A stretch of 47,438 nucleotides of DNA from a virus. This document shows positions 1-47,438 of this stretch, one piece after another. Position 1 is the stretch's first letter; the number at the start of each line of letters is the position of its first letter. The position numbers and the translations under genes are program-made. Under the pieces are notes generated by a model that saw only the letters and a program-made list of their open reading frames with translations, had not been told where the DNA came from and ran no database searches. The stretch is taken from positions 1 to 47,438 of IMG/VR virus record IMGVR_UViG_3300036832_001178, one strand, 5' to 3'.

Positions 1-52
1 CCACAGCCCATGTTAAAATCGTAAAGCGGTTACGGATTTCTGGATCAGTCAT
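1..52 (-). CDS. 5' fragment of an unidentified gene, cut by the window edge
   Basis: An ATG at 52 opens a frame that stays open to the window edge (17 codons, beginning MTDPEIRNRF). It overlaps the stop of the upstream SLOG gene by the ATGA arrangement used repeatedly in this leftward operon, which is the main support. Too little is visible to name a product. Confidence 0.6.
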   Translation of the reverse strand, partial: MTDPEIRNRFTILTWAV

Positions 53-537
53 TTTGCTACTCGATGAAGGTTTAACAAGTTACGGTCACCGTTACGGCGC
101 TCTTCCGATACTGAACCGTCGGGAAATACTATAGTAACCGATTTACGCTTCTCCCTGGCATAGCGTATTGTTGCCCAGGTACCGCTTCTAACTATTTCAA
201 CCATTTGAAACGGGGTGGCGATGAGATGGTTACAGCGGTCGGCAATGATTCTATTTCTTTCAAGTGGTTCCCTTGTCGTATGCACAAAGTAATCTTCACC
301 TCTACCCTGTTTACGTTGTACCCAGTATGTTCTACGCGACTCCTTACACGGGTAGATCTCGATGCGAAAATCAAAAAGATCACCAGCAGCACTATGAATA
401 GCATCATCCGCACCCTCCGCGCCGCCGTGAATGAGTAGGTCGTAACGATGCGGCAGCAAATTATGCATTATAGTAACTACCCGCTCTTCCTGTATCTTTG
501 TTATTCCGTCGCGGGTTCCGGTAAAACCGATAATCAT
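49..537 (-). CDS. SLOG/LOG-family nucleotide-binding protein
   Basis: The protein (162 aa from the ATG at 537) begins IIGFTGTRDG and continues with LIHGGAEGADDA and an IEIYPC strand. This is the Rossmann-like pattern of the SLOG superfamily (DprA/LOG/YspA), which binds nucleotides or nucleotide-derived ligands. A frame start exists 12 codons upstream, but it lies inside the promoter-like CGTATATATG at 571-580; the ATG at 537 has a GGGGG ribosome site 10 nt away and is preferred. It follows the metallophosphoesterase and overlaps the next gene by ATGA, so it belongs to the same leftward operon. The exact ligand and role are unknown; nucleotide or cofactor handling during infection is inference. 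Confidence 0.7.
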   Translation of the reverse strand: MIIGFTGTRDGITKIQEERVVTIMHNLLPHRYDLLIHGGAEGADDAIHSAAGDLFDFRIEIYPCKESRRTYWVQRKQGRGEDYFVHTTREPLERNRIIADRCNHLIATPFQMVEIVRSGTWATIRYAREKRKSVTIVFPDGSVSEERRNGDRNLLNLHRVAK

Positions 538-570
538 TGTTGTATTTCCCCCGTACTTCAACAGCTTATA

Positions 571-580
571 CATATATACG
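571..580 (-). promoter_or_regulatory. Promoter-like CGTATATATG motif
   Basis: On the minus strand this reads CGTATATATG, one of about a dozen copies of a CGTATA(T/G) motif placed 20-55 nt before leftward genes. Here it is about 34 nt before the SLOG start. A TTGGCC lies 18 bp upstream as a possible -35. Confidence 0.5.
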
Positions 581-590
581 GTGCGGTTTA

Positions 591-1580
591 TTACCCGGCC
601 AATAACTCTTTTCCCAGCTGTATATGCAGTTTACTTGCCTTGTTCCGCTTTGCATAATCAAGTAGTATTTCCTCACTTGTCAGACCAGTGTCGGTATCGG
701 TTTCAGGCTTATCTTTGTGCTCTATTTCTAACGGCACCGACTCAATACTGAACAGTAACCAACCTTTATCTTCGGCTATATTGCGGACTATTTCCTTATA
801 CTCTTTCCATTTCACATATTCGGCACGATGAAGCAAAACACGCACCTTTACGTGGTCGCCTTTACTTGCATCCTGATCGACATCCTCCGCGAACAGGTGT
901 TCCGGTTTGGTTATTGTCAGTATCACCTTACGCGGTGCCGGAAAGTATAAATCAGAATCATCACGATTGGTTATTTCTAATACACGCGGTTTAAAGGAAT
1001 CGCCGAACCGGGTATGGTACGGTGCACCGACATAGATGATTTTACCGCCGCGCAGTTCCTGCGGAACATGAATGTCACCGCTGTACACTATACCGTTGTA
1101 ATCGTCTAGTACAGCCGGGTCTACACCGGTAAGGATAGTCCCGTTTTCGGCTTTTGCACCGCTAAAGGTCGCATGGGTAAAGACAAACGGGAACTCGTGA
1201 AGTTTAAAACCACCCCACTTTTCACCAGCCGGTATGAGTGTAGCCCTGCCTATTGACAAATCTATGACACGCGGCTCTTTTATATAATTGATTTTGCCGG
1301 TGTCACTGCCGACAAACTCAAAGAACGGGTGCTTCGGATCAAAATAGTCGTGGTTACCTTTTAAAATAATCACCCTTTTATAATGGAGTGATAAATCTGT
1401 GAGTTCCTTGTACAGCCGGTTGACTAGTATAGACGGGTGGTGATCCTTTGCATCTGTCAAGTCACCACCAATAATCAACTCATCAGCGGTTTGGCTTCGT
1501 AACCATCTAAAGATCTCCCAACGGTATTCATCTAACGGCTTGTGGTTTAGGTGTAGATCAGCGGTAAAGATAACACTCAT
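591..1580 (-). CDS. Calcineurin-like metallophosphoesterase (SbcD/Mre11-like)
   Basis: The 329-residue protein shows the metal-binding motifs of the calcineurin-like phosphoesterase fold: D8 and H10 in FTADLHLN, GGDLTD around D40, KGNHD around residues 74-78, then a later THATFSG and SGDIHVPQ. This order matches SbcD/Mre11 and T4 gp47-type nucleases that process DNA ends with an SbcC/gp46 ATPase. No SbcC gene is visible; it could lie beyond the left edge. The ATG at 1580 has an AAAGGG ribosome site six bases upstream. A role in recombination or host DNA degradation is inferred from family and from the recombination genes in the same operon. It could be another phosphoesterase of the superfamily. 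Confidence 0.82.
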   Translation of the reverse strand: MSVIFTADLHLNHKPLDEYRWEIFRWLRSQTADELIIGGDLTDAKDHHPSILVNRLYKELTDLSLHYKRVIILKGNHDYFDPKHPFFEFVGSDTGKINYIKEPRVIDLSIGRATLIPAGEKWGGFKLHEFPFVFTHATFSGAKAENGTILTGVDPAVLDDYNGIVYSGDIHVPQELRGGKIIYVGAPYHTRFGDSFKPRVLEITNRDDSDLYFPAPRKVILTITKPEHLFAEDVDQDASKGDHVKVRVLLHRAEYVKWKEYKEIVRNIAEDKGWLLFSIESVPLEIEHKDKPETDTDTGLTSEEILLDYAKRNKASKLHIQLGKELLAG

Positions 1581-1583
1581 AAC

Positions 1584-1739
1584 TTACCCTTTCTTCTTAA
1601 CCACCAATCTTTTTATCAAATTTATCAATAAAAACACCGGGGTTAGGGTTAATACAATAATCAGCAGCGGTAACGAGAGGATCAAACCCGCAATGGTAAC
1701 GCAGGTGTGACTGATAGGAAGTCGTCGCCGACTAGTCAT
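1584..1739 (-). CDS. Small single-pass membrane protein
   Basis: This 51-residue frame has a basic N-terminus (MTSRRRLP), a long hydrophobic stretch rich in I, L and V (about residues 14-41) and a basic tail (KRLVVKKKG). It starts by ATGA overlap with the stop of the upstream small gene and ends just before the phosphoesterase ribosome site, so it fills the gap exactly. The overlap and the membrane pattern make it a likely real gene. Function unknown. Confidence 0.65.
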   Translation of the reverse strand: MTSRRRLPISHTCVTIAGLILSLPLLIIVLTLTPVFLLINLIKRLVVKKKG

Positions 1740-1963
1740 TCCCTCCGCGTTGCATTTGCCGGGTGTTTATGCTTTTCAAAATCCATGTTTATGACATTAC
1801 ACTCGTGACGAACACACCACACTTGAAAACCCTTCTGTGTCCACCCCGCTTCGATGTGTATCCAATCACGCGGTGTCACATCAGGCGGCTTTTCCTTCAG
1901 GCATAACCCGCAGTGAAAATACATCAGGATTTCTTTTTCATTACTCGGTATATCGTCACTCAT
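1736..1963 (-). CDS. Small cysteine-containing protein, unknown function
   Basis: The 75-aa protein contains a CGLC pair near residue 18 and a CVRHEC cluster near residue 50, a spacing compatible with a small zinc-binding module. ATGA overlaps join it to the genes on both sides. I do not recognise the family. Confidence 0.65.
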   Translation of the reverse strand: MSDDIPSNEKEILMYFHCGLCLKEKPPDVTPRDWIHIEAGWTQKGFQVWCVRHECNVINMDFEKHKHPANATRRE

Positions 1964-2118
1964 TTGGTACCCGGCGGTTCAAAGTGGATTATGACCTCGA
2001 TAGGGCGCGGCGGAATCGACCTTGCAACAAAAAACGACCCGACACCGATCATCAAGCCTATAATACAACCGGCCAGGACGATCCAAAGAGGGTTGTAATC
2101 GGTAAGATCAAACTTCAC
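1960..2118 (-). CDS. Small single-pass membrane protein with GTG start
   Basis: A 52-residue frame opens with GTG at 2118, six bases after an AGGG, and ends with a TGA inside the ATG of the next gene. It reads MKFDLTDYNP, then a hydrophobic segment of about 22 residues (LWIVLAGCIIGLMIGV region), then a proline-rich soluble tail. The overlap, ribosome site and upstream CGTATATATT motif at 2145-2155 support a real membrane peptide. Function unknown. Confidence 0.6.
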   Translation of the reverse strand: MKFDLTDYNPLWIVLAGCIIGLMIGVGSFFVARSIPPRPIEVIIHFEPPGTK

Positions 2119-2144
2119 CTTAAACCCTATCTATCACTCCCTTA

Positions 2145-2155
2145 AATATATACGC
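2145..2155 (-). promoter_or_regulatory. Promoter-like GCGTATATATT motif
   Basis: The minus strand reads GCGTATATATT about 30 nt before the GTG of the small membrane protein. It is a member of the recurrent CGTATA(T/G) family and would drive the 2118-to-49 gene group. Confidence 0.5.
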
Positions 2156-2162
2156 GGCACTT

Positions 2163-2666
2163 TTATAATCGCGCACGGGTCCTTACCGTATTGGTGACAG
2201 GTATAATAACCGGGTCAATATTCAAATCTTCTTCAAGCTTAGCCCGCACCGGCTTATTCATTACCCTAAAACTAATCCGCCGTACCCGCTTCTGCGGGGT
2301 TTCACGGTTCCTTGTTCTGACTAACATCTCCGGGTTGAACTCTAGGTAAGTAAAATCGGCATCAGACAAAGCACCGCCGATATAAGACATCCTTATCCCA
2401 CGGTTACTTACCGATTCTATTGACCAATGGTAGTGCAGTATTTTCCGTATATGGGTTGCGATAACCCGCACCGCATTAGGTGAGCACTTCAATTGATAGC
2501 AAAGATCGTCCATGTCAATAATGCGTGATACATGCTTACAGAGCAAATACATAAAGTTCATTTGTTGGATTGTCGGTTGCTTTGTGCACAGTAAATCACG
2601 GGAAAAACCAGACGGTGATCTGACCTTTCCTACTACCATATAATTCACCCCGTAATATTCTGGCAT
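2163..2666 (-). CDS. Winged-helix (OmpR/PhoB-type) DNA-binding regulator
   Basis: From the ATG at 2666 (GGAG seven bases upstream, much better than the TTG seven codons earlier) the protein has 167 residues. The middle part, beginning TIQQMNFMYLLCKHVSRI and ending SIESVSNRGIRMSY, follows the response-regulator winged-helix pattern: an N-terminal strand and helix, a recognition helix near NAVRVIATHIRKIL, and a wing with RGIRM. There is no receiver domain, so it is a stand-alone DNA-binding protein. A terminator immediately upstream separates it from the RecA-SSB transcript, suggesting separate control. A role in phage gene regulation is inferred. Confidence 0.6.
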   Translation of the reverse strand: MPEYYGVNYMVVGKVRSPSGFSRDLLCTKQPTIQQMNFMYLLCKHVSRIIDMDDLCYQLKCSPNAVRVIATHIRKILHYHWSIESVSNRGIRMSYIGGALSDADFTYLEFNPEMLVRTRNRETPQKRVRRISFRVMNKPVRAKLEEDLNIDPVIIPVTNTVRTRARL

Positions 2667-2695
2667 ATTATTTCTCCCCTTTGACAAAACAAAAC

Positions 2696-2726
2696 AAACA
2701 AAAAGGCCGGATTTTAATCCGGCCTT
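2696..2726 (-). terminator. Rho-independent terminator
   Basis: AAGGCCGG (2703-2710) and CCGGCCTT (2719-2726) form an 8-bp stem around ATTTTAAT. On the minus strand the stem is followed by a T-rich stretch (TTTTTGTTTGTTTTG). It ends the leftward transcript carrying SSB, RecA and the 68-aa gene. Confidence 0.85.
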
Positions 2727-2899
2727 CTCGTTATGGCTATCAACGGGTGTGCGGGGCTCTTTATCAATCCACCCGCGTGGTTAAGGTATTCACCCTAAAG
2801 CGGAGAGATTCACCGCTATACTCACTCGCCGAATTACTTGTCCATATACTTTAAGTACAAAACAGTTTCAAGGATGTTTTGTTCCGCAAGTAAAGTATT

Positions 2900-3106
2900 T
2901 TACAGCCTGGGCCTTGGCTTTCTTTGATTGTCCATTGCCGATTTAATCTTCGGTGCCAGTTCTCTGGCAAAACGGTCGAACTCATCAGCGGCAAGTTTCC
3001 ATGCATCCGGGTATTGTGACTCATTCCCTCGGTAACCTTGCGCGCACCGTCTAAGTATTGATGGAATATCGGTAGGATTCAAAGCGGTTAACAAACCAAA
3101 GCTCAT
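2900..3106 (-). CDS. Small protein downstream of recA, unknown function
   Basis: A 68-residue protein rich in arginine and alanine (ends KPRPRL). Its ATG overlaps the stop of the recombinase gene by one base (TAATG), so the two are translationally coupled. No family recognised. Confidence 0.6.
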   Translation of the reverse strand: MSFGLLTALNPTDIPSILRRCAQGYRGNESQYPDAWKLAADEFDRFARELAPKIKSAMDNQRKPRPRL

Positions 3107-4140
3107 TAGTTACTCCTGTATTTGGGTCGCACATTTTCAAGAAATCCGTCTTCTACACCCTTCCATAAGCGAACAACTTCCCGGCTTACACGCTCGGTTT
3201 CTTGCCAATATTCTGTATTTGTCATCTTATCCAATCTATTTTTAAGAGCCGGTCTTTTTACTTCAAATACCTCATCCCATAAACTACTATCTTCTAGCCA
3301 ATCCATACTCGTAACTAATGAATCAATACCGTGTCCAAAGCTAATGGTGAACTCACACCGCCTGTATGGCAGTGCAATCTTGTTTTTCTTGCAGTTGGCC
3401 TTGATATGAATCCCGGTAACCCGCTTTATACCATTTATAGTCCGTGTAACATCATCAGCATGGGATAGCCATAATGCTTGACTAGCAAAGAAGTCCAATG
3501 ACCTTCCACCAGAACGAGTTTTTGTCGGGAACATTGCGCCGATTTTATCACGGGTTTGTGATATGACCATAAAGTGCATGTTTGCTTGAGCAACACCTTT
3601 TCTCGACATACGCAGTAGCTTACCGATCATCTTAGCTTTGTCAGTATTATAGCTAGCGGCATCAAACTTCTCCTTCATCTCAGCTTTTGAAGTCAAACCG
3701 TCTAAAGAATCTAATACATAAAAACCCGGTAAACCGCTTGATTTACATTTATCAATGGCTTTACTTAAATCCTCGTAACAATCTTCAATCGTAATAATCG
3801 AATCCGGATCACTAATATCAACCCTTTCAACCGGCATTCCCAATGCAGCAGCATAGCCTTCATCAAAAGCTGATTCCGCTTCCCGGTAAAACATCAGTCC
3901 GTTGGAGAATTGCCTATTAAAGTTGGCAAATGCTTCAATCGCAAGTAATGTTTTACCTGTTGATTCATCACCAACTACATTGGATATTCGGGTTAACGGC
4001 CAACCGCCGCCGATAGTACAATCAAGAATAGTACAGCCAGATGATACAAAATCAACGGGCGGCTTAAGATTTGAAAAATAAATGCCTCCATCCTGGTCTT
4101 GCGAAGAAAAAGGCTCCTCATCGAGCTTTACCCGTGCCAT
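3106..4140 (-). CDS. RecA/UvsX-like recombinase
   Basis: The 344-residue protein carries a RecA-type Walker A, GDESTGKT at residues 57-64, a Walker B-like strand ending FYVLDSLDGL, and the SQTRDKIGAMF segment corresponding to the RecA L1/L2 region. It should form ATP-dependent filaments on single-stranded DNA and promote strand exchange. It is encoded between the gp32-like SSB and a coupled 68-aa gene and near clamp, clamp loader and polymerase, the usual setting of phage recombination-dependent replication. Length and motifs are typical of phage RecA homologues; it is shorter at the C-terminus than many bacterial RecA proteins. Confidence 0.85.
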   Translation of the reverse strand: MARVKLDEEPFSSQDQDGGIYFSNLKPPVDFVSSGCTILDCTIGGGWPLTRISNVVGDESTGKTLLAIEAFANFNRQFSNGLMFYREAESAFDEGYAAALGMPVERVDISDPDSIITIEDCYEDLSKAIDKCKSSGLPGFYVLDSLDGLTSKAEMKEKFDAASYNTDKAKMIGKLLRMSRKGVAQANMHFMVISQTRDKIGAMFPTKTRSGGRSLDFFASQALWLSHADDVTRTINGIKRVTGIHIKANCKKNKIALPYRRCEFTISFGHGIDSLVTSMDWLEDSSLWDEVFEVKRPALKNRLDKMTNTEYWQETERVSREVVRLWKGVEDGFLENVRPKYRSN

Positions 4141-4165
4141 TACTTCACTCCGATTTTAGTAATAG

Positions 4166-4190
4166 GCAGACTATCTCTCCCGGTCTGCCA
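4166..4190. promoter_or_regulatory. Hairpin between SSB and RecA genes
   Basis: GGCAGAC and GTCTGCC form a perfect 7-bp stem with an 11-nt loop in the 127-bp gap between the SSB stop and the RecA start. No T-run follows it on either strand, so it is more likely an mRNA processing or stability element than a terminator. Confidence 0.35.
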
Positions 4191-4267
4191 GCGGTTAGGT
4201 TGCCTAGCCGTTTTCTACAAGGCCGTCGCCCACTAGTACGGTTCAGCTTCCATATTAGGATTCGGAT

Positions 4268-5539
4268 CTACTCCCTGTTCAAACGATCACGCGCCCTTTG
4301 CCTTGAGCGTTCATTACTATCATCGTCGTCTTCTTGTCCGCGCCTGGGCCGTTCTTGGCGGGTTTCTTCCGCACTGTTATTGTCTTCATCAAAACGCGCT
4401 CTAGAAGAACGGCGCGGTTCTTCAGGCGGTAATACTTCCTGCCTAACAGCCCTAGTCATATCGGGGTCATCTTCGTCCCGCCCGTTGCTTCTGGCGCGGC
4501 GACCGCCATCAGAAGGGATTTCGTCGTCTAGGTCACGTGATAAACGTGACCTTCCTCTATCTCTACTTTCATCATCGTCTGAAGTTCTTCTCGGACGTTC
4601 GCGATCATCATCATCACGAGTGTTACTTCCGCGTCTTTCTTCTTCACGTCCGCGACGATCTTCCCGATCATTCTCTCTTGAACGTGAATAACGATCATCG
4701 TCGTCATCACTTCTTCGGTTACGGGTACTACGACGATCTTCTTCTTCATCATCACGGTTGCGCCGCCGTTCTACTTGGCGATCGTCCCGGTCTTCTTCAT
4801 CACGCTCACGGCTACGGGAACGGGGTTCTTCATCCCTTCCGCGCCCGGTAAACACTTGCTCAATGTGCTCATAAGAATAGAAGTTCAGGACGTCTGTTAA
4901 CGGGCGGTCGAATATTTCATCCAACCATGCATCATAATCACGATCATTATCCGATAACGGGCTAGGCTCGCGCATAACATGAAACCCGCGATACCTGGTG
5001 TCATTTCTTCTAGTCCCGGTACGGCTGAACTCAAGGTCGTAACCGTGATCTGGATGGATGATATTGATAACCGCCTTCGAGCGCCGGTTTATACACTGCG
5101 CGGCAATTTCAGAATTGAGGTTCAATGATACTTGCCACACCTGTAAACCGGCTTTTTCATCATCACGGTCGATAATGTAATAAATATAGGCTTCCTGTGG
5201 TGACAACGCACGTTTTTCATCAAGTGTCGCCCGCGCACCTAATTCAAATAGGCTATCACAGATCGGACAACGCTTTTCCGGTGAAGACTCGTTTTCCTTT
5301 AGACACAAGTATTGCCGGTCACGCGGGCCAACATCCCGGTGAAGGCGGATCAATAACCCGTAATGCTTGCTTCCTCTCCATGTCGGCGGTAGTATTCGGA
5401 TTAAATTTGCGCCTTGGTGCGGCTTGAACAGTTTGACATCCTTGTAGAGAGTGTCAAAAGTAGTCCGCTTTTCAGCAATTTCGACTGTCGCTTCATACGA
5501 AGGCGTGTAGTCGAAGTTACGTTCTCTGCCTCGTGCCAC
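4268..5539 (-). CDS. gp32-like single-stranded DNA-binding protein with a long mixed-charge tail
   Basis: Residues 1-230 resemble T4 gp32-type SSB. A zinc site H67-x11-C79-x11-C91-x2-C94 (CPIC at 91-94) closely matches the H-C-C-C arrangement of gp32, and aromatic and basic residues of an OB-fold surround it. From about residue 232 to 423 the protein is almost only R, D, E and S, in runs such as RSRSRERDEEDRDD. Usual phage SSBs end in a short acidic tail, so this 190-residue mixed-charge region is exceptional. It is predicted to be disordered and may recruit partners or drive condensation (inference). The gene lies directly upstream of recA and overlaps the preceding membrane-protein gene by 20-odd bases. 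Confidence 0.8.
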   Translation of the reverse strand: MARGRERNFDYTPSYEATVEIAEKRTTFDTLYKDVKLFKPHQGANLIRILPPTWRGSKHYGLLIRLHRDVGPRDRQYLCLKENESSPEKRCPICDSLFELGARATLDEKRALSPQEAYIYYIIDRDDEKAGLQVWQVSLNLNSEIAAQCINRRSKAVINIIHPDHGYDLEFSRTGTRRNDTRYRGFHVMREPSPLSDNDRDYDAWLDEIFDRPLTDVLNFYSYEHIEQVFTGRGRDEEPRSRSRERDEEDRDDRQVERRRNRDDEEEDRRSTRNRRSDDDDDRYSRSRENDREDRRGREEERRGSNTRDDDDRERPRRTSDDDESRDRGRSRLSRDLDDEIPSDGGRRARSNGRDEDDPDMTRAVRQEVLPPEEPRRSSRARFDEDNNSAEETRQERPRRGQEDDDDSNERSRQRARDRLNRE

Positions 5540-5696
5540 TAGATGGCTCCTTGCTACTGTTCAGTAATGACATGATATGCTCTTGTTTACCACGATGAAA
5601 ACCGCGTGAAAAACCCAGACCTATAAGATAGTAAAGCGGGTAACACACGATCACCATGACAACTACTATAGCTGTATTTGTGATTACCTGTTCCAT
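5517..5696 (-). CDS. Small membrane protein overlapping the SSB gene
   Basis: This 59-residue protein has one hydrophobic segment (about residues 8-28, IVVVMVIVCYPLYYLIGL) followed by a basic soluble tail. It starts at the ATG at 5696 (a GTG one codon earlier is possible), directly after the stop of the upstream gene, and its end overlaps the SSB start, so it is embedded in the operon. Function unknown. Confidence 0.55.
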   Translation of the reverse strand: MEQVITNTAIVVVMVIVCYPLYYLIGLGFSRGFHRGKQEHIMSLLNSSKEPSSGTRQRT

Positions 5697-5699
5697 CAC

Positions 5700-6161
5700 T
5701 TAAACCCTTCGGAAACGCTCCAACGAAGTCTTTTTTTCGGCCATCCCCGTCACCTCCCCGAAGTAATTAGAGTTATGTAGACTTACCAGGCTTTTAAGCA
5801 TCTCTGCTCTCATCCGGTAAGCATTTTTCAATGATTCCCATTTGCGAAATTCATGGTTACTTATGCGGTGGTCATTCAATACCCTGTGATAGTCATCCTC
5901 ACGGTTTATTTGCTGTTTGACCTTGTCTTCTGTTATCCGTTCACCGTCTGAAGTCATGTTATCACGGACATCAAGGTCTAACTCAGCAAACACCTTGTCG
6001 ATCTCCAGTGCCTTTCTATCCCGAATAGATTCGGCATAAGCCGTGCCTTCCGATGCATGAAAAAATAGATTGGGTTGTTTGATTAACTCAATATCAAGTG
6101 CATCCCGATCTACGGATAAACCGGCTTTTAATTCTTCGTAAGTTTCATCGTTGTATTTCAT
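5700..6161 (-). CDS. Helical protein, candidate UvsY-like recombination mediator
   Basis: The 153-aa protein is highly charged and mostly helical by composition, opening with EELKAGLSVDRDALDIE and ending with a helix containing RMRAEMLKSLVSLH. Its size, layout and position among SSB, RecA and clamp loader resemble T4 UvsY, which loads UvsX on gp32-covered DNA, but I see no diagnostic motif. The assignment is by context and general pattern only. A CGTATAG motif at 6185-6194 sits about 25 nt before its ATG. Confidence 0.4.
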   Translation of the reverse strand: MKYNDETYEELKAGLSVDRDALDIELIKQPNLFFHASEGTAYAESIRDRKALEIDKVFAELDLDVRDNMTSDGERITEDKVKQQINREDDYHRVLNDHRISNHEFRKWESLKNAYRMRAEMLKSLVSLHNSNYFGEVTGMAEKKTSLERFRRV

Positions 6162-6182
6162 GCGTACTACCTATACCTCTTT

Positions 6183-7151
6183 CTAACTATACGCACGGCT
6201 AAACAAACATCTACCAACAGCCGCTACAACCGGCGAGATACCGTTTGTACTGTCAAACGGCTCAAGAAAATGATCCAGTATAGACAAGGCAAAGCACACG
6301 GTTTTCTCATCCGGTAATTCTCGCTCTGTACCAAGGGCTACTTTAGTGAAGTATGCTCTTATTGTATGACGAACAGTCTCCGGGTTTATGTTCTCATCTT
6401 TCGCCAGTTCTAGCAATAACGGCTGTATCTTATTCCATTTAAATCCCTGTGCTAAACCGCGCGCAAGGTTAAATTCCGGTCCCGCTTCAACAACTTCAGT
6501 ATTGACAATCACCTGTAAGGCTTCGGCTCTGTCACGTACATCTTTACATGCAGATAGGTTGATTAATGCTTTTCTAGGCGACCCAAGCGAGTTCTTCGCA
6601 CACAACTCTATTATCTGTCGCGGGGTATCACACCGCTCGCGCTCAACAATATCACACAGGAAGTCAAATAATTCACTGAACGGGACTTGCTTTAAGATAT
6701 AGGTTGTACACCGCTGCTTTATTGTCTCCGGTAAACGGTTAAAGTTGGTAGTGCAAAAGAACCAGTTCATCCACTCGGGCGGTTCTTCAAGTATCTTCAG
6801 TAAAGCATCCCAACCGGCTTTTGATATCTGCTGACACTCATCAATAATAAAGCTTTTAGTAGACCCGGTTAGCGGGCGGTATGCCACTAAATCTTCAAGT
6901 TCCCGCATATGATCGACACCGTTGTACACAGCGGCGGATATTTCACGGAGACCTGATCTATCGGTTCCGGCATAGGCCGCACCTATTCTTGCCAGTGAAG
7001 TTTTACCCGTACCGGCTGGCCCGGTAAAGATAAAGGCATGGCTTGTTCGCTCATCCAATGCATTCTTAAACGATGTAACAACCGCCTTTTGGCCTATCAC
7101 TTCCTTAAAGGTTCTCGGTCGGTATTTGTTAATGAGTGACTCTTTACTCAT
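6183..7151 (-). CDS. Clamp-loader AAA+ ATPase (DnaX/RFC-like)
   Basis: The start is the ATG at 7151, which overlaps the stop of the zinc-ribbon gene as ATGA and has AAGG upstream; a GTG three codons earlier is less likely. The 322-residue protein begins with NKYRPRTFKEVIGQ, the classic clamp-loader opening, followed by Walker A GPAGTGKT at about 44-51, Walker B FIIDECQ at about 101-106, and an arginine-finger-like IKQRC segment near 145. It should load the sliding clamp encoded at 10703-11857. Only one loader subunit is visible in the window, so the ring may be homomeric or completed by host or unseen subunits. Confidence 0.85.
   Translation of the reverse strand: MSKESLINKYRPRTFKEVIGQKAVVTSFKNALDERTSHAFIFTGPAGTGKTSLARIGAAYAGTDRSGLREISAAVYNGVDHMRELEDLVAYRPLTGSTKSFIIDECQQISKAGWDALLKILEEPPEWMNWFFCTTNFNRLPETIKQRCTTYILKQVPFSELFDFLCDIVERERCDTPRQIIELCAKNSLGSPRKALINLSACKDVRDRAEALQVIVNTEVVEAGPEFNLARGLAQGFKWNKIQPLLLELAKDENINPETVRHTIRAYFTKVALGTERELPDEKTVCFALSILDHFLEPFDSTNGISPVVAAVGRCLFSRAYS
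6185..6194 (-). promoter_or_regulatory. Promoter-like GCGTATAGTT motif
   Basis: The minus strand reads GCGTATAGTT within the last codons of the clamp-loader gene and about 25 nt before the next start. It belongs to the recurrent CGTATA family; because it lies in coding sequence it could be coincidental. Confidence 0.3.
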
Positions 7152-7411
7152 TTGTGCCACCTTTCCAATCGCCGTAAATTTTCCTCATCCCACGGCCACT
7201 TACATGCTGCCTTTAGTTTCAGGCTTGCCATCCCAACGGATAAGGGATCGGTTGAAACTACAGTTGAAGGCCCGTCATACCAGACCATAAAACACGGTCG
7301 ACAAATGGGTATGCGGTGAAACGGTGAATACGGTCGTAAATACCTAGTCCCGCCGCAAGCTGAACACTTCACAAAACGTTGACCAGAAATATTTAACGCT
7401 ATACCTTGCAT
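7148..7411 (-). CDS. Small zinc-ribbon protein
   Basis: The 87-residue protein has CSACGG near residue 17 and CRPC near residue 38, forming a C-x2-C...C-x2-C zinc ribbon. Its ATG at 7411 overlaps the polymerase stop (TGATG) and its stop overlaps the clamp-loader start (ATGA), so it is translationally coupled to both. Possibly a replisome accessory or adaptor; this is inference from position. Confidence 0.6.
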   Translation of the reverse strand: MQGIALNISGQRFVKCSACGGTRYLRPYSPFHRIPICRPCFMVWYDGPSTVVSTDPLSVGMASLKLKAACKWPWDEENLRRLERWHK

Positions 7412-10400
7412 CACTTAAACTCTCTTGCGCGGTGCGGCCAATTAAGGCGTATATCACTACGATACGTACCCACTTCCTCTAATTCTGCCCAGTTAGGACC
7501 ACTCTTGACCTCAACCGATAGCGGTACACAGAACCAGTCAAACTCCTTACCGTCAAGCATTGTATCAATAATCGTCGGTACACAATCAACGAAGTCATTC
7601 TCGCTATCAAACAGAAAAGTTAAATCATCATGTATTTGAAACCGCGCTTGGTATCGGTCATCACCTAACTCAGATAGACGGTTCATACCGTGCATTACAA
7701 TCCTATTTGTTGCACCTTGTACACCGCTGTTTATTATTTGTCCTCGTCCTAGCGGTGCTCTCCGCCGTAACCCATCAAATAACTGGACAAAGCCAAATTC
7801 GTTGAACTGCTTAATTAACTCCTCTTGCCATACACGTACATCATGAAACTCTTTCCAAAATTCTTCAAACAACGGTTTTAATACATCTTCATCAACACCA
7901 AACCTACCGGCTGTTGTCCGTAGTGCTGCACCGTAAAATGAAGCAAATACCCAATCACTCTTTATTCTATTTCTAAAAGCCTTCATTATTGTTGGATCTT
8001 TTAGGTTTTTCTTTCCGCCGACAAAATCGGGGTGGTGATAAGCTAATTTTTCCGCCCAGTGCTTGTGAATGTCATAATTCTCCCACAATGCTTTACAATA
8101 ATTTCGATCGCGTGAACCACACCCGATAATACGGGCATCTATTTGACCGTAGTCAAATGAAGCAACTACCTTTGCCTTGACTTGCTTTCTTGCCTTCTTT
8201 CCTTCCGGTGATCGGATCGGCCAGTTCTGACAATTCGGTTCGTCACTCTGTAGTCTTCCAGTTTCGGTGAAGCACGTCCCTAGGTTTTGATGCAGTGTAT
8301 CACCGGCATAAACAGCGGGTGAACCTTCACTAAACGGATCGATGTACGTACCTTTAATCTTGGTAAGTTTACGATATGTTTGAATACCGTGAATAATCGG
8401 CTCATCAATCTGCTTTAGGATACTATCCTTTGTCGACCATCCGCTACCTTCCTGTCCGATCCTAGTCTTTAAAATATCCCGTAGTATTACGATTACATCC
8501 GGGGGTGAACCGGGGTTAAGCTTCTTACCGGTCAACTGGTAGAACCGTTTTGCTTCCGGTAATGCTTGGATCTCCTCTACTACTGTTTTTATCTTTTCAG
8601 CATAATCGGTTTGCAGCCGGACATTTTCGTTACGATCAATCGGAATACCGATCAACTGTGTCAATACCGCTGTCGGTACTTGTCGCAGTTTCTCATTGTA
8701 CACCGATACAAGATCTTCATCGATTATTCTTTGTTCCTGTTCCAAAAACAATAGCCGGTGATACTTGGCATCCATGCCGTTATACGGTAGCAATTTATCT
8801 AACGGTTCATCGCGCATGTTTTCCTTGTTTAGACCTTGTGTCAGTGGCTTCAGGTTAAAGCCGAAGTATTGGCTACACAAGAAATCAAGACCCAGCGGGC
8901 CTATGAACTTTTGTTCACCTACCCTTTCATCTAATACATAAGCTTGGGTCATAGTATCGGCCCACGGTACTGATCTGACCAGTTCATTACCGTAGAAATA
9001 GCAAGTCCACTCAAGTTCAAACGACAGGTTGTGAACCGCCTTTATTGATTGTGCCTTTAGGAACCGGACCCATGCGGTATCTATTTGCCGCAAGTCATGG
9101 TCGTCCCATCCTACTTGCGGGTGTCGATAACCGAATGATACCGTTTCATCAGATACCGATACCGCCGCTGTCAGTATTTCCGAATCCCTGCGGTAAGGCC
9201 GAAGGTTCTGGGTTTCGTAATCGACACCGGCTACATCACAGTTACCGGCATAATCAAGAAATTCCAACAAATACCGTATGTCTTTATTGTTACGCCCTTC
9301 AATACAAGTAATATTCGATTTAGCCTGTTCAGCCGTGTGCACTACCGGCACCGGCAACCCGGCTTCAACTTCGGCAAAAGCTTTTTTCAAGTCTAAATCA
9401 AAAGCTACTTCATTATCACTCTTCCATGTGTTCTTTTGTTGATGAAGGATAAACGATGGGTGGTAAAAACCATAGAACCAGCAAGTGTGACTACCGATCT
9501 GAATTGGGAACCGCCTGCCCCGCCACATTTCACTACCGGCAGCTTTACCCGCCCATTGTAATGCAAAGGAACCCATGCCGAATATAACAGACGGCTTTGT
9601 TCTTTCAATGTCCTGTTCTATCCGGCTACGACAACACTCGATCTCTATCTTATCGGGATCGCGGTTGTTTTCAGGATGGCAGTTGTGTATTATTGCATTA
9701 TTAGCTATATACCAGCCTGTATCAGTTTCGAGGTTATATACATGCCCGCTATAAGCCCTAACTTCAATATCAATGATCTCATCAAAGCTTATCTTACCGG
9801 AGAAAGTATTAATGAGATTGCTATTCGCATACACAGTAGCACCAGAACAATCCGAAACTACCTCATTAAAGCTGGAATTGAAATCAGAGACAAACATGAA
9901 GGGTTGGCTATTCGCAAGTACGGCACCAAATCTATGAGCGGACAAGGCGAGCGTTACTTGTGCGATCTCCTTATCAGTAGGAACCTGCCAGTTATTCACC
10001 AATTCAGGGAAGGGACTTACAATATCGATCTCGCTATTAGACCCATCGCCGTGGAAGTCGATAGTGCTACCAACAACCCTTTGCGAAATACCCGATTCAC
10101 AAATAGAATCGAATATCTCACTAATATGGGTTGGACACTTATATTCGTATGGACCCGCCGTGATGACTTCCCAATCACTATCGGTGCTGCTGACAAGATA
10201 GTCGCCTTTTACAACTTCATTAGCAGCAACCCATCCGCGCAAGGTCAACACCGGGTGATTTTGGGTAATGGAGAAGACGCGCCCGCTTCTCGTTATTGGC
10301 GTAATCAATGGACCGGTAAATTTATGCCGGAAAATCTTCCTAATAGATCCCGGTGATGACACTACAGTATCACCGGCCACGCAATTTATGGTGTTATTCC

Positions 10401-10689
10401 ACCGTATCTTCTTTCGTAGGTGCCGGGGGATTTTAGGCCGAAGGAGATCACCGCTCTTGCCGACAAACTGCACCCCTTCGCGGTCTTCTTCAGCACCGGG
10501 TGCTTCACCGATAATATAAATCAACGGTGTGTCACTGCCGGTTGCGGGCATTTTCGGTGATTTAAGCCGCTTTTCTTCTTTGTGCAGCGGACAGGCCCGA
10601 CAGCCTAGCTTGTGAAGTAAATCATCACTGACCCGATTGGTATTCTTTGCCGGTGTTCCGCCCTTACCGGACACAAACAATAGACCCAT
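7411..10689 (-). CDS. Uracil-DNA glycosylase/DNA polymerase A fusion interrupted by an intein
   Basis: Numbering from the ATG at 10689 (13 nt after the clamp stop, purine-rich GGGGGGAAG upstream), the precursor has 1092 residues. Residues 1-102 plus 337 onward form a family-4 uracil-DNA glycosylase: CRAC with C30 and C33, GEAPGAEED near 61, and after the intein CHPENNRDP and the C353 ligand. The intein is residues 103-336. Next come a 3'-5' exonuclease (VDYET with D490 and E492; YNGMD near 640) and a family A polymerase with motif A FDYGQIDAR (D846), motif B near R908-Y918 (FASFYG) and motif C QIHDDL (1020-1022, HDD where HDE is usual). A related glycosylase-polymerase fusion is, as I recall, known in SPO1-like phages. 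It should be the replicative polymerase, with uracil sensing or repair attached. Confidence 0.9.
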   Translation of the reverse strand: MGLLFVSGKGGTPAKNTNRVSDDLLHKLGCRACPLHKEEKRLKSPKMPATGSDTPLIYIIGEAPGAEEDREGVQFVGKSGDLLRPKIPRHLRKKIRWNNTINCVAGDTVVSSPGSIRKIFRHKFTGPLITPITRSGRVFSITQNHPVLTLRGWVAANEVVKGDYLVSSTDSDWEVITAGPYEYKCPTHISEIFDSICESGISQRVVGSTIDFHGDGSNSEIDIVSPFPELVNNWQVPTDKEIAQVTLALSAHRFGAVLANSQPFMFVSDFNSSFNEVVSDCSGATVYANSNLINTFSGKISFDEIIDIEVRAYSGHVYNLETDTGWYIANNAIIHNCHPENNRDPDKIEIECCRSRIEQDIERTKPSVIFGMGSFALQWAGKAAGSEMWRGRRFPIQIGSHTCWFYGFYHPSFILHQQKNTWKSDNEVAFDLDLKKAFAEVEAGLPVPVVHTAEQAKSNITCIEGRNNKDIRYLLEFLDYAGNCDVAGVDYETQNLRPYRRDSEILTAAVSVSDETVSFGYRHPQVGWDDHDLRQIDTAWVRFLKAQSIKAVHNLSFELEWTCYFYGNELVRSVPWADTMTQAYVLDERVGEQKFIGPLGLDFLCSQYFGFNLKPLTQGLNKENMRDEPLDKLLPYNGMDAKYHRLLFLEQEQRIIDEDLVSVYNEKLRQVPTAVLTQLIGIPIDRNENVRLQTDYAEKIKTVVEEIQALPEAKRFYQLTGKKLNPGSPPDVIVILRDILKTRIGQEGSGWSTKDSILKQIDEPIIHGIQTYRKLTKIKGTYIDPFSEGSPAVYAGDTLHQNLGTCFTETGRLQSDEPNCQNWPIRSPEGKKARKQVKAKVVASFDYGQIDARIIGCGSRDRNYCKALWENYDIHKHWAEKLAYHHPDFVGGKKNLKDPTIMKAFRNRIKSDWVFASFYGAALRTTAGRFGVDEDVLKPLFEEFWKEFHDVRVWQEELIKQFNEFGFVQLFDGLRRRAPLGRGQIINSGVQGATNRIVMHGMNRLSELGDDRYQARFQIHDDLTFLFDSENDFVDCVPTIIDTMLDGKEFDWFCVPLSVEVKSGPNWAELEEVGTYRSDIRLNWPHRAREFK
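9683..9711 (+). promoter_or_regulatory. Sigma70-like promoter for the antisense nuclease
   Basis: TTGTGT (9683-9688), a 17-bp spacer and TATATA (9706-9711) lie on the plus strand inside the C-terminal intein coding sequence. A start near 9718 would place the transcript just upstream of the GAGGT ribosome site at 9730-9734 and the nuclease ATG at 9742. Confidence 0.55.
9742..10356 (+). CDS. Antisense homing-endonuclease-like nuclease (HTH plus EDxHD/DUF559-type PD-(D/E)XK)
   Basis: This 204-residue protein is encoded entirely within the intein DNA on the opposite strand. GAGGT lies seven bases before the ATG at 9742; an in-frame ATG at 9676 precedes the promoter-like site and is unlikely. Residues 8-53 look like a helix-turn-helix (NDLIKAYLTGESINEIA and RTIRNYL). 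Residues 66-140 follow the PD-(D/E)XK pattern of very-short-patch-repair-like and DUF559 nucleases: E70, then IDLAI with D96, then AVEVD with E105 and D107, and finally GWTLIFVW. This family includes the EDxHD homing endonucleases linked to split inteins in phage metagenomes (Dassa and colleagues, 2009). Its codons lie exactly opposite intein codons. A role in copying the intein into intein-free alleles is inferred. Confidence 0.82.
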   Translation: MPAISPNFNINDLIKAYLTGESINEIAIRIHSSTRTIRNYLIKAGIEIRDKHEGLAIRKYGTKSMSGQGERYLCDLLISRNLPVIHQFREGTYNIDLAIRPIAVEVDSATNNPLRNTRFTNRIEYLTNMGWTLIFVWTRRDDFPITIGAADKIVAFYNFISSNPSAQGQHRVILGNGEDAPASRYWRNQWTGKFMPENLPNRSR

Positions 10690-10702
10690 GTCTTCCCCCC
10701 GG

Positions 10703-11857
10703 CTACTTTGTCGCGACGATGTGAATAAAGGCCTCCGATGGTACACTGCGCATAACAACACATTCATTGGTAATCATTATATACTTGCAGCTATCTAGCC
10801 CCCGCTTTAGTATCTTCGCATCGACCCTTACTTGAATTTCCGGGTGATCGTCTTCCTCTTCCTTTATATCGATGATATCGTTTATTTTACCGTGCTGGTC
10901 TTCCGCTGTAGCAAAGATAAATACTACTTTTTGGTCATCATCCTTATATTCCTTGCCAACCTTAAGGTTAATCGGCTGATCTTCGTCAAGTATAACCATT
11001 GCACGGTCAATTGACATCTTCATACCGCCCGGTATGGTGAAGTTTCCCTTGCCTTTAATATACCCGGCGATGTGTTTGGAGAAATCAACCACATCTTCAT
11101 CTTCAACTAAAGCCGAAAACAACAGTGATTTCACTATCACCTTTTCTCTAGGCGGATCCTTGTCATCTTTCTTTGTTGTATCGACTACTTCCGCAACAAG
11201 TACAGCTGAGTCACAATACACCGAATTAGCATCAAACCGTAACTTAGATCCGATCGGGCCTAAGTTCTTTAACTGCTCACAAAACTCGGTGGGGATAATA
11301 CACCGTTCATCTTCTCCTAATGATGAATTACCCTTTAACTTCACCCATGATAAACTCACCGCATCTGTCGAGTATATGTTAAACTCGGAAGTATTCTGGA
11401 TTAGTGTCACACCGCGTTGCTCCGGTGTAAGCACCTTTGCCGTACCGACCGACAGCAAACACCGATTAACACCGACTAGAAATTCCTTTGTGACTGTATA
11501 ACCTTCATCCTTCGGAATACTCGGGTTCCATAGCATATCAGAAATAGGCATTAGTGCCAACCTAGCAGTCGCGGAACCGGCTTTAACAACCAGAACACCG
11601 TCTTCTTTAGCATCCAGTTCCAATCTAACATTACGCGCCCTGCTCTTTTCAAGTATACCGAGTAAATGGTTACCGTTTACCCCGCCTTCAAAATCACTTT
11701 CAAACTCCATCCTAATGCCGAGTATGTCATTAAACGCGGATATATGAGTGCCGTCAAACCAGAAGTTATGCAACTCCCGGACCTGGTTCTTTTCACCGGC
11801 TAGCGCTGGTGACACAAGTTTCAGGATACTGACGATTACCTGTCGGTTGACTATCAC
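10703..11857 (-). CDS. DNA sliding clamp (beta-like)
   Basis: The 384-residue protein has the size of a bacterial beta clamp with three repeating domains. It opens VNRQVIVSILKLVSPAL with FWFDGTHISAFND, resembling the first beta-clamp domain, and ends with RVDAKILKRGLDSC and a short tail typical of clamps. The GTG at 11857 has AGGGGG five bases upstream; the GTG at 11863 sits directly on that site and is less likely. A CGTATATTT motif lies about 25 nt upstream. Position before the polymerase and in the same direction as the clamp loader supports the call. Sequence identity to known clamps looks low, so this rests on pattern and context. Confidence 0.7.
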   Translation of the reverse strand: MIVNRQVIVSILKLVSPALAGEKNQVRELHNFWFDGTHISAFNDILGIRMEFESDFEGGVNGNHLLGILEKSRARNVRLELDAKEDGVLVVKAGSATARLALMPISDMLWNPSIPKDEGYTVTKEFLVGVNRCLLSVGTAKVLTPEQRGVTLIQNTSEFNIYSTDAVSLSWVKLKGNSSLGEDERCIIPTEFCEQLKNLGPIGSKLRFDANSVYCDSAVLVAEVVDTTKKDDKDPPREKVIVKSLLFSALVEDEDVVDFSKHIAGYIKGKGNFTIPGGMKMSIDRAMVILDEDQPINLKVGKEYKDDDQKVVFIFATAEDQHGKINDIIDIKEEEDDHPEIQVRVDAKILKRGLDSCKYIMITNECVVMRSVPSEAFIHIVATK

Positions 11858-11885
11858 ATTCACCCCCTATGCCGGTATATTACAA

Positions 11886-11892
11886 ATATACG
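11886..11892 (-). promoter_or_regulatory. Promoter-like CGTATAT motif before the clamp gene
   Basis: The minus strand reads CCGTATATTTG about 25-30 nt upstream of the clamp start. It is one of the recurrent CGTATA motifs at heads of leftward units. Confidence 0.45.
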
Positions 11893-11897
11893 GCGGT

Positions 11898-12758
11898 TTA
11901 CTTAGGTGGGCGAATACCGACGTCCCAAAACAAATCTTCTTGCTGCAAAAATGGAATGCATTTGGCTTCGTAGTACGGATCTAAATATATACCGTCAAGT
12001 ATATTATCTGCCGAATCATGATAATCAATCGGTGATCTGACTAACGTCAGGGTTTTACGCCACGGTATTGTTCCAAATGCATCAAGCCTTTTAACCGGGT
12101 CAGCACCAACTACTACACCTAATACCTCTATATCGTTTCTATTGTAATCTCTTAACCCGTGAAGTATACCGCATGCCGACATAGCAGAGCCGACAGTAAC
12201 GACTATTCTTTTTACATCCGGTGGAACATTTGCTACCTGTTCCCTGGTTTGTGTAACCGCTTCCCAATTCCGCATTCCAAATGGAATATCAAACAATCTA
12301 TTTACACGCGCATCTTCTAAAGCATGTCTAATAATTACTGTGTTATATCCGGCTTTATGTTGGATTATTTCAGCACCGCTTGCTTCAGCCAACATCATCA
12401 TTTCAGTATAACCGCCTGTCGGCATATGACAGCGAGCGGTAAGACCTAAATATCTAGCCACTTTAGCAACAATAGCACTCTGCGGGCTAGTCCTTGCGCT
12501 AGCAGTAACAAGCCCGCTGTACCCTAGCTTTTTGGCCTCTTGTGCCAGTGAATAACAAGTCCTGGCTTTTCCACCATAACATCCGGCTACTTCAAATAAA
12601 TCATCACGTTTAATCCATATGTTACCATGCCGCTCAACCGGGGTTAATACAACACCTTCAGTTTTTCGATCCGGTACTATAAGCATGTATTTTTCCGTCA
12701 TATGTTGTGTTGATTCAGGAAAATCACCGTGTTGCTCAACCGGTATAAGATCAATCAT
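11898..12758 (-). CDS. PLP-dependent enzyme of the ACC deaminase/cysteine synthase fold
   Basis: The 286-residue protein shows WIKRDDLF followed by CYGGKARTCYSL with K64 as probable Schiff-base lysine, ASARTSPQS as substrate loop, CHMPTGGYTEMM, and TVGSAMSACGI as phosphate-binding loop. This is the fold-type II PLP family (cysteine synthase, D-cysteine desulfhydrase, ACC deaminase). The substrate cannot be read from sequence. In phages, PLP enzymes can take part in base hypermodification, but no thymidylate-hydroxymethylase-type gene is in the window, so that is a guess. The start at 12758 is fixed by ATGA overlap with the upstream gene. It is placed in the DNA replication operon. Confidence 0.75.
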   Translation of the reverse strand: MIDLIPVEQHGDFPESTQHMTEKYMLIVPDRKTEGVVLTPVERHGNIWIKRDDLFEVAGCYGGKARTCYSLAQEAKKLGYSGLVTASARTSPQSAIVAKVARYLGLTARCHMPTGGYTEMMMLAEASGAEIIQHKAGYNTVIIRHALEDARVNRLFDIPFGMRNWEAVTQTREQVANVPPDVKRIVVTVGSAMSACGILHGLRDYNRNDIEVLGVVVGADPVKRLDAFGTIPWRKTLTLVRSPIDYHDSADNILDGIYLDPYYEAKCIPFLQQEDLFWDVGIRPPK

Positions 12759-12940
12759 TCAGTTATCTCCACAATCCCTTTAGTAATAAGATCATACGAC
12801 ATTTCTTCTGCTATTTTAGTCCAGTGCTGTTGTATACATTCAGGCAAATCGTCCCAGGTTCTACTCGAAGAAAAATTCATCTCAAATTCTTCTCTGAGAT
12901 AATTCTTAAGCTTGTTTACATCAATTCTAATTCTAGCCAT
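12755..12940 (-). CDS. Small hypothetical protein
   Basis: A 61-residue charged protein (MARIRIDVNKLKNYLREE...) overlapping the upstream gene by eight bases and the PLP gene by ATGA. No family recognised. The overlaps support it as a real gene. Confidence 0.6.
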   Translation of the reverse strand: MARIRIDVNKLKNYLREEFEMNFSSSRTWDDLPECIQQHWTKIAEEMSYDLITKGIVEITE

Positions 12941-13118
12941 CTATAGTATCATCCTGTGGTATTGGTGGCATCTTTTGCCAGCGCCAGTTCGGAACTTCTG
13001 TATAGTAACCCAATTTCCAAATGGTGCCATCATTACACTCCGCGAGGATGGTTTGTCCGTAATGTCCACCCGCAAAATGGATCCTAGTTATACGGCGTAT
13101 TTCTTTCTTTGATTCCAT
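12933..13118 (-). CDS. Small hypothetical protein
   Basis: A 61-residue protein starting at the ATG at 13118, which overlaps the acetyltransferase stop (TGATG); a start eight codons earlier is less likely. It looks like a compact beta-rich domain (HFAGGHYGQTILAECNDGTI and two Trp residues near the end). Function unknown. Confidence 0.6.
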   Translation of the reverse strand: MESKKEIRRITRIHFAGGHYGQTILAECNDGTIWKLGYYTEVPNWRWQKMPPIPQDDTIDG

Positions 13119-13603
13119 CACAGTAATGCACCCCGCTTGCATAACTTCCTCATACGGTATACTTGTGTACCGGCTACAGTCAGTTCACCGCGACATTTAA
13201 ACCCGTATCGCTCATAAAACGCAATAGCCCTAGTATTATCGGTCTGCACCGATAATACCAAAATTGGTGTTGGCATATGTTCTACTACATAATCAAGTAA
13301 TTTAACACCGATACCGCCGCTACGCCATTCTTCCGCAACACAAATAATATCGATTTCGGTTTCATGGAGTGAAAGCTTCGGCTTCATCACCACAAAACCG
13401 ATTATTTGTTCATTAACAACCGCGACTATTATATTACCGTTTGCGAAGTTGGGGCGGTTACAGTAACCGATATAGGAGAAATGTTTGGTGTACGGATGGC
13501 TATTCGCCACCTTCCTTATTTGCTTTGCTTCCTCATACACACCGCGACGAATTTCCAAAGAAAGAGCGGGTGGTATTTCTACCACCCGCTTTTCTTCTGT
13601 CAC
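13118..13603 (-). CDS. GNAT-family N-acetyltransferase
   Basis: The 161-residue protein has GNAT motif A at about 88-103 (VAEEWRSGGIGVKLL, with the acetyl-CoA pyrophosphate loop R-x-G-G-I-G), motif B around NTRAIAFYERYGF, and a beta-bulge strand before motif A. Substrate unknown; it could modify a host protein or a small molecule. It starts with GTG just after the upstream gene's stop and is coupled to the next gene by TGATG. Confidence 0.8.
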   Translation of the reverse strand: MTEEKRVVEIPPALSLEIRRGVYEEAKQIRKVANSHPYTKHFSYIGYCNRPNFANGNIIVAVVNEQIIGFVVMKPKLSLHETEIDIICVAEEWRSGGIGVKLLDYVVEHMPTPILVLSVQTDNTRAIAFYERYGFKCRGELTVAGTQVYRMRKLCKRGALL

Positions 13604-13606
13604 CGC

Positions 13607-14239
13607 TTACGCTGCTGCCGGTGGCTCGTCGTCAAAACCGACAAGGTGGCCGCTTTCCTTAAAAGCGGTGAAGTTGGCAACAAAGGCCTCCATGCAGTAA
13701 CCCGCCGCATTTGCCGCGATATCGCAATCTTCGGCAAGTTCGTCCTTTGTCAGCTTCGGGTTCTGAATCAAAGCACGCGCGACCCGCAAGTAACGGTTCG
13801 GCGGCTTCGGACCCGGAGGCGGCTTATCCGCTACCGCTCGCGGCTTGCGGGCCGCCTTCGGCTTTACTTCACCGCCGTCCTCACTGGTCGCCTTTTTACG
13901 GGCACCGCGCTTCGGCCTGCTGTCAACATCGTCGGGATCAGGCAAACCTTGCCACACCGGCAACGGCTCCCTTACCCGCGCACCCTTGTTGTTGTGCAGG
14001 ATCTTGGTTGTTTCATTGATGACTTCCTGAATATCCGGGGCTACCTTTGCCGGATCTTCAAAGTCAACATCGTTCGGAAATTCCTTCTGGAACCAAGAAC
14101 AGACTTCGTACTTGTACGCGGCAACCGACATATAGTCTTCTGCGTCATACTTGATGCCGGTTTGTTCAACAATCCGATCATACAAAGTCGGCTCGTCTTG
14201 TGGCGGTGCTTCCGCCGTAACAACTTCTGCGTCAGCCAT
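13607..14239 (-). CDS. Protein with Pro/Lys-rich linker and C-terminal NRY-type helical domain
   Basis: From the ATG at 14239 (GGAAGGA about ten bases upstream) the protein has 210 residues: an acidic helical N-terminal part, a basic proline/lysine-rich linker (RKPRAVADKPPPGPKPP), and a C-terminal domain beginning NRYLRVARALIQNPKLTKDE and continuing with AANAAGYCMEAF. The same pattern, NRYxRxA...L...E/A...C...A/M...F, appears twice in the gene at 32341 and once in the gene at 32799, so this phage carries at least four copies of a small helical (HTH-like) domain. A nucleic-acid-binding role is plausible but unproven. Confidence 0.6.
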   Translation of the reverse strand: MADAEVVTAEAPPQDEPTLYDRIVEQTGIKYDAEDYMSVAAYKYEVCSWFQKEFPNDVDFEDPAKVAPDIQEVINETTKILHNNKGARVREPLPVWQGLPDPDDVDSRPKRGARKKATSEDGGEVKPKAARKPRAVADKPPPGPKPPNRYLRVARALIQNPKLTKDELAEDCDIAANAAGYCMEAFVANFTAFKESGHLVGFDDEPPAAA

Positions 14240-14294
14240 TACTTGAAGTCCTTCCATTACTTGTGTACACGCCTAAAAAGGGTATGCAGTTAGT

Positions 14295-14322
14295 AATCTA
14301 TACGGGGTACTTCAGAAGTCAA
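14295..14322 (-). promoter_or_regulatory. Promoter upstream of the 13607-14239 gene
   Basis: On the minus strand TTGACT (14317-14322) lies 16 bp before TAGATT (14295-14300), overlapping a CCGTATAG motif of the recurrent family. It is about 55 nt upstream of the gene start. Confidence 0.5.
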
Positions 14323-14361
14323 GGGATTAAACGTACCGTGCCGAAAATAAATCCCTCGCTT

Positions 14362-14496
14362 TCAAATACATAACAATATTTCAACAATAATAATAAGCCA
14401 TAATAGTCTGCGCGGCATGTCACTAATGACATTAAATAGAGAATCAAATACGAGTACTGTAACCGCTGTCAGAAAAATAGCATCTAACACGGGCAA
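14362..14496 (-). CDS. Candidate small membrane peptide
   Basis: A 44-residue frame begins with TTG at 14496, six bases after AGAAGG. It contains two hydrophobic stretches (VLDAIFLTAVTVLVF and LLWLIIIVEILL) separated by a short SDMPRR turn, a hairpin membrane-peptide pattern. It is preceded by a CGTATAG motif at 14549-14556. The non-ATG start leaves doubt. Confidence 0.4.
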   Translation of the reverse strand: MPVLDAIFLTAVTVLVFDSLFNVISDMPRRLLWLIIIVEILLCI

Positions 14497-14548
14497 TACG
14501 TGCCTTCTGGTCTGTACAACAGTATAGATAAGATCACCCGTAACTTAG

Positions 14549-14556
14549 CTATACGC
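14549..14556 (-). promoter_or_regulatory. Promoter-like GCGTATAG motif
   Basis: The minus strand reads GCGTATAGCT within the tail of the sigma-gene region, about 53 nt before the candidate small membrane peptide. It is a member of the recurrent CGTATA family. Confidence 0.35.
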
Positions 14557-14562
14557 ACCGCT

Positions 14563-15174
14563 TCACCCGGTTTTCAATCTATCAATTCTTGCCTTTATTG
14601 CCGAATTTTCCCAGTTTAGTAAACCGCGTTGACGTTGCCATAAATAACTACGCAACTCGGTTTCAAAATCTAAATGTTCCGGCCATCCGATTAGCCTTGC
14701 TAACCGCTTTGACATTGTGTTGTCACCGGTTCCATCAAACTTTATCCGCAAGGCTTTGCGAAACTGCACCGGGTCGTTTATCAGTAACTCGACCGCATTT
14801 CGCAGGTGAACCGGTAATTCGGCAAGCAGCATCGCAAATTCTTGCAAAGCTTCAACCGGTTCCGCTAACCGGTCTATTGTGTCGGTTTCGCTTCTTTCCG
14901 GTGTAATATCGGCTAGCTTTGTCGAGTCGTCAAAACCCAATGACACCCGCACTAAATCGGTTATTCTATTCATAAAGGTTCGTTGGACTAACCGCATAAA
15001 ATGCGCCGGTTCGACATCGCCGTAACGTTCGCGGCACCTATACGCCGCTAATAACCCCTCTTGCATTAAATCGTCTATTTCAATCCATCCCGCTACACGC
15101 CAGTAATTCTGTCGGGAGTAATTGTATATCCAGCCGACTATACCCTCCGGCAATTGAAGACTTTTATAGTCCAT
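14563..15174 (-). CDS. Sigma-factor-like protein (sigma-70 region 2)
   Basis: Residues about 25-80 of this 203-aa protein match sigma-70 region 2: an aromatic-rich start, then EIDDLMQEGLLAAYRC, a helix ending RLVQRTFMNRITDLVR. Region 2 binds core RNA polymerase and the -10 element. A clear region 4 is not visible; the C-terminal part is basic but divergent. It could direct host RNA polymerase to phage promoters, perhaps the recurrent CGTATA motif (inference). A promoter-like TTTACA-17-TATACT and a structured leader with a terminator-like hairpin lie immediately upstream (15204-15389), so expression may be attenuated. Confidence 0.65.
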   Translation of the reverse strand: MDYKSLQLPEGIVGWIYNYSRQNYWRVAGWIEIDDLMQEGLLAAYRCRERYGDVEPAHFMRLVQRTFMNRITDLVRVSLGFDDSTKLADITPERSETDTIDRLAEPVEALQEFAMLLAELPVHLRNAVELLINDPVQFRKALRIKFDGTGDNTMSKRLARLIGWPEHLDFETELRSYLWQRQRGLLNWENSAIKARIDRLKTG

Positions 15175-15203
15175 ATTGCTACCCGTGTTTGGATTAGTTT
15201 GGT

Positions 15204-15354
15204 AAAAAGGTGAAGGTGCCGGTGCTTACGGGGAAAGGATCCACCGGCAGACCCCTCTAGGAGGAGGGCATCGAGGGGTATCATGTACGGGCGAACGGGG
15301 ACAAGACCGTTTACCTAGTGACACTCAAACGATGCGCGCTTCTCTTCCCCGCTG
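15204..15354 (-). ncRNA. Structured RNA with an anti-Shine-Dalgarno loop (sRNA or attenuated leader)
   Basis: A promoter-like sequence predicts an RNA starting near 15354. On the minus strand it contains a 7-bp hairpin ACCCCTC/GAGGGGT (15251-15279) whose loop displays GCCCTCCTCCTA, then a hairpin GCCGGTG/CACCGGC (15218-15248) and T5 at 15204-15208. CTCCTCCTAGA of this RNA is an exact 11-nt complement of TCTAGGAGGAG, the ribosome site of most right-arm genes. The T-run is nine bases from the stem, so termination is uncertain and the RNA may continue into the sigma-like gene at 15174. Confidence 0.55.
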
Positions 15355-15360
15355 ATTGTA

Positions 15361-15389
15361 AGTATAAGCACTACGGCGCTAAATGTAAA
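15361..15389 (-). promoter_or_regulatory. Sigma70-like promoter TTTACA-17-TATACT
   Basis: The minus strand carries TTTACA (15384-15389), exactly 17 bp, then TATACT (15361-15366), one of the best host-type promoter matches in the window. It lies after the primase stop and would drive the anti-Shine-Dalgarno RNA and/or the sigma-like gene. Confidence 0.65.
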
Positions 15390-15398
15390 GGATTTATT

Positions 15399-16427
15399 TT
15401 ACCCGGTAAAACCGAACAAGTAATTAAAACCGTTTTCGTCAAGTGTTGCTGGGTCCTTATAACCGCGCGGTAAGGAAAGCCGTTCAAAGTACCGTAAACT
15501 ATAGGGAAAAGTCTGAAAACCGGTTAAACTCTCACCTTCATCAAACAGGTTAAAATACTTGTTAAACTTGTCCGTTAGATCACCCAATAGACTAGCCTGT
15601 ACCGGTGCCAGTGTTTTATTGTAGAGACAAGTCCCTAGTATACCATAGCGTTTACCCAGGAAAGTAATTCTCATGGCATCGAACGGGCCTTCTGTCACCG
15701 CTAAGGTATCACCGCCGTCTAACAAGTTATCATAATCAAATATGGTATCTTTTATTGACAACATCGCACACGGTACTGACCGGTTTATTGCCTTCACAGG
15801 ATCGGGGCTCAAGGTGTCATACCGCAAGTCCTCATCATCGGATATTGTTCTACCTGTCCATGTAATAAGTTCACCGTGCATATAAACCGGGATTATAATC
15901 CGGTAAGCAAAGACCCCGTTATAGGCAAAACGTAGCCGGTAATGGTCAGCCAGCCAATCTATCTGTCTATCATCGGTGTAACCGCGCCGGTTTAGATACG
16001 GGTATACCAATCTCCTTGACATAGAAGTCGCATCTAGGGGTTTGAACTCATTCAGGAAACCCAGTGAAGTCGGCGGTTCATAAACCGGCACCGATGGTTT
16101 ATTGACACCGAGCAACCGGTGAAAATCGCTAAGAAACCTGTCTTCAGTCGTTTTGTGAACAACACGTTCATCGTCTTGGACTATCTTTACCGCTTCGGTA
16201 TAACTGCAGCCTATTAAAGCGATTATCAGCCGGTACGGTGACACACCCCCGTGGGCCTTTTGAAACTTCCAACAAGACCATCCTTTACCGGTGAGTGACA
16301 CACCCAAATATTGCTTATCTTTTGAATCGTTGCAAAACGGGCAGTTAATACCGACATTATTTGTAGTATGTCCTTTTCGAGTGTAATCGATATTGTATTT
16401 GTTAAAAAAGGTGAGCCAATCAAACAT
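15399..16427 (-). CDS. DnaG-type DNA primase
   Basis: The 342-residue protein begins with a zinc-binding domain (CPFC at 29-32, C52 and H59 in SCWKFQKAHGG), continues with a region ending RLVYPYLNRRGY, and then a TOPRIM domain with LAVTEGPFDAMR (catalytic E) and FNLFDEGES. It should synthesise RNA primers for the phage replisome. It starts eight bases inside the upstream small gene, which implies coupling. The replicative helicase is encoded separately on the right arm at 27261, so primase and helicase are not fused as in T7. Confidence 0.85.
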   Translation of the reverse strand: MFDWLTFFNKYNIDYTRKGHTTNNVGINCPFCNDSKDKQYLGVSLTGKGWSCWKFQKAHGGVSPYRLIIALIGCSYTEAVKIVQDDERVVHKTTEDRFLSDFHRLLGVNKPSVPVYEPPTSLGFLNEFKPLDATSMSRRLVYPYLNRRGYTDDRQIDWLADHYRLRFAYNGVFAYRIIIPVYMHGELITWTGRTISDDEDLRYDTLSPDPVKAINRSVPCAMLSIKDTIFDYDNLLDGGDTLAVTEGPFDAMRITFLGKRYGILGTCLYNKTLAPVQASLLGDLTDKFNKYFNLFDEGESLTGFQTFPYSLRYFERLSLPRGYKDPATLDENGFNYLFGFTG

Positions 16428-16656
16428 TACCCGGTGCCTTTAGTGTCTTCTGTATCGCGGCTACACGGTCTATTTCACCCAAATCATACAACTTGTTGAC
16501 AAGTAGGTGTTCAGCATCCATCAGGTTTTTTAATAAAGGATGGACTATACTATCGGGTACAGTTGGAAACAAAATATTGGTACTCACCCATCTATGGAAC
16601 TCGTAGATGCGGAACAAACTTTCACTTATGTCCCTTTCCCTAGTCGTCACCGGCAT
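16420..16656 (-). CDS. Small helical protein upstream of primase
   Basis: A 78-residue, mostly helical protein (VPDSIVHPLLKNLMDAEHL region) with GGAGG five bases before its ATG and an eight-base overlap with the primase gene. No family recognised. Confidence 0.6.
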   Translation of the reverse strand: MPVTTRERDISESLFRIYEFHRWVSTNILFPTVPDSIVHPLLKNLMDAEHLLVNKLYDLGEIDRVAAIQKTLKAPGNV

Positions 16657-16720
16657 TGCTACCTCCGTTTTTGGGCACCGTACAACGCGGTGAAGGGTTT
16701 TCGGGTACCCTTCCCTTACC

Positions 16721-18094
16721 CTATACGGCTTCGGCTACCAGAACCGCTTCCCCGGCTTCCTCCGGGCTTTTTAACCGCGCACTATCTAGCCCGACAAATT
16801 CGACAGGTTCACAAGCCTTCGCGGCTAGTGCCGGATCGCCTTTTACAAAGAATAAAGCCGATTGATGTGTGCGGCCCAATTTACGTGACACATCGAATTG
16901 GCGCATTACACGCAAAGGTAACGACCCGACCGCTGTCACTAAAACGGCTTCATTGTAGAGATCACACCCGGCTTCAAGAAAGCACTTAATAGTCAAAGAC
17001 GGTAAGTTACGATACACCCCGTCCTTATCCCGTAAATCGCCGACTACAAAACAGGCAAAACGGTTGTCACGCAGTTTATCTACCGCCAGTGCGATGATTT
17101 TCTTATAGGCAATACAGAACTCACCCCATTCCATATTGGAAAGGTCATTCGGGTTGTCGCTGTATAACTCGAGATCATAGTACGGCGGACAACTAAAGAC
17201 GAAATCTACACTGTTGTTTGTATTATCGAGGATATCGTCTAGACCTTGGCTGTCACCGCACAACCATACCGGCATGTCTTCTTCATGACAGATTAGGTTG
17301 GCCTGTTGTTTGTTGGCCTTTACCTGTTCCGGCCTTAAATCTATACCGATGTAAAAACGTCCCAAAACGCTAGCAACAATGCCGCGAACAGAGCCACCAG
17401 CGAAAGGGTCAAGAATAGTCCCGCGAGCCGGACAAAACCATCGATAGCATAATTCACATACAACCGGATCAAATATTGATGTACCGGTTTGTGAGGCTTC
17501 AGGGTCTGGTACATATTCGTCATAGGGGTGAATGGTTGTGCCGTAAGTGAGGCCGTCTTTTAGTGAAGACGTTTCACCCGGCTTATTGGTTGCGTTGATA
17601 CTTTCACTACCGCCGACCGGCTTACCGTTTGCCCCTAGCCATACCGATTTGTGACTGGGGCCACCGCCCGGTTGTGAATGGAATTTAGTACGCGGCTTTC
17701 GGACTTCTTCTTCTTCTTCATCATCATCAAACCTGTTAGTAATCCCTTTTCTTAAATCCTTGCCTGTGACATACAATCCTTGGTTCGGTGTACGCCCGTT
17801 AAATTCGGCGGCTAGTTCAGCGGGGCCACCGGTGTTATATGTTTTAGCTAATGGGCGAGTGCCTTCCTTGTGTCGGTAATGGTCGATATCTTCACCGACA
17901 TCACCGTTAAGTGTCAGCCCTTCACCACGCCCGAGTTCGGATTTTATACCTAGTGCAATCCATGCACGCTTCATGTTTTGCCATGCACCATCACGAGCCG
18001 ACCATACCGAAAACGGTGGATAACGTAACCGCTGGCCTAAGACTGATTTATGGCCTGATCGTTTGGGCCTACCGACTAGATCCGTGGTCTTCAT
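16721..18094 (-). CDS. DNA methyltransferase (N6-adenine or N4-cytosine type)
   Basis: The 457-residue protein has AdoMet-binding motif I ILDPFAGGSVRG at about 228-237, a following acidic strand YIGIDLRPEQV, and catalytic motif IV SCPPYYDLEL at 301-310 (the S/D-PPY type of amino-methyltransferases). The N-terminal 110 residues are basic (SVWSARDGAWQNMKRAW) and precede an acidic EEEEE stretch; they may recognise DNA. The I-then-IV order fits exocyclic-amino methylases. The PPY is preceded by SC rather than ND, a mild deviation. No restriction enzyme lies next to it, so it is probably a solitary methylase protecting or regulating phage DNA. Confidence 0.82.
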   Translation of the reverse strand: MKTTDLVGRPKRSGHKSVLGQRLRYPPFSVWSARDGAWQNMKRAWIALGIKSELGRGEGLTLNGDVGEDIDHYRHKEGTRPLAKTYNTGGPAELAAEFNGRTPNQGLYVTGKDLRKGITNRFDDDEEEEEVRKPRTKFHSQPGGGPSHKSVWLGANGKPVGGSESINATNKPGETSSLKDGLTYGTTIHPYDEYVPDPEASQTGTSIFDPVVCELCYRWFCPARGTILDPFAGGSVRGIVASVLGRFYIGIDLRPEQVKANKQQANLICHEEDMPVWLCGDSQGLDDILDNTNNSVDFVFSCPPYYDLELYSDNPNDLSNMEWGEFCIAYKKIIALAVDKLRDNRFACFVVGDLRDKDGVYRNLPSLTIKCFLEAGCDLYNEAVLVTAVGSLPLRVMRQFDVSRKLGRTHQSALFFVKGDPALAAKACEPVEFVGLDSARLKSPEEAGEAVLVAEAV

Positions 18095-18129
18095 TCGACG
18101 GAACCTAGCAGAAGTTATAGCTGATTACA

Positions 18130-18242
18130 AATAAAAAAGTGCGGTGCCAGTCGACGGGGGTAAGGGGAGTATGTCACCGGCACCGCAAGTCTGCCTTTGG
18201 GGAATGTGGTATACCGGGAAGGCACCTCCCTTTCTACCACAT
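18130..18242 (-). ncRNA. Small structured RNA with terminator
   Basis: After a GCGTATATCT motif (18248-18255) the minus strand forms a perfect 9-bp hairpin AATGTGGTA/TACCACATT (18201-18241) enclosing GGGAGGTGCCTTCCC, then a 9-bp stem TGCGGTGCC/GGCACCGCA (18138-18185) followed by T6 (18131-18136). Promoter-like motif, two stems and terminator define a self-contained unit of about 110 nt with no credible frame. The C-rich loop of the second stem (CTCCCCTTACCCCCG) resembles the loop of the RNA at 15204-15354, so the two may be related. Confidence 0.55.
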
Positions 18243-18247
18243 TTCAG

Positions 18248-18255
18248 ATATACGC
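18248..18255 (-). promoter_or_regulatory. Promoter-like GCGTATAT motif
   Basis: The minus strand reads GCGTATATCTG immediately upstream of the structured RNA at 18130-18242. It belongs to the recurrent CGTATA family. Confidence 0.45.
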
Positions 18256-18299
18256 ACGGGTTATTTCAGTCGGTAGTAAAAATAGACTATCCACCGTTG

Positions 18300-18482
18300 A
18301 TTGTACAGTCCCTCGCGCGTGGGCGCATCACGCGCAGGCGCACACATGTCGTACACGCTGGTGATAATAATATCCCCCTTGGGGATATAGATATTATTAT
18401 CACCTACCAGCGTGGGTGCCAGCACCAGCGTAAATTTGGATTATTTTTGACGGTTAAATCCAAATCCAAATCTAAATCCTAG
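18300..18482. repeat. Palindrome cluster and hexamer repeats, possible replication origin
   Basis: The gene-free stretch between the small RNA and the gene at 18502 holds GCGCGTG/CACGCGC, a large imperfect palindrome (about 18356-18413: ACGCTGG and GATAATAATATC repeated inverted around ATATCCCC/GGGGATAT), an ATTTGGATT/AAATCCAAAT inverted repeat and four tandem AAATC(C/T) hexamers near 18453-18481. Such a mix is typical of origins or regulator-binding regions. It also marks the edge of the AT-richer block to the right. Confidence 0.4.
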
Positions 18483-18501
18483 ACTGTAAGTAGAGATTTG
18501 A

Positions 18502-18717
18502 TTAGACTGAGACTTTCCGGTGGATTTTTCCAAATATTTCATGTAACCATTTACCATCTCGAGTATCATCCTGAAGATAATCAAGAAATTCTTTCTTATC
18601 TATACCTAGATTGTTACAGAATAACTCTATATTTGCTGTAGGATCTTGTGTCATTTTCAACATTATTTGCTTTAATGCTCTATCGTCCAATAACGGTTTC
18701 ATCTTCCTCTGTTTCAT
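18502..18717 (-). CDS. Small hypothetical protein of the AT-rich block
   Basis: A 71-residue basic protein (MKQRKMKPLLDDRALKQIM...) whose ATG overlaps the stop of the larger upstream gene as ATGA. Its LKQIMLKMTQDPTANIELF and GIDKKEFLDYL segments suggest a small helical, possibly DNA-binding fold. Not recognised. Confidence 0.55.
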   Translation of the reverse strand: MKQRKMKPLLDDRALKQIMLKMTQDPTANIELFCNNLGIDKKEFLDYLQDDTRDGKWLHEIFGKIHRKVSV

Positions 18718-19763
18718 TTTCTATATCCCATTATAGGTGCTGCATTATTCGGAGGTATTGGAGGTTGTATCGGTGCAGAAGGGTCACCTTCATAAGCTCT
18801 CGGTTTTTGTGACACTTTTGATGCTTTTTTGAACTCTTTAATATGATATAAATCATCCACTATACTTTGAGGCAAAGTATTGCATCCAGAAAGTAGATCG
18901 ACTATAACTCGTTTAAGTTGGTTGTCCTCAAAAGCCTCATCATATCGTTTTACTTCTCTACGAGCTATTTCAACCAGTATTTCCTGTAACTCCTCTATTG
19001 TTTTTTCCCCGTATTCTTTCATTAAATCATCGTACAAATCCGGATCTTCATAGTCTTCTAATTGTTCATCATCTTGCAGTTGTTCTTCCAACTTAACCTC
19101 CTCTTTTTTTACGAATCGATCCCGTAAGCTGTCGATCATTTGCTGTTCTATTGCTTTTAACTTCACGTAATCTCTCACTTTCTCCTTGCTTATAGTATAA
19201 TGGGTACACTTAAAGAACTCTAAGATGTCATCAACACATTTGTTGCACACTAACGAGTGTTGAAAGTCCTTACCGGATTGGCCGTGGGGAAAAAACTGTT
19301 TTTTTCTCAGATAATCAGATATTGTAATAACACTTTTTTTATCCTCATCAGCAAATGCAAACCCGTTACATATCAGGCATGTTATACCGTAGGTTTCAGC
19401 CACTCTTTCGCCTGTTACAATAATATTGTATTTATCTAGTAATACTTTCAAACCGTGAGGATTACTAGAACTGCAGATTCCTACTTCTCTAATTGCCGCA
19501 ACCAGCTCATTATCATCAAGGTGTTTAAATTCAGCTTGCTCACGAAAAATATCAAATACCTCGATTAGAAGATATCTATAAATATGTGTCGTATGGTTTG
19601 CTAAACAATCATATAACGGTGAATATTCAGTTTCGACTATATTACGGTACATATCATACGATTCTATATTACAACCATATTGATCCATCTCCATTTTGTA
19701 ATTACCAATAACATCATAATTCACAAAGGAAATCAGGTACTCATAATTACTAAGTTTTAGCAT
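18714..19763 (-). CDS. Hypothetical protein with CxxC pairs
   Basis: The 349-residue protein has two CxxC pairs (CLIC near 129, CNKC near 175), suggesting a zinc site, then a long acidic coiled-coil-like region (VKLEEQLQDDEQLEDYED) and a Pro/Ala-rich tail. It is richer in Lys, Glu, Asn and Ile than the replication genes, as are its neighbours. Its ATG is only about six bases after the T-run of a strong terminator hairpin and has no free ribosome site, so readthrough or an unusual initiation is implied. No family recognised. Confidence 0.55.
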   Translation of the reverse strand: MLKLSNYEYLISFVNYDVIGNYKMEMDQYGCNIESYDMYRNIVETEYSPLYDCLANHTTHIYRYLLIEVFDIFREQAEFKHLDDNELVAAIREVGICSSSNPHGLKVLLDKYNIIVTGERVAETYGITCLICNGFAFADEDKKSVITISDYLRKKQFFPHGQSGKDFQHSLVCNKCVDDILEFFKCTHYTISKEKVRDYVKLKAIEQQMIDSLRDRFVKKEEVKLEEQLQDDEQLEDYEDPDLYDDLMKEYGEKTIEELQEILVEIARREVKRYDEAFEDNQLKRVIVDLLSGCNTLPQSIVDDLYHIKEFKKASKVSQKPRAYEGDPSAPIQPPIPPNNAAPIMGYRK

Positions 19764-19768
19764 TGATT

Positions 19769-19794
19769 AAAAAAGGGAGGCTTTCGCCTCCCTT
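19769..19794 (-). terminator. Rho-independent terminator
   Basis: On the minus strand GGGAGG-CGAAAG-CCTCCC is followed by TTTTTT. It starts at the stop of the gene at 19793-20638 and ends just before the ATG of the next gene, so it may attenuate that gene. Confidence 0.85.
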
Positions 19795-20638
19795 ACCACA
19801 CTATTGACGTTGCATATATCATTAGATTCCATTCATCTTCATCACTTAACAAGTATAATTTACCGTCCCGTATAATTAATAACCTACCGTCAGATATCGG
19901 GTGATCGCATTTACACTTAAGTATTGACCCGTTGATTGCAAAACTTTCTCGTAAATTGTTCATTTTCTCATTTGCTTCAATACGGCGTTTTTCCTTTGTT
20001 ATCTCAGCCAAATATACATCATGTTCTTTTACTGAGGAGTATCCGGCGGCTTGTGCCGCTCTAAGGCGTCTTGTTGTTGCACCGGATACTCTATCAATTT
20101 CTTTCTTGGCTCTGAGAGCCTCTTTTTTACCCTGCTTTTGCAATAAATAATTCATACTCAATTTTTCGATACCGCCGCGTTGCCTTATTCTTTCCATAAT
20201 ATGATCAGGTGATGCTATAATACCGTTTGCGGCAGCGGGTTCTAATTCACTTAGCATTATATCAATAGTCCGACCCATTTTTGTCCTCAACTTTTTCCAT
20301 TCAATGCTTAAGTACTCAGGGACGACAATATCCGCCTTGTCGATTACCCATTCCATAATCTTTACACCTTTGGTCTTACCCGGATAATCGTCAATCATTA
20401 AGCTAAAAGTATACTCAACTTTTTCGATCTGTGTTCTTAGTATTACATTGATTATAATAGCAATAGCAGCCTCAGCGGCTTCATTCTGCTTTTCCATATG
20501 GAAAAGCAGATCACCTCTAAACAAATGGGCAAAATCATCCAACAAATTACCTAAGTTTGCCCATGAATCTGGTGAACCGCTGTTGGAAAGATTATCTTTC
20601 AAGATGTCTTGAAAGATGTGCTCGTTCATTTCAGTCAT
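19793..20638 (-). CDS. Hypothetical helical protein of the AT-rich block
   Basis: The 281-residue protein is largely helical; a coiled-coil-like basic region (KKEALRAKKEIDRVSGATTRR) precedes a C-terminal beta-rich piece with CKCDH and GRLLIIRDGKLYLL. AGGAG lies eight bases before the ATG. It is transcribed from a unit that begins with a terminator-like hairpin (20658-20683). Function unknown. Confidence 0.55.
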   Translation of the reverse strand: MTEMNEHIFQDILKDNLSNSGSPDSWANLGNLLDDFAHLFRGDLLFHMEKQNEAAEAAIAIIINVILRTQIEKVEYTFSLMIDDYPGKTKGVKIMEWVIDKADIVVPEYLSIEWKKLRTKMGRTIDIMLSELEPAAANGIIASPDHIMERIRQRGGIEKLSMNYLLQKQGKKEALRAKKEIDRVSGATTRRLRAAQAAGYSSVKEHDVYLAEITKEKRRIEANEKMNNLRESFAINGSILKCKCDHPISDGRLLIIRDGKLYLLSDEDEWNLMIYATSIVW

Positions 20639-20657
20639 TAGTAGCTCTCCTGTAGAT

Positions 20658-20683
20658 AAAAAACGGGGTAGCCGCCGTACCCC
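20658..20683 (-). terminator. Terminator-like hairpin at the head of a transcript
   Basis: The minus strand reads GGGGTA-CGGCGGC-TACCCC followed by G and TTTTTT. It lies directly downstream of a GCGTATATATA motif (20684-20694). It either ends transcription from the gene at 20828 or forms the 5' hairpin of the transcript for 19793-20638. Confidence 0.7.
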
Positions 20684-20694
20684 TATATATACGC
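20684..20694 (-). promoter_or_regulatory. Promoter-like GCGTATATATA motif
   Basis: The minus strand reads GCGTATATATA, the fullest form of the recurrent motif, about 46 nt before the ATG at 20638. Transcription from it would start inside the GC-rich hairpin. Confidence 0.5.
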
Positions 20695-20765
20695 AACCGG
20701 TTTTATAATCTACATTGTGTAAGATAGAAACTCATGATAAATCAGTACTTAAGGCACCTTCGGCA

Positions 20766-20815
20766 AACACCGCGTAACACCGTGAAACTTCGCGAAACAA
20801 CGTAGTCAACGCCGT
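20766..20815. repeat. Helically phased 10-bp repeats
   Basis: Five consecutive 10-bp units (AACACCGCGT, AACACCGTGA, AACTTCGCGA, AACAACGTAG, TCAACGCCGT) share AAC at the start and CG at positions 6-7. The exact 10-bp period places each copy on the same DNA face, as in iteron or operator arrays. The array lies between the gene at 20828 and the promoter motif at 20684. Confidence 0.55.
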
Positions 20816-20827
20816 TATTCGACACCA

Positions 20828-21139
20828 TTAGAACATAGGCTCTCTTCTTTGATTCTTAGCCGCATCAGATTGCTCGCTAACTATTCTTTTAAGATGCTCT
20901 CTGCGCCGTTCTCTGCACTTAAGCGCATCTTGCCGCTTAATAGCAATCCGTTCTCGTATTGTTTGCAGTTCATCGTTTCGTTTCCGCGCTTCAAGCATCT
21001 TTTCAGTATGTACTATCTCCCAATTCTTTTGCTTGGACTCTTCAAATATTTCTAACGCGCCTCTTAGTAATTTCAGACCGGTTGATAGATCGACTTCAAC
21101 ACCGCATTCTTTCAAAAGAGTAAACCACTGTTTTGCCAT
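20828..21139 (-). CDS. Small coiled-coil protein
   Basis: A 103-residue protein, mostly one long Arg/Glu/Lys helix (KMLEARKRNDELQTIRERI). AGGA lies seven bases before the ATG. It shares the composition of the AT-rich block. No family recognised. Confidence 0.55.
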   Translation of the reverse strand: MAKQWFTLLKECGVEVDLSTGLKLLRGALEIFEESKQKNWEIVHTEKMLEARKRNDELQTIRERIAIKRQDALKCRERRREHLKRIVSEQSDAAKNQRREPMF

Positions 21140-21148
21140 TTTACTGTC

Positions 21149-21913
21149 CTAATTAAACATAGGTTCGTAGGTTTCTTCATCTTCATCTTCCGGCACCGGC
21201 ATAATTTCTTCTACAAATTTCTCCACCTGTTCCTTAAACTCTTCATACCGGCTTTCCGGTATGAACTTCTCGGCAATTGCCATTATACCTGTTACTAGTC
21301 TTTCTCTTAATACTTCATTTTCATCATGCTTATCTTCCCATTCTTTACGCTCTTCTTCCCATATTTCGTTTGCTTCTCGCAATTCTTCATCTTTCTTTTG
21401 TATATGCTCGTGTAGGCTATCATTCTCTTTTTGTAACTCGGCATTCGCTTCCTTTTGAGTTTGCTTCTTCTGTACTTGTCCGTCAGCCTTGCCTTCTTTA
21501 CGAAGCCATGTCCGGTACTTGCCCATAACTGTTATCGGATGGTTTGTTTTTAGTTTATCGGCTTCCGAAAGTTTTCTATACCACTCAACTACTTTCGGAT
21601 CGTCCATAACTTTCATTAAAAACGAACGAGCAGTTTTATGGATTTTATCAAAACCCATTTGTTCTAACCATTTACTCATCTTATCATTAAAACGTCTACC
21701 TGTTCCTTTTTTACTATTTGTCTCGAACATAAAACGGCTGCGCGCCCGTTGCAGGGACACCCCTATTAAAAGCCAATCTTCAAATAGAGTTTTCCCGCTG
21801 TATTGTATTCTTTCCCACGCATTAATAGCATCTTCATTGACCGTGGATTCTTCTTCATCAATATCTTCTATTGGTACATTGTCTATCTGTATTTTCATCT
21901 TCCCATCTTTCAT
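21149..21913 (-). CDS. DUF3102-like protein with C-terminal coiled coil
   Basis: The 254-residue protein has an N-terminal domain (about 30-130) with WLLIGVSLQRARSRF, a Gly-rich loop, WLEQMGFDKIHKTARSF and TVMGKYRTWL. This resembles DUF3102-type proteins of plasmids and phages, although I cannot confirm it. Residues 150-230 form an acidic/basic coiled coil. The 37-bp palindrome at 21913-21949 abuts and covers its ribosome-binding region, so expression is probably repressed by a dimeric regulator or by RNA folding. An ATG five codons later (21898) is an alternative start. Confidence 0.5.
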   Translation of the reverse strand: MKDGKMKIQIDNVPIEDIDEEESTVNEDAINAWERIQYSGKTLFEDWLLIGVSLQRARSRFMFETNSKKGTGRRFNDKMSKWLEQMGFDKIHKTARSFLMKVMDDPKVVEWYRKLSEADKLKTNHPITVMGKYRTWLRKEGKADGQVQKKQTQKEANAELQKENDSLHEHIQKKDEELREANEIWEEERKEWEDKHDENEVLRERLVTGIMAIAEKFIPESRYEEFKEQVEKFVEEIMPVPEDEDEETYEPMFN

Positions 21914-21949
21914 TTCCTGTAAGGTTTAGTTACTAAACCTTACAGGAAA
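21913..21949. promoter_or_regulatory. Perfect 37-bp palindrome
   Basis: TTTCCTGTAAGGTTTAGT, a single T, and its exact reverse complement form 18-bp arms. No T-run follows on either strand, so it is not a terminator. It overlaps the start region of the gene at 21149-21913 and would hide the AGGA ribosome site if folded in RNA, or act as an operator in DNA. Confidence 0.7.
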
Positions 21950-22018
21950 ATAATACCCTAATTTCAGGGGCTTAGCAACATTATTTCCCCACACATTATA
22001 TATACTGCACTCTTATTT

Positions 22019-22594
22019 CTATGTTACTATTTTCAAATCGGGTGGCACTGGTATATTATTTTTGGAACCACTGTTTCGTACTGCGGTTTTTAATCTATCT
22101 CGTGCATTTCTCTTGGCTTGAGTACTTCTAGCCCTGGTTTGTTTTCTTTTTGTCTCAGCTTTAATTGCTTGTGTCCGAGCTTTTTCTTCTTCCGCCTCAC
22201 GTAGTATTTGTGCAGTCCGAAGCCTTCTTTGGGCAGCTTCCCCTATCTTATCTTCCACCTGTCTTTTGTTTCTTTCCTGTTCCTTTCTAAGGTTCTCTTT
22301 TTCTTGAATCTTCTGGCGGCGTACTTCTTCCAACCGTCTTTCTATTTCTTCACGCCTGTCTTCAGCCATCATTTTATGAAATTCTCGAATCATTCTAAGC
22401 GAACTTCTTTCGGTTAATCCACACTTAACTACTAACCAACGTTCCATATACCATTCAGGACCGTATTGTCCGGATTTTATCTTATTCTGAATTTGCTGAT
22501 AAGTTTCATCGTAAGAAGCCGCAAAATTAAGCGTCTTCTTCCACAAAACAACCAACTTATTTGCATCATCATCTAGCTCATCAATACTAACCAT
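22019..22594 (-). CDS. Coiled-coil protein with DUF3102-like N-terminus
   Basis: The 191-residue protein has an N-terminal segment (SGQYGPEWYMERWLVVKCG, then SSLRMIREFHKM) similar in layout to its downstream neighbour and to DUF3102, then about 100 residues of Arg/Glu/Lys coiled coil (RREEIERRLEEVRRQK). AAGGA is seven bases before the ATG. The two neighbours may be diverged paralogues. Function unknown. Confidence 0.5.
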   Translation of the reverse strand: MVSIDELDDDANKLVVLWKKTLNFAASYDETYQQIQNKIKSGQYGPEWYMERWLVVKCGLTERSSLRMIREFHKMMAEDRREEIERRLEEVRRQKIQEKENLRKEQERNKRQVEDKIGEAAQRRLRTAQILREAEEEKARTQAIKAETKRKQTRARSTQAKRNARDRLKTAVRNSGSKNNIPVPPDLKIVT

Positions 22595-22616
22595 AACTTA
22601 TTCCTTCCAATGCTAA

Positions 22617-22653
22617 AAATAATCGGGGAATCCTTAGCATCCCCCGATTATTT
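22617..22653. terminator. Bidirectional terminator
   Basis: AAATAATCGGGG (22617-22628) and CCCCGATTATTT (22642-22653) form a 12-bp stem with A/T tracts on both sides, so it can terminate on either strand. On the minus strand it separates the genes at 22672 and 22019. Confidence 0.8.
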
Positions 22654-22671
22654 TATTGTCCCCGTTACTTT

Positions 22672-23082
22672 TTATTCAGCGGCGTCTTTTATATCTTCCG
22701 CTTTTTCCGTTTCATCCATCCCACCTCCGTCACCTGATGGTCCAGTCAATCGAACTGTAAGAACACCCTTTTTAGCACGCTGTACTTCCAGTTCCGGAAC
22801 ACCCTTGTCAATCAGAGTACGTACCTTACTACGGTCTCTACCACTATTCGGGTTGCCTTCCATTCTTAGAAGAACTTCCCGTTGGGTGGGGTTTTCCCCA
22901 TCTTGAAACTGACGCACAGCCGCCGATAAATCAGCAGAAGTGGCATTAGCAAGATTTGGTTCTGTTCCAGGCAACTGAACAATTAGCCTGTCATTGGGGT
23001 GTTCTATAGCGCGTTTACGCCAAAACAACAATTCTTCGTCCGGCATGTCTTTGGTAAGACGAAGAAAAACAAAAAAGTCCAT
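22672..23082 (-). CDS. Hypothetical protein
   Basis: The 136-residue protein starts at the ATG at 23082 (AAGG nine bases upstream); the open frame extends 22 codons further but overlaps an AT-rich control region with a CCTTATATAGATAAGG inverted repeat. It is charged, with a Gly-rich, acidic C-terminus. The segment NSGRDRSKVRTLIDKGVPEL resembles a winged or HTH-like turn, without proof. Confidence 0.5.
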   Translation of the reverse strand: MDFFVFLRLTKDMPDEELLFWRKRAIEHPNDRLIVQLPGTEPNLANATSADLSAAVRQFQDGENPTQREVLLRMEGNPNSGRDRSKVRTLIDKGVPELEVQRAKKGVLTVRLTGPSGDGGGMDETEKAEDIKDAAE

Positions 23083-23190
23083 AGAAATATACCTTTTCTC
23101 GCTTCGCACCGGAAGGATTTTCCGGCTAACCTTATCTATATAAGGCAATAAAATAACATTTCAAGCTTTTTCTTGTGTGGAATCAATTAC

Positions 23191-23313
23191 TTACTGTTTG
23201 GTTTCCCGAATCCTTAAAATATCCAGAATGGCAATCTTCACCGCGTTATCCTCATCAGCTTTGGTTTGGCGTTTTATTTCCTCGCGCATTATTTCAACCA
23301 GTACCACATACAT
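23191..23313 (-). CDS. Small 40-aa protein
   Basis: A short frame (MYVVLVEIMREEIKRQTK...) starts four bases after the stop of the gene at 23317 and fills the gap that would otherwise be empty. It is an amphipathic, charged helix by composition. Support is positional; the ribosome site is weak. Confidence 0.4.
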   Translation of the reverse strand: MYVVLVEIMREEIKRQTKADEDNAVKIAILDILRIRETKQ

Positions 23314-23316
23314 ACT

Positions 23317-24432
23317 TCATTTGATACGCCATCTAGCTACCGCCCTTTTTATCGGTGCAACCCACCTCTGCTTTATTGTTTTCTTCGGTTTTGGTAGCGG
23401 TTCCGACCGGCTAACCATTATATCCATTTGCTCACATATATTACCTGTATGGTTTGCCATTATTATGCACGTTATTCCCAAGCACCCGAAGGCATAGGCC
23501 TCCTGAAGTATTCTCCTCCATTTTTTCCTGTACTGCGCTGTTACACCTGTACCTGTAACCATCCAATCATCAGCCCGTTTTTTCCATACTATATTCATGC
23601 TCCCAAGAAACGGATGGCTTATGGCTACTAGCTCGCTCTGTCGCCATAAAGTCAACCGCTTATACTCATCTAATGCACCGGCTTCCAATGCCCGGTGTAA
23701 TAACTTATGCAACTTGGGATAAGAGTTATAACTCGGGATTATAATCTTGACCTTATCAGCCGCAAGTAAAAACTGTTTGTAAATTTCATCTAGTGACCTA
23801 CAGTCCTCCAATGGTTTCGGCGGTGGAGGTGGAGGTGTTTTAACCAGTTTCGGTTGTGGTTGTGGTCTTACTATCGGGATCAACCGTAGCTTAGGCTGCG
23901 GCGGAGGTGCCGGTTTGGGCAAAGGTGCTGGTAGTAAAGCGACCGGTTTCGACACCTGTTCCGGCTGCTGAACAACCGTAAGAAGCGGCTGCTGAACCGG
24001 CTTTGGCTTTGGTCTGGGTTTTGGTAAAGTACAGGTGGGGCAGAAGTATTGGCGGCGCTCGCCTCTACGTTCACCCCAACCCTTAAGATAGGTCGGTCCA
24101 CCACAATCTTCACAAGGTTTATCCGGTTTTAACCGGACAAGATCGCTGTGTTTTGCATGGGGAGTGGAATTTTTCCGCTCAACAAGTGGCAGCACAAAGG
24201 CATTAAAGTATAGCCATTGTGCTTTGTTTAAATCTAGATCAGTAGCTTCTATGTCTGTATCACGGTTATCACGCTTTGCTTTTATACGGTGTGATGAAGC
24301 TAACCGGCGCAATGCCGAGTGCATCGGTATAGCATCCGCGACTTCAATAAACACCTTACCTAGTGGTCGCCACTCCTCTGGCTTTATTGCGAGTGAAGTT
24401 ATTACTGTGTTTCGCCAGTTGGTTTCGATCAT
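23317..24432 (-). CDS. Hypothetical protein with zinc pairs and polyproline linker
   Basis: The 371-residue protein has a helical N-terminal region with RRLASSHRIKAKRDNRD, a CEDCGG...CPTC zinc ribbon near 107-133, a long Pro/Lys/Gln linker (about 135-210) and a conserved-looking C-terminal domain containing CRSLDEIYKQFL and basic HTH-like segments. It starts by ATGA overlap with the ParB-like gene, so the two are coupled and may work together. No known family recognised. Confidence 0.55.
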   Translation of the reverse strand: MIETNWRNTVITSLAIKPEEWRPLGKVFIEVADAIPMHSALRRLASSHRIKAKRDNRDTDIEATDLDLNKAQWLYFNAFVLPLVERKNSTPHAKHSDLVRLKPDKPCEDCGGPTYLKGWGERRGERRQYFCPTCTLPKPRPKPKPVQQPLLTVVQQPEQVSKPVALLPAPLPKPAPPPQPKLRLIPIVRPQPQPKLVKTPPPPPPKPLEDCRSLDEIYKQFLLAADKVKIIIPSYNSYPKLHKLLHRALEAGALDEYKRLTLWRQSELVAISHPFLGSMNIVWKKRADDWMVTGTGVTAQYRKKWRRILQEAYAFGCLGITCIIMANHTGNICEQMDIMVSRSEPLPKPKKTIKQRWVAPIKRAVARWRIK

Positions 24433-25421
24433 TCAGCCGCCTGACTTGAGGGGTCGATTTGGTCAATGTGGAACAATGCCGCTTTGACATCCTTGGCGCT
24501 ATCGATAAGCTGCTCAAGTATATCCATCGCCCGTCTACGGTCAGTCAAGCTGGCAAGGAACAAAGCATCAATACCCTTGTCTAGATGCTTAATAAACCGC
24601 TTGGCATCCGACAGCATCTTGTTGGCGGGTTGTTGCGGTAACTTACCGTGCCGCGCACTGCTCCTTGCTTCGGAATCGATAGCATCTTTTTGGTAACGGG
24701 ATATGATCTTTGCCGCATCACTTTCACTCTTTGACTTAATTACTTCGGTGACCATATCTTCTACAGTCTGCGATGTAATAAGCCGATGGCTCATCGCGCA
24801 GGATACCGCATTATTATAGGTGACGTCTGAGTGAATGCGGTTTAGCGCGGTATACATGCGCGCAGGGATCCGCAATTTCTTGAAGTCCCAGTTATGCATC
24901 ATTCCGCGCTGGCAAGCACGATGGTCACTTAAAGCACTAAATAAAGCATTTGGCTTTAAGCTCCACTCCTTTGCTAATTGCTTGATGGCGATGCCGTGCT
25001 TGATGTGAATATCAATCACCAACCGGATCTGTTCGGCAATTGATACACCGGTCCCTTCCAGTGTATTTAACTGCTTGTATAAGACATCGCGGCGGTATTC
25101 ATCAGGTTCGGTGATACAATAAGCATCAAAACCCTTTTTTAAAGCTTCGATGGCGGCACAGGAACGGTGAACACCGCCGGCAATAATCCATTTATATTGC
25201 CCACCAGGTGGCAAGTTCAGTAACACAATGGCGCCAAACTCCACCCCGTCAAGCATCTCGACCCCGTATTTTGTCACCTTATCGTCATCGATAGCACGGG
25301 TCAGCCTTGCCGGGTTTTCTTTTGACGCCTTAATATCGATTTCGGTAAACGGGACAAACTGCCGGTATTCATACTTGTATAGACCTCGCTTCAAAAAGTT
25401 GTCTGTCTTGAGTTCCTTCAT
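24429..25421 (-). CDS. ParB/Spo0J-like protein
   Basis: From the ATG at 25421 (GGGAG seven bases upstream) the 330-residue protein shows the ParB N-terminal pattern: NPARLTRAI near 36, VEFGAIVLLNL near 60, and IIAGGVHRSCAA around 79-90, where GGxHR is the CTP- or nucleotide-binding signature. A helix-turn-helix follows (IKQLAKEWSLKPNALFSAL, about 145-165), then a helical C-terminus. In phages such proteins act as DNA-binding regulators or in modification; there is no parA nearby, so partition is not supported. Two CGTATA promoter-like motifs lie upstream. Confidence 0.72.
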   Translation of the reverse strand: MKELKTDNFLKRGLYKYEYRQFVPFTEIDIKASKENPARLTRAIDDDKVTKYGVEMLDGVEFGAIVLLNLPPGGQYKWIIAGGVHRSCAAIEALKKGFDAYCITEPDEYRRDVLYKQLNTLEGTGVSIAEQIRLVIDIHIKHGIAIKQLAKEWSLKPNALFSALSDHRACQRGMMHNWDFKKLRIPARMYTALNRIHSDVTYNNAVSCAMSHRLITSQTVEDMVTEVIKSKSESDAAKIISRYQKDAIDSEARSSARHGKLPQQPANKMLSDAKRFIKHLDKGIDALFLASLTDRRRAMDILEQLIDSAKDVKAALFHIDQIDPSSQAAE

Positions 25422-25479
25422 AGTGCTACTCCCACGCAAGGATTTACGGACAACACTTATATACTGGTCTGTGCGACAA

Positions 25480-25513
25480 CTATACGCAAGTCACCCGCTA
25501 GCTATATATACGC
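25480..25513 (-). promoter_or_regulatory. Two CGTATA promoter-like motifs before the ParB-like gene
   Basis: On the minus strand GCGTATATATA (25503-25513) and GCGTATAG (25480-25486) follow each other 23 bp apart, 60-90 nt upstream of the ATG at 25421. Confidence 0.5.
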
Positions 25514-25523
25514 GCGTACTTTT

Positions 25524-26546
25524 TTAAAGTACAGTCTTATATCCGCTACGTACATTATGGCTTCCGCGCCCACGCGGGTGCGGACTCCACCAGTATACGC
25601 CGGTTTTTCTTACCTTTAAGTGACCACGAACCAGTGTCAACCGTGCCTGTTCACGGTTGGTAATACCCACCGACTTCGCTCGGTTTGCTTGTACCCGTGA
25701 CAGTGATAACCGTGTCACCACAAACTCTTTGAGCGGTGCCTTTCGGTTCCGCCCGCGCGCCCGGTTTAACTTAGTGAAGTCGTCGGTTGTGCGATCAAGT
25801 ATGGTTTTACTGTTCAGCATAATCAAAAATGATGAAAAGAACGGTAACTCACCGACAAGATCATCTACATACGAATTAAGCTGCGGTTGTGACAGTGCAT
25901 TGGCCTCGAATAGAAACTGGCACGATTCATTTAATACCAGTGCCGATCTCTTTTCGAGGGCAATAAACGCCGCCCGCTCTGTCGGTTCCTTTAATAGATG
26001 GCCCCAACGGGTGGACATCCTACAGCTATCGACAACCGCATTCTCTGACTCATAGCTACTAAACTTCTGCTGGTAAGAATCAGATAACTCCTTGTACAGT
26101 GATACAGTCGGGTTCTTTGCGGATAGCTGGCTGTATATCGGTGCGGCGTTTTCAGTCCAATCAAAAGCTAAAGCAAACGGGCACAGACTCACCCCGTATT
26201 GCCTATGGTTCCATGAAAAATAAGCGACACCTCTGTGGAATGTATCGTCACTGGCAACAAATAAACAACCCATCCGATCCGGGGCATCCTTACCGTTACT
26301 AAACCCGCCTTGGCGCTTGATAGTTTCCACCCATGTATACTTATAGGGGAGGCGGTTTAGCGGTAAAGCCTGAAGTAAAGTGGTCGGTCGCGCCGACATT
26401 ACATGGTTACAGGCTTGTGCCACACTTTCGGTTAGTTCAAAACACTGCGCTTGTTTTAGGTTTCTGCAGAAAAACGAGAAGGAGCGGTACGCTAGTTTAT
26501 CGTATATACTTCCCGGCAGTGCCATAATTTCATCGAACAACCGCAT
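25524..26546 (-). CDS. Uncharacterised phage protein
   Basis: The 340-residue protein has a helical N-terminus, a Cys/His/Trp-rich middle (GVAYFSWNHRQYGVSLCPFA) and a basic C-terminus ending near RGHLKVRKTGVYWWSPHPRG. I associate this ending, from memory, with uncharacterised genes in alphaproteobacterial phages and prophages; a database search would settle it. The C-terminal basic motif may bind nucleic acid. It is the first gene of the leftward arm, directly at the divergent junction. Confidence 0.6.
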   Translation of the reverse strand: MRLFDEIMALPGSIYDKLAYRSFSFFCRNLKQAQCFELTESVAQACNHVMSARPTTLLQALPLNRLPYKYTWVETIKRQGGFSNGKDAPDRMGCLFVASDDTFHRGVAYFSWNHRQYGVSLCPFALAFDWTENAAPIYSQLSAKNPTVSLYKELSDSYQQKFSSYESENAVVDSCRMSTRWGHLLKEPTERAAFIALEKRSALVLNESCQFLFEANALSQPQLNSYVDDLVGELPFFSSFLIMLNSKTILDRTTDDFTKLNRARGRNRKAPLKEFVVTRLSLSRVQANRAKSVGITNREQARLTLVRGHLKVRKTGVYWWSPHPRGRGSHNVRSGYKTVL

Positions 26547-26555
26547 TTCTCTAAC

Positions 26556-26565
26556 CGTATATATT
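26556..26565 (+). promoter_or_regulatory. Rightward promoter-like CGTATATATT
   Basis: CGTATATATT on the plus strand lies about 53 nt before the first rightward gene (26618). It matches the left-arm motif. Confidence 0.5.
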
Positions 26566-26584
26566 AGGTATCACCTTCACTCTC

Positions 26585-26594
26585 AATATATACG
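26585..26594 (-). promoter_or_regulatory. Leftward promoter-like CGTATATATT
   Basis: The minus strand reads CGTATATATT about 39 nt before the ATG at 26546, with TTTACA 18 bp upstream. It faces the plus-strand copy at 26556-26565, so the predicted transcripts start within a few bases of each other. Confidence 0.5.
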
Positions 26595-26617
26595 AAAAAG
26601 GTTCACGGAGTGTAAAC

Positions 26618-27127
26618 ATGCCGCGTGCCGGGTACAAGGATATACTGGAATCGGTTCCGTATCTTAAGAGAAACGAACTCGAAGAATTACGGCTGCGGGT
26701 GAACTTTAACTTAAAGGCTAAATCAACATCACCGGTAAAAGAACCGATAGAATCGGAGGACTGGATACTTGAAGGCATCAAGACAGAAATAGAACGGCGC
26801 GGGTTAATGGATAAAGGAATGCAGTTTCGCATCAAGAATAACACATCGTTCCAAGGTTTTCAGACTAAATCACAAGCGGTGCGTGAGTTACTTGCCAAGG
26901 CCGCACCCGATCTAACAGTAATCGAACGCCGGTACTTAGGTGAAGTCGCCGCTAAAGAACTAGCCCGTTATATCGAGGGATGGAATAGTGAAGATTACCA
27001 GGTAGTAATTTCACTGCACACATTACTTCGGTATGTCGACCGTATACCCGAAGCAATCGAACACTCCTTCCCCGGTTATATTGCTTCACAAATGCTAGGT
27101 ATTATCATTACTCATCGGTTCAAGTAA
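26618..27127 (+). CDS. Hypothetical protein, first rightward gene
   Basis: A 169-residue protein with CGGAG seven bases before its ATG. It contains a charged helical N-terminus (YLKRNELEELRLRVNF) and a helical C-terminus with DYQVVISLHTLLRYVDRIP. It precedes the replicative helicase and could be a helicase loader or partner, but no motif shows this. Confidence 0.55.
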   Translation: MPRAGYKDILESVPYLKRNELEELRLRVNFNLKAKSTSPVKEPIESEDWILEGIKTEIERRGLMDKGMQFRIKNNTSFQGFQTKSQAVRELLAKAAPDLTVIERRYLGEVAAKELARYIEGWNSEDYQVVISLHTLLRYVDRIPEAIEHSFPGYIASQMLGIIITHRFK

Positions 27128-27130
27128 AAC

Positions 27131-27228
27131 AGTAGAGAAAGCCGTAGGGAATACCTGTTTTACTTTCGGCTGTAGGGGTAGCCTAAAAGGGCTTCACCTA
27201 ACCAGAACCGTACCACAACGGCCCTCTA
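27131..27228 (+). promoter_or_regulatory. Class IV structured element, copy 1
   Basis: Between the 169-aa gene and the helicase lies a structured segment. AAAACAG/CTGTTTT and AGCCG/CGGCT interleave as a pseudoknot, followed by AGGGGTAGCC...GGCTTCACCT and CCAGAACCGTACCACAACGG. Very similar text occurs at 42880-42985 and, more diverged, at 40050-40110. Confidence 0.45.
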
Positions 27229-27260
27229 GCCCGTTCTAAACTTCAAGGTAGCTAGCCGCT

Positions 27261-28775
27261 ATGCCTGAGGACAAGCTTCCCCTAAGTATCCAAGAGTCCA
27301 TTACCACAGCGGTAGCACTTGTAAACGATGACAATGCTACTGTCATCGCATCACAAGTAGAACCGAAGTTATTTGACGAACCGTTGGATGAGATAATATC
27401 CCGGTCGTTGGATTACAGAAAACAGTATAACCGCGCACCGGGTAAGCAACACATTGACGATTTATTTTCTGATGTATTGGAAAACACCAAGCACAAGCTT
27501 CACCAAGTGTATATGAAGATCATCAATGGAATGGTTAGGCAAGCGGACGGCCTTGATACAAGCTATGTCCTCAAGCGGGTTTCGACCTTTGTCCATTTTA
27601 TGCACATTCGTATAGGTCTAATGGAGGCGGGCGACCGCTTCAATAAAGGCGGTGACAATGCGTTTGATGATCTAGAAGCTATCTTTAGAAGAATACTCAG
27701 GATAAAAAACACACCGCGCGATTATGGTTTTACACTAAACGAACCCCGTGCATTAGATTTTCTAATGCGGGAAAAGGGTAATGATTATTGTCCTATAGGC
27801 ATCCCTGTTTTTGATGCCCACGGTGTTCACCCGGCAAGAAAAGAACTGCTTCTCTTTATTGCCGCGCGTAACCGTGGTAAATCGCAATTCCTAAACCACT
27901 GTGCTAAATCAGCGTATCTACAAGGATGGAGAGCTATATACTATACACTGGAAAATTCGGCGGAAATGACCGCCATGCGGTTATTTCAGACACTATTTAA
28001 CGGTGTCCGTCGCCATCAATACACAAAAGATGATAAAGGAAAAGAGCGGGATAAAGATTACAGCTATATCGAGTTCGTCAATAAGGATAATGAAAAAACC
28101 GGTTTTACTGAAGTCTCATTAAAACCGAATTGGTATGTTACTGACAAGGATGACTCATTAGACTACTTGAAAACTAAAATCAACGAAGAATTTAAACTAA
28201 AGAATATCCGCATTCGGTCGTTACCTACCGGTAGAATGTCCTACAATGATCTTCAAAAAGACCTGGATGAACTGGCTATAGTCGAAAAGTTTGAACCGGA
28301 AGTCGTATTGATTGATATGCCGCAATTAATGCGCATGCCGCGCAACAAACAGGGATGGGAAGCCTTAGAAGAGTTGACTATTGATCTTCGCGGGTTAGCT
28401 GTTGACCGTAATTTGGCTATGGTAGTACCGCAACAAGGGACCAGAAGTTCAGAATCGGCAACAAGTATTCAGAGTTTCCACGGTTCCGGTAGTATCGCCA
28501 TGTTCGGTATTGCCGACAATGCGATTACTTATAGCCAAACAAGAAGTGAAGAAGAACATGGTATGGCACGCCTGTTTGCCGCAAAGGTGAGAAATGATTC
28601 AGCACGCTTCACCGTATTAATAACACAGCACTACCCTACCGGACAATTTGTCATGGACTCACGGTTACTGTCAAAAGACCTAGGCGATGAACTAAAGAAA
28701 TACATCGGTGAACCGGCAAAGGGTAGGGATGAAGATTATGAAGATGACGAACCAGAAAGCATTACCAGAGGTTAG
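27261..28775 (+). CDS. DnaB-type replicative DNA helicase
   Basis: The 504-residue protein has a helical N-terminal domain, then a RecA-like ATPase core: Walker A AARNRGKSQ near 201-209 preceded by LLLFIA, the YTLENS motif (DnaB H1a/H2 region), Walker B VVLIDMPQLM near 345, and QQGTRSSESATS with a FHGSGSIAM segment typical of DnaB family motif H3/H4. It should unwind the replication fork as a hexamer, with the primase encoded on the left arm. The Walker A has ARNRGKS instead of GxxxxGK(S/T), a variant common in phage DnaB proteins. The C-terminus is acidic. Confidence 0.85.
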   Translation: MPEDKLPLSIQESITTAVALVNDDNATVIASQVEPKLFDEPLDEIISRSLDYRKQYNRAPGKQHIDDLFSDVLENTKHKLHQVYMKIINGMVRQADGLDTSYVLKRVSTFVHFMHIRIGLMEAGDRFNKGGDNAFDDLEAIFRRILRIKNTPRDYGFTLNEPRALDFLMREKGNDYCPIGIPVFDAHGVHPARKELLLFIAARNRGKSQFLNHCAKSAYLQGWRAIYYTLENSAEMTAMRLFQTLFNGVRRHQYTKDDKGKERDKDYSYIEFVNKDNEKTGFTEVSLKPNWYVTDKDDSLDYLKTKINEEFKLKNIRIRSLPTGRMSYNDLQKDLDELAIVEKFEPEVVLIDMPQLMRMPRNKQGWEALEELTIDLRGLAVDRNLAMVVPQQGTRSSESATSIQSFHGSGSIAMFGIADNAITYSQTRSEEEHGMARLFAAKVRNDSARFTVLITQHYPTGQFVMDSRLLSKDLGDELKKYIGEPAKGRDEDYEDDEPESITRG

Positions 28776-28778
28776 AAG

Positions 28779-29057
28779 ATGTCCGTTACCGAAGAAAATC
28801 TACGTACCGAAGGATACCGTTTCGTCCGTCAATTACCCAACGGACGCTGGATAGGTATTATGCAAATGAACTTCACTTGGGGTCTATTTGTCGGTCTTGA
28901 TGAAACCGGGTGGTACTCTTACCGCTACTGTTACAAAAACCTTATTGAAGCAGTGACTGATTCAATATTATGGAATGGCGAAGATAACCCGCCAGGTAAA
29001 TGGATAGTTCGCAAAGGTCTAGGCGGCGATTTACATAACCCACGCGACGACCTGTAG
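28779..29057 (+). CDS. Small hypothetical protein between two helicases
   Basis: A 92-residue protein rich in Trp and Tyr (GLDETGWYSYRYCYKN) with AGAGG seven bases before its ATG, four bases after the helicase stop. No family recognised. Its place suggests a replication-linked role, unproven. Confidence 0.6.
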   Translation: MSVTEENLRTEGYRFVRQLPNGRWIGIMQMNFTWGLFVGLDETGWYSYRYCYKNLIEAVTDSILWNGEDNPPGKWIVRKGLGGDLHNPRDDL

Positions 29058-29066
29058 GAAATAGCC

Positions 29067-30671
29067 ATGCCTGTACCTAAATTTGTAGTCGAACAATACT
29101 TAACCAGGCCGGTTGACACCAAAGAGTGGTACAAGAAACTGACACCGCTGGAAGTGGAAGCGGATCTGGCACTCATCAAACCGCCGCACAAGTTCACAAT
29201 ACCGACGTTTAGACTAGACCAAAAGGTGTGTTTTCTTCGCGGTATTGCCGACCCCGAAACCATGATAATGACCGATTTAGGCCTCGGTAAAACCGGTGTA
29301 AGCCTAGAATTACTGTCTTATTTCTATACACACGGTTTTATTCGGCGGGCCTTTGTTTTTACACCGACCGATGAAGTATGCGAAGGGTGGGAAGACGAGA
29401 TAAAGAAATGGGGTTTTAAGATCCCGTATATTCGTTTACCAAAATCCAGTTCAGTTGCTAAATGGAAGAAACTTGAGACCTTTGACACCGGGATAATAAT
29501 CGGCACGTTTGCCGGTGTATCCGCTATGGTAGCGACACTGGACATAATGGTTGATAAAAAGGGTAACCCGTTAGTGGATGCTGACGGCAACCCGACCGGT
29601 AAGAAGAAGCGCCAGATAAAGAAGGACCTCATCCTTAAACTAATCGAAAGCGTTGACGCGGTAGTATTCGACCAGTCAACAAAACTAGGCAACCGCGAAT
29701 CACTTCAATTTCAAGTATGCAACGAGTTCTCGGTCAATTCACAGATCCGTTATAGCCTAGCCGGGCGTGCTTACGGTCGCGATCCGTTTATTCTATGGTC
29801 GCAGTTCTATGTGACAGATCGCGGTAAAGCGTTCGGCACATCACCGGGCCTATTCCGCGAGGCGTTCTTTCGCCGGGTAGAACACAGCTTCGCGACTACT
29901 TGGGAGTTTAGAAAACGCCGCGCTAAGATATTCCAACATTATATGCTACCGTCATCAATACAGTATACAGTCGAAGAGTGTGTTGATTTACCGCCTAAGA
30001 ATTACGTCATAAAGGAGTGTGAGTTTCCTGAAGAAAACTGGGCGTACTACGAAAAGGAACGCCAAGCATTACTTGAGACCAGAGGTAATTGGCGAGAAGT
30101 CAGCAATGCTTTTCTCCGTATGCGCCAGATATCTTCCGGGTTTGTCGGTTTTCTTGATGATGAAACCGACGAACGTGCACAGATTGCCTTTAAAGACAAC
30201 CCGAAGCTAAACCTGTTAATGGAACTGCTTGAAGAACTACCCGAAGACAAGAAAATCTTAATATTTCATGAGTTCAATTATTCCGGTCGCAATATATCGG
30301 AAGAATTGACCAAGCGTAAGTATAAACACGGGTGGTTATGGGGCGGCACAAAGAATTGGACACCGATAAAAGACAGCTTCAATAACGATCCTGATTATCG
30401 AATACTAGTGGCAAACACCCGGAAGGCGTCGATGGGGTTAAACCTCCAAGCCGCGTGTTACACCATTTTTTATGAATCGCCGGTAAGTGTTATTGACCGT
30501 TACGAGTGTGAAGGCAGGACATACCGCACCGGACAAAAGGAAAAGACATTCTTCTATGACCTAGTAATGCAAGATTCAGTGGATGAAAAGATACTGCAGT
30601 TCCATGCGGAAGGTAAAGATTTGTACGAAGCCTTGCGACAGGATCCGGTAAAGATAGTCAAGGGGCGGTGA
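29067..30671 (+). CDS. SNF2-family superfamily 2 helicase
   Basis: The 534-residue protein shows motif I TDLGLGKTG (70-77), motif Ia VFTPTDEV, a motif II position VVFDQSTKLGN near 200-210 (DQST in place of DEAH/DE-x-H), motif III YSLAGRAYGRDP, and in the C-terminal lobe VANTRKASMGLNLQAA (motif V) and EGRTYRTGQKEKT (motif VI, the QR-x-x-RxGQ signature of SNF2 enzymes). It likely moves along DNA during recombination or repair. The replaced acidic motif II is notable but seen in some phage SNF2-like proteins. It is followed directly by a coupled small gene. Confidence 0.82.
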   Translation: MPVPKFVVEQYLTRPVDTKEWYKKLTPLEVEADLALIKPPHKFTIPTFRLDQKVCFLRGIADPETMIMTDLGLGKTGVSLELLSYFYTHGFIRRAFVFTPTDEVCEGWEDEIKKWGFKIPYIRLPKSSSVAKWKKLETFDTGIIIGTFAGVSAMVATLDIMVDKKGNPLVDADGNPTGKKKRQIKKDLILKLIESVDAVVFDQSTKLGNRESLQFQVCNEFSVNSQIRYSLAGRAYGRDPFILWSQFYVTDRGKAFGTSPGLFREAFFRRVEHSFATTWEFRKRRAKIFQHYMLPSSIQYTVEECVDLPPKNYVIKECEFPEENWAYYEKERQALLETRGNWREVSNAFLRMRQISSGFVGFLDDETDERAQIAFKDNPKLNLLMELLEELPEDKKILIFHEFNYSGRNISEELTKRKYKHGWLWGGTKNWTPIKDSFNNDPDYRILVANTRKASMGLNLQAACYTIFYESPVSVIDRYECEGRTYRTGQKEKTFFYDLVMQDSVDEKILQFHAEGKDLYEALRQDPVKIVKGR

Positions 30672-30673
30672 CA

Positions 30674-30937
30674 ATGGCATTTATTGTTCAGGTAGTGACG
30701 GAGTGTCCGTTAAAAGACAAGTACCTTTTGATGTACGACCCAGAACTGGATGACGACGAAACCTACACTCTTGTGGTAGTCGACCAGCTAAGGGAAGCAA
30801 AACGGTTTGACACCGTCGGGGAAGCGGTCGAGTACTGTTCCCAAGTATGTCCTAACCCGCCGAAGCTGTGGTACGATCAGTCACTGGAATACCGACCGTT
30901 GATTGTTTCACTCAACTTCCGCTTTATCGAGGTGTAG
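30674..30937 (+). CDS. Small hypothetical protein
   Basis: An 87-residue protein starting at the ATG three bases after the helicase stop (GGGGCGG upstream). It is a mixed alpha/beta sequence (AFIVQVVTECPLKDKYLLMY) with a helix matching VDQLREAKRFDTVGEAVEYC. Its layout resembles the next two genes, which may be diverged paralogues. Unknown function. Confidence 0.6.
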   Translation: MAFIVQVVTECPLKDKYLLMYDPELDDDETYTLVVVDQLREAKRFDTVGEAVEYCSQVCPNPPKLWYDQSLEYRPLIVSLNFRFIEV

Positions 30938-30938
30938 T

Positions 30939-31214
30939 ATGTCAATCGTTATTGAAATTATCGGGGCGGCGGACGGTAAAACACCAACCCCGCATGACCG
31001 TCGGTTTGTTGTTGAGTGGAACCCCCACACCAAAGCCGGAATATTTGAGTGTAGTTCTACCGGTGATATAAACCAAGCCAAGCAGTGGAGTACAATTAAA
31101 GAGGGGTTAGACGAATGGAATACTGTCAGTAAGGTCGAAACACACCGTTCATGGGATGGTAAGCTAAACCGACCGCTCACCGCTGTAAACATTGCCTTTG
31201 CCAACAAACCATAA
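30939..31214 (+). CDS. Small hypothetical protein
   Basis: A 91-residue protein from the ATG at 30939 (GAGGTG four bases upstream), starting MSIVIEIIGAADGK. Strands then a helix with INQAKQWSTIKEGLDEW resemble the preceding gene. Unknown function. Confidence 0.6.
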   Translation: MSIVIEIIGAADGKTPTPHDRRFVVEWNPHTKAGIFECSSTGDINQAKQWSTIKEGLDEWNTVSKVETHRSWDGKLNRPLTAVNIAFANKP

Positions 31215-31237
31215 TGCTCATCAAAGGAGCTGTTCGT

Positions 31238-31525
31238 ATGAACAAAAAACACCTATACAATCATCTAGGGCTAACCGAAAGGCGAATGAAGGTGTATGTT
31301 ACGATATGGATGGACGCCGGTATTCCTATTGTTGTGGATACTTGCGACACGCTAGAACAGGCAAAGGAAAACCAACAAAAACTATGGGATGTTTCCACAG
31401 ATACAGAAGAAGGCGAAGAACTCGAACAATTAGAATGGGAAATGGTAGCTTACGGTGGTGAATATGTATGGAAACTATTAACACCGATGGAAGGGGAATT
31501 GTACATCACTGAATACGGAAAATAA
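31238..31525 (+). CDS. Small hypothetical protein
   Basis: A 95-residue protein from the ATG at 31238 (AGGAG eight bases upstream). It has a strand-helix layout (VTIWMDAGIPIVVDTCDT, LEQAKENQQKLWDV) like its two upstream neighbours and an acidic middle. It ends the helicase operon before a strong terminator. Confidence 0.6.
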   Translation: MNKKHLYNHLGLTERRMKVYVTIWMDAGIPIVVDTCDTLEQAKENQQKLWDVSTDTEEGEELEQLEWEMVAYGGEYVWKLLTPMEGELYITEYGK

Positions 31526-31549
31526 GTCGGCTTTACAGCCACAGATTGT

Positions 31550-31582
31550 AAAAGGGCTAGGGGCGTTCCCTAGCCCTTTTTT
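31550..31582 (+). terminator. Rho-independent terminator
   Basis: AAAAGGGCTAGGG-CGTT-CCCTAGCCCTTTT with continuing T residues. It closes the helicase operon. Confidence 0.9.
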
Positions 31583-31600
31583 GTGGGCTAAGTCCTGTGG

Positions 31601-31649
31601 AATTTTTTTGAAAAAACCTTGTAAGCTTTTGATTTCATTCAGGAAAAAA
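31601..31649 (+). repeat. AT-rich repeat, copy 1
   Basis: A TTTTTTTGAAAAAACCTTG run, then TTTTGATTTCATTCAG and an A-run. It is repeated with few changes at 31866-31914; both copies are followed by CTTGAATCCG. Confidence 0.7.
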
Positions 31650-31663
31650 GATCGTTTTAGCCC

Positions 31664-31692
31664 TTGAATCCGACTTAGGGAATACCTATATC
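31664..31692 (+). promoter_or_regulatory. Sigma70-like promoter TTGAAT-17-TATATC
   Basis: TTGAAT (31664-31669), a 17-bp spacer and TATATC (31687-31692) directly after the first AT-rich repeat. It would start a transcript at about 31699 reading into the structured region. Confidence 0.55.
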
Positions 31693-31865
31693 TCCCCCGA
31701 AGGTTGCAAAGCCTTCCCCCGATTTCCCTTTGCCGGGGTTATGCCTTTGTTTTCAAAGACATAATTCCGGCCTAGGCCCAGGGGTCGGCGGTTGCCGATT
31801 CCTAGCGTTAGCTGTGGTGAAACGTGTTTGATATCAGCGGGTTACGGGTTCGACCGACTTTCGTA

Positions 31866-31914
31866 AAATTTTTTCGGAAAAACCTTGTAAACCTTTGATT
31901 TCATTCAGAAAAAA
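31866..31914 (+). repeat. AT-rich repeat, copy 2
   Basis: AATTTTTTCGGAAAAACCTTG, then CTTTGATTTCATTCAG and an A-run, followed by CTTGAATCCG at 31939-31948. The second copy lacks an equally good -10 (TCTCTAG). Confidence 0.7.
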
Positions 31915-32229
31915 CTTCAAAATAATTTTTTCCCTAGACTTGAATCCGCCGTTGCCCGTACCCATCTCTAGTGTACGGAAAGAACGGTAGAAAGGGCAAA
32001 AACGACGAAAGCTTCGCGGAACGAGTGAGCGGGCCAAGGGCCAGACGGAGCGGTTCACGCGCTAGCGTGCGTGAACCCTAGGCCACATTGCCCTTAAGCA
32101 AGGCTTTGAGTCGAACCAGTAGGGACAACGGCGATCTGCCGGTTGTGACCGCGTGAAACTCGCGGAGCAATGCCCTGCACCGGATAGCAACCTCCTTGCG
32201 CGCATCCGACAGTAGGACACAAAAACTCC

Positions 32230-32336
32230 TCCTCCTAGCATTGTTCGGCAAGCTTTCACCTCCGCGTGGTGCCGAACGGGTAACGCTAACGAAAGCACGG
32301 TAGCGATTTTGCTACCACATTGATTTTCTAGGAGGA
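32230..32336 (+). promoter_or_regulatory. Leader of the 32341 gene with internal anti-Shine-Dalgarno and class I element
   Basis: TCCTCCTAG at 32230-32238 is the exact complement of CTAGGAGGA at 32328-32336, the ribosome site of the gene. Between them lie the class I element (GTTCGGC/GCCGAAC, 32243-32277, with GCTTTC pairing to GAAAGC at 32291) and a GGTAGC/GCTACC hairpin. The leader can therefore fold so that translation is blocked or open. Confidence 0.5.
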
Positions 32337-32340
32337 AGTT

Positions 32341-32685
32341 ATGACTCAGGTTTACAAAAACCGCTACCACCGGGCCGCTCGCGTTATCAACAATTCGTTG
32401 AACCGGACGGGCCGGTTGCCTACCGAAGCGCGGCTGGTTTCGCGTTGCGGTTTCGGTGCGCCGACGGCGCGGTACATTCTGATGGCATGGCGTGCGTATT
32501 GCGGAACCGACACGGTTACGGAATCGCCTAACCGCTATCAGCGTGCCGCATGGTGCATCAGCCGTTCGCTGAAACGGAACGGCAAGTTGCCGACAGCCGA
32601 TCATGTCGCGCAACAGTGCGCCCTTAGCGAGAACATCGCTACGGCCACCCTGGCGGCTTGGGAAGCTTTTTCCCAAGCCGCATAA
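32341..32685 (+). CDS. Tandem NRY-domain protein
   Basis: The 114-residue protein consists of two copies of one helical repeat: NRYHRAARVINNSLNRTGRL followed by ARYILMAWRA, then NRYQRAAWCISRSLKRNGKL followed by ATATLAAWEA. The same unit is found once at the C-termini of the proteins at 13607 and 32799. The basic, helix-turn-helix-like repeat suggests nucleic-acid binding (inference). It has the strong CTAGGAGGA ribosome site and the most elaborate leader in the window. Confidence 0.7.
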   Translation: MTQVYKNRYHRAARVINNSLNRTGRLPTEARLVSRCGFGAPTARYILMAWRAYCGTDTVTESPNRYQRAAWCISRSLKRNGKLPTADHVAQQCALSENIATATLAAWEAFSQAA

Positions 32686-32710
32686 CTACCCGCACCCGCC
32701 TGGGTGCGGT

Positions 32711-32766
32711 GCCTGACGTGCTTTCACCTCCGCGTGGTGTCGGGCGGGTAACGCCAACGAAAGCAC
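32711..32766 (+). promoter_or_regulatory. Class I structured leader, copy 2
   Basis: GCCTGAC/GTCGGGC forms the outer stem; inside it CTTTCACCTCC is followed by CGTGGT, and GTGCTTTC pairs with the later GAAAGCAC. The core is nearly identical to copies at 32243 and 33557 while the outer stem changes on both sides. Confidence 0.6.
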
Positions 32767-32798
32767 CTAACCTCAATATTCTAGGAGGAGTTAAGCGT

Positions 32799-33491
32799 AT
32801 GGCTAAGATTAATGACACTGCGGACAAGTACCTGATCGAGAACAGCCGGGACGATCTTCGGTCTGTGATCGATAAGTACGGGTTTTCAGTCAGTTACAAC
32901 GGCAAATCGTTTCTGGTAGCCGATCCGGTTATCCAGGCCGTTGACGGCAAAAGTGCCGGGAAGCACACTGGAAAGGATTTGGATACGCTGTTGCAAAATG
33001 CGGTTGACGATCGCATCGTGTTCGACAGCAACCCGAAGCCGGTTCAGGGTGCCGAGGTGACAGATGCGGAACCGATCCCGGTTACGGAACCGGAGCCGCA
33101 GCCGGAACCGGTGACACTCCCGGTGGTGACAGATACCGATCCGCAACCCGAGCCGGAAGGCGAAACGGTTACGGAGACGCCTGAAAAGAAAGGCGACTTG
33201 TCCGGTGACATCGAACTCGATGATACCGGCAAGCGGCTCCGTAAGCCAAAGGTGGTGAAGGAGCCGCGCGAGCCGAAGGCAAACCGCTATGAACGCACTT
33301 CCAACCTGCTACTCGGCAACTTGTCGATTAGTTCGGCTGAGGTGTCGGAGAAGGCTCCCATGAGCCCTTCGATGGCGGTCTTCTGCATCGAAGCCTTTAG
33401 GGGCATTACGAAGTCCTTACTCGAGGCGGGTATCATTCCCAAAAACAAGGCGGCACTTGTCACCGTTCCGCCAAAGCCTAGCAAAAAGTAA
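32799..33491 (+). CDS. Protein with acidic Pro/Glu/Val linker and C-terminal NRY domain
   Basis: From the ATG at 32799 (CTAGGAGGAG upstream) the 230-residue protein has an N-terminal domain (YLIENSRDDLRSVIDKYG), a Glu/Pro/Val/Thr-rich linker (residues about 85-145, PVTEPEPQPEPVTLP), a basic patch and a C-terminal NRY domain (NRYERTSNLLLGNLSISSAE, MAVFCIEAFRG). It resembles the protein at 13607 in overall plan, so the two may be functional counterparts on the two arms. Function unknown. Confidence 0.65.
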   Translation: MAKINDTADKYLIENSRDDLRSVIDKYGFSVSYNGKSFLVADPVIQAVDGKSAGKHTGKDLDTLLQNAVDDRIVFDSNPKPVQGAEVTDAEPIPVTEPEPQPEPVTLPVVTDTDPQPEPEGETVTETPEKKGDLSGDIELDDTGKRLRKPKVVKEPREPKANRYERTSNLLLGNLSISSAEVSEKAPMSPSMAVFCIEAFRGITKSLLEAGIIPKNKAALVTVPPKPSKK

Positions 33492-33506
33492 CACTCTCCG
33501 CTAGGT

Positions 33507-33514
33507 GCGTATAC
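33507..33514 (+). promoter_or_regulatory. CGTATA motif before a terminator
   Basis: GCGTATACTT on the plus strand, 15 nt after the stop at 33491 and just ahead of a terminator. It may be a promoter whose transcript is attenuated. Confidence 0.3.
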
Positions 33515-33519
33515 TTACA

Positions 33520-33556
33520 CAAGTGAAGGGATTTTTGGTTCCTTCACTTGTTTTTG
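33520..33556 (+). terminator. Rho-independent terminator
   Basis: CAAGTGAAGG (33520-33529) and CCTTCACTTG (33541-33550) form a 10-bp stem followed by TTTTTG. It lies between the 32799 gene and the class I element before the DUF932 gene. Confidence 0.85.
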
Positions 33557-33609
33557 TCCGACAAGCTTTCACCTCCACGTGGTGTCGGATGGGTAATGCC
33601 AACGAAAGC
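33557..33609 (+). promoter_or_regulatory. Class I structured leader, copy 3
   Basis: TCCGAC/GTCGGA is the outer stem; AAGCTTTCACCTCC, CGTGGT and GGGTAATGCCAACGAAAGC form the conserved core. The internal CACCTCC mimics the 16S anti-Shine-Dalgarno sequence and could pair with the downstream CTAGGAGG. Confidence 0.6.
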
Positions 33610-33649
33610 ACACTTGTAACCCTTTGATCCTCTAGGAGGAGTTAAAGCT

Positions 33650-34669
33650 ATGGATGCTGTTGAAACGATGGCCTATCGTGCGGACGGCGGGTTGCCCTGG
33701 CACGGTTTAGGTGAGCCGGTTTCCAACGACATTTCAGTTGATGAGATGTTGAAGGTTGCGGATCTTGACTGGACTGTCAGTAAGCGGCCCTTGTACTTCC
33801 GTAAGCAAACGGAAGGTGAGAAGATCGCGATGCGTATCGCACCCGGTGAATACGGGTTGGTACGTGACACGGACGAAGCCTTTTTTGACACGGTGGGCGA
33901 AAACTGGACGCCGACACAAAACCGCGATGCGGTTGAGTTCTTCACTCGTTTTGTGAAGGCTGGTGACATGCAGATGGAAACGATGGGTTCGCTGAAAGGC
34001 GGTCGTTTCATCTGGGCGCTCGCCCGTATCGGCGAAAGCTTTAAAATCGGTAACGGGATCGATGAAACCCGTGCCTATCTGTTGCTATCTTCACCGCACC
34101 AGTTCGGGTTTAGCCTTACGGCTGCACTTACACCGGTTCGCGTTGTTTGCTGGAACACCATCACCGCCGCGCTTGGACACAGACTCGACGGTAAGAACAA
34201 GGGTGGTGCCACTTTCCGCATGACACACGCGCGCGCCTTCGACGACGACATGAAGGCAAAGGCGGAACAGGCACTCGGCCTCGCACACGCTGAAATGCAG
34301 ACGTTTTCGCACACTGCGGAAATGTTAAGCGGTGTCGGCGCTAAGGTGTCGGACGTCATGGATTACTATCATGATGTTATGCAGATTGAGCGCGAGCAGC
34401 CGGATCCCGAAGGTGAGGATACGGAAGTGAAGATCAACTCTACCATCAAGCGGTTTGCTGACAGCTTGACTTTCGCACCGGGGCAAGACATCCCGACAGC
34501 GAAGGGAACCTGGTGGGGTGCGTTCAACTCGGTTACCTACACTGTCGATCACGAGCTGTGCCTCACCAGTGACACACGGCTGCACTCGGCATGGTACGGT
34601 TACGGTGCAGGCCTCAAGCGGCGCGCACTGGAACTGGCGGTTAATTACGCCGAGAAGGTTGCGGCGTAA
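33650..34669 (+). CDS. DUF932-family phage/plasmid-like protein
   Basis: The 339-residue protein matches the DUF932/TIGR03299 pattern: PWHGLGEPV near the start, DEMLKVADLDWTVSKRPL, VGENWTPTQNRDAVEFF, then RVVCWNTITAAL and a C-terminal segment with AFNSVTYTVDHEL. The family is common in phages and plasmids; its function is unknown. It has a class I leader and the strong ribosome site CTAGGAGGAG. Confidence 0.8.
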   Translation: MDAVETMAYRADGGLPWHGLGEPVSNDISVDEMLKVADLDWTVSKRPLYFRKQTEGEKIAMRIAPGEYGLVRDTDEAFFDTVGENWTPTQNRDAVEFFTRFVKAGDMQMETMGSLKGGRFIWALARIGESFKIGNGIDETRAYLLLSSPHQFGFSLTAALTPVRVVCWNTITAALGHRLDGKNKGGATFRMTHARAFDDDMKAKAEQALGLAHAEMQTFSHTAEMLSGVGAKVSDVMDYYHDVMQIEREQPDPEGEDTEVKINSTIKRFADSLTFAPGQDIPTAKGTWWGAFNSVTYTVDHELCLTSDTRLHSAWYGYGAGLKRRALELAVNYAEKVAA

Positions 34670-34674
34670 GACTT

Positions 34675-34750
34675 ACACAGAGGGCACCCGTTAAAAAACG
34701 GGTGTAATGTGGCAGCACGGTTCCCAAGCCCGTGCAACCTAACCCCACAT
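34675..34750 (+). promoter_or_regulatory. Class III structured leader, copy 1
   Basis: CACA/TGTG closes a hairpin CACCCGTT/AACGGGTG with a GAGG bulge; a second hairpin is GCACGG-TTCCCAAG-CCCGTGC. TGTGG can alternatively pair with CCACA (34745-34749) next to the ribosome site. Both stems covary with the copy at 35359. Confidence 0.55.
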
Positions 34751-34766
34751 TTCTAGGAGGAGTGTT

Positions 34767-35348
34767 ATGAAATCACTAACTGTTGGAATCGCGTTTCTTA
34801 CACTGATCGCTACCCCAGCACTTGCTGATACATGCGGCCTCGAGCCACAATGTCAACATCCCGATGTTCAATGGCACGGTGAAACCTGGCCAGCGGTTAA
34901 CGGGAAGTGCCCCGAGATTGCTTTAAGGTTTGGCGCGATATTGGACAAAGATATGATTTGTCGAATCGACAACTCACAGGCTACTGAAGCTGAAGACGAA
35001 GGCGAGACAAAAACTGTAACTGCGCCAACCGTCAACAACAACTCAGCTTCACACCCAGGTTACCCAACAATTGTCAATGGTATAAAGCTGGGCTGGGCGG
35101 GACTTACTGATTCCGAAACACTGTGTCTGTATGTCAACGGTCCAATATTTACTGATCACGATCTGATTCAAACCTGCAACGTACCTGAGGAACGCTACGG
35201 CAAAGCAATGGACTTGCTGATTTTACGGTATCGCAAATCCGGTAGAAATGGTATCCCTTGGGTAGATGATCACTGTCACGCCGAAACAGCAATGCCGCGT
35301 AACAAGTGGGTTTGCACCGAGGGTGATGTAACCTGGGAATGGCATTAA
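34767..35348 (+). CDS. Exported Cys-rich protein with signal peptide
   Basis: The 193-residue protein begins MKSLTVGIAFLTLIATPALA, a textbook Sec signal peptide with likely cleavage after ALA (residue 20). The mature part contains eight or more cysteines (CGLEPQC, CPEIALRF, CLYVNG, CHAET) suited to disulfides in the periplasm. Base composition is similar to neighbours. No family recognised. A role in changing the host envelope or excluding other phages is possible (inference). Confidence 0.65.
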   Translation: MKSLTVGIAFLTLIATPALADTCGLEPQCQHPDVQWHGETWPAVNGKCPEIALRFGAILDKDMICRIDNSQATEAEDEGETKTVTAPTVNNNSASHPGYPTIVNGIKLGWAGLTDSETLCLYVNGPIFTDHDLIQTCNVPEERYGKAMDLLILRYRKSGRNGIPWVDDHCHAETAMPRNKWVCTEGDVTWEWH

Positions 35349-35358
35349 ACAAACATAA

Positions 35359-35420
35359 CGCAGAGGACACTGGTGTAACAACACCAGTGTAATGCGGCTG
35401 ACTGGTTCCAAGCCCAGTCA
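35359..35420 (+). promoter_or_regulatory. Class III structured leader, copy 2
   Basis: CGCA/TGCG, ACACTGGTGT/ACACCAGTGT and TGACTGG-TTCCAAG-CCCAGTCA replace the corresponding stems of copy 1, keeping pairing while the bases differ. GAGG, TAATG and GGTTCC-AAGCCC are conserved. Confidence 0.55.
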
Positions 35421-35444
35421 AATGCTATCTAGGAGGAGTGTAAC

Positions 35445-35765
35445 ATGGATCCACTACGGCAACGTATGGACGAATCGGAACGCGCATGTATCGAAGCCGG
35501 TATTCCGCCGTTCAGTCGTATTCACCAAATGCGGGCACGTGGTATGTCGGATGACGCAATCATTGCACAACTTGTTATGGCACCCGCTTTACAAAGCGGG
35601 TTAATCGATTGCGCCATTCACGGTGTTCTCAAACACAGTTTCGAGGCCATCGTTCTTGAGTTTCCCAATCGCTTCACCACAGCCTGTCAACGGGGTGCAA
35701 AGGTAAAACTGCACTTCGTAAGGTCTTTGGATCAAGCGCAACTTAGAGAGTTACGCGTACAGTAA
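35445..35765 (+). CDS. Small hypothetical protein
   Basis: The 106-residue protein is mainly helical (GMSDDAIIAQLVMAPALQ) and starts with the strong ribosome site preceded by a class III leader. No family recognised. Confidence 0.6.
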   Translation: MDPLRQRMDESERACIEAGIPPFSRIHQMRARGMSDDAIIAQLVMAPALQSGLIDCAIHGVLKHSFEAIVLEFPNRFTTACQRGAKVKLHFVRSLDQAQLRELRVQ

Positions 35766-35828
35766 AGCCTTGCGGCAAGTCCATCAGGTAATACTGGTGG
35801 ACTTAGCGCAGTGCTTTACCCGCACTGC
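35762..35828 (+). promoter_or_regulatory. Class II pseudoknot leader, copy 1
   Basis: GTAAAGC at the 5' end can pair with the GCTTTAC loop of hairpin GCAGTGC/GCACTGC. Between them lies TTGCGGC and the hairpin AAGTCCATCAG/CTGGTGGACTT. The arrangement recurs at 36569, 37949 and 38302. Confidence 0.65.
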
Positions 35829-35860
35829 ATCTAGGAGGAGTGAAGAAAGGAGTTAAGATT

Positions 35861-36091
35861 ATGGCTTTGACAAGTGCAATCCACTTCAGGCTTGCCAACG
35901 ACTGGCGTGCGCGTGAAGGTGCCGAAGTCATGTTGTCCGACATTAAGGACGACTTGAACAAGCACATCGCTTTCGCGCGCGATAACCTGAAGTCGGCAAA
36001 GAACAACAGCGATAGGGTAGCTGCGGCTGGTAGCGTCAAGGCACTAGTCGAGTTCAAGGAATACCTTGATCGCATTGTTGTTGTGGAGTGA
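35861..36091 (+). CDS. Small helical protein
   Basis: The 76-residue protein starts at the ATG at 35861 (AGGAG eight bases upstream; a GTG seven codons earlier overlaps the other ribosome site). It is almost entirely helical (MLSDIKDDLNKHIAFARDNL). Unknown function. It is the first of four tightly packed genes. Confidence 0.6.
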   Translation: MALTSAIHFRLANDWRAREGAEVMLSDIKDDLNKHIAFARDNLKSAKNNSDRVAAAGSVKALVEFKEYLDRIVVVE

Positions 36092-36094
36092 CAG

Positions 36095-36172
36095 ATGAGA
36101 CTTATCTGTCTACTCATAACAGTAGCCGCCTCTTTGGCGCTGCTGTTCCGAATGTTCCCCGTTCACGCCTAA
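36095..36172 (+). CDS. Tiny membrane peptide (25 aa)
   Basis: ATG at 36095, three bases after the previous stop with GGAG six bases upstream, opens a 25-residue hydrophobic peptide (MRLICLLITVAASLALLF...) ending PVHA. Its stop overlaps the next ATG (TAATG). The arrangement of a signal-like peptide followed by a second membrane protein resembles small lysis or membrane gene pairs, but no motif proves that. Confidence 0.5.
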   Translation: MRLICLLITVAASLALLFRMFPVHA

Positions 36173-36315
36173 TGACACTCTTGTGGTTGTTAGGTGAAGT
36201 AGTGGTAGCAATAGCCGGTGTGTTTCTGTGGTTCTTTCTTGTGTATATCACAGTACGCATCGGCGCTACCGCTTACTTCAGGACAAGGGACGATTGGGAA
36301 AGGAAAAAGCGGTAA
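36172..36315 (+). CDS. Small membrane protein
   Basis: From the ATG at 36172 the 47-residue protein is one long hydrophobic helix (LLGEVVVAIAGVFLWFFLV) with a basic tail (DDWERKKR). A longer frame from GTG at 36088 overlaps the tiny peptide and is less likely. TAATG couplings join it to both neighbours. Unknown function. Confidence 0.55.
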   Translation: MTLLWLLGEVVVAIAGVFLWFFLVYITVRIGATAYFRTRDDWERKKR

Positions 36316-36569
36316 TGTTTACCCCGATGAATGAATCGCAGACAAAGCGGTTGCACTTCCAAGATCATGAAGTGCAATGGGTACAAGGTGAAACACGCCG
36401 TGGCCCTGGTTGGCACGGTATCGTAGAAATCGCAGGTAAGATGTACAACGTGTACGGACTTAACTGCGGTAGTGAAGCGTGTTTTTGCGATGCGTATATC
36501 GTAGAAATAAGCAAAGCATCACGTCGGAAGTCTGTACCGTACATCCCAGATGGACGGAAGTACCCTTAG
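36315..36569 (+). CDS. Small hypothetical protein
   Basis: The 84-residue protein starts at 36315 by TAATG overlap. It has a compact beta-like region (GPGWHGIVEIAGKMYNVYG) and CGSEACFC. It may bind metal through these cysteines. Not recognised. Confidence 0.55.
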   Translation: MFTPMNESQTKRLHFQDHEVQWVQGETRRGPGWHGIVEIAGKMYNVYGLNCGSEACFCDAYIVEISKASRRKSVPYIPDGRKYP

Positions 36570-36627
36570 AAGTATTGCGGCAGTGACATCCTACGGGGTG
36601 TCACTAGCGCAGCACTTCCACAGCTGC
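36569..36627 (+). promoter_or_regulatory. Class II pseudoknot leader, copy 2
   Basis: GAAGT pairs with ACTTC in the loop of GCAGC/GCTGC; hairpin AGTGACATCC/GGGGTGTCACT replaces AAGTCCA/TGGACTT of the other copies with compensating changes. Confidence 0.65.
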
Positions 36628-36644
36628 ATATCTAGGAGGAGTTT

Positions 36645-36854
36645 ATGAAGATCACCAAGACATCAATCCTATCCGGCAAGGAACACACGATGGACCTGCC
36701 GGTGACACAGGAACAGATCGACACTTACAACAAAGGTGCATTGGTGCAGCGCGCCTTTCCGCACCTATCAGCGGAAGAGCGTGAGTTTCTTTTGACTGGT
36801 ATCACACCAGCCGAGTGGAACAAAGCCTTTCCGCCTGATGAAGACGAGTATTGA
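36645..36854 (+). CDS. Small conserved phage protein
   Basis: The 69-residue protein reads MKITKTSILSGKEHTMDLPV with RAFPHLSAEEREFLLTGIT near the end, a pattern I recall from small uncharacterised proteins of many tailed phages. Function unknown. It has a class II leader and the strong ribosome site, and is followed by a terminator. Confidence 0.65.
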   Translation: MKITKTSILSGKEHTMDLPVTQEQIDTYNKGALVQRAFPHLSAEEREFLLTGITPAEWNKAFPPDEDEY

Positions 36855-36875
36855 TTCCCCAATGAAACAATCTGT

Positions 36876-36911
36876 TGAAGCCTAGCGCGCAATGTGCTAG
36901 GCTTCTTTTTT
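36876..36911 (+). terminator. Rho-independent terminator
   Basis: GAAGCCTAGC and GCTAGGCTTC form a 10-bp stem around GCGCAATGT, followed by TTTTTT. Confidence 0.9.
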
Positions 36912-36928
36912 CTAAGGAAATCAGTGCC

Positions 36929-37174
36929 TTGGCGAACAAAAACAAAGAACGTATTCGGCAATGGACAGAAGATCATGTGGCTAATGCTGATTACTTTGTT
37001 ATCCGCATGTTTTTAGGCCGTGGTGAATACGACATCGTAACCGCAAAGACTTTGCGAGAAGCGAGACAAGCGAAACGTGATATGATCGAGAAGTGGAAGG
37101 GACAGGATTACGGGCATCGACCCGCGATCTATGTTGTCACCAAAGGTATTCCGCTTACCGTTCATGTCGAATAG
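36929..37174 (+). CDS. Small hypothetical protein with TTG start
   Basis: The frame opens upstream inside the terminator, so the TTG at 36929 (AAGGA ten bases upstream) is the likely start, giving 81 residues. It has GEYDIVTAKTLREARQAKRD and RPAIYVVTKGI, a strand-helix-strand arrangement. Unknown function. Confidence 0.5.
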   Translation: MANKNKERIRQWTEDHVANADYFVIRMFLGRGEYDIVTAKTLREARQAKRDMIEKWKGQDYGHRPAIYVVTKGIPLTVHVE

Positions 37175-37186
37175 AAAGTATCGGAA

Positions 37187-37384
37187 ATGGCCGAAGTAAC
37201 ACTCGATACATTGCACGACGATATAATGGCGATACGTATCGACATTATTCGTCTTGAAGCCAAGATCGATAGTAAGCCGTCAATCATGGCCATGTTCACC
37301 GGTATCTTTATCGTTGTCTTTGGCATGGCGAGTGTCATCGGAACTACAATCAGTGTTCTCGCTGCCTTACACGTATTCAAGTAA
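37187..37384 (+). CDS. Small coiled-coil/membrane protein
   Basis: The 65-residue protein has an N-terminal amphipathic helix (LHDDIMAIRIDIIRLEAKID) and a hydrophobic helix (MFTGIFIVVFGMASVI). This is the layout of XhlA-like or holin-accessory proteins, but it could equally be another membrane anchor. Start by ATG at 37187. Confidence 0.5.
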   Translation: MAEVTLDTLHDDIMAIRIDIIRLEAKIDSKPSIMAMFTGIFIVVFGMASVIGTTISVLAALHVFK

Positions 37385-37397
37385 AGGAGTGTCGATT

Positions 37398-37874
37398 ATG
37401 CGTACCCTTGATGATCTACTAAAGGACGGTGAAGCTTACGCCCGTATACTGTTACTGGAAAAAGGCGTTAAGCAACTCGACCCGGTGTATCAGCTTTACG
37501 ATGAAGACGGCACCATTCATGTGGTACCGTGTCCATGGGCAAACGACTTCCAAAAACAGGTAATGTTATCGGAAGTAAAGAAAATCGCGAAGAAAGTCAA
37601 CTGTCAACTGGTGTTGTTCGTATCGGAAGGTTGGATGGCATCACGGCTACCAGGGCGCGAAGCCGAGGGTCCGGCACCAAGTAAAGATCCGAATCGGATC
37701 GAAATTGTCAATATCATAGCGTCAACAACAGCCGATACAAAAATACTGATACTCGAAACGGTTCGCGACAAGGTGACAAACCGTATTATCGAGTTAAAAA
37801 AGCACACTGATGACATGATAGCCGCTGGCGGGCCGTTGATCGATGGTATCGTACAAGCGCCGACACTGCACTAA
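37398..37874 (+). CDS. Hypothetical protein
   Basis: From the ATG at 37398 (AAAGGAG upstream) the 158-residue protein has an alpha/beta region (VYQLYDEDGTIHVVPCPW, CQLVLFVSEGWM) followed by a loop with LPGREAEGP and a helical C-terminus. It looks like a compact domain, but I do not recognise it. Confidence 0.6.
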   Translation: MRTLDDLLKDGEAYARILLLEKGVKQLDPVYQLYDEDGTIHVVPCPWANDFQKQVMLSEVKKIAKKVNCQLVLFVSEGWMASRLPGREAEGPAPSKDPNRIEIVNIIASTTADTKILILETVRDKVTNRIIELKKHTDDMIAAGGPLIDGIVQAPTLH

Positions 37875-37948
37875 CAAATTACAACCTAAATACCGCTTAG
37901 CAGGCGCAGGAGCGCGTCTGCGCGAGAGTGTGTAATAAAAGTTGTAAA

Positions 37949-38003
37949 GAAGCTTCGCGGCAAGTCCATCCTACGGGGTGGACTTTGCGCGGCGCTTTGC
38001 CGC
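37949..38003 (+). promoter_or_regulatory. Class II pseudoknot leader, copy 3
   Basis: GAAGC pairs with GCTTT in the loop of GCGGC/GCCGC, followed by TTTTT; hairpin AAGTCCATCC/GGGGTGGACTT lies between. Here the second hairpin plus T-run resembles a terminator, so folding could control readthrough. A separate GCGCAG/CTGCGC hairpin lies just upstream (37900-37925). Confidence 0.65.
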
Positions 38004-38021
38004 TTTTTCTAGGAGGAGTGT

Positions 38022-38303
38022 ATGACTGTCATCGTAATCGACAGTGATCTATTCACCTGTTCAGTGGATAACAACAAGGTTGTTATGTCCGCTGAAATCA
38101 GCGACTTAGATCACCTGTATACCGACACCAACCTTAGAAGCGGTTTCGGTATCAAATCAAAGAAAACCGGCCAGGTTGTTCATTTCATGTTCAAATCAGT
38201 CGACGTGTGCAACGGTGACGTAGCTGGTTGGTTATTTCAACCGGTACAGGAAGATGTGCGAAAGCTGTCATGCCCGGTTGAAGTGTTAATCATCAACGAC
38301 TGA
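38022..38303 (+). CDS. Small hypothetical protein
   Basis: A 93-residue, beta-rich protein (MTVIVIDSDLFTCSVDNNKV; GQVVHFMFKSVD) with an optimal CTAGGAGGAG ribosome site five bases before its ATG. Unknown function. Confidence 0.6.
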   Translation: MTVIVIDSDLFTCSVDNNKVVMSAEISDLDHLYTDTNLRSGFGIKSKKTGQVVHFMFKSVDVCNGDVAGWLFQPVQEDVRKLSCPVEVLIIND

Positions 38304-38360
38304 AGTATTGCGGCAAGTCCATCTGTCACAAGGTGGACTTAGCGCAGCACTTCCCGCTGC
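38302..38360 (+). promoter_or_regulatory. Class II pseudoknot leader, copy 4
   Basis: GAAGT pairs with the ACTTC loop of GCAGC/GCTGC; between lie TTGCGGC and AAGTCCATC/GGTGGACTT. It overlaps the stop codon of the upstream gene and precedes the DUF2786 gene. Confidence 0.65.
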
Positions 38361-38389
38361 AACCCTTCATCTAGGAGGAGTGTTATACT

Positions 38390-39196
38390 ATGAGTGAAGA
38401 ACGGCAAAACGACGAAAAGCGCAAGGCGGTAGAACAACTCCAGAAAATTCTGGAACTGGCGCGCAACAACCCTAGTGAACATGAAGCGGCGCTAGCTATG
38501 GCCATGTTTCAGGAAAGGCTAGCCCGGTATAACTTGACAATGGCCGATATTGTCGGAAACACCAGTGTATTTGATAATATCATCCGGGATAACGACTTTG
38601 TTACCTACTTTTCCGGGTGGATCAAACCGCTGCTTAACGCTGTCGCCAAGCTGAACTTTTGCGGCTACTACTACACGTCGATTGACAGGCCAGGTGGTGA
38701 CAAACGCGGTTTTGATCAACACGCGCGCAAGCTGTATGTCGGGACAAACAGCAGGACTTACCTTATTCACAACTTCATCGGTGAAGAGGTGAATGTACTC
38801 GGTGCCAAGCTGTTCGGTGAGTATCTTATCGAAACGATGGAAATCCTGGTGAAGCAAGCGCGAAAAGGTGTTCCGGTATCGGAACAATCATCGTTTAAGA
38901 TCAGCTTTATGAATGCCTGCAGTTACCGGCTTTGTGCCAGAATAGCCGAAGAAATGGAAACCAAATCCGTAAAGGAGGTTGGTGGACTTCCGGCACTGCA
39001 AAGCATGTACGACAAGGCGCGGCAAAACGCTGAATCGTTCTTGGACGGCCTAAAGGTGAAGCGTACAACAAAGACTTCACTGGTGCAGTTCAATAACACC
39101 AAAGGCTACCGGGAAGGTTATGCGGCGGCTGACAGCATCGGGCTAAAGAAGCAAGTTGACGGCACCACACCGAACAAGCTTCGTATATCTCACTAA
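38390..39196 (+). CDS. DUF2786-containing protein
   Basis: Residues 1-60 of this 268-aa protein match the DUF2786 pattern: a helix with AVEQLQKILELARNNPSEHE, then ALAMAMFQERLARYNLTM. The rest contains a basic/aromatic domain (FCGYYYTSIDRPGGDKRGF) and ends with GYREGYAAADSIGLKK. DUF2786 is widespread in phages and mobile elements with no known activity. Strong ribosome site and a class II leader precede it. Confidence 0.75.
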   Translation: MSEERQNDEKRKAVEQLQKILELARNNPSEHEAALAMAMFQERLARYNLTMADIVGNTSVFDNIIRDNDFVTYFSGWIKPLLNAVAKLNFCGYYYTSIDRPGGDKRGFDQHARKLYVGTNSRTYLIHNFIGEEVNVLGAKLFGEYLIETMEILVKQARKGVPVSEQSSFKISFMNACSYRLCARIAEEMETKSVKEVGGLPALQSMYDKARQNAESFLDGLKVKRTTKTSLVQFNNTKGYREGYAAADSIGLKKQVDGTTPNKLRISH

Positions 39197-39208
39197 GGAG
39201 GGGTTAAC

Positions 39209-39246
39209 GGCGGAAGGTGTAAAAACCCTTCCGCCAACCTTTTTTT
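39209..39246 (+). terminator. Rho-independent terminator
   Basis: GGCGGAAGG and CCTTCCGCC form a 9-bp stem followed by AACC and a run of T. A TAGGAG ribosome site for the next gene begins at its end. Confidence 0.9.
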
Positions 39247-39258
39247 AGGAGTGTAAGT

Positions 39259-39453
39259 ATGCACCAACTCGAACACGAGTTACTGGAATTAAGCATCAGA
39301 ATCAAATTGGGAAGGTTTGATAGGGAAGAGCTTGTTTCTAGGCTGCGGGCATTAGCGACACAATCGCATGATTATCTTCCAGATCCCAATCTCCTGTGGA
39401 ACGAAGATGGCACCCGTGATTACACTGGTGAAGAAAAGCGGAGATCGGGATGA
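39259..39453 (+). CDS. Small hypothetical protein
   Basis: A 64-residue protein (MHQLEHELLELSIRIKLGRF...) with a helical N-terminus and TAGGAG upstream. It lies directly after a terminator, so its transcript depends on readthrough or its own promoter. Unknown. Confidence 0.5.
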   Translation: MHQLEHELLELSIRIKLGRFDREELVSRLRALATQSHDYLPDPNLLWNEDGTRDYTGEEKRRSG

Positions 39454-39662
39454 TTTTATTTGTCCATCTTGGCAGGGAGGAGTCTACGGGCGGGTGAGCG
39501 ACAGCATCGGCTTCCGGCACTGGTAACAGATGTCGGCCATCTACAAGGCGGTATCCGTCTCCTCTCGACATAGCCAGGTTGAAGCAAAGGCGTCCCTGGT
39601 TGTGTTTTTCATAGCGGAAATATCGTCGTCTGTCGATGAGAGAACGCGTAGCACATAACTTA

Positions 39663-39694
39663 GGCGGAAGTCGTGAGCTTCCGCCGCCTTTTTT
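39663..39694 (+). terminator. Rho-independent terminator
   Basis: GGCGGAAG and CTTCCGCC form the stem, followed by GCC and TTTTTT. The 200 bp before it contain no convincing gene; a 42-codon frame at 39530-39658 lacks a ribosome site. Confidence 0.85.
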
Positions 39695-39720
39695 CCAAAC
39701 AAAAAACAGGGGAGCACCAA

Positions 39721-39969
39721 GTGATCAGCTTTAAAATCGTAAAGCACCATCAAACTCGTCTAGACATGGTTGAAGTATTCAAAGATGATAAATTACTAGC
39801 TTGTATTTACGCTGATGCCGGTTTACCAGCATTAAAGTTGGTCAGTAAACACCTAGATGTACCCAATTGTGTAGTCGATCCGAATACACCACCAGCTGTA
39901 CTGCTACCATTTATCATACAAACCAAACGTATCCCTACGTCGTTTCCTGAAATCAAATACGAGGAGTGA
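39721..39969 (+). CDS. Small hypothetical protein with GTG start
   Basis: AGGGGAG lies six bases before GTG at 39721, giving 82 residues (ISFKIVKHHQTRLDMVEVF...). It is a strand-rich protein ending EIKYEE. A longer frame from 39673 crosses the terminator. Unknown function. Confidence 0.55.
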   Translation: MISFKIVKHHQTRLDMVEVFKDDKLLACIYADAGLPALKLVSKHLDVPNCVVDPNTPPAVLLPFIIQTKRIPTSFPEIKYEE

Positions 39970-39971
39970 AG

Positions 39972-40178
39972 ATGTGCACATTTTGCAACGGCACGCGAAG
40001 TGCTTTATGGAAGCTTGCTAGGGCCGGGAAATATTTTAGCTATAGCCCCTTGCCGGAACCGCTTCCCTATAGCAGAAACGCGCCACAAACGGCCTCTGAC
40101 AGTATTCACAAGGGTAGTAACAGTAAACCCGCAAAGGAAGATAAATGGAACGGCAAGACGCTAACGAACTCGCCATAG
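39972..40178 (+). CDS. Small CxxC protein
   Basis: GAGGAG lies five bases before the ATG at 39972; the 68-residue product begins MCTFCNGTRSALWK with one CxxC pair. The second half of the frame overlaps the diverged class IV element (40050-40110), so the C-terminus may be shaped by RNA constraints. Confidence 0.45.
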   Translation: MCTFCNGTRSALWKLARAGKYFSYSPLPEPLPYSRNAPQTASDSIHKGSNSKPAKEDKWNGKTLTNSP

Positions 40179-40387
40179 CAACATTTACCGCACTTACACA
40201 AGAGTGTAATAAAGCCGATATAGACCCCGGCAGCCCGGCTGTTGGTTATATTATCGCGACTATGATGGGGATGCATTACGCTTCCAACAACCCCTATATT
40301 GAAGAAACACGCGGTGACTATCGTGCACTATTAGTGTCTTCAATCCAAGAAGTCTTGGATATTGTGGATGATACGAGGTATGAATGA
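40145..40387 (+). CDS. Small helical protein
   Basis: An 80-residue helical protein (ANELAIATFTALTQECNKAD; GYIIATMMGMHYAS) overlapping both neighbours. It has the same layout as the 75-aa protein at 40952, possibly paralogous. Unknown function. Confidence 0.55.
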   Translation: MERQDANELAIATFTALTQECNKADIDPGSPAVGYIIATMMGMHYASNNPYIEETRGDYRALLVSSIQEVLDIVDDTRYE

Positions 40388-40605
40388 CCCAGGAGCTGGT
40401 CCACTTTCGTTTGATTCAAACCCCGTGTTGCGGACATTTGCTCTGTTGGGTAAACCCGCGTCTGCCCACGTATTGTCCTGAATGCTCGACACATATACTG
40501 CGGGTCTTAAGACAAGACGGTTCGCAAATATTGATTACTGATGAAGGTGCTTGGCTTCATTTTGACGGAGACAAGGATGCGACCGCTTCCGTGGACAAAG
40601 GTTGA
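40384..40605 (+). CDS. Small zinc-ribbon protein
   Basis: The 73-residue protein contains CCGHLLCW and CPEC, a clear zinc-ribbon arrangement, and starts by ATGA overlap. It may be a nucleic-acid or protein adaptor; no family recognised. Confidence 0.6.
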   Translation: MTQELVHFRLIQTPCCGHLLCWVNPRLPTYCPECSTHILRVLRQDGSQILITDEGAWLHFDGDKDATASVDKG

Positions 40606-40951
40606 AAAATTCCGGTTTATAACACCAGATCGGCCACACCAGAAAGGCGACCCTTTTGGTTTCTTTATGGTCCCTTATCGTACCAATAAAATGGTCATAA
40701 ACCTGCGGGTGATGGCATCAACCGGTGACGATATTGTTAAGTGGGAGCATGTGAGTGTCAGTTGCGAAAACCGCTGTCCGACTTGGGAAGAAATGGATTA
40801 TATAAAAAATCTATTCTGGGGTGACGAAGAAACAGTCATGCAACTTCACGTCCCGCGTTCGGAACACAAGAATTATCACCCGTACTGCCTTCACCTGTGG
40901 AAGCCGACTACTATCGAAATACCCCGTCCTCCTAATTTCACGGTGGCTTAA
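40577..40951 (+). CDS. Hypothetical protein
   Basis: From the ATG at 40577 (GGAG six bases upstream) the 124-residue protein is aromatic-rich, with a central strand region (TNKMVINLRVMASTG) and a conserved-looking DYIKNLFWGDEE. It overlaps the zinc-ribbon gene by 29 bases. Unknown. Confidence 0.55.
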   Translation: MRPLPWTKVEKFRFITPDRPHQKGDPFGFFMVPYRTNKMVINLRVMASTGDDIVKWEHVSVSCENRCPTWEEMDYIKNLFWGDEETVMQLHVPRSEHKNYHPYCLHLWKPTTIEIPRPPNFTVA

Positions 40952-41179
40952 ATGGCTATGTCCGATGAAGACATGATGATAGCACGCGGTTTTATAGGTG
41001 CAGCCGCAGCAAGTATACAAGACCAATTCGCGGATAAATACGACCATAACGATATACTTTCGATTATATTAGCTTCGCTATTGGGATTGGCACACCACCT
41101 AGCTATAAAAAGCGTCGAAATGTCGGAAGAAGAGTTTGTTGAAATGGTCCTGTACTGTTCGGGGATCACAAAACAGTAA
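40952..41179 (+). CDS. Small helical protein
   Basis: A 75-residue, helical, acidic protein (DDMMIARGFIGAAAAS-like opening; HHLAIKSVEMSEEEFVEMV). It directly follows the upstream stop. Similar in plan to the gene at 40145. Confidence 0.55.
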   Translation: MAMSDEDMMIARGFIGAAAASIQDQFADKYDHNDILSIILASLLGLAHHLAIKSVEMSEEEFVEMVLYCSGITKQ

Positions 41180-41197
41180 TCCAACGGGGAGGTTGGG

Positions 41198-41404
41198 ATG
41201 GCTGTCACACTGCAAACCTTAAGCGACGAGATCGAAAATATATCCGATGAGCTAGGTGACATTAACCGTATACTTGAACTAAACACCGAACGGTTAACCG
41301 CTATAGAACGTGATTTACGCGCCTTGTCCGACCAACTGAAAAAAGGTAATACAACACTCGAGAGAATAGAAAAACACATCAAACAGCTGGGGGAAATACT
41401 GTGA
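41198..41404 (+). CDS. Small coiled-coil protein
   Basis: A 68-residue protein with continuous heptads (LSDEIENISDELGDINRIL; LSDQLKKGNTTLERIEKHI). It is predicted to be one long coiled coil. Its stop overlaps the next start. Confidence 0.6.
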   Translation: MAVTLQTLSDEIENISDELGDINRILELNTERLTAIERDLRALSDQLKKGNTTLERIEKHIKQLGEIL

Positions 41405-41646
41405 GTACACTAATGAGGGCCATTTGTGATAATGTTGAATCAATACTTGTGGAAAACCCGGAAATGGGGATATCCGATTTAAGGAATGTCTGTGCTCGGG
41501 CTACCACAATAGTCCTCTACAACCCGAAGATGACTTATCTAGACCTCGCCGATGAGCTTAACATCAGTAATTACACGGCGGAGGTACTTTATAGGCTAAT
41601 CGGTATAATACGCGCCCGGATGGAAGACTTAAATGTCACTAACTAA
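41401..41646 (+). CDS. Small HTH-like protein
   Basis: An 81-residue protein beginning with GTG by overlap. MTYLDLADELNISNYTAEVL resembles a helix-turn-helix. It could be a small DNA-binding regulator; unproven. Confidence 0.5.
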   Translation: MSTLMRAICDNVESILVENPEMGISDLRNVCARATTIVLYNPKMTYLDLADELNISNYTAEVLYRLIGIIRARMEDLNVTN

Positions 41647-41914
41647 GTGGTCGGACCTGGGTATTCTTGCCGAAAGAATAAAACCGTATCCGAGTGTTAA
41701 ATCGGTCGAATCTATGTTTCGGCAGGAAGGCTTTTGGCGCGGTGCCATAGGTGCAAGAAACGAGTTGTACCGCCGCGAATACAAGCTTCACACAATGGCC
41801 GAATCTATGTTTCACCACAGAGCGGTTTATAACCTGGAAGTCCTCGCACTATATGCGAATGCCGGGTGTGATTTAGTGCCTACCCGTGAGTACAAACGCT
41901 GGCTTACCCGCTAA
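41633..41914 (+). CDS. Small hypothetical protein
   Basis: A 93-residue basic helical protein with 14-base overlap with its upstream neighbour. It contains WRGAIGARNELYRREYKLHT. Unknown. Confidence 0.55.
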   Translation: MSLTKWSDLGILAERIKPYPSVKSVESMFRQEGFWRGAIGARNELYRREYKLHTMAESMFHHRAVYNLEVLALYANAGCDLVPTREYKRWLTR

Positions 41915-41925
41915 AGGAGTGACAA

Positions 41926-42273
41926 ATGCGCGGACAAATAACCGTTATATCCGAGCAGGGTGGCTTTGAAACACTTGATTACGACGGTGAGTTTAGCTTG
42001 CAAAAGCTGACTTCCGATATACAGGAGGCTCTGCACGGTTACATGGAAATAGTGCCGTATTGGGATGTCTACAATAATGTCGAGTGTATTGTCTTCTGTA
42101 ATACTGACGGTAAGAATATCGGTATGCCCAGAAACAATACCGCAACAGCTTTATGGGATAAAGCTTTGGTGGCCAAGAACCTCACCCGGTTTAGAGACGG
42201 TGTTGAAGTAGACCACTTGGTTGGACCTATCGTTATTGTCATCGGTGACGATGCTTTTATGAGAGCGCTATAA
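41926..42273 (+). CDS. Hypothetical protein
   Basis: A 115-residue alpha/beta protein with AAAGGAG upstream (QITVISEQGGFETLDYDGEF; VGPIVIVIGDDAFM). The layout resembles the DUF3846 family of phage proteins, but this is tentative. Confidence 0.5.
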   Translation: MRGQITVISEQGGFETLDYDGEFSLQKLTSDIQEALHGYMEIVPYWDVYNNVECIVFCNTDGKNIGMPRNNTATALWDKALVAKNLTRFRDGVEVDHLVGPIVIVIGDDAFMRAL

Positions 42274-42274
42274 A

Positions 42275-42505
42275 ATGGAACCTTGCCCTTTTTGTTCCCG
42301 ACCGAACTGGTGTAGACAACACAATGAGTGTCCGTATCTTGAATGGATAGATAAAGAGATCCAACGAATACTGTCCATGTCAGACAAAGAAGTCATGGCT
42401 GAACACTTAGCCCTCTACGACGGTAACAAAGAATTGGCTCAAAAGAGTATCGATATGACAAAGGCGACTATTAATAAATTGACCGGTGAAACCGCCAAGC
42501 ATTAG
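42275..42505 (+). CDS. Small zinc-finger-like protein
   Basis: The 76-residue protein begins MEPCPFCSRPNWCRQHNECP, a compact Cys/His cluster, followed by a helical region. It starts two bases after the upstream stop. Unknown function. Confidence 0.55.
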   Translation: MEPCPFCSRPNWCRQHNECPYLEWIDKEIQRILSMSDKEVMAEHLALYDGNKELAQKSIDMTKATINKLTGETAKH

Positions 42506-42515
42506 GAAAATTGTT

Positions 42516-42860
42516 ATGAACCTTCACTCAAAAGAACGACCGCAAATGTATGAACGACCAGCATGGTTGTCAAAGAAATCAGTCATTCCGCCGTTAGAGT
42601 TTTGGCCGAAAGATGGTCAAGTAGAAGTGCGGATGTTTCTTCCGGTGAACGACGGGCGCTCGCATATGCGTTATCATACACTGGTAGATATAGGTGATTT
42701 AGACGGTCTGGTAATGGATTTTGAAAACGATCCAGAATCTACAGTCATGGCACTGTTTAGAAGTTACAAAGAATTGATGCCCAATGTAAAAGAAGTGCCG
42801 CCTGTGGTAAAACGGGAACCGGGTGTATTGATCCCGACAAAGCGGGCAAGGTTGCTGTAA
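42516..42860 (+). CDS. Hypothetical protein, last rightward gene
   Basis: From the ATG at 42516 the 114-residue protein has a strand-rich middle (QVEVRMFLPVNDGRSHMR) and a basic C-terminus. It is followed by a class IV element and a convergent terminator. Confidence 0.55.
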   Translation: MNLHSKERPQMYERPAWLSKKSVIPPLEFWPKDGQVEVRMFLPVNDGRSHMRYHTLVDIGDLDGLVMDFENDPESTVMALFRSYKELMPNVKEVPPVVKREPGVLIPTKRARLL

Positions 42861-42879
42861 AACACGGCCCGGAGGCCGG

Positions 42880-42985
42880 CGCAGAAAGCCGTACAGTATA
42901 GGCAAGCCGGTTTTAGGTGTAGGGGTAGCCGCCGAAGCTTCACCTTTACCAGAAACGCCCCAAAAGCGGATAACAAAACGGCCAC
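42880..42985 (+). promoter_or_regulatory. Class IV structured element, copy 2
   Basis: AGAAAGCCGTA, GTTTTA, TGTAGGGGTAGCC, GCTTCACCT and ACCAGAA are shared in order with 27131-27228. Stems AGG/CCT and AGC/GCT are kept. Here it lies after a gene rather than before one. Confidence 0.45.
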
Positions 42986-43005
42986 TGTATTTCTACAGTG
43001 GCCGT
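42977..43005. terminator. Bidirectional terminator-like hairpin
   Basis: ACGGCCACTGTA-TTTC-TACAGTGGCCGT is a perfect 12-bp stem at the convergence of rightward and leftward genes. On the minus strand TTTTG follows. Confidence 0.75.
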
Positions 43006-43032
43006 CACTATTAAGCTTTAAGGTATTAAGAC

Positions 43033-43200
43033 TTAGGCGGCCTCAGTCCCGTCATCTTCTTCGGGCTCATCATCTTCTTCGGGCTCGTCATCTTCTTCAT
43101 TGTCGCCGTCTAAATCATCATCATCTTCTTCAGGTTCGTCGGGCTCATGTTGCGGTACACCTTCACCGACCTCTTCGGGTTCACTAGAACCACCTGCCAT
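43033..43200 (-). CDS. Small acidic protein
   Basis: From the ATG at 43200 (GGGGAG seven bases upstream) the 55-residue protein is made of Glu/Asp repeats (EPEEDDEPEEDD type). The longer frame upstream overlaps the promoter motif. Possibly a DNA mimic or structural tail peptide, but composition alone does not decide. Confidence 0.55.
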   Translation of the reverse strand: MAGGSSEPEEVGEGVPQHEPDEPEEDDDDLDGDNEEDDEPEEDDEPEEDDGTEAA

Positions 43201-43244
43201 ATTTACACTCCCCTTAATCACCGGACAAATACCCGGTAATTTAA

Positions 43245-43252
43245 CTATACGG
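43245..43252 (-). promoter_or_regulatory. Promoter-like CCGTATAG motif
   Basis: The minus strand reads CCGTATAGTT about 45 nt before the acidic-protein start. Member of the recurrent CGTATA family. Confidence 0.4.
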
Positions 43253-43261
43253 CTGAAAGTT

Positions 43262-43513
43262 TTACAATGGTGGTCTAGTTGTTGTCCTTTGTGGAGCATC
43301 TGGAGGATTAGCAGGAGGTGATGGTGGTGGTGGCGGTGTCGGCGGCTGCATATCGGGGATTTCCGGTGGTTGCGGCATCGGCAGCATAGTCACAATAGCA
43401 TTGGTACACCGGCGTACACGCTCCACCAACTCATTACTTGTGCTCTCTCCGGCAAGTTCAGCTAGTACCCTTCCCGCCGCTTCACAAAAGCCCTGGACGG
43501 TGTCTTCGTTCAT
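43262..43513 (-). CDS. Small proline-rich protein
   Basis: The 83-residue protein has a helical N-terminus (FCEAAGRVLAELAGE) and a Pro-rich C-terminus. Its ATG overlaps the tail-fibre stop. It may be a tail-fibre accessory or chaperone by position. Confidence 0.55.
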   Translation of the reverse strand: MNEDTVQGFCEAAGRVLAELAGESTSNELVERVRRCTNAIVTMLPMPQPPEIPDMQPPTPPPPPSPPANPPDAPQRTTTRPPL

Positions 43514-45636
43514 TACGCTCTCCTACCTTCAAGTTGCTCAAGGCGATCAGTAAGTTGTTGAATGGCGCGCAGTGAATACGCCAGCATGGTCATCACGTCG
43601 ATTGCCAGAACCGGTTGTGTTTCATAATCGCAACCGATCGTACCGGTTTCCGGGTGATCCATGTGAAAGATCGTGGGTTGGTCAGTCTCAATAACCGCAT
43701 CGGCGAGTGTCTCTTGAACCTGTTGCGCCAGAAAACCGAGTGCGACATGACTGCGCTTATCGATGATCTCTTCACCCTTTGGTGACGTATGCGGGCTGTC
43801 ATAGGAGTAGAATTGCAGTGCCTTAATTGCTGTCACCGCATCGCGTTCGACAGAATCAATGTTCTTCTTCAACCGCTCATCCGAGTAAGATGAAAAGAAC
43901 TGCGCGTACATCCCCAACCCGCCGACCATCTGGAAGTGCGCCCCGTATGGCGCGGCAAAGGTGTAATCAAAGTTAAAGCCTGCCCCACCCAGGCAGAACC
44001 CGTACCCGGCGCTAAGATGGTTTGGGGTCGCCAGAGTACCAGTGGCATAGAAGTTACCTTGACACGTCATGTCACCGTTACTGTGGACGAAGTTCCCGTA
44101 CACCGTGTTCGAGCTAACTTGATTGCTACAATTGAAATTGCCCGCGACACCCATACTACCAGCGATATCCAGGTTACCGGTACTGTAGATGTAACCGCCC
44201 TGGACGGTCCCAGGTGTCACAACACTACTAGCACCGTAAACTTGTCCACCGCTGTAGACATAGCCACCCGAAACGGTTCCCGGTGTAGAAATAGTCCCGT
44301 TACAACCTATGTTACCACTATTAACTGAAAGCCCGTTGTAGACGTTGAGGCCGTTGTTGATTGTCACGGCTTGCATACCAGCGTTGCCGCAGTTGAAACC
44401 GCCACTAGCAACATTAAGGCCGTTGTATACCGTCAACCCACCACTGACAGCCATACTGCCGTTAACAGTTTGGGAGTTATAAACAGTAATGTTCCCGGCG
44501 GTGTCGATCTGCCAGCGGAACGCGTGTGCCGATTCGTCAGCAATAGCGTAGTTACCGTTGTTGAGACACCCCGCCGACCATTCACGAACACCCGAAGTGA
44601 TGTAGTGTATCCGTGAGTAAAACCCGTTGTCGGCCAAAATCTGCAACGGGTCGTTACCACCAGGGATGTAACACCGCGTGAAAGCCTGGAGATAACTGGT
44701 CCCGTTGACCTGTAATTGGGCAAGCGCGAGTACGTTGGTGTGCAACTGGATTGACTGACCGCCGCCTGAATAGATATGGGTTGTGCTCTGTGCACCGCTG
44801 GCGATATATACCCCGTTGTCATTAGCCAAACCAAGCAACGCGCGGGGAGTAGCACCGGTATCATTACCGTAGAGATAATGGTTGTTGTTGAGGATGACGT
44901 TACCAGCGAGGTGAACAGCCCCGGTGATGTCAAAATAGATATCGGAGGTGGTCGAACTGCCGATGTGAATGGCGTTGTCACTCAGCAAGCCGATTAACGG
45001 TCGGACATTGGCGCTGGTGTCTCTGCCGCTCCACGAAAAGTTGTTGTTAGCAACAGGTGCACCGGCAATGGTGACACGTGGTGACGAACCGTCATTGATG
45101 ACGACATCGTTAGTGTTACTCTTCATGATCAGACCGCGCGACTGACCGCTCGTATCCTTGCCCTGGTAAAAAGTGTTGTTTTCCAGAACCGTTGTAATAC
45201 CGGATTGGAAGTTGATGTTGCCCCGCATGGTACCGCCCAGGATGGGCAAGTAGACACCGGTGTAGTCGGGATTGGACGGGATTAGTGTTGAGACAAAGTT
45301 GGCCAGTGCGTTCTGGAACTCATTCTGCCACTTAATCTGATCGCCGTCATCGTAGACGTATGCCTGAATTTGACCACTAATCCATAGACACAAACTCGAT
45401 GCAACAAAAGTGCCTTGTCTTAATGCGCGGTTGTTAAACGAACTAATCGCCAGCCCCGGCAAGTTACCTGTGCCCAGTAGCGGGTCGGTAAAATATGCGG
45501 TCAAGGCTTCGATATTGGCACCCGCACCGACGGCTACCGCTTTAAAATCGGTAGCGGCGGTAAAGGCAAACGGGGTGACACTATCCGCTCTGCCTGCGGC
45601 ACCGTTACCGTTTACCGAGTGCATATTGGCGCTCAT
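43513..45636 (-). CDS. Tail fibre protein with S74 intramolecular chaperone
   Basis: The 707-residue protein has an N-terminal attachment region, many beta-rich Gly/Asn/Ser repeats (TPGTVSGGYVYSGG-like, TPGTVQGGYIYSTG) typical of trimeric fibres, and a C-terminal peptidase S74 domain from S585: SDERLKKNID, then LGFLAQQVQE and a terminal coiled coil (IQQLTDRLEQLEG). The chaperone folds the trimer and cleaves itself before the catalytic serine. The fibre probably binds the host receptor. The Gly/Asn repeats are recent duplications by their similarity. Confidence 0.85.
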   Translation of the reverse strand: MSANMHSVNGNGAAGRADSVTPFAFTAATDFKAVAVGAGANIEALTAYFTDPLLGTGNLPGLAISSFNNRALRQGTFVASSLCLWISGQIQAYVYDDGDQIKWQNEFQNALANFVSTLIPSNPDYTGVYLPILGGTMRGNINFQSGITTVLENNTFYQGKDTSGQSRGLIMKSNTNDVVINDGSSPRVTIAGAPVANNNFSWSGRDTSANVRPLIGLLSDNAIHIGSSTTSDIYFDITGAVHLAGNVILNNNHYLYGNDTGATPRALLGLANDNGVYIASGAQSTTHIYSGGGQSIQLHTNVLALAQLQVNGTSYLQAFTRCYIPGGNDPLQILADNGFYSRIHYITSGVREWSAGCLNNGNYAIADESAHAFRWQIDTAGNITVYNSQTVNGSMAVSGGLTVYNGLNVASGGFNCGNAGMQAVTINNGLNVYNGLSVNSGNIGCNGTISTPGTVSGGYVYSGGQVYGASSVVTPGTVQGGYIYSTGNLDIAGSMGVAGNFNCSNQVSSNTVYGNFVHSNGDMTCQGNFYATGTLATPNHLSAGYGFCLGGAGFNFDYTFAAPYGAHFQMVGGLGMYAQFFSSYSDERLKKNIDSVERDAVTAIKALQFYSYDSPHTSPKGEEIIDKRSHVALGFLAQQVQETLADAVIETDQPTIFHMDHPETGTIGCDYETQPVLAIDVMTMLAYSLRAIQQLTDRLEQLEGRRA

Positions 45637-45648
45637 GGGTCAATTCTC

Positions 45649-47106
45649 CTATTTATCCCAGATTGTGCCACCGTCATCCCAGTCGGTTTGCGGTGTATCA
45701 CTGGTGGTGTCACGCCCTTGGCCGGGTGCCGGGGGGTCCCAAATAGTTTGACCGGGACCAGGTGTATACGACGATCCTGGTGGCTGCATAATAGGCCAGT
45801 AACCTTGATCCCAGCCGTCTACCGAGTCACTTACCGCATCCCATGCAAAGAACCGCACACCCGGTTGGGGTTGTAGTGCATACGCGAGAAGTTCGACACC
45901 TTCGGGCCGCAAATCCATCTGTCCGGTAAGAAACAGTGACACAAGCACAGCATCTAACCGTTGTGTCGATAACAGACCGTATAACATGGTCATGTTACCG
46001 TAATCTTGAATTAGAACCTGTAGCCCGATATAATGGAACAAGGTATCCCATGCCTCATAGGCTTGCGGAATCGACCCGTCCCAGTGGTTAGCAATAATAT
46101 TGGCATACAACAATAAACGGTAGTGATAGTCATCGAGCCGTTCTATACTATTATCCGAATCAGCTGGTCCCTTCCAGTTTGCTTGGTTCCAGCCAGCACC
46201 TTCAGTATCCCACGAAAAGAATACAGTTGGTAGCTCTATCCAACGGGACTTACCGATCCACTGTCCAGTGAAATCTTCTTGTTCACCGACACAATAATCA
46301 AGATCAAATAACCCGGCAACACTGGCAACCAGTTGTTGATCCTGCACCACCGCATCAGCTGTCAATGCCACAGTATCAACGTATTTTTGCTTTTGGTTAT
46401 GCTCGGAAGTAATATGATCTAAGTAATCAAGTGTGGTGAAGGTCAGGAACGGCGGCGGATAAGGCGGTAACGGTACCTGTATCTCAGCAATACCCAGGAA
46501 CGATTGTAACGCTGCGGTGATATTACCGATCAGATACGGTTGCCACGGCCCCGCTATACCACCCAGTGTTAAGTTACTACGGGTCCACCCGGCTAGGTTA
46601 GTGACATAATAAGGACCGGTGCTTAACTGCGCCACACTGTTGGCGTAAATACTACCGAGTAGGTTAAGCGGTTCGGGTGTTAATTTGGCGCGGTTGATAA
46701 ACGCCCGCGTAGTCGCGGTAATCCTACCTGTTAGGGTAATAAGCGGTGCCGTGGTTATCAGCGGCGGCTGCGACCACAACTTACCTTGTATGGTGATGCG
46801 ACCAGATAGGCTAGAAGTGTAGGATGGTAACCTAAACCGGGCCTGGGCGGCACTAACAGCGTTACCGTACAGTAATTGTAGTGTGGTGCCCGCCGCATTT
46901 AATACAGGTTTTTGGATTTGTATTTTAGTCTGTGCGGTAATACGCCCGATTAGATAAGTCGGTGCGGTACGCCCGGTTATGTGTCCGTGCGCTGTAATAC
47001 GCCCAGCGAGAAGTACCCGAGCAGTTACTCGGACACTCGCCGCGCTAGTCGCGGTGATTGTACCCGCGAGGCTTACGGCATCGCGCGGCGCGGCGGTTTG
47101 AGCCAT
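45649..47106 (-). CDS. DUF2612-like tail/baseplate protein with N-terminal beta repeats
   Basis: The 485-residue protein has an N-terminal series of LxGxIT repeats (LAGTITATSA, LLAGRITAHG, YLIGRITAQT, LSGRITIQGK, LTGRITATTR) and a C-terminal half resembling DUF2612 baseplate proteins: HITSEHNQKQKYVDTVAL, GLFDLDYCVGEQEDFTGQW, WNQANWKG and YRLLLYANIIANHWDGSI. It probably links the tail tip to the fibre encoded downstream. The repeat half looks like a fusion to the DUF2612 core. The end is Gly/Pro/Trp-rich. Confidence 0.65.
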   Translation of the reverse strand: MAQTAAPRDAVSLAGTITATSAASVRVTARVLLAGRITAHGHITGRTAPTYLIGRITAQTKIQIQKPVLNAAGTTLQLLYGNAVSAAQARFRLPSYTSSLSGRITIQGKLWSQPPLITTAPLITLTGRITATTRAFINRAKLTPEPLNLLGSIYANSVAQLSTGPYYVTNLAGWTRSNLTLGGIAGPWQPYLIGNITAALQSFLGIAEIQVPLPPYPPPFLTFTTLDYLDHITSEHNQKQKYVDTVALTADAVVQDQQLVASVAGLFDLDYCVGEQEDFTGQWIGKSRWIELPTVFFSWDTEGAGWNQANWKGPADSDNSIERLDDYHYRLLLYANIIANHWDGSIPQAYEAWDTLFHYIGLQVLIQDYGNMTMLYGLLSTQRLDAVLVSLFLTGQMDLRPEGVELLAYALQPQPGVRFFAWDAVSDSVDGWDQGYWPIMQPPGSSYTPGPGQTIWDPPAPGQGRDTTSDTPQTDWDDGGTIWDK

Positions 47107-47438
47107 CTACGCAAGCGTGATCGACAACGCGTTAGCGGGGAATGTCGCCTGCACATTTGCGATAATACCTTGGGTGGCCACCTTGCGGACCATACCGTCA
47201 CCGCTGGTCACTGTATTAACAGTGGTACCGCCGTTGGTGACAGTAAAAGTATCGGTCAGGCTGTTAGCAACAATCAACGGCCCGGTAAAGGTGCCTTGTC
47301 CGAAAGTCGGAGGGGTTCCGCCGTATTCAGTCGAGTACATAACGGTGTCACCGTTTAGAAACGCGTGCCTGGGAGAAGTAATAACCCCAGGTGATGCGGC
47401 ACTGACAGAACACGGTAACCATGCATAAGCGCCGAAGT
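47107..47438 (-). CDS. Tail structural protein, 5' end outside the window
   Basis: The frame is open to the window edge (about 110 residues visible). It includes a C-terminal segment with HAFLNGDTVMYSTEYGG and GPLIVANSLTDTFTVTNGG, a fold found in phage tail and fibre proteins. It ends four bases before the next gene. Only the C-terminal part can be described; an internal ATG at 47340 exists but the frame clearly continues. Confidence 0.65.
   Translation of the reverse strand, partial: FGAYAWLPCSVSAASPGVITSPRHAFLNGDTVMYSTEYGGTPPTFGQGTFTGPLIVANSLTDTFTVTNGGTTVNTVTSGDGMVRKVATQGIIANVQATFPANALSITLA

Follow-up and report, generated by a model that had tools for sequence, protein, structure and literature searches.

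Class II, a family of folded leader RNAs that shares its position with Twister-P5 and HDV-like elements in a phage genome

Results

The intergenic leaders of a phage carry a folded RNA family of about 60 letters, class II, that lies outside the Rfam catalogue; this conclusion is well supported. Four copies are present in the window, by which we mean the whole analyzed stretch of 47,438 nucleotides (IMG/VR record IMGVR_UViG_3300036832_001178). The helices of class II covary, two of its pairings exclude each other, and its copies hold the same position before genes as Twister-P5 and HDV-like elements. Tentatively, we read class II as an uncatalogued element for mRNA processing between cistrons, and most probably as a small self-cleaving ribozyme.

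The four starts proposed by a sequence-only reading proved exact, and the ends are given in Table 1. The order that it had described, TTGCGGC, a hairpin, AGC or TGC, a second hairpin and CTAGGAGG, is likewise present in every copy, with TCGCGGC in copy 3. Each element consists of strand a (5-7 nt), one base, TTGCG, GC, hairpin c (8-11 bp with a variable loop), AG, CGCAG, one base, strand a', 0-4 nt and strand d' (GCTGC or a variant), and the ribosome-binding site follows 5-13 nt further 3'. The six sequences that we compared (the four window copies and one copy from each of two other viral contigs) are 52-67 nt long and come from phages differing in base composition, and the GCGGC and GCGC core is invariant in all of them. 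Three of the four window copies have AAGTCCATC..GGTGGACTT in common. All four copies lie between open reading frames, and class II was therefore rejected as protein-coding sequence. The upstream stop codon overlaps the 5' edge, that is strand a, in copies 1, 2 and 4 and in the copy of record G002. A terminator function was rejected as well, since a T run (TTTTTC after d) is found in copy 3 only among the window copies.

Table 1. Positions of class II copies, neighboring leader elements and ribosome-binding sites in the window and in record G001.
Element	Position	Strand	Parts or match
Class II copy 1	35762..35828	+	a 35762-35768; P2-5' 35770-35774; GC 35775-35776; c hairpin 35777-35804; AG 35805-35806; P2-3' 35807-35811; a' 35813-35819; d' 35822-35828
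Class II copy 2	36569..36627	+	a 36569-36573; P2-5' 36575-36579; c hairpin 36582-36605; P2-3' 36608-36612; a' 36614-36618; d' 36623-36627
Class II copy 3	37949..38003	+	a 37949-37953; P2-5' 37955-37959 (TCGCG); c hairpin 37962-37985; P2-3' 37988-37992 (CGCGG); a' 37994-37998; d' 37999-38003 (GCCGC)
Class II copy 4	38302..38360	+	a 38302-38306; P2-5' 38308-38312; c hairpin 38315-38340; P2-3' 38343-38347; a' 38349-38353; d' 38356-38360
Ribosome-binding site CTAGGAGG after copy 1	35831..35838	+	
CTAGGAGG 3' of the other class II copies	36632, 38009, 38371		
CTAGGAGG 3' of Twister-P5 and HDV-like leaders	32328, 32781, 33632, 34753, 35429		
Twister-P5, leader of gene 34767-35348	34676..34733	+	Rfam RF02684, 54.9 bits, above gathering score
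Twister-P5, leader of gene 35445-35765	35359..35417	+	Rfam RF02684, 55.1 bits, above gathering score
HDV-like A, leader of gene 32341-32685	32243..32296	+	HDV-F-prausnitzii, 23.6 bits, sub-threshold; P1 7/7, P2 6/6, P3 3/3
HDV-like B, leader of gene 32799-33491	32711..32766	+	HDV-F-prausnitzii, 28.2 bits, sub-threshold; P1 7/7, P2 8/8, P3 3/3
HDV-like C, leader of DUF932 gene 33650-34669	33556..33609	+	HDV-F-prausnitzii, 21.8 bits, sub-threshold; P1 7/7, P2 6/6, P3 3/3
HDV-like in G001	L512:2506-2576		42.4 bits, cut-off 44
Twister-P5 in G001	L512:2915-2973		55.2 bits
Second HDV-like in G001	near L512:3206-3261		
Class II leader in G001	L512:3953-4004		55.5 bits (model trained on it)

Besides hairpin c, three pairings can form: a with a' (P1), TTGCG with CGCAG (P2) and GCAGC with GCTGC (d). 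The 5'-strand/loop pairings that had been proposed are real, although their lengths differ, with 7 bp in copy 1 (GTAAAGC/GCTTTAC) and 4 bp plus one G-U in copy 3. The earlier reading had overlooked P2, a third helix in competition with the last hairpin. P2 and d draw on one middle strand, so that only one of the two can form at a time, and each is conserved. Copy 3 carries three joint changes (T to C, A to G and T to C), and both P2 and d are still Watson-Crick paired.

Each window copy folds better than its shuffles (z = -4.0 to -5.1). A fold search that ignored the letters, run on window positions 32000-39300, returned four sites, exactly the four copies, and none in 300 dinucleotide-preserving shuffles; the fold signature was written after the copies had been seen, and this search consequently speaks for rarity and is not an independent test. 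By nearest-neighbor energies of the core alone, with the pseudoknot pairing unscored, a nested hairpin of P1, P2 and c lies 4.0-8.8 kcal/mol below the fold with c and d in all six sequences. This hairpin (-28 to -36 kcal/mol) is the lowest-energy core fold or within 1.5 kcal/mol of it in every case. For copy 2 with its flanking sequence the fold with c and d is preferred. The pairings of the proposed pseudoknot exist, but it is not established as the resting structure, given the lower energy of the nested hairpin and a linker L3 of 0-4 nt.

A stable hairpin of 20-plus bp between genes is also what an RNase III-type site would look like, cut by a double-strand-specific nuclease of the host or the phage as in the T7 early region. 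Together, P1, P2 and c span roughly two turns of helix and include an internal loop, and the nested hairpin is at or close to the energy minimum in all six sequences. RNase III needs little sequence identity; nonetheless, phages that differ in base composition all keep GCGGC and GCGC unchanged, and the conserved d' strand would be left without a reason. We regard a site of this type as unlikely.

The exclusive pairings P2 and d, both conserved, are typical of a switch, and four copies suggest a regulon. Class II might accordingly be a regulatory leader, in which binding of a ligand, or of a protein from phage or host, at the core would switch between the nested fold and the fold with c and d and so change the translation of the downstream gene or its stability. 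In a variant, the ribosome finishing the upstream gene would melt P1 and P2 and couple both genes. The stop codon over strand a (copies 1, 2, 4 and G002) is consistent with this variant, but such a placement could come from compact phage spacing alone. Moreover, although two exclusive folds are present, the AGGAGG site is part of neither core fold, d is terminator-like in copy 3 alone, and the neighboring leaders hold ribozymes and not switches. A regulatory role of this kind appears doubtful.

Tight pattern scans of viral contigs combined with a structure filter recovered two homologues, L268 (record G001, 45,412 bp) and L265 (record G002, 18,213 bp, GC-rich). In an alignment of the six sequences 99% of cells pair, and compensatory changes on both sides were found in 12-13 of the 18 pairs; none of 500 shuffles reached these values or equaled the totals. 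By helix, such changes affect 4/5 pairs of P1, 7/8 of c, 1/5 of P2 (with one more pair changed on one side) and 2/5 of d, where the counts rest on a hand-chosen register. MAFFT alignments set d' out of register, and in the alignment used (A4) linker L3 was therefore left out and the extra pairs of copy 1 were trimmed so that d' aligns. The compensatory changes claimed from the window alone are real, but they weigh less than had been assumed, because the four copies are close paralogues, and G001 and G002 supply most of the independent evidence. Together with the homologues and the conserved core, these changes bear out the claim of a functional RNA.

A covariance model built from these six sequences, which score highly by construction, found no copies in the window beyond the four; weak minus-strand matches were palindromic shadows of the same sites. 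G001 also contains a degenerate copy (L512:5118-5175, 29.8 bits) that keeps c and d, with P1 damaged and two mismatches in P2; its last 30-odd bases are identical to those of the intact G001 copy. Apart from the two homologues, the tighter scans of viral contigs gave matches without the stems, and looser DNA pattern scans gave chance-level matches, none of which passed the structure filter. Among the matches listed in a pattern scan of genome contigs, none passed this filter either. A pattern search of 754 genomes, from the classes around an alphaproteobacterium and a Burkholderiaceae genome, yielded no convincing homologue when the matches were judged by eye, and blastn of the class II copies against named phages returned chance stretches only. 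In a third relative (L516, helicase 58% identical), no match to class II, twister or HDV was credible. L516 holds 21 copies of GTCGAAAAGACC, at about 895-1080, 5495-6160, 17840-18200 and 19095-19390, each enclosed by a repeat whose long outer stems differ in sequence, and no Rfam match there explains them.

The leaders next to class II contain two Twister-P5 matches (E about 1e-8, Rfam) and three HDV-like elements, a ribozyme setting that the sequence-only reading had overlooked. HDV-like A, B and C carry a TCCGCGT or TCCACGT loop, form complete P1, P2 and P3 helices, and are probably ribozymes. Within one gene block, class II, Twister-P5 and HDV-like leaders all occupy a single slot before CTAGGAGG. 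Since this slot holds Twister-P5 and HDV-like elements in neighboring leaders, class II points first to RNA cleavage or processing, and the riboswitch or phage-regulator binding site suggested earlier is kept as a rival. Directly 5' of HDV-like C lies a terminator-like hairpin (window 33519-33551, 15 pairs followed by a T run). Elsewhere in the window, at 7411-10767 on the minus strand, domains for uracil-DNA glycosylase and intein splicing are joined to a family A DNA polymerase in a single open frame.

Stable hairpins immediately 5' of the ribosome-binding site, and terminators within the region, would also suit a pure stability element, that is a 5' or 3' hairpin shielding the ends of the mRNA, or an antitermination RNA of the put type, acting without cleavage or switching. 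However, put sites are promoter-proximal and are not known to be repeated before each gene, and the conserved core and the two competing conserved helices would be unexplained. We consider this very unlikely.

The same mix of leaders recurs in G001, where HDV-like, Twister-P5 and class II leaders all precede CCTAGGAGG sites. By sequence, G001 is kin of the window phage, a distant relative; the helicase common to both is 63% identical over the aligned segment. The G001 homologue of window gene 32799-33491, which has the HDV-like B leader, has a class II leader; this homology (E 3e-7) comes from a single comparison and the match is limited to two short segments. In G002, class II is present and no ribozyme was detected. 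As the window phage and G001 share ancestry, the co-occurrence of class II with ribozymes may be one event and not two.

At the class II sites themselves, an Rfam search of window 34600-40500 with E up to 5 gave no match, including pistol, hatchet, twister-sister, hammerhead and other Rfam RNAs; it returned only twister and one weak chance match elsewhere. The twister CCCAAGCCC loop and the UAA cleavage step are absent from all six class II sequences. Class II was consequently rejected as twister, with core letters missing and no match to the RF02684 clan at its sites (E up to 5), and as HDV-like, with the wrong strand order, no HDV match and c loops that vary freely.

Discussion

Several observations favor a ribozyme: the two Twister-P5 and three HDV-like elements in the same slot, the mix in G001, the exchange of HDV-like B and class II before a homologous gene, a core (GCGGC...GCGC) amid freely covarying stems, and conservation of both P2 and d. 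Conserved core, covarying stems and length (small ribozymes range from about 50 to 80 nt) are supportive and not diagnostic. Against it count the failure to match any Rfam ribozyme at permissive E, the G002 contig, where class II occurs but no ribozyme was detected, and the P2 mismatches of the degenerate G001 copy. In addition, one study assayed ten candidate motifs that had been found alongside hairpin or hammerhead ribozymes on contigs, and none cleaved in vitro (PMC10085705), which makes association a weak guide.

The processing element that we favor could work as follows. During synthesis of a polycistronic early mRNA, P1, P2 and hairpin c would join into a single long stem that includes the conserved GC/AG internal loop, or adopt a pseudoknot closely related to it, and the RNA would be cut in or near the conserved core. 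After the cut, the CGCAG-C strand may leave P2 and be captured by d' (GCTGC). The downstream mRNA would then begin with a small hairpin a few bases 5' of the AGGAGG site, and hairpin c would cap the 3' end of the upstream mRNA. Such a strand exchange would account for the retention of both P2 and d despite their mutual exclusion. A more specific and more speculative form of this proposal, which we hold to be conceivable, is that class II represents a new self-cleaving ribozyme class, in which d' displaces the catalytic stem after cleavage, and that it is interchangeable with twister and HDV-like elements for cutting early mRNA into single-gene pieces.

Little is known about what small self-cleaving ribozymes do naturally in phages. 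In the present case, a single phage has three structural RNA kinds in one slot before successive genes, and a relative has another kind before a homologous gene. We did not find a leader array of this kind described in the openly licensed literature. If all three kinds cut, ribozymes would be routine processing sites of polycistronic phage mRNA; class II would then add one more class, some 55-65 nt long, to the known ribozymes.

Compared with known systems, class II shares its leader slot with twister (RF02684, clan CL00120), and the UGCGGC and CGCA of twister P2, beside P1, recall TTGCGGC...CGCAG. Class II differs in having no UAA cleavage step, no GAGG strand and no CCCAAGCCC loop, which makes both twister pseudoknots. 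Because these active residues are absent, the TGCGGC/CGCA likeness is a lead and not membership. T7-type RNase III sites are long hairpins between early phage genes; class II differs from them by its invariant core and its conserved competing 3' strand. Theta ribozymes are a described phage group of HDV-like ribozymes that are reported to adjoin tRNAs often (PMC10879173). Class II resembles them in being a small phage RNA, and HDV-like elements of this phage share its slot and stand before a homologous gene, but class II has no P3 with a conserved loop and a different strand order. ARAGORN found no tRNA in the window, and the mRNA-leader setting thus differs from that of theta ribozymes. The conserved nucleotides of pistol, in what we take to be its consensus, do not match those of class II. 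Pistol, however, has a hairpin loop that pairs with a distant single strand, and it is reported near phage genes (PMC6154101); read as a pseudoknot, class II shares this pairing and resembles a circular permutation of the pistol layout.
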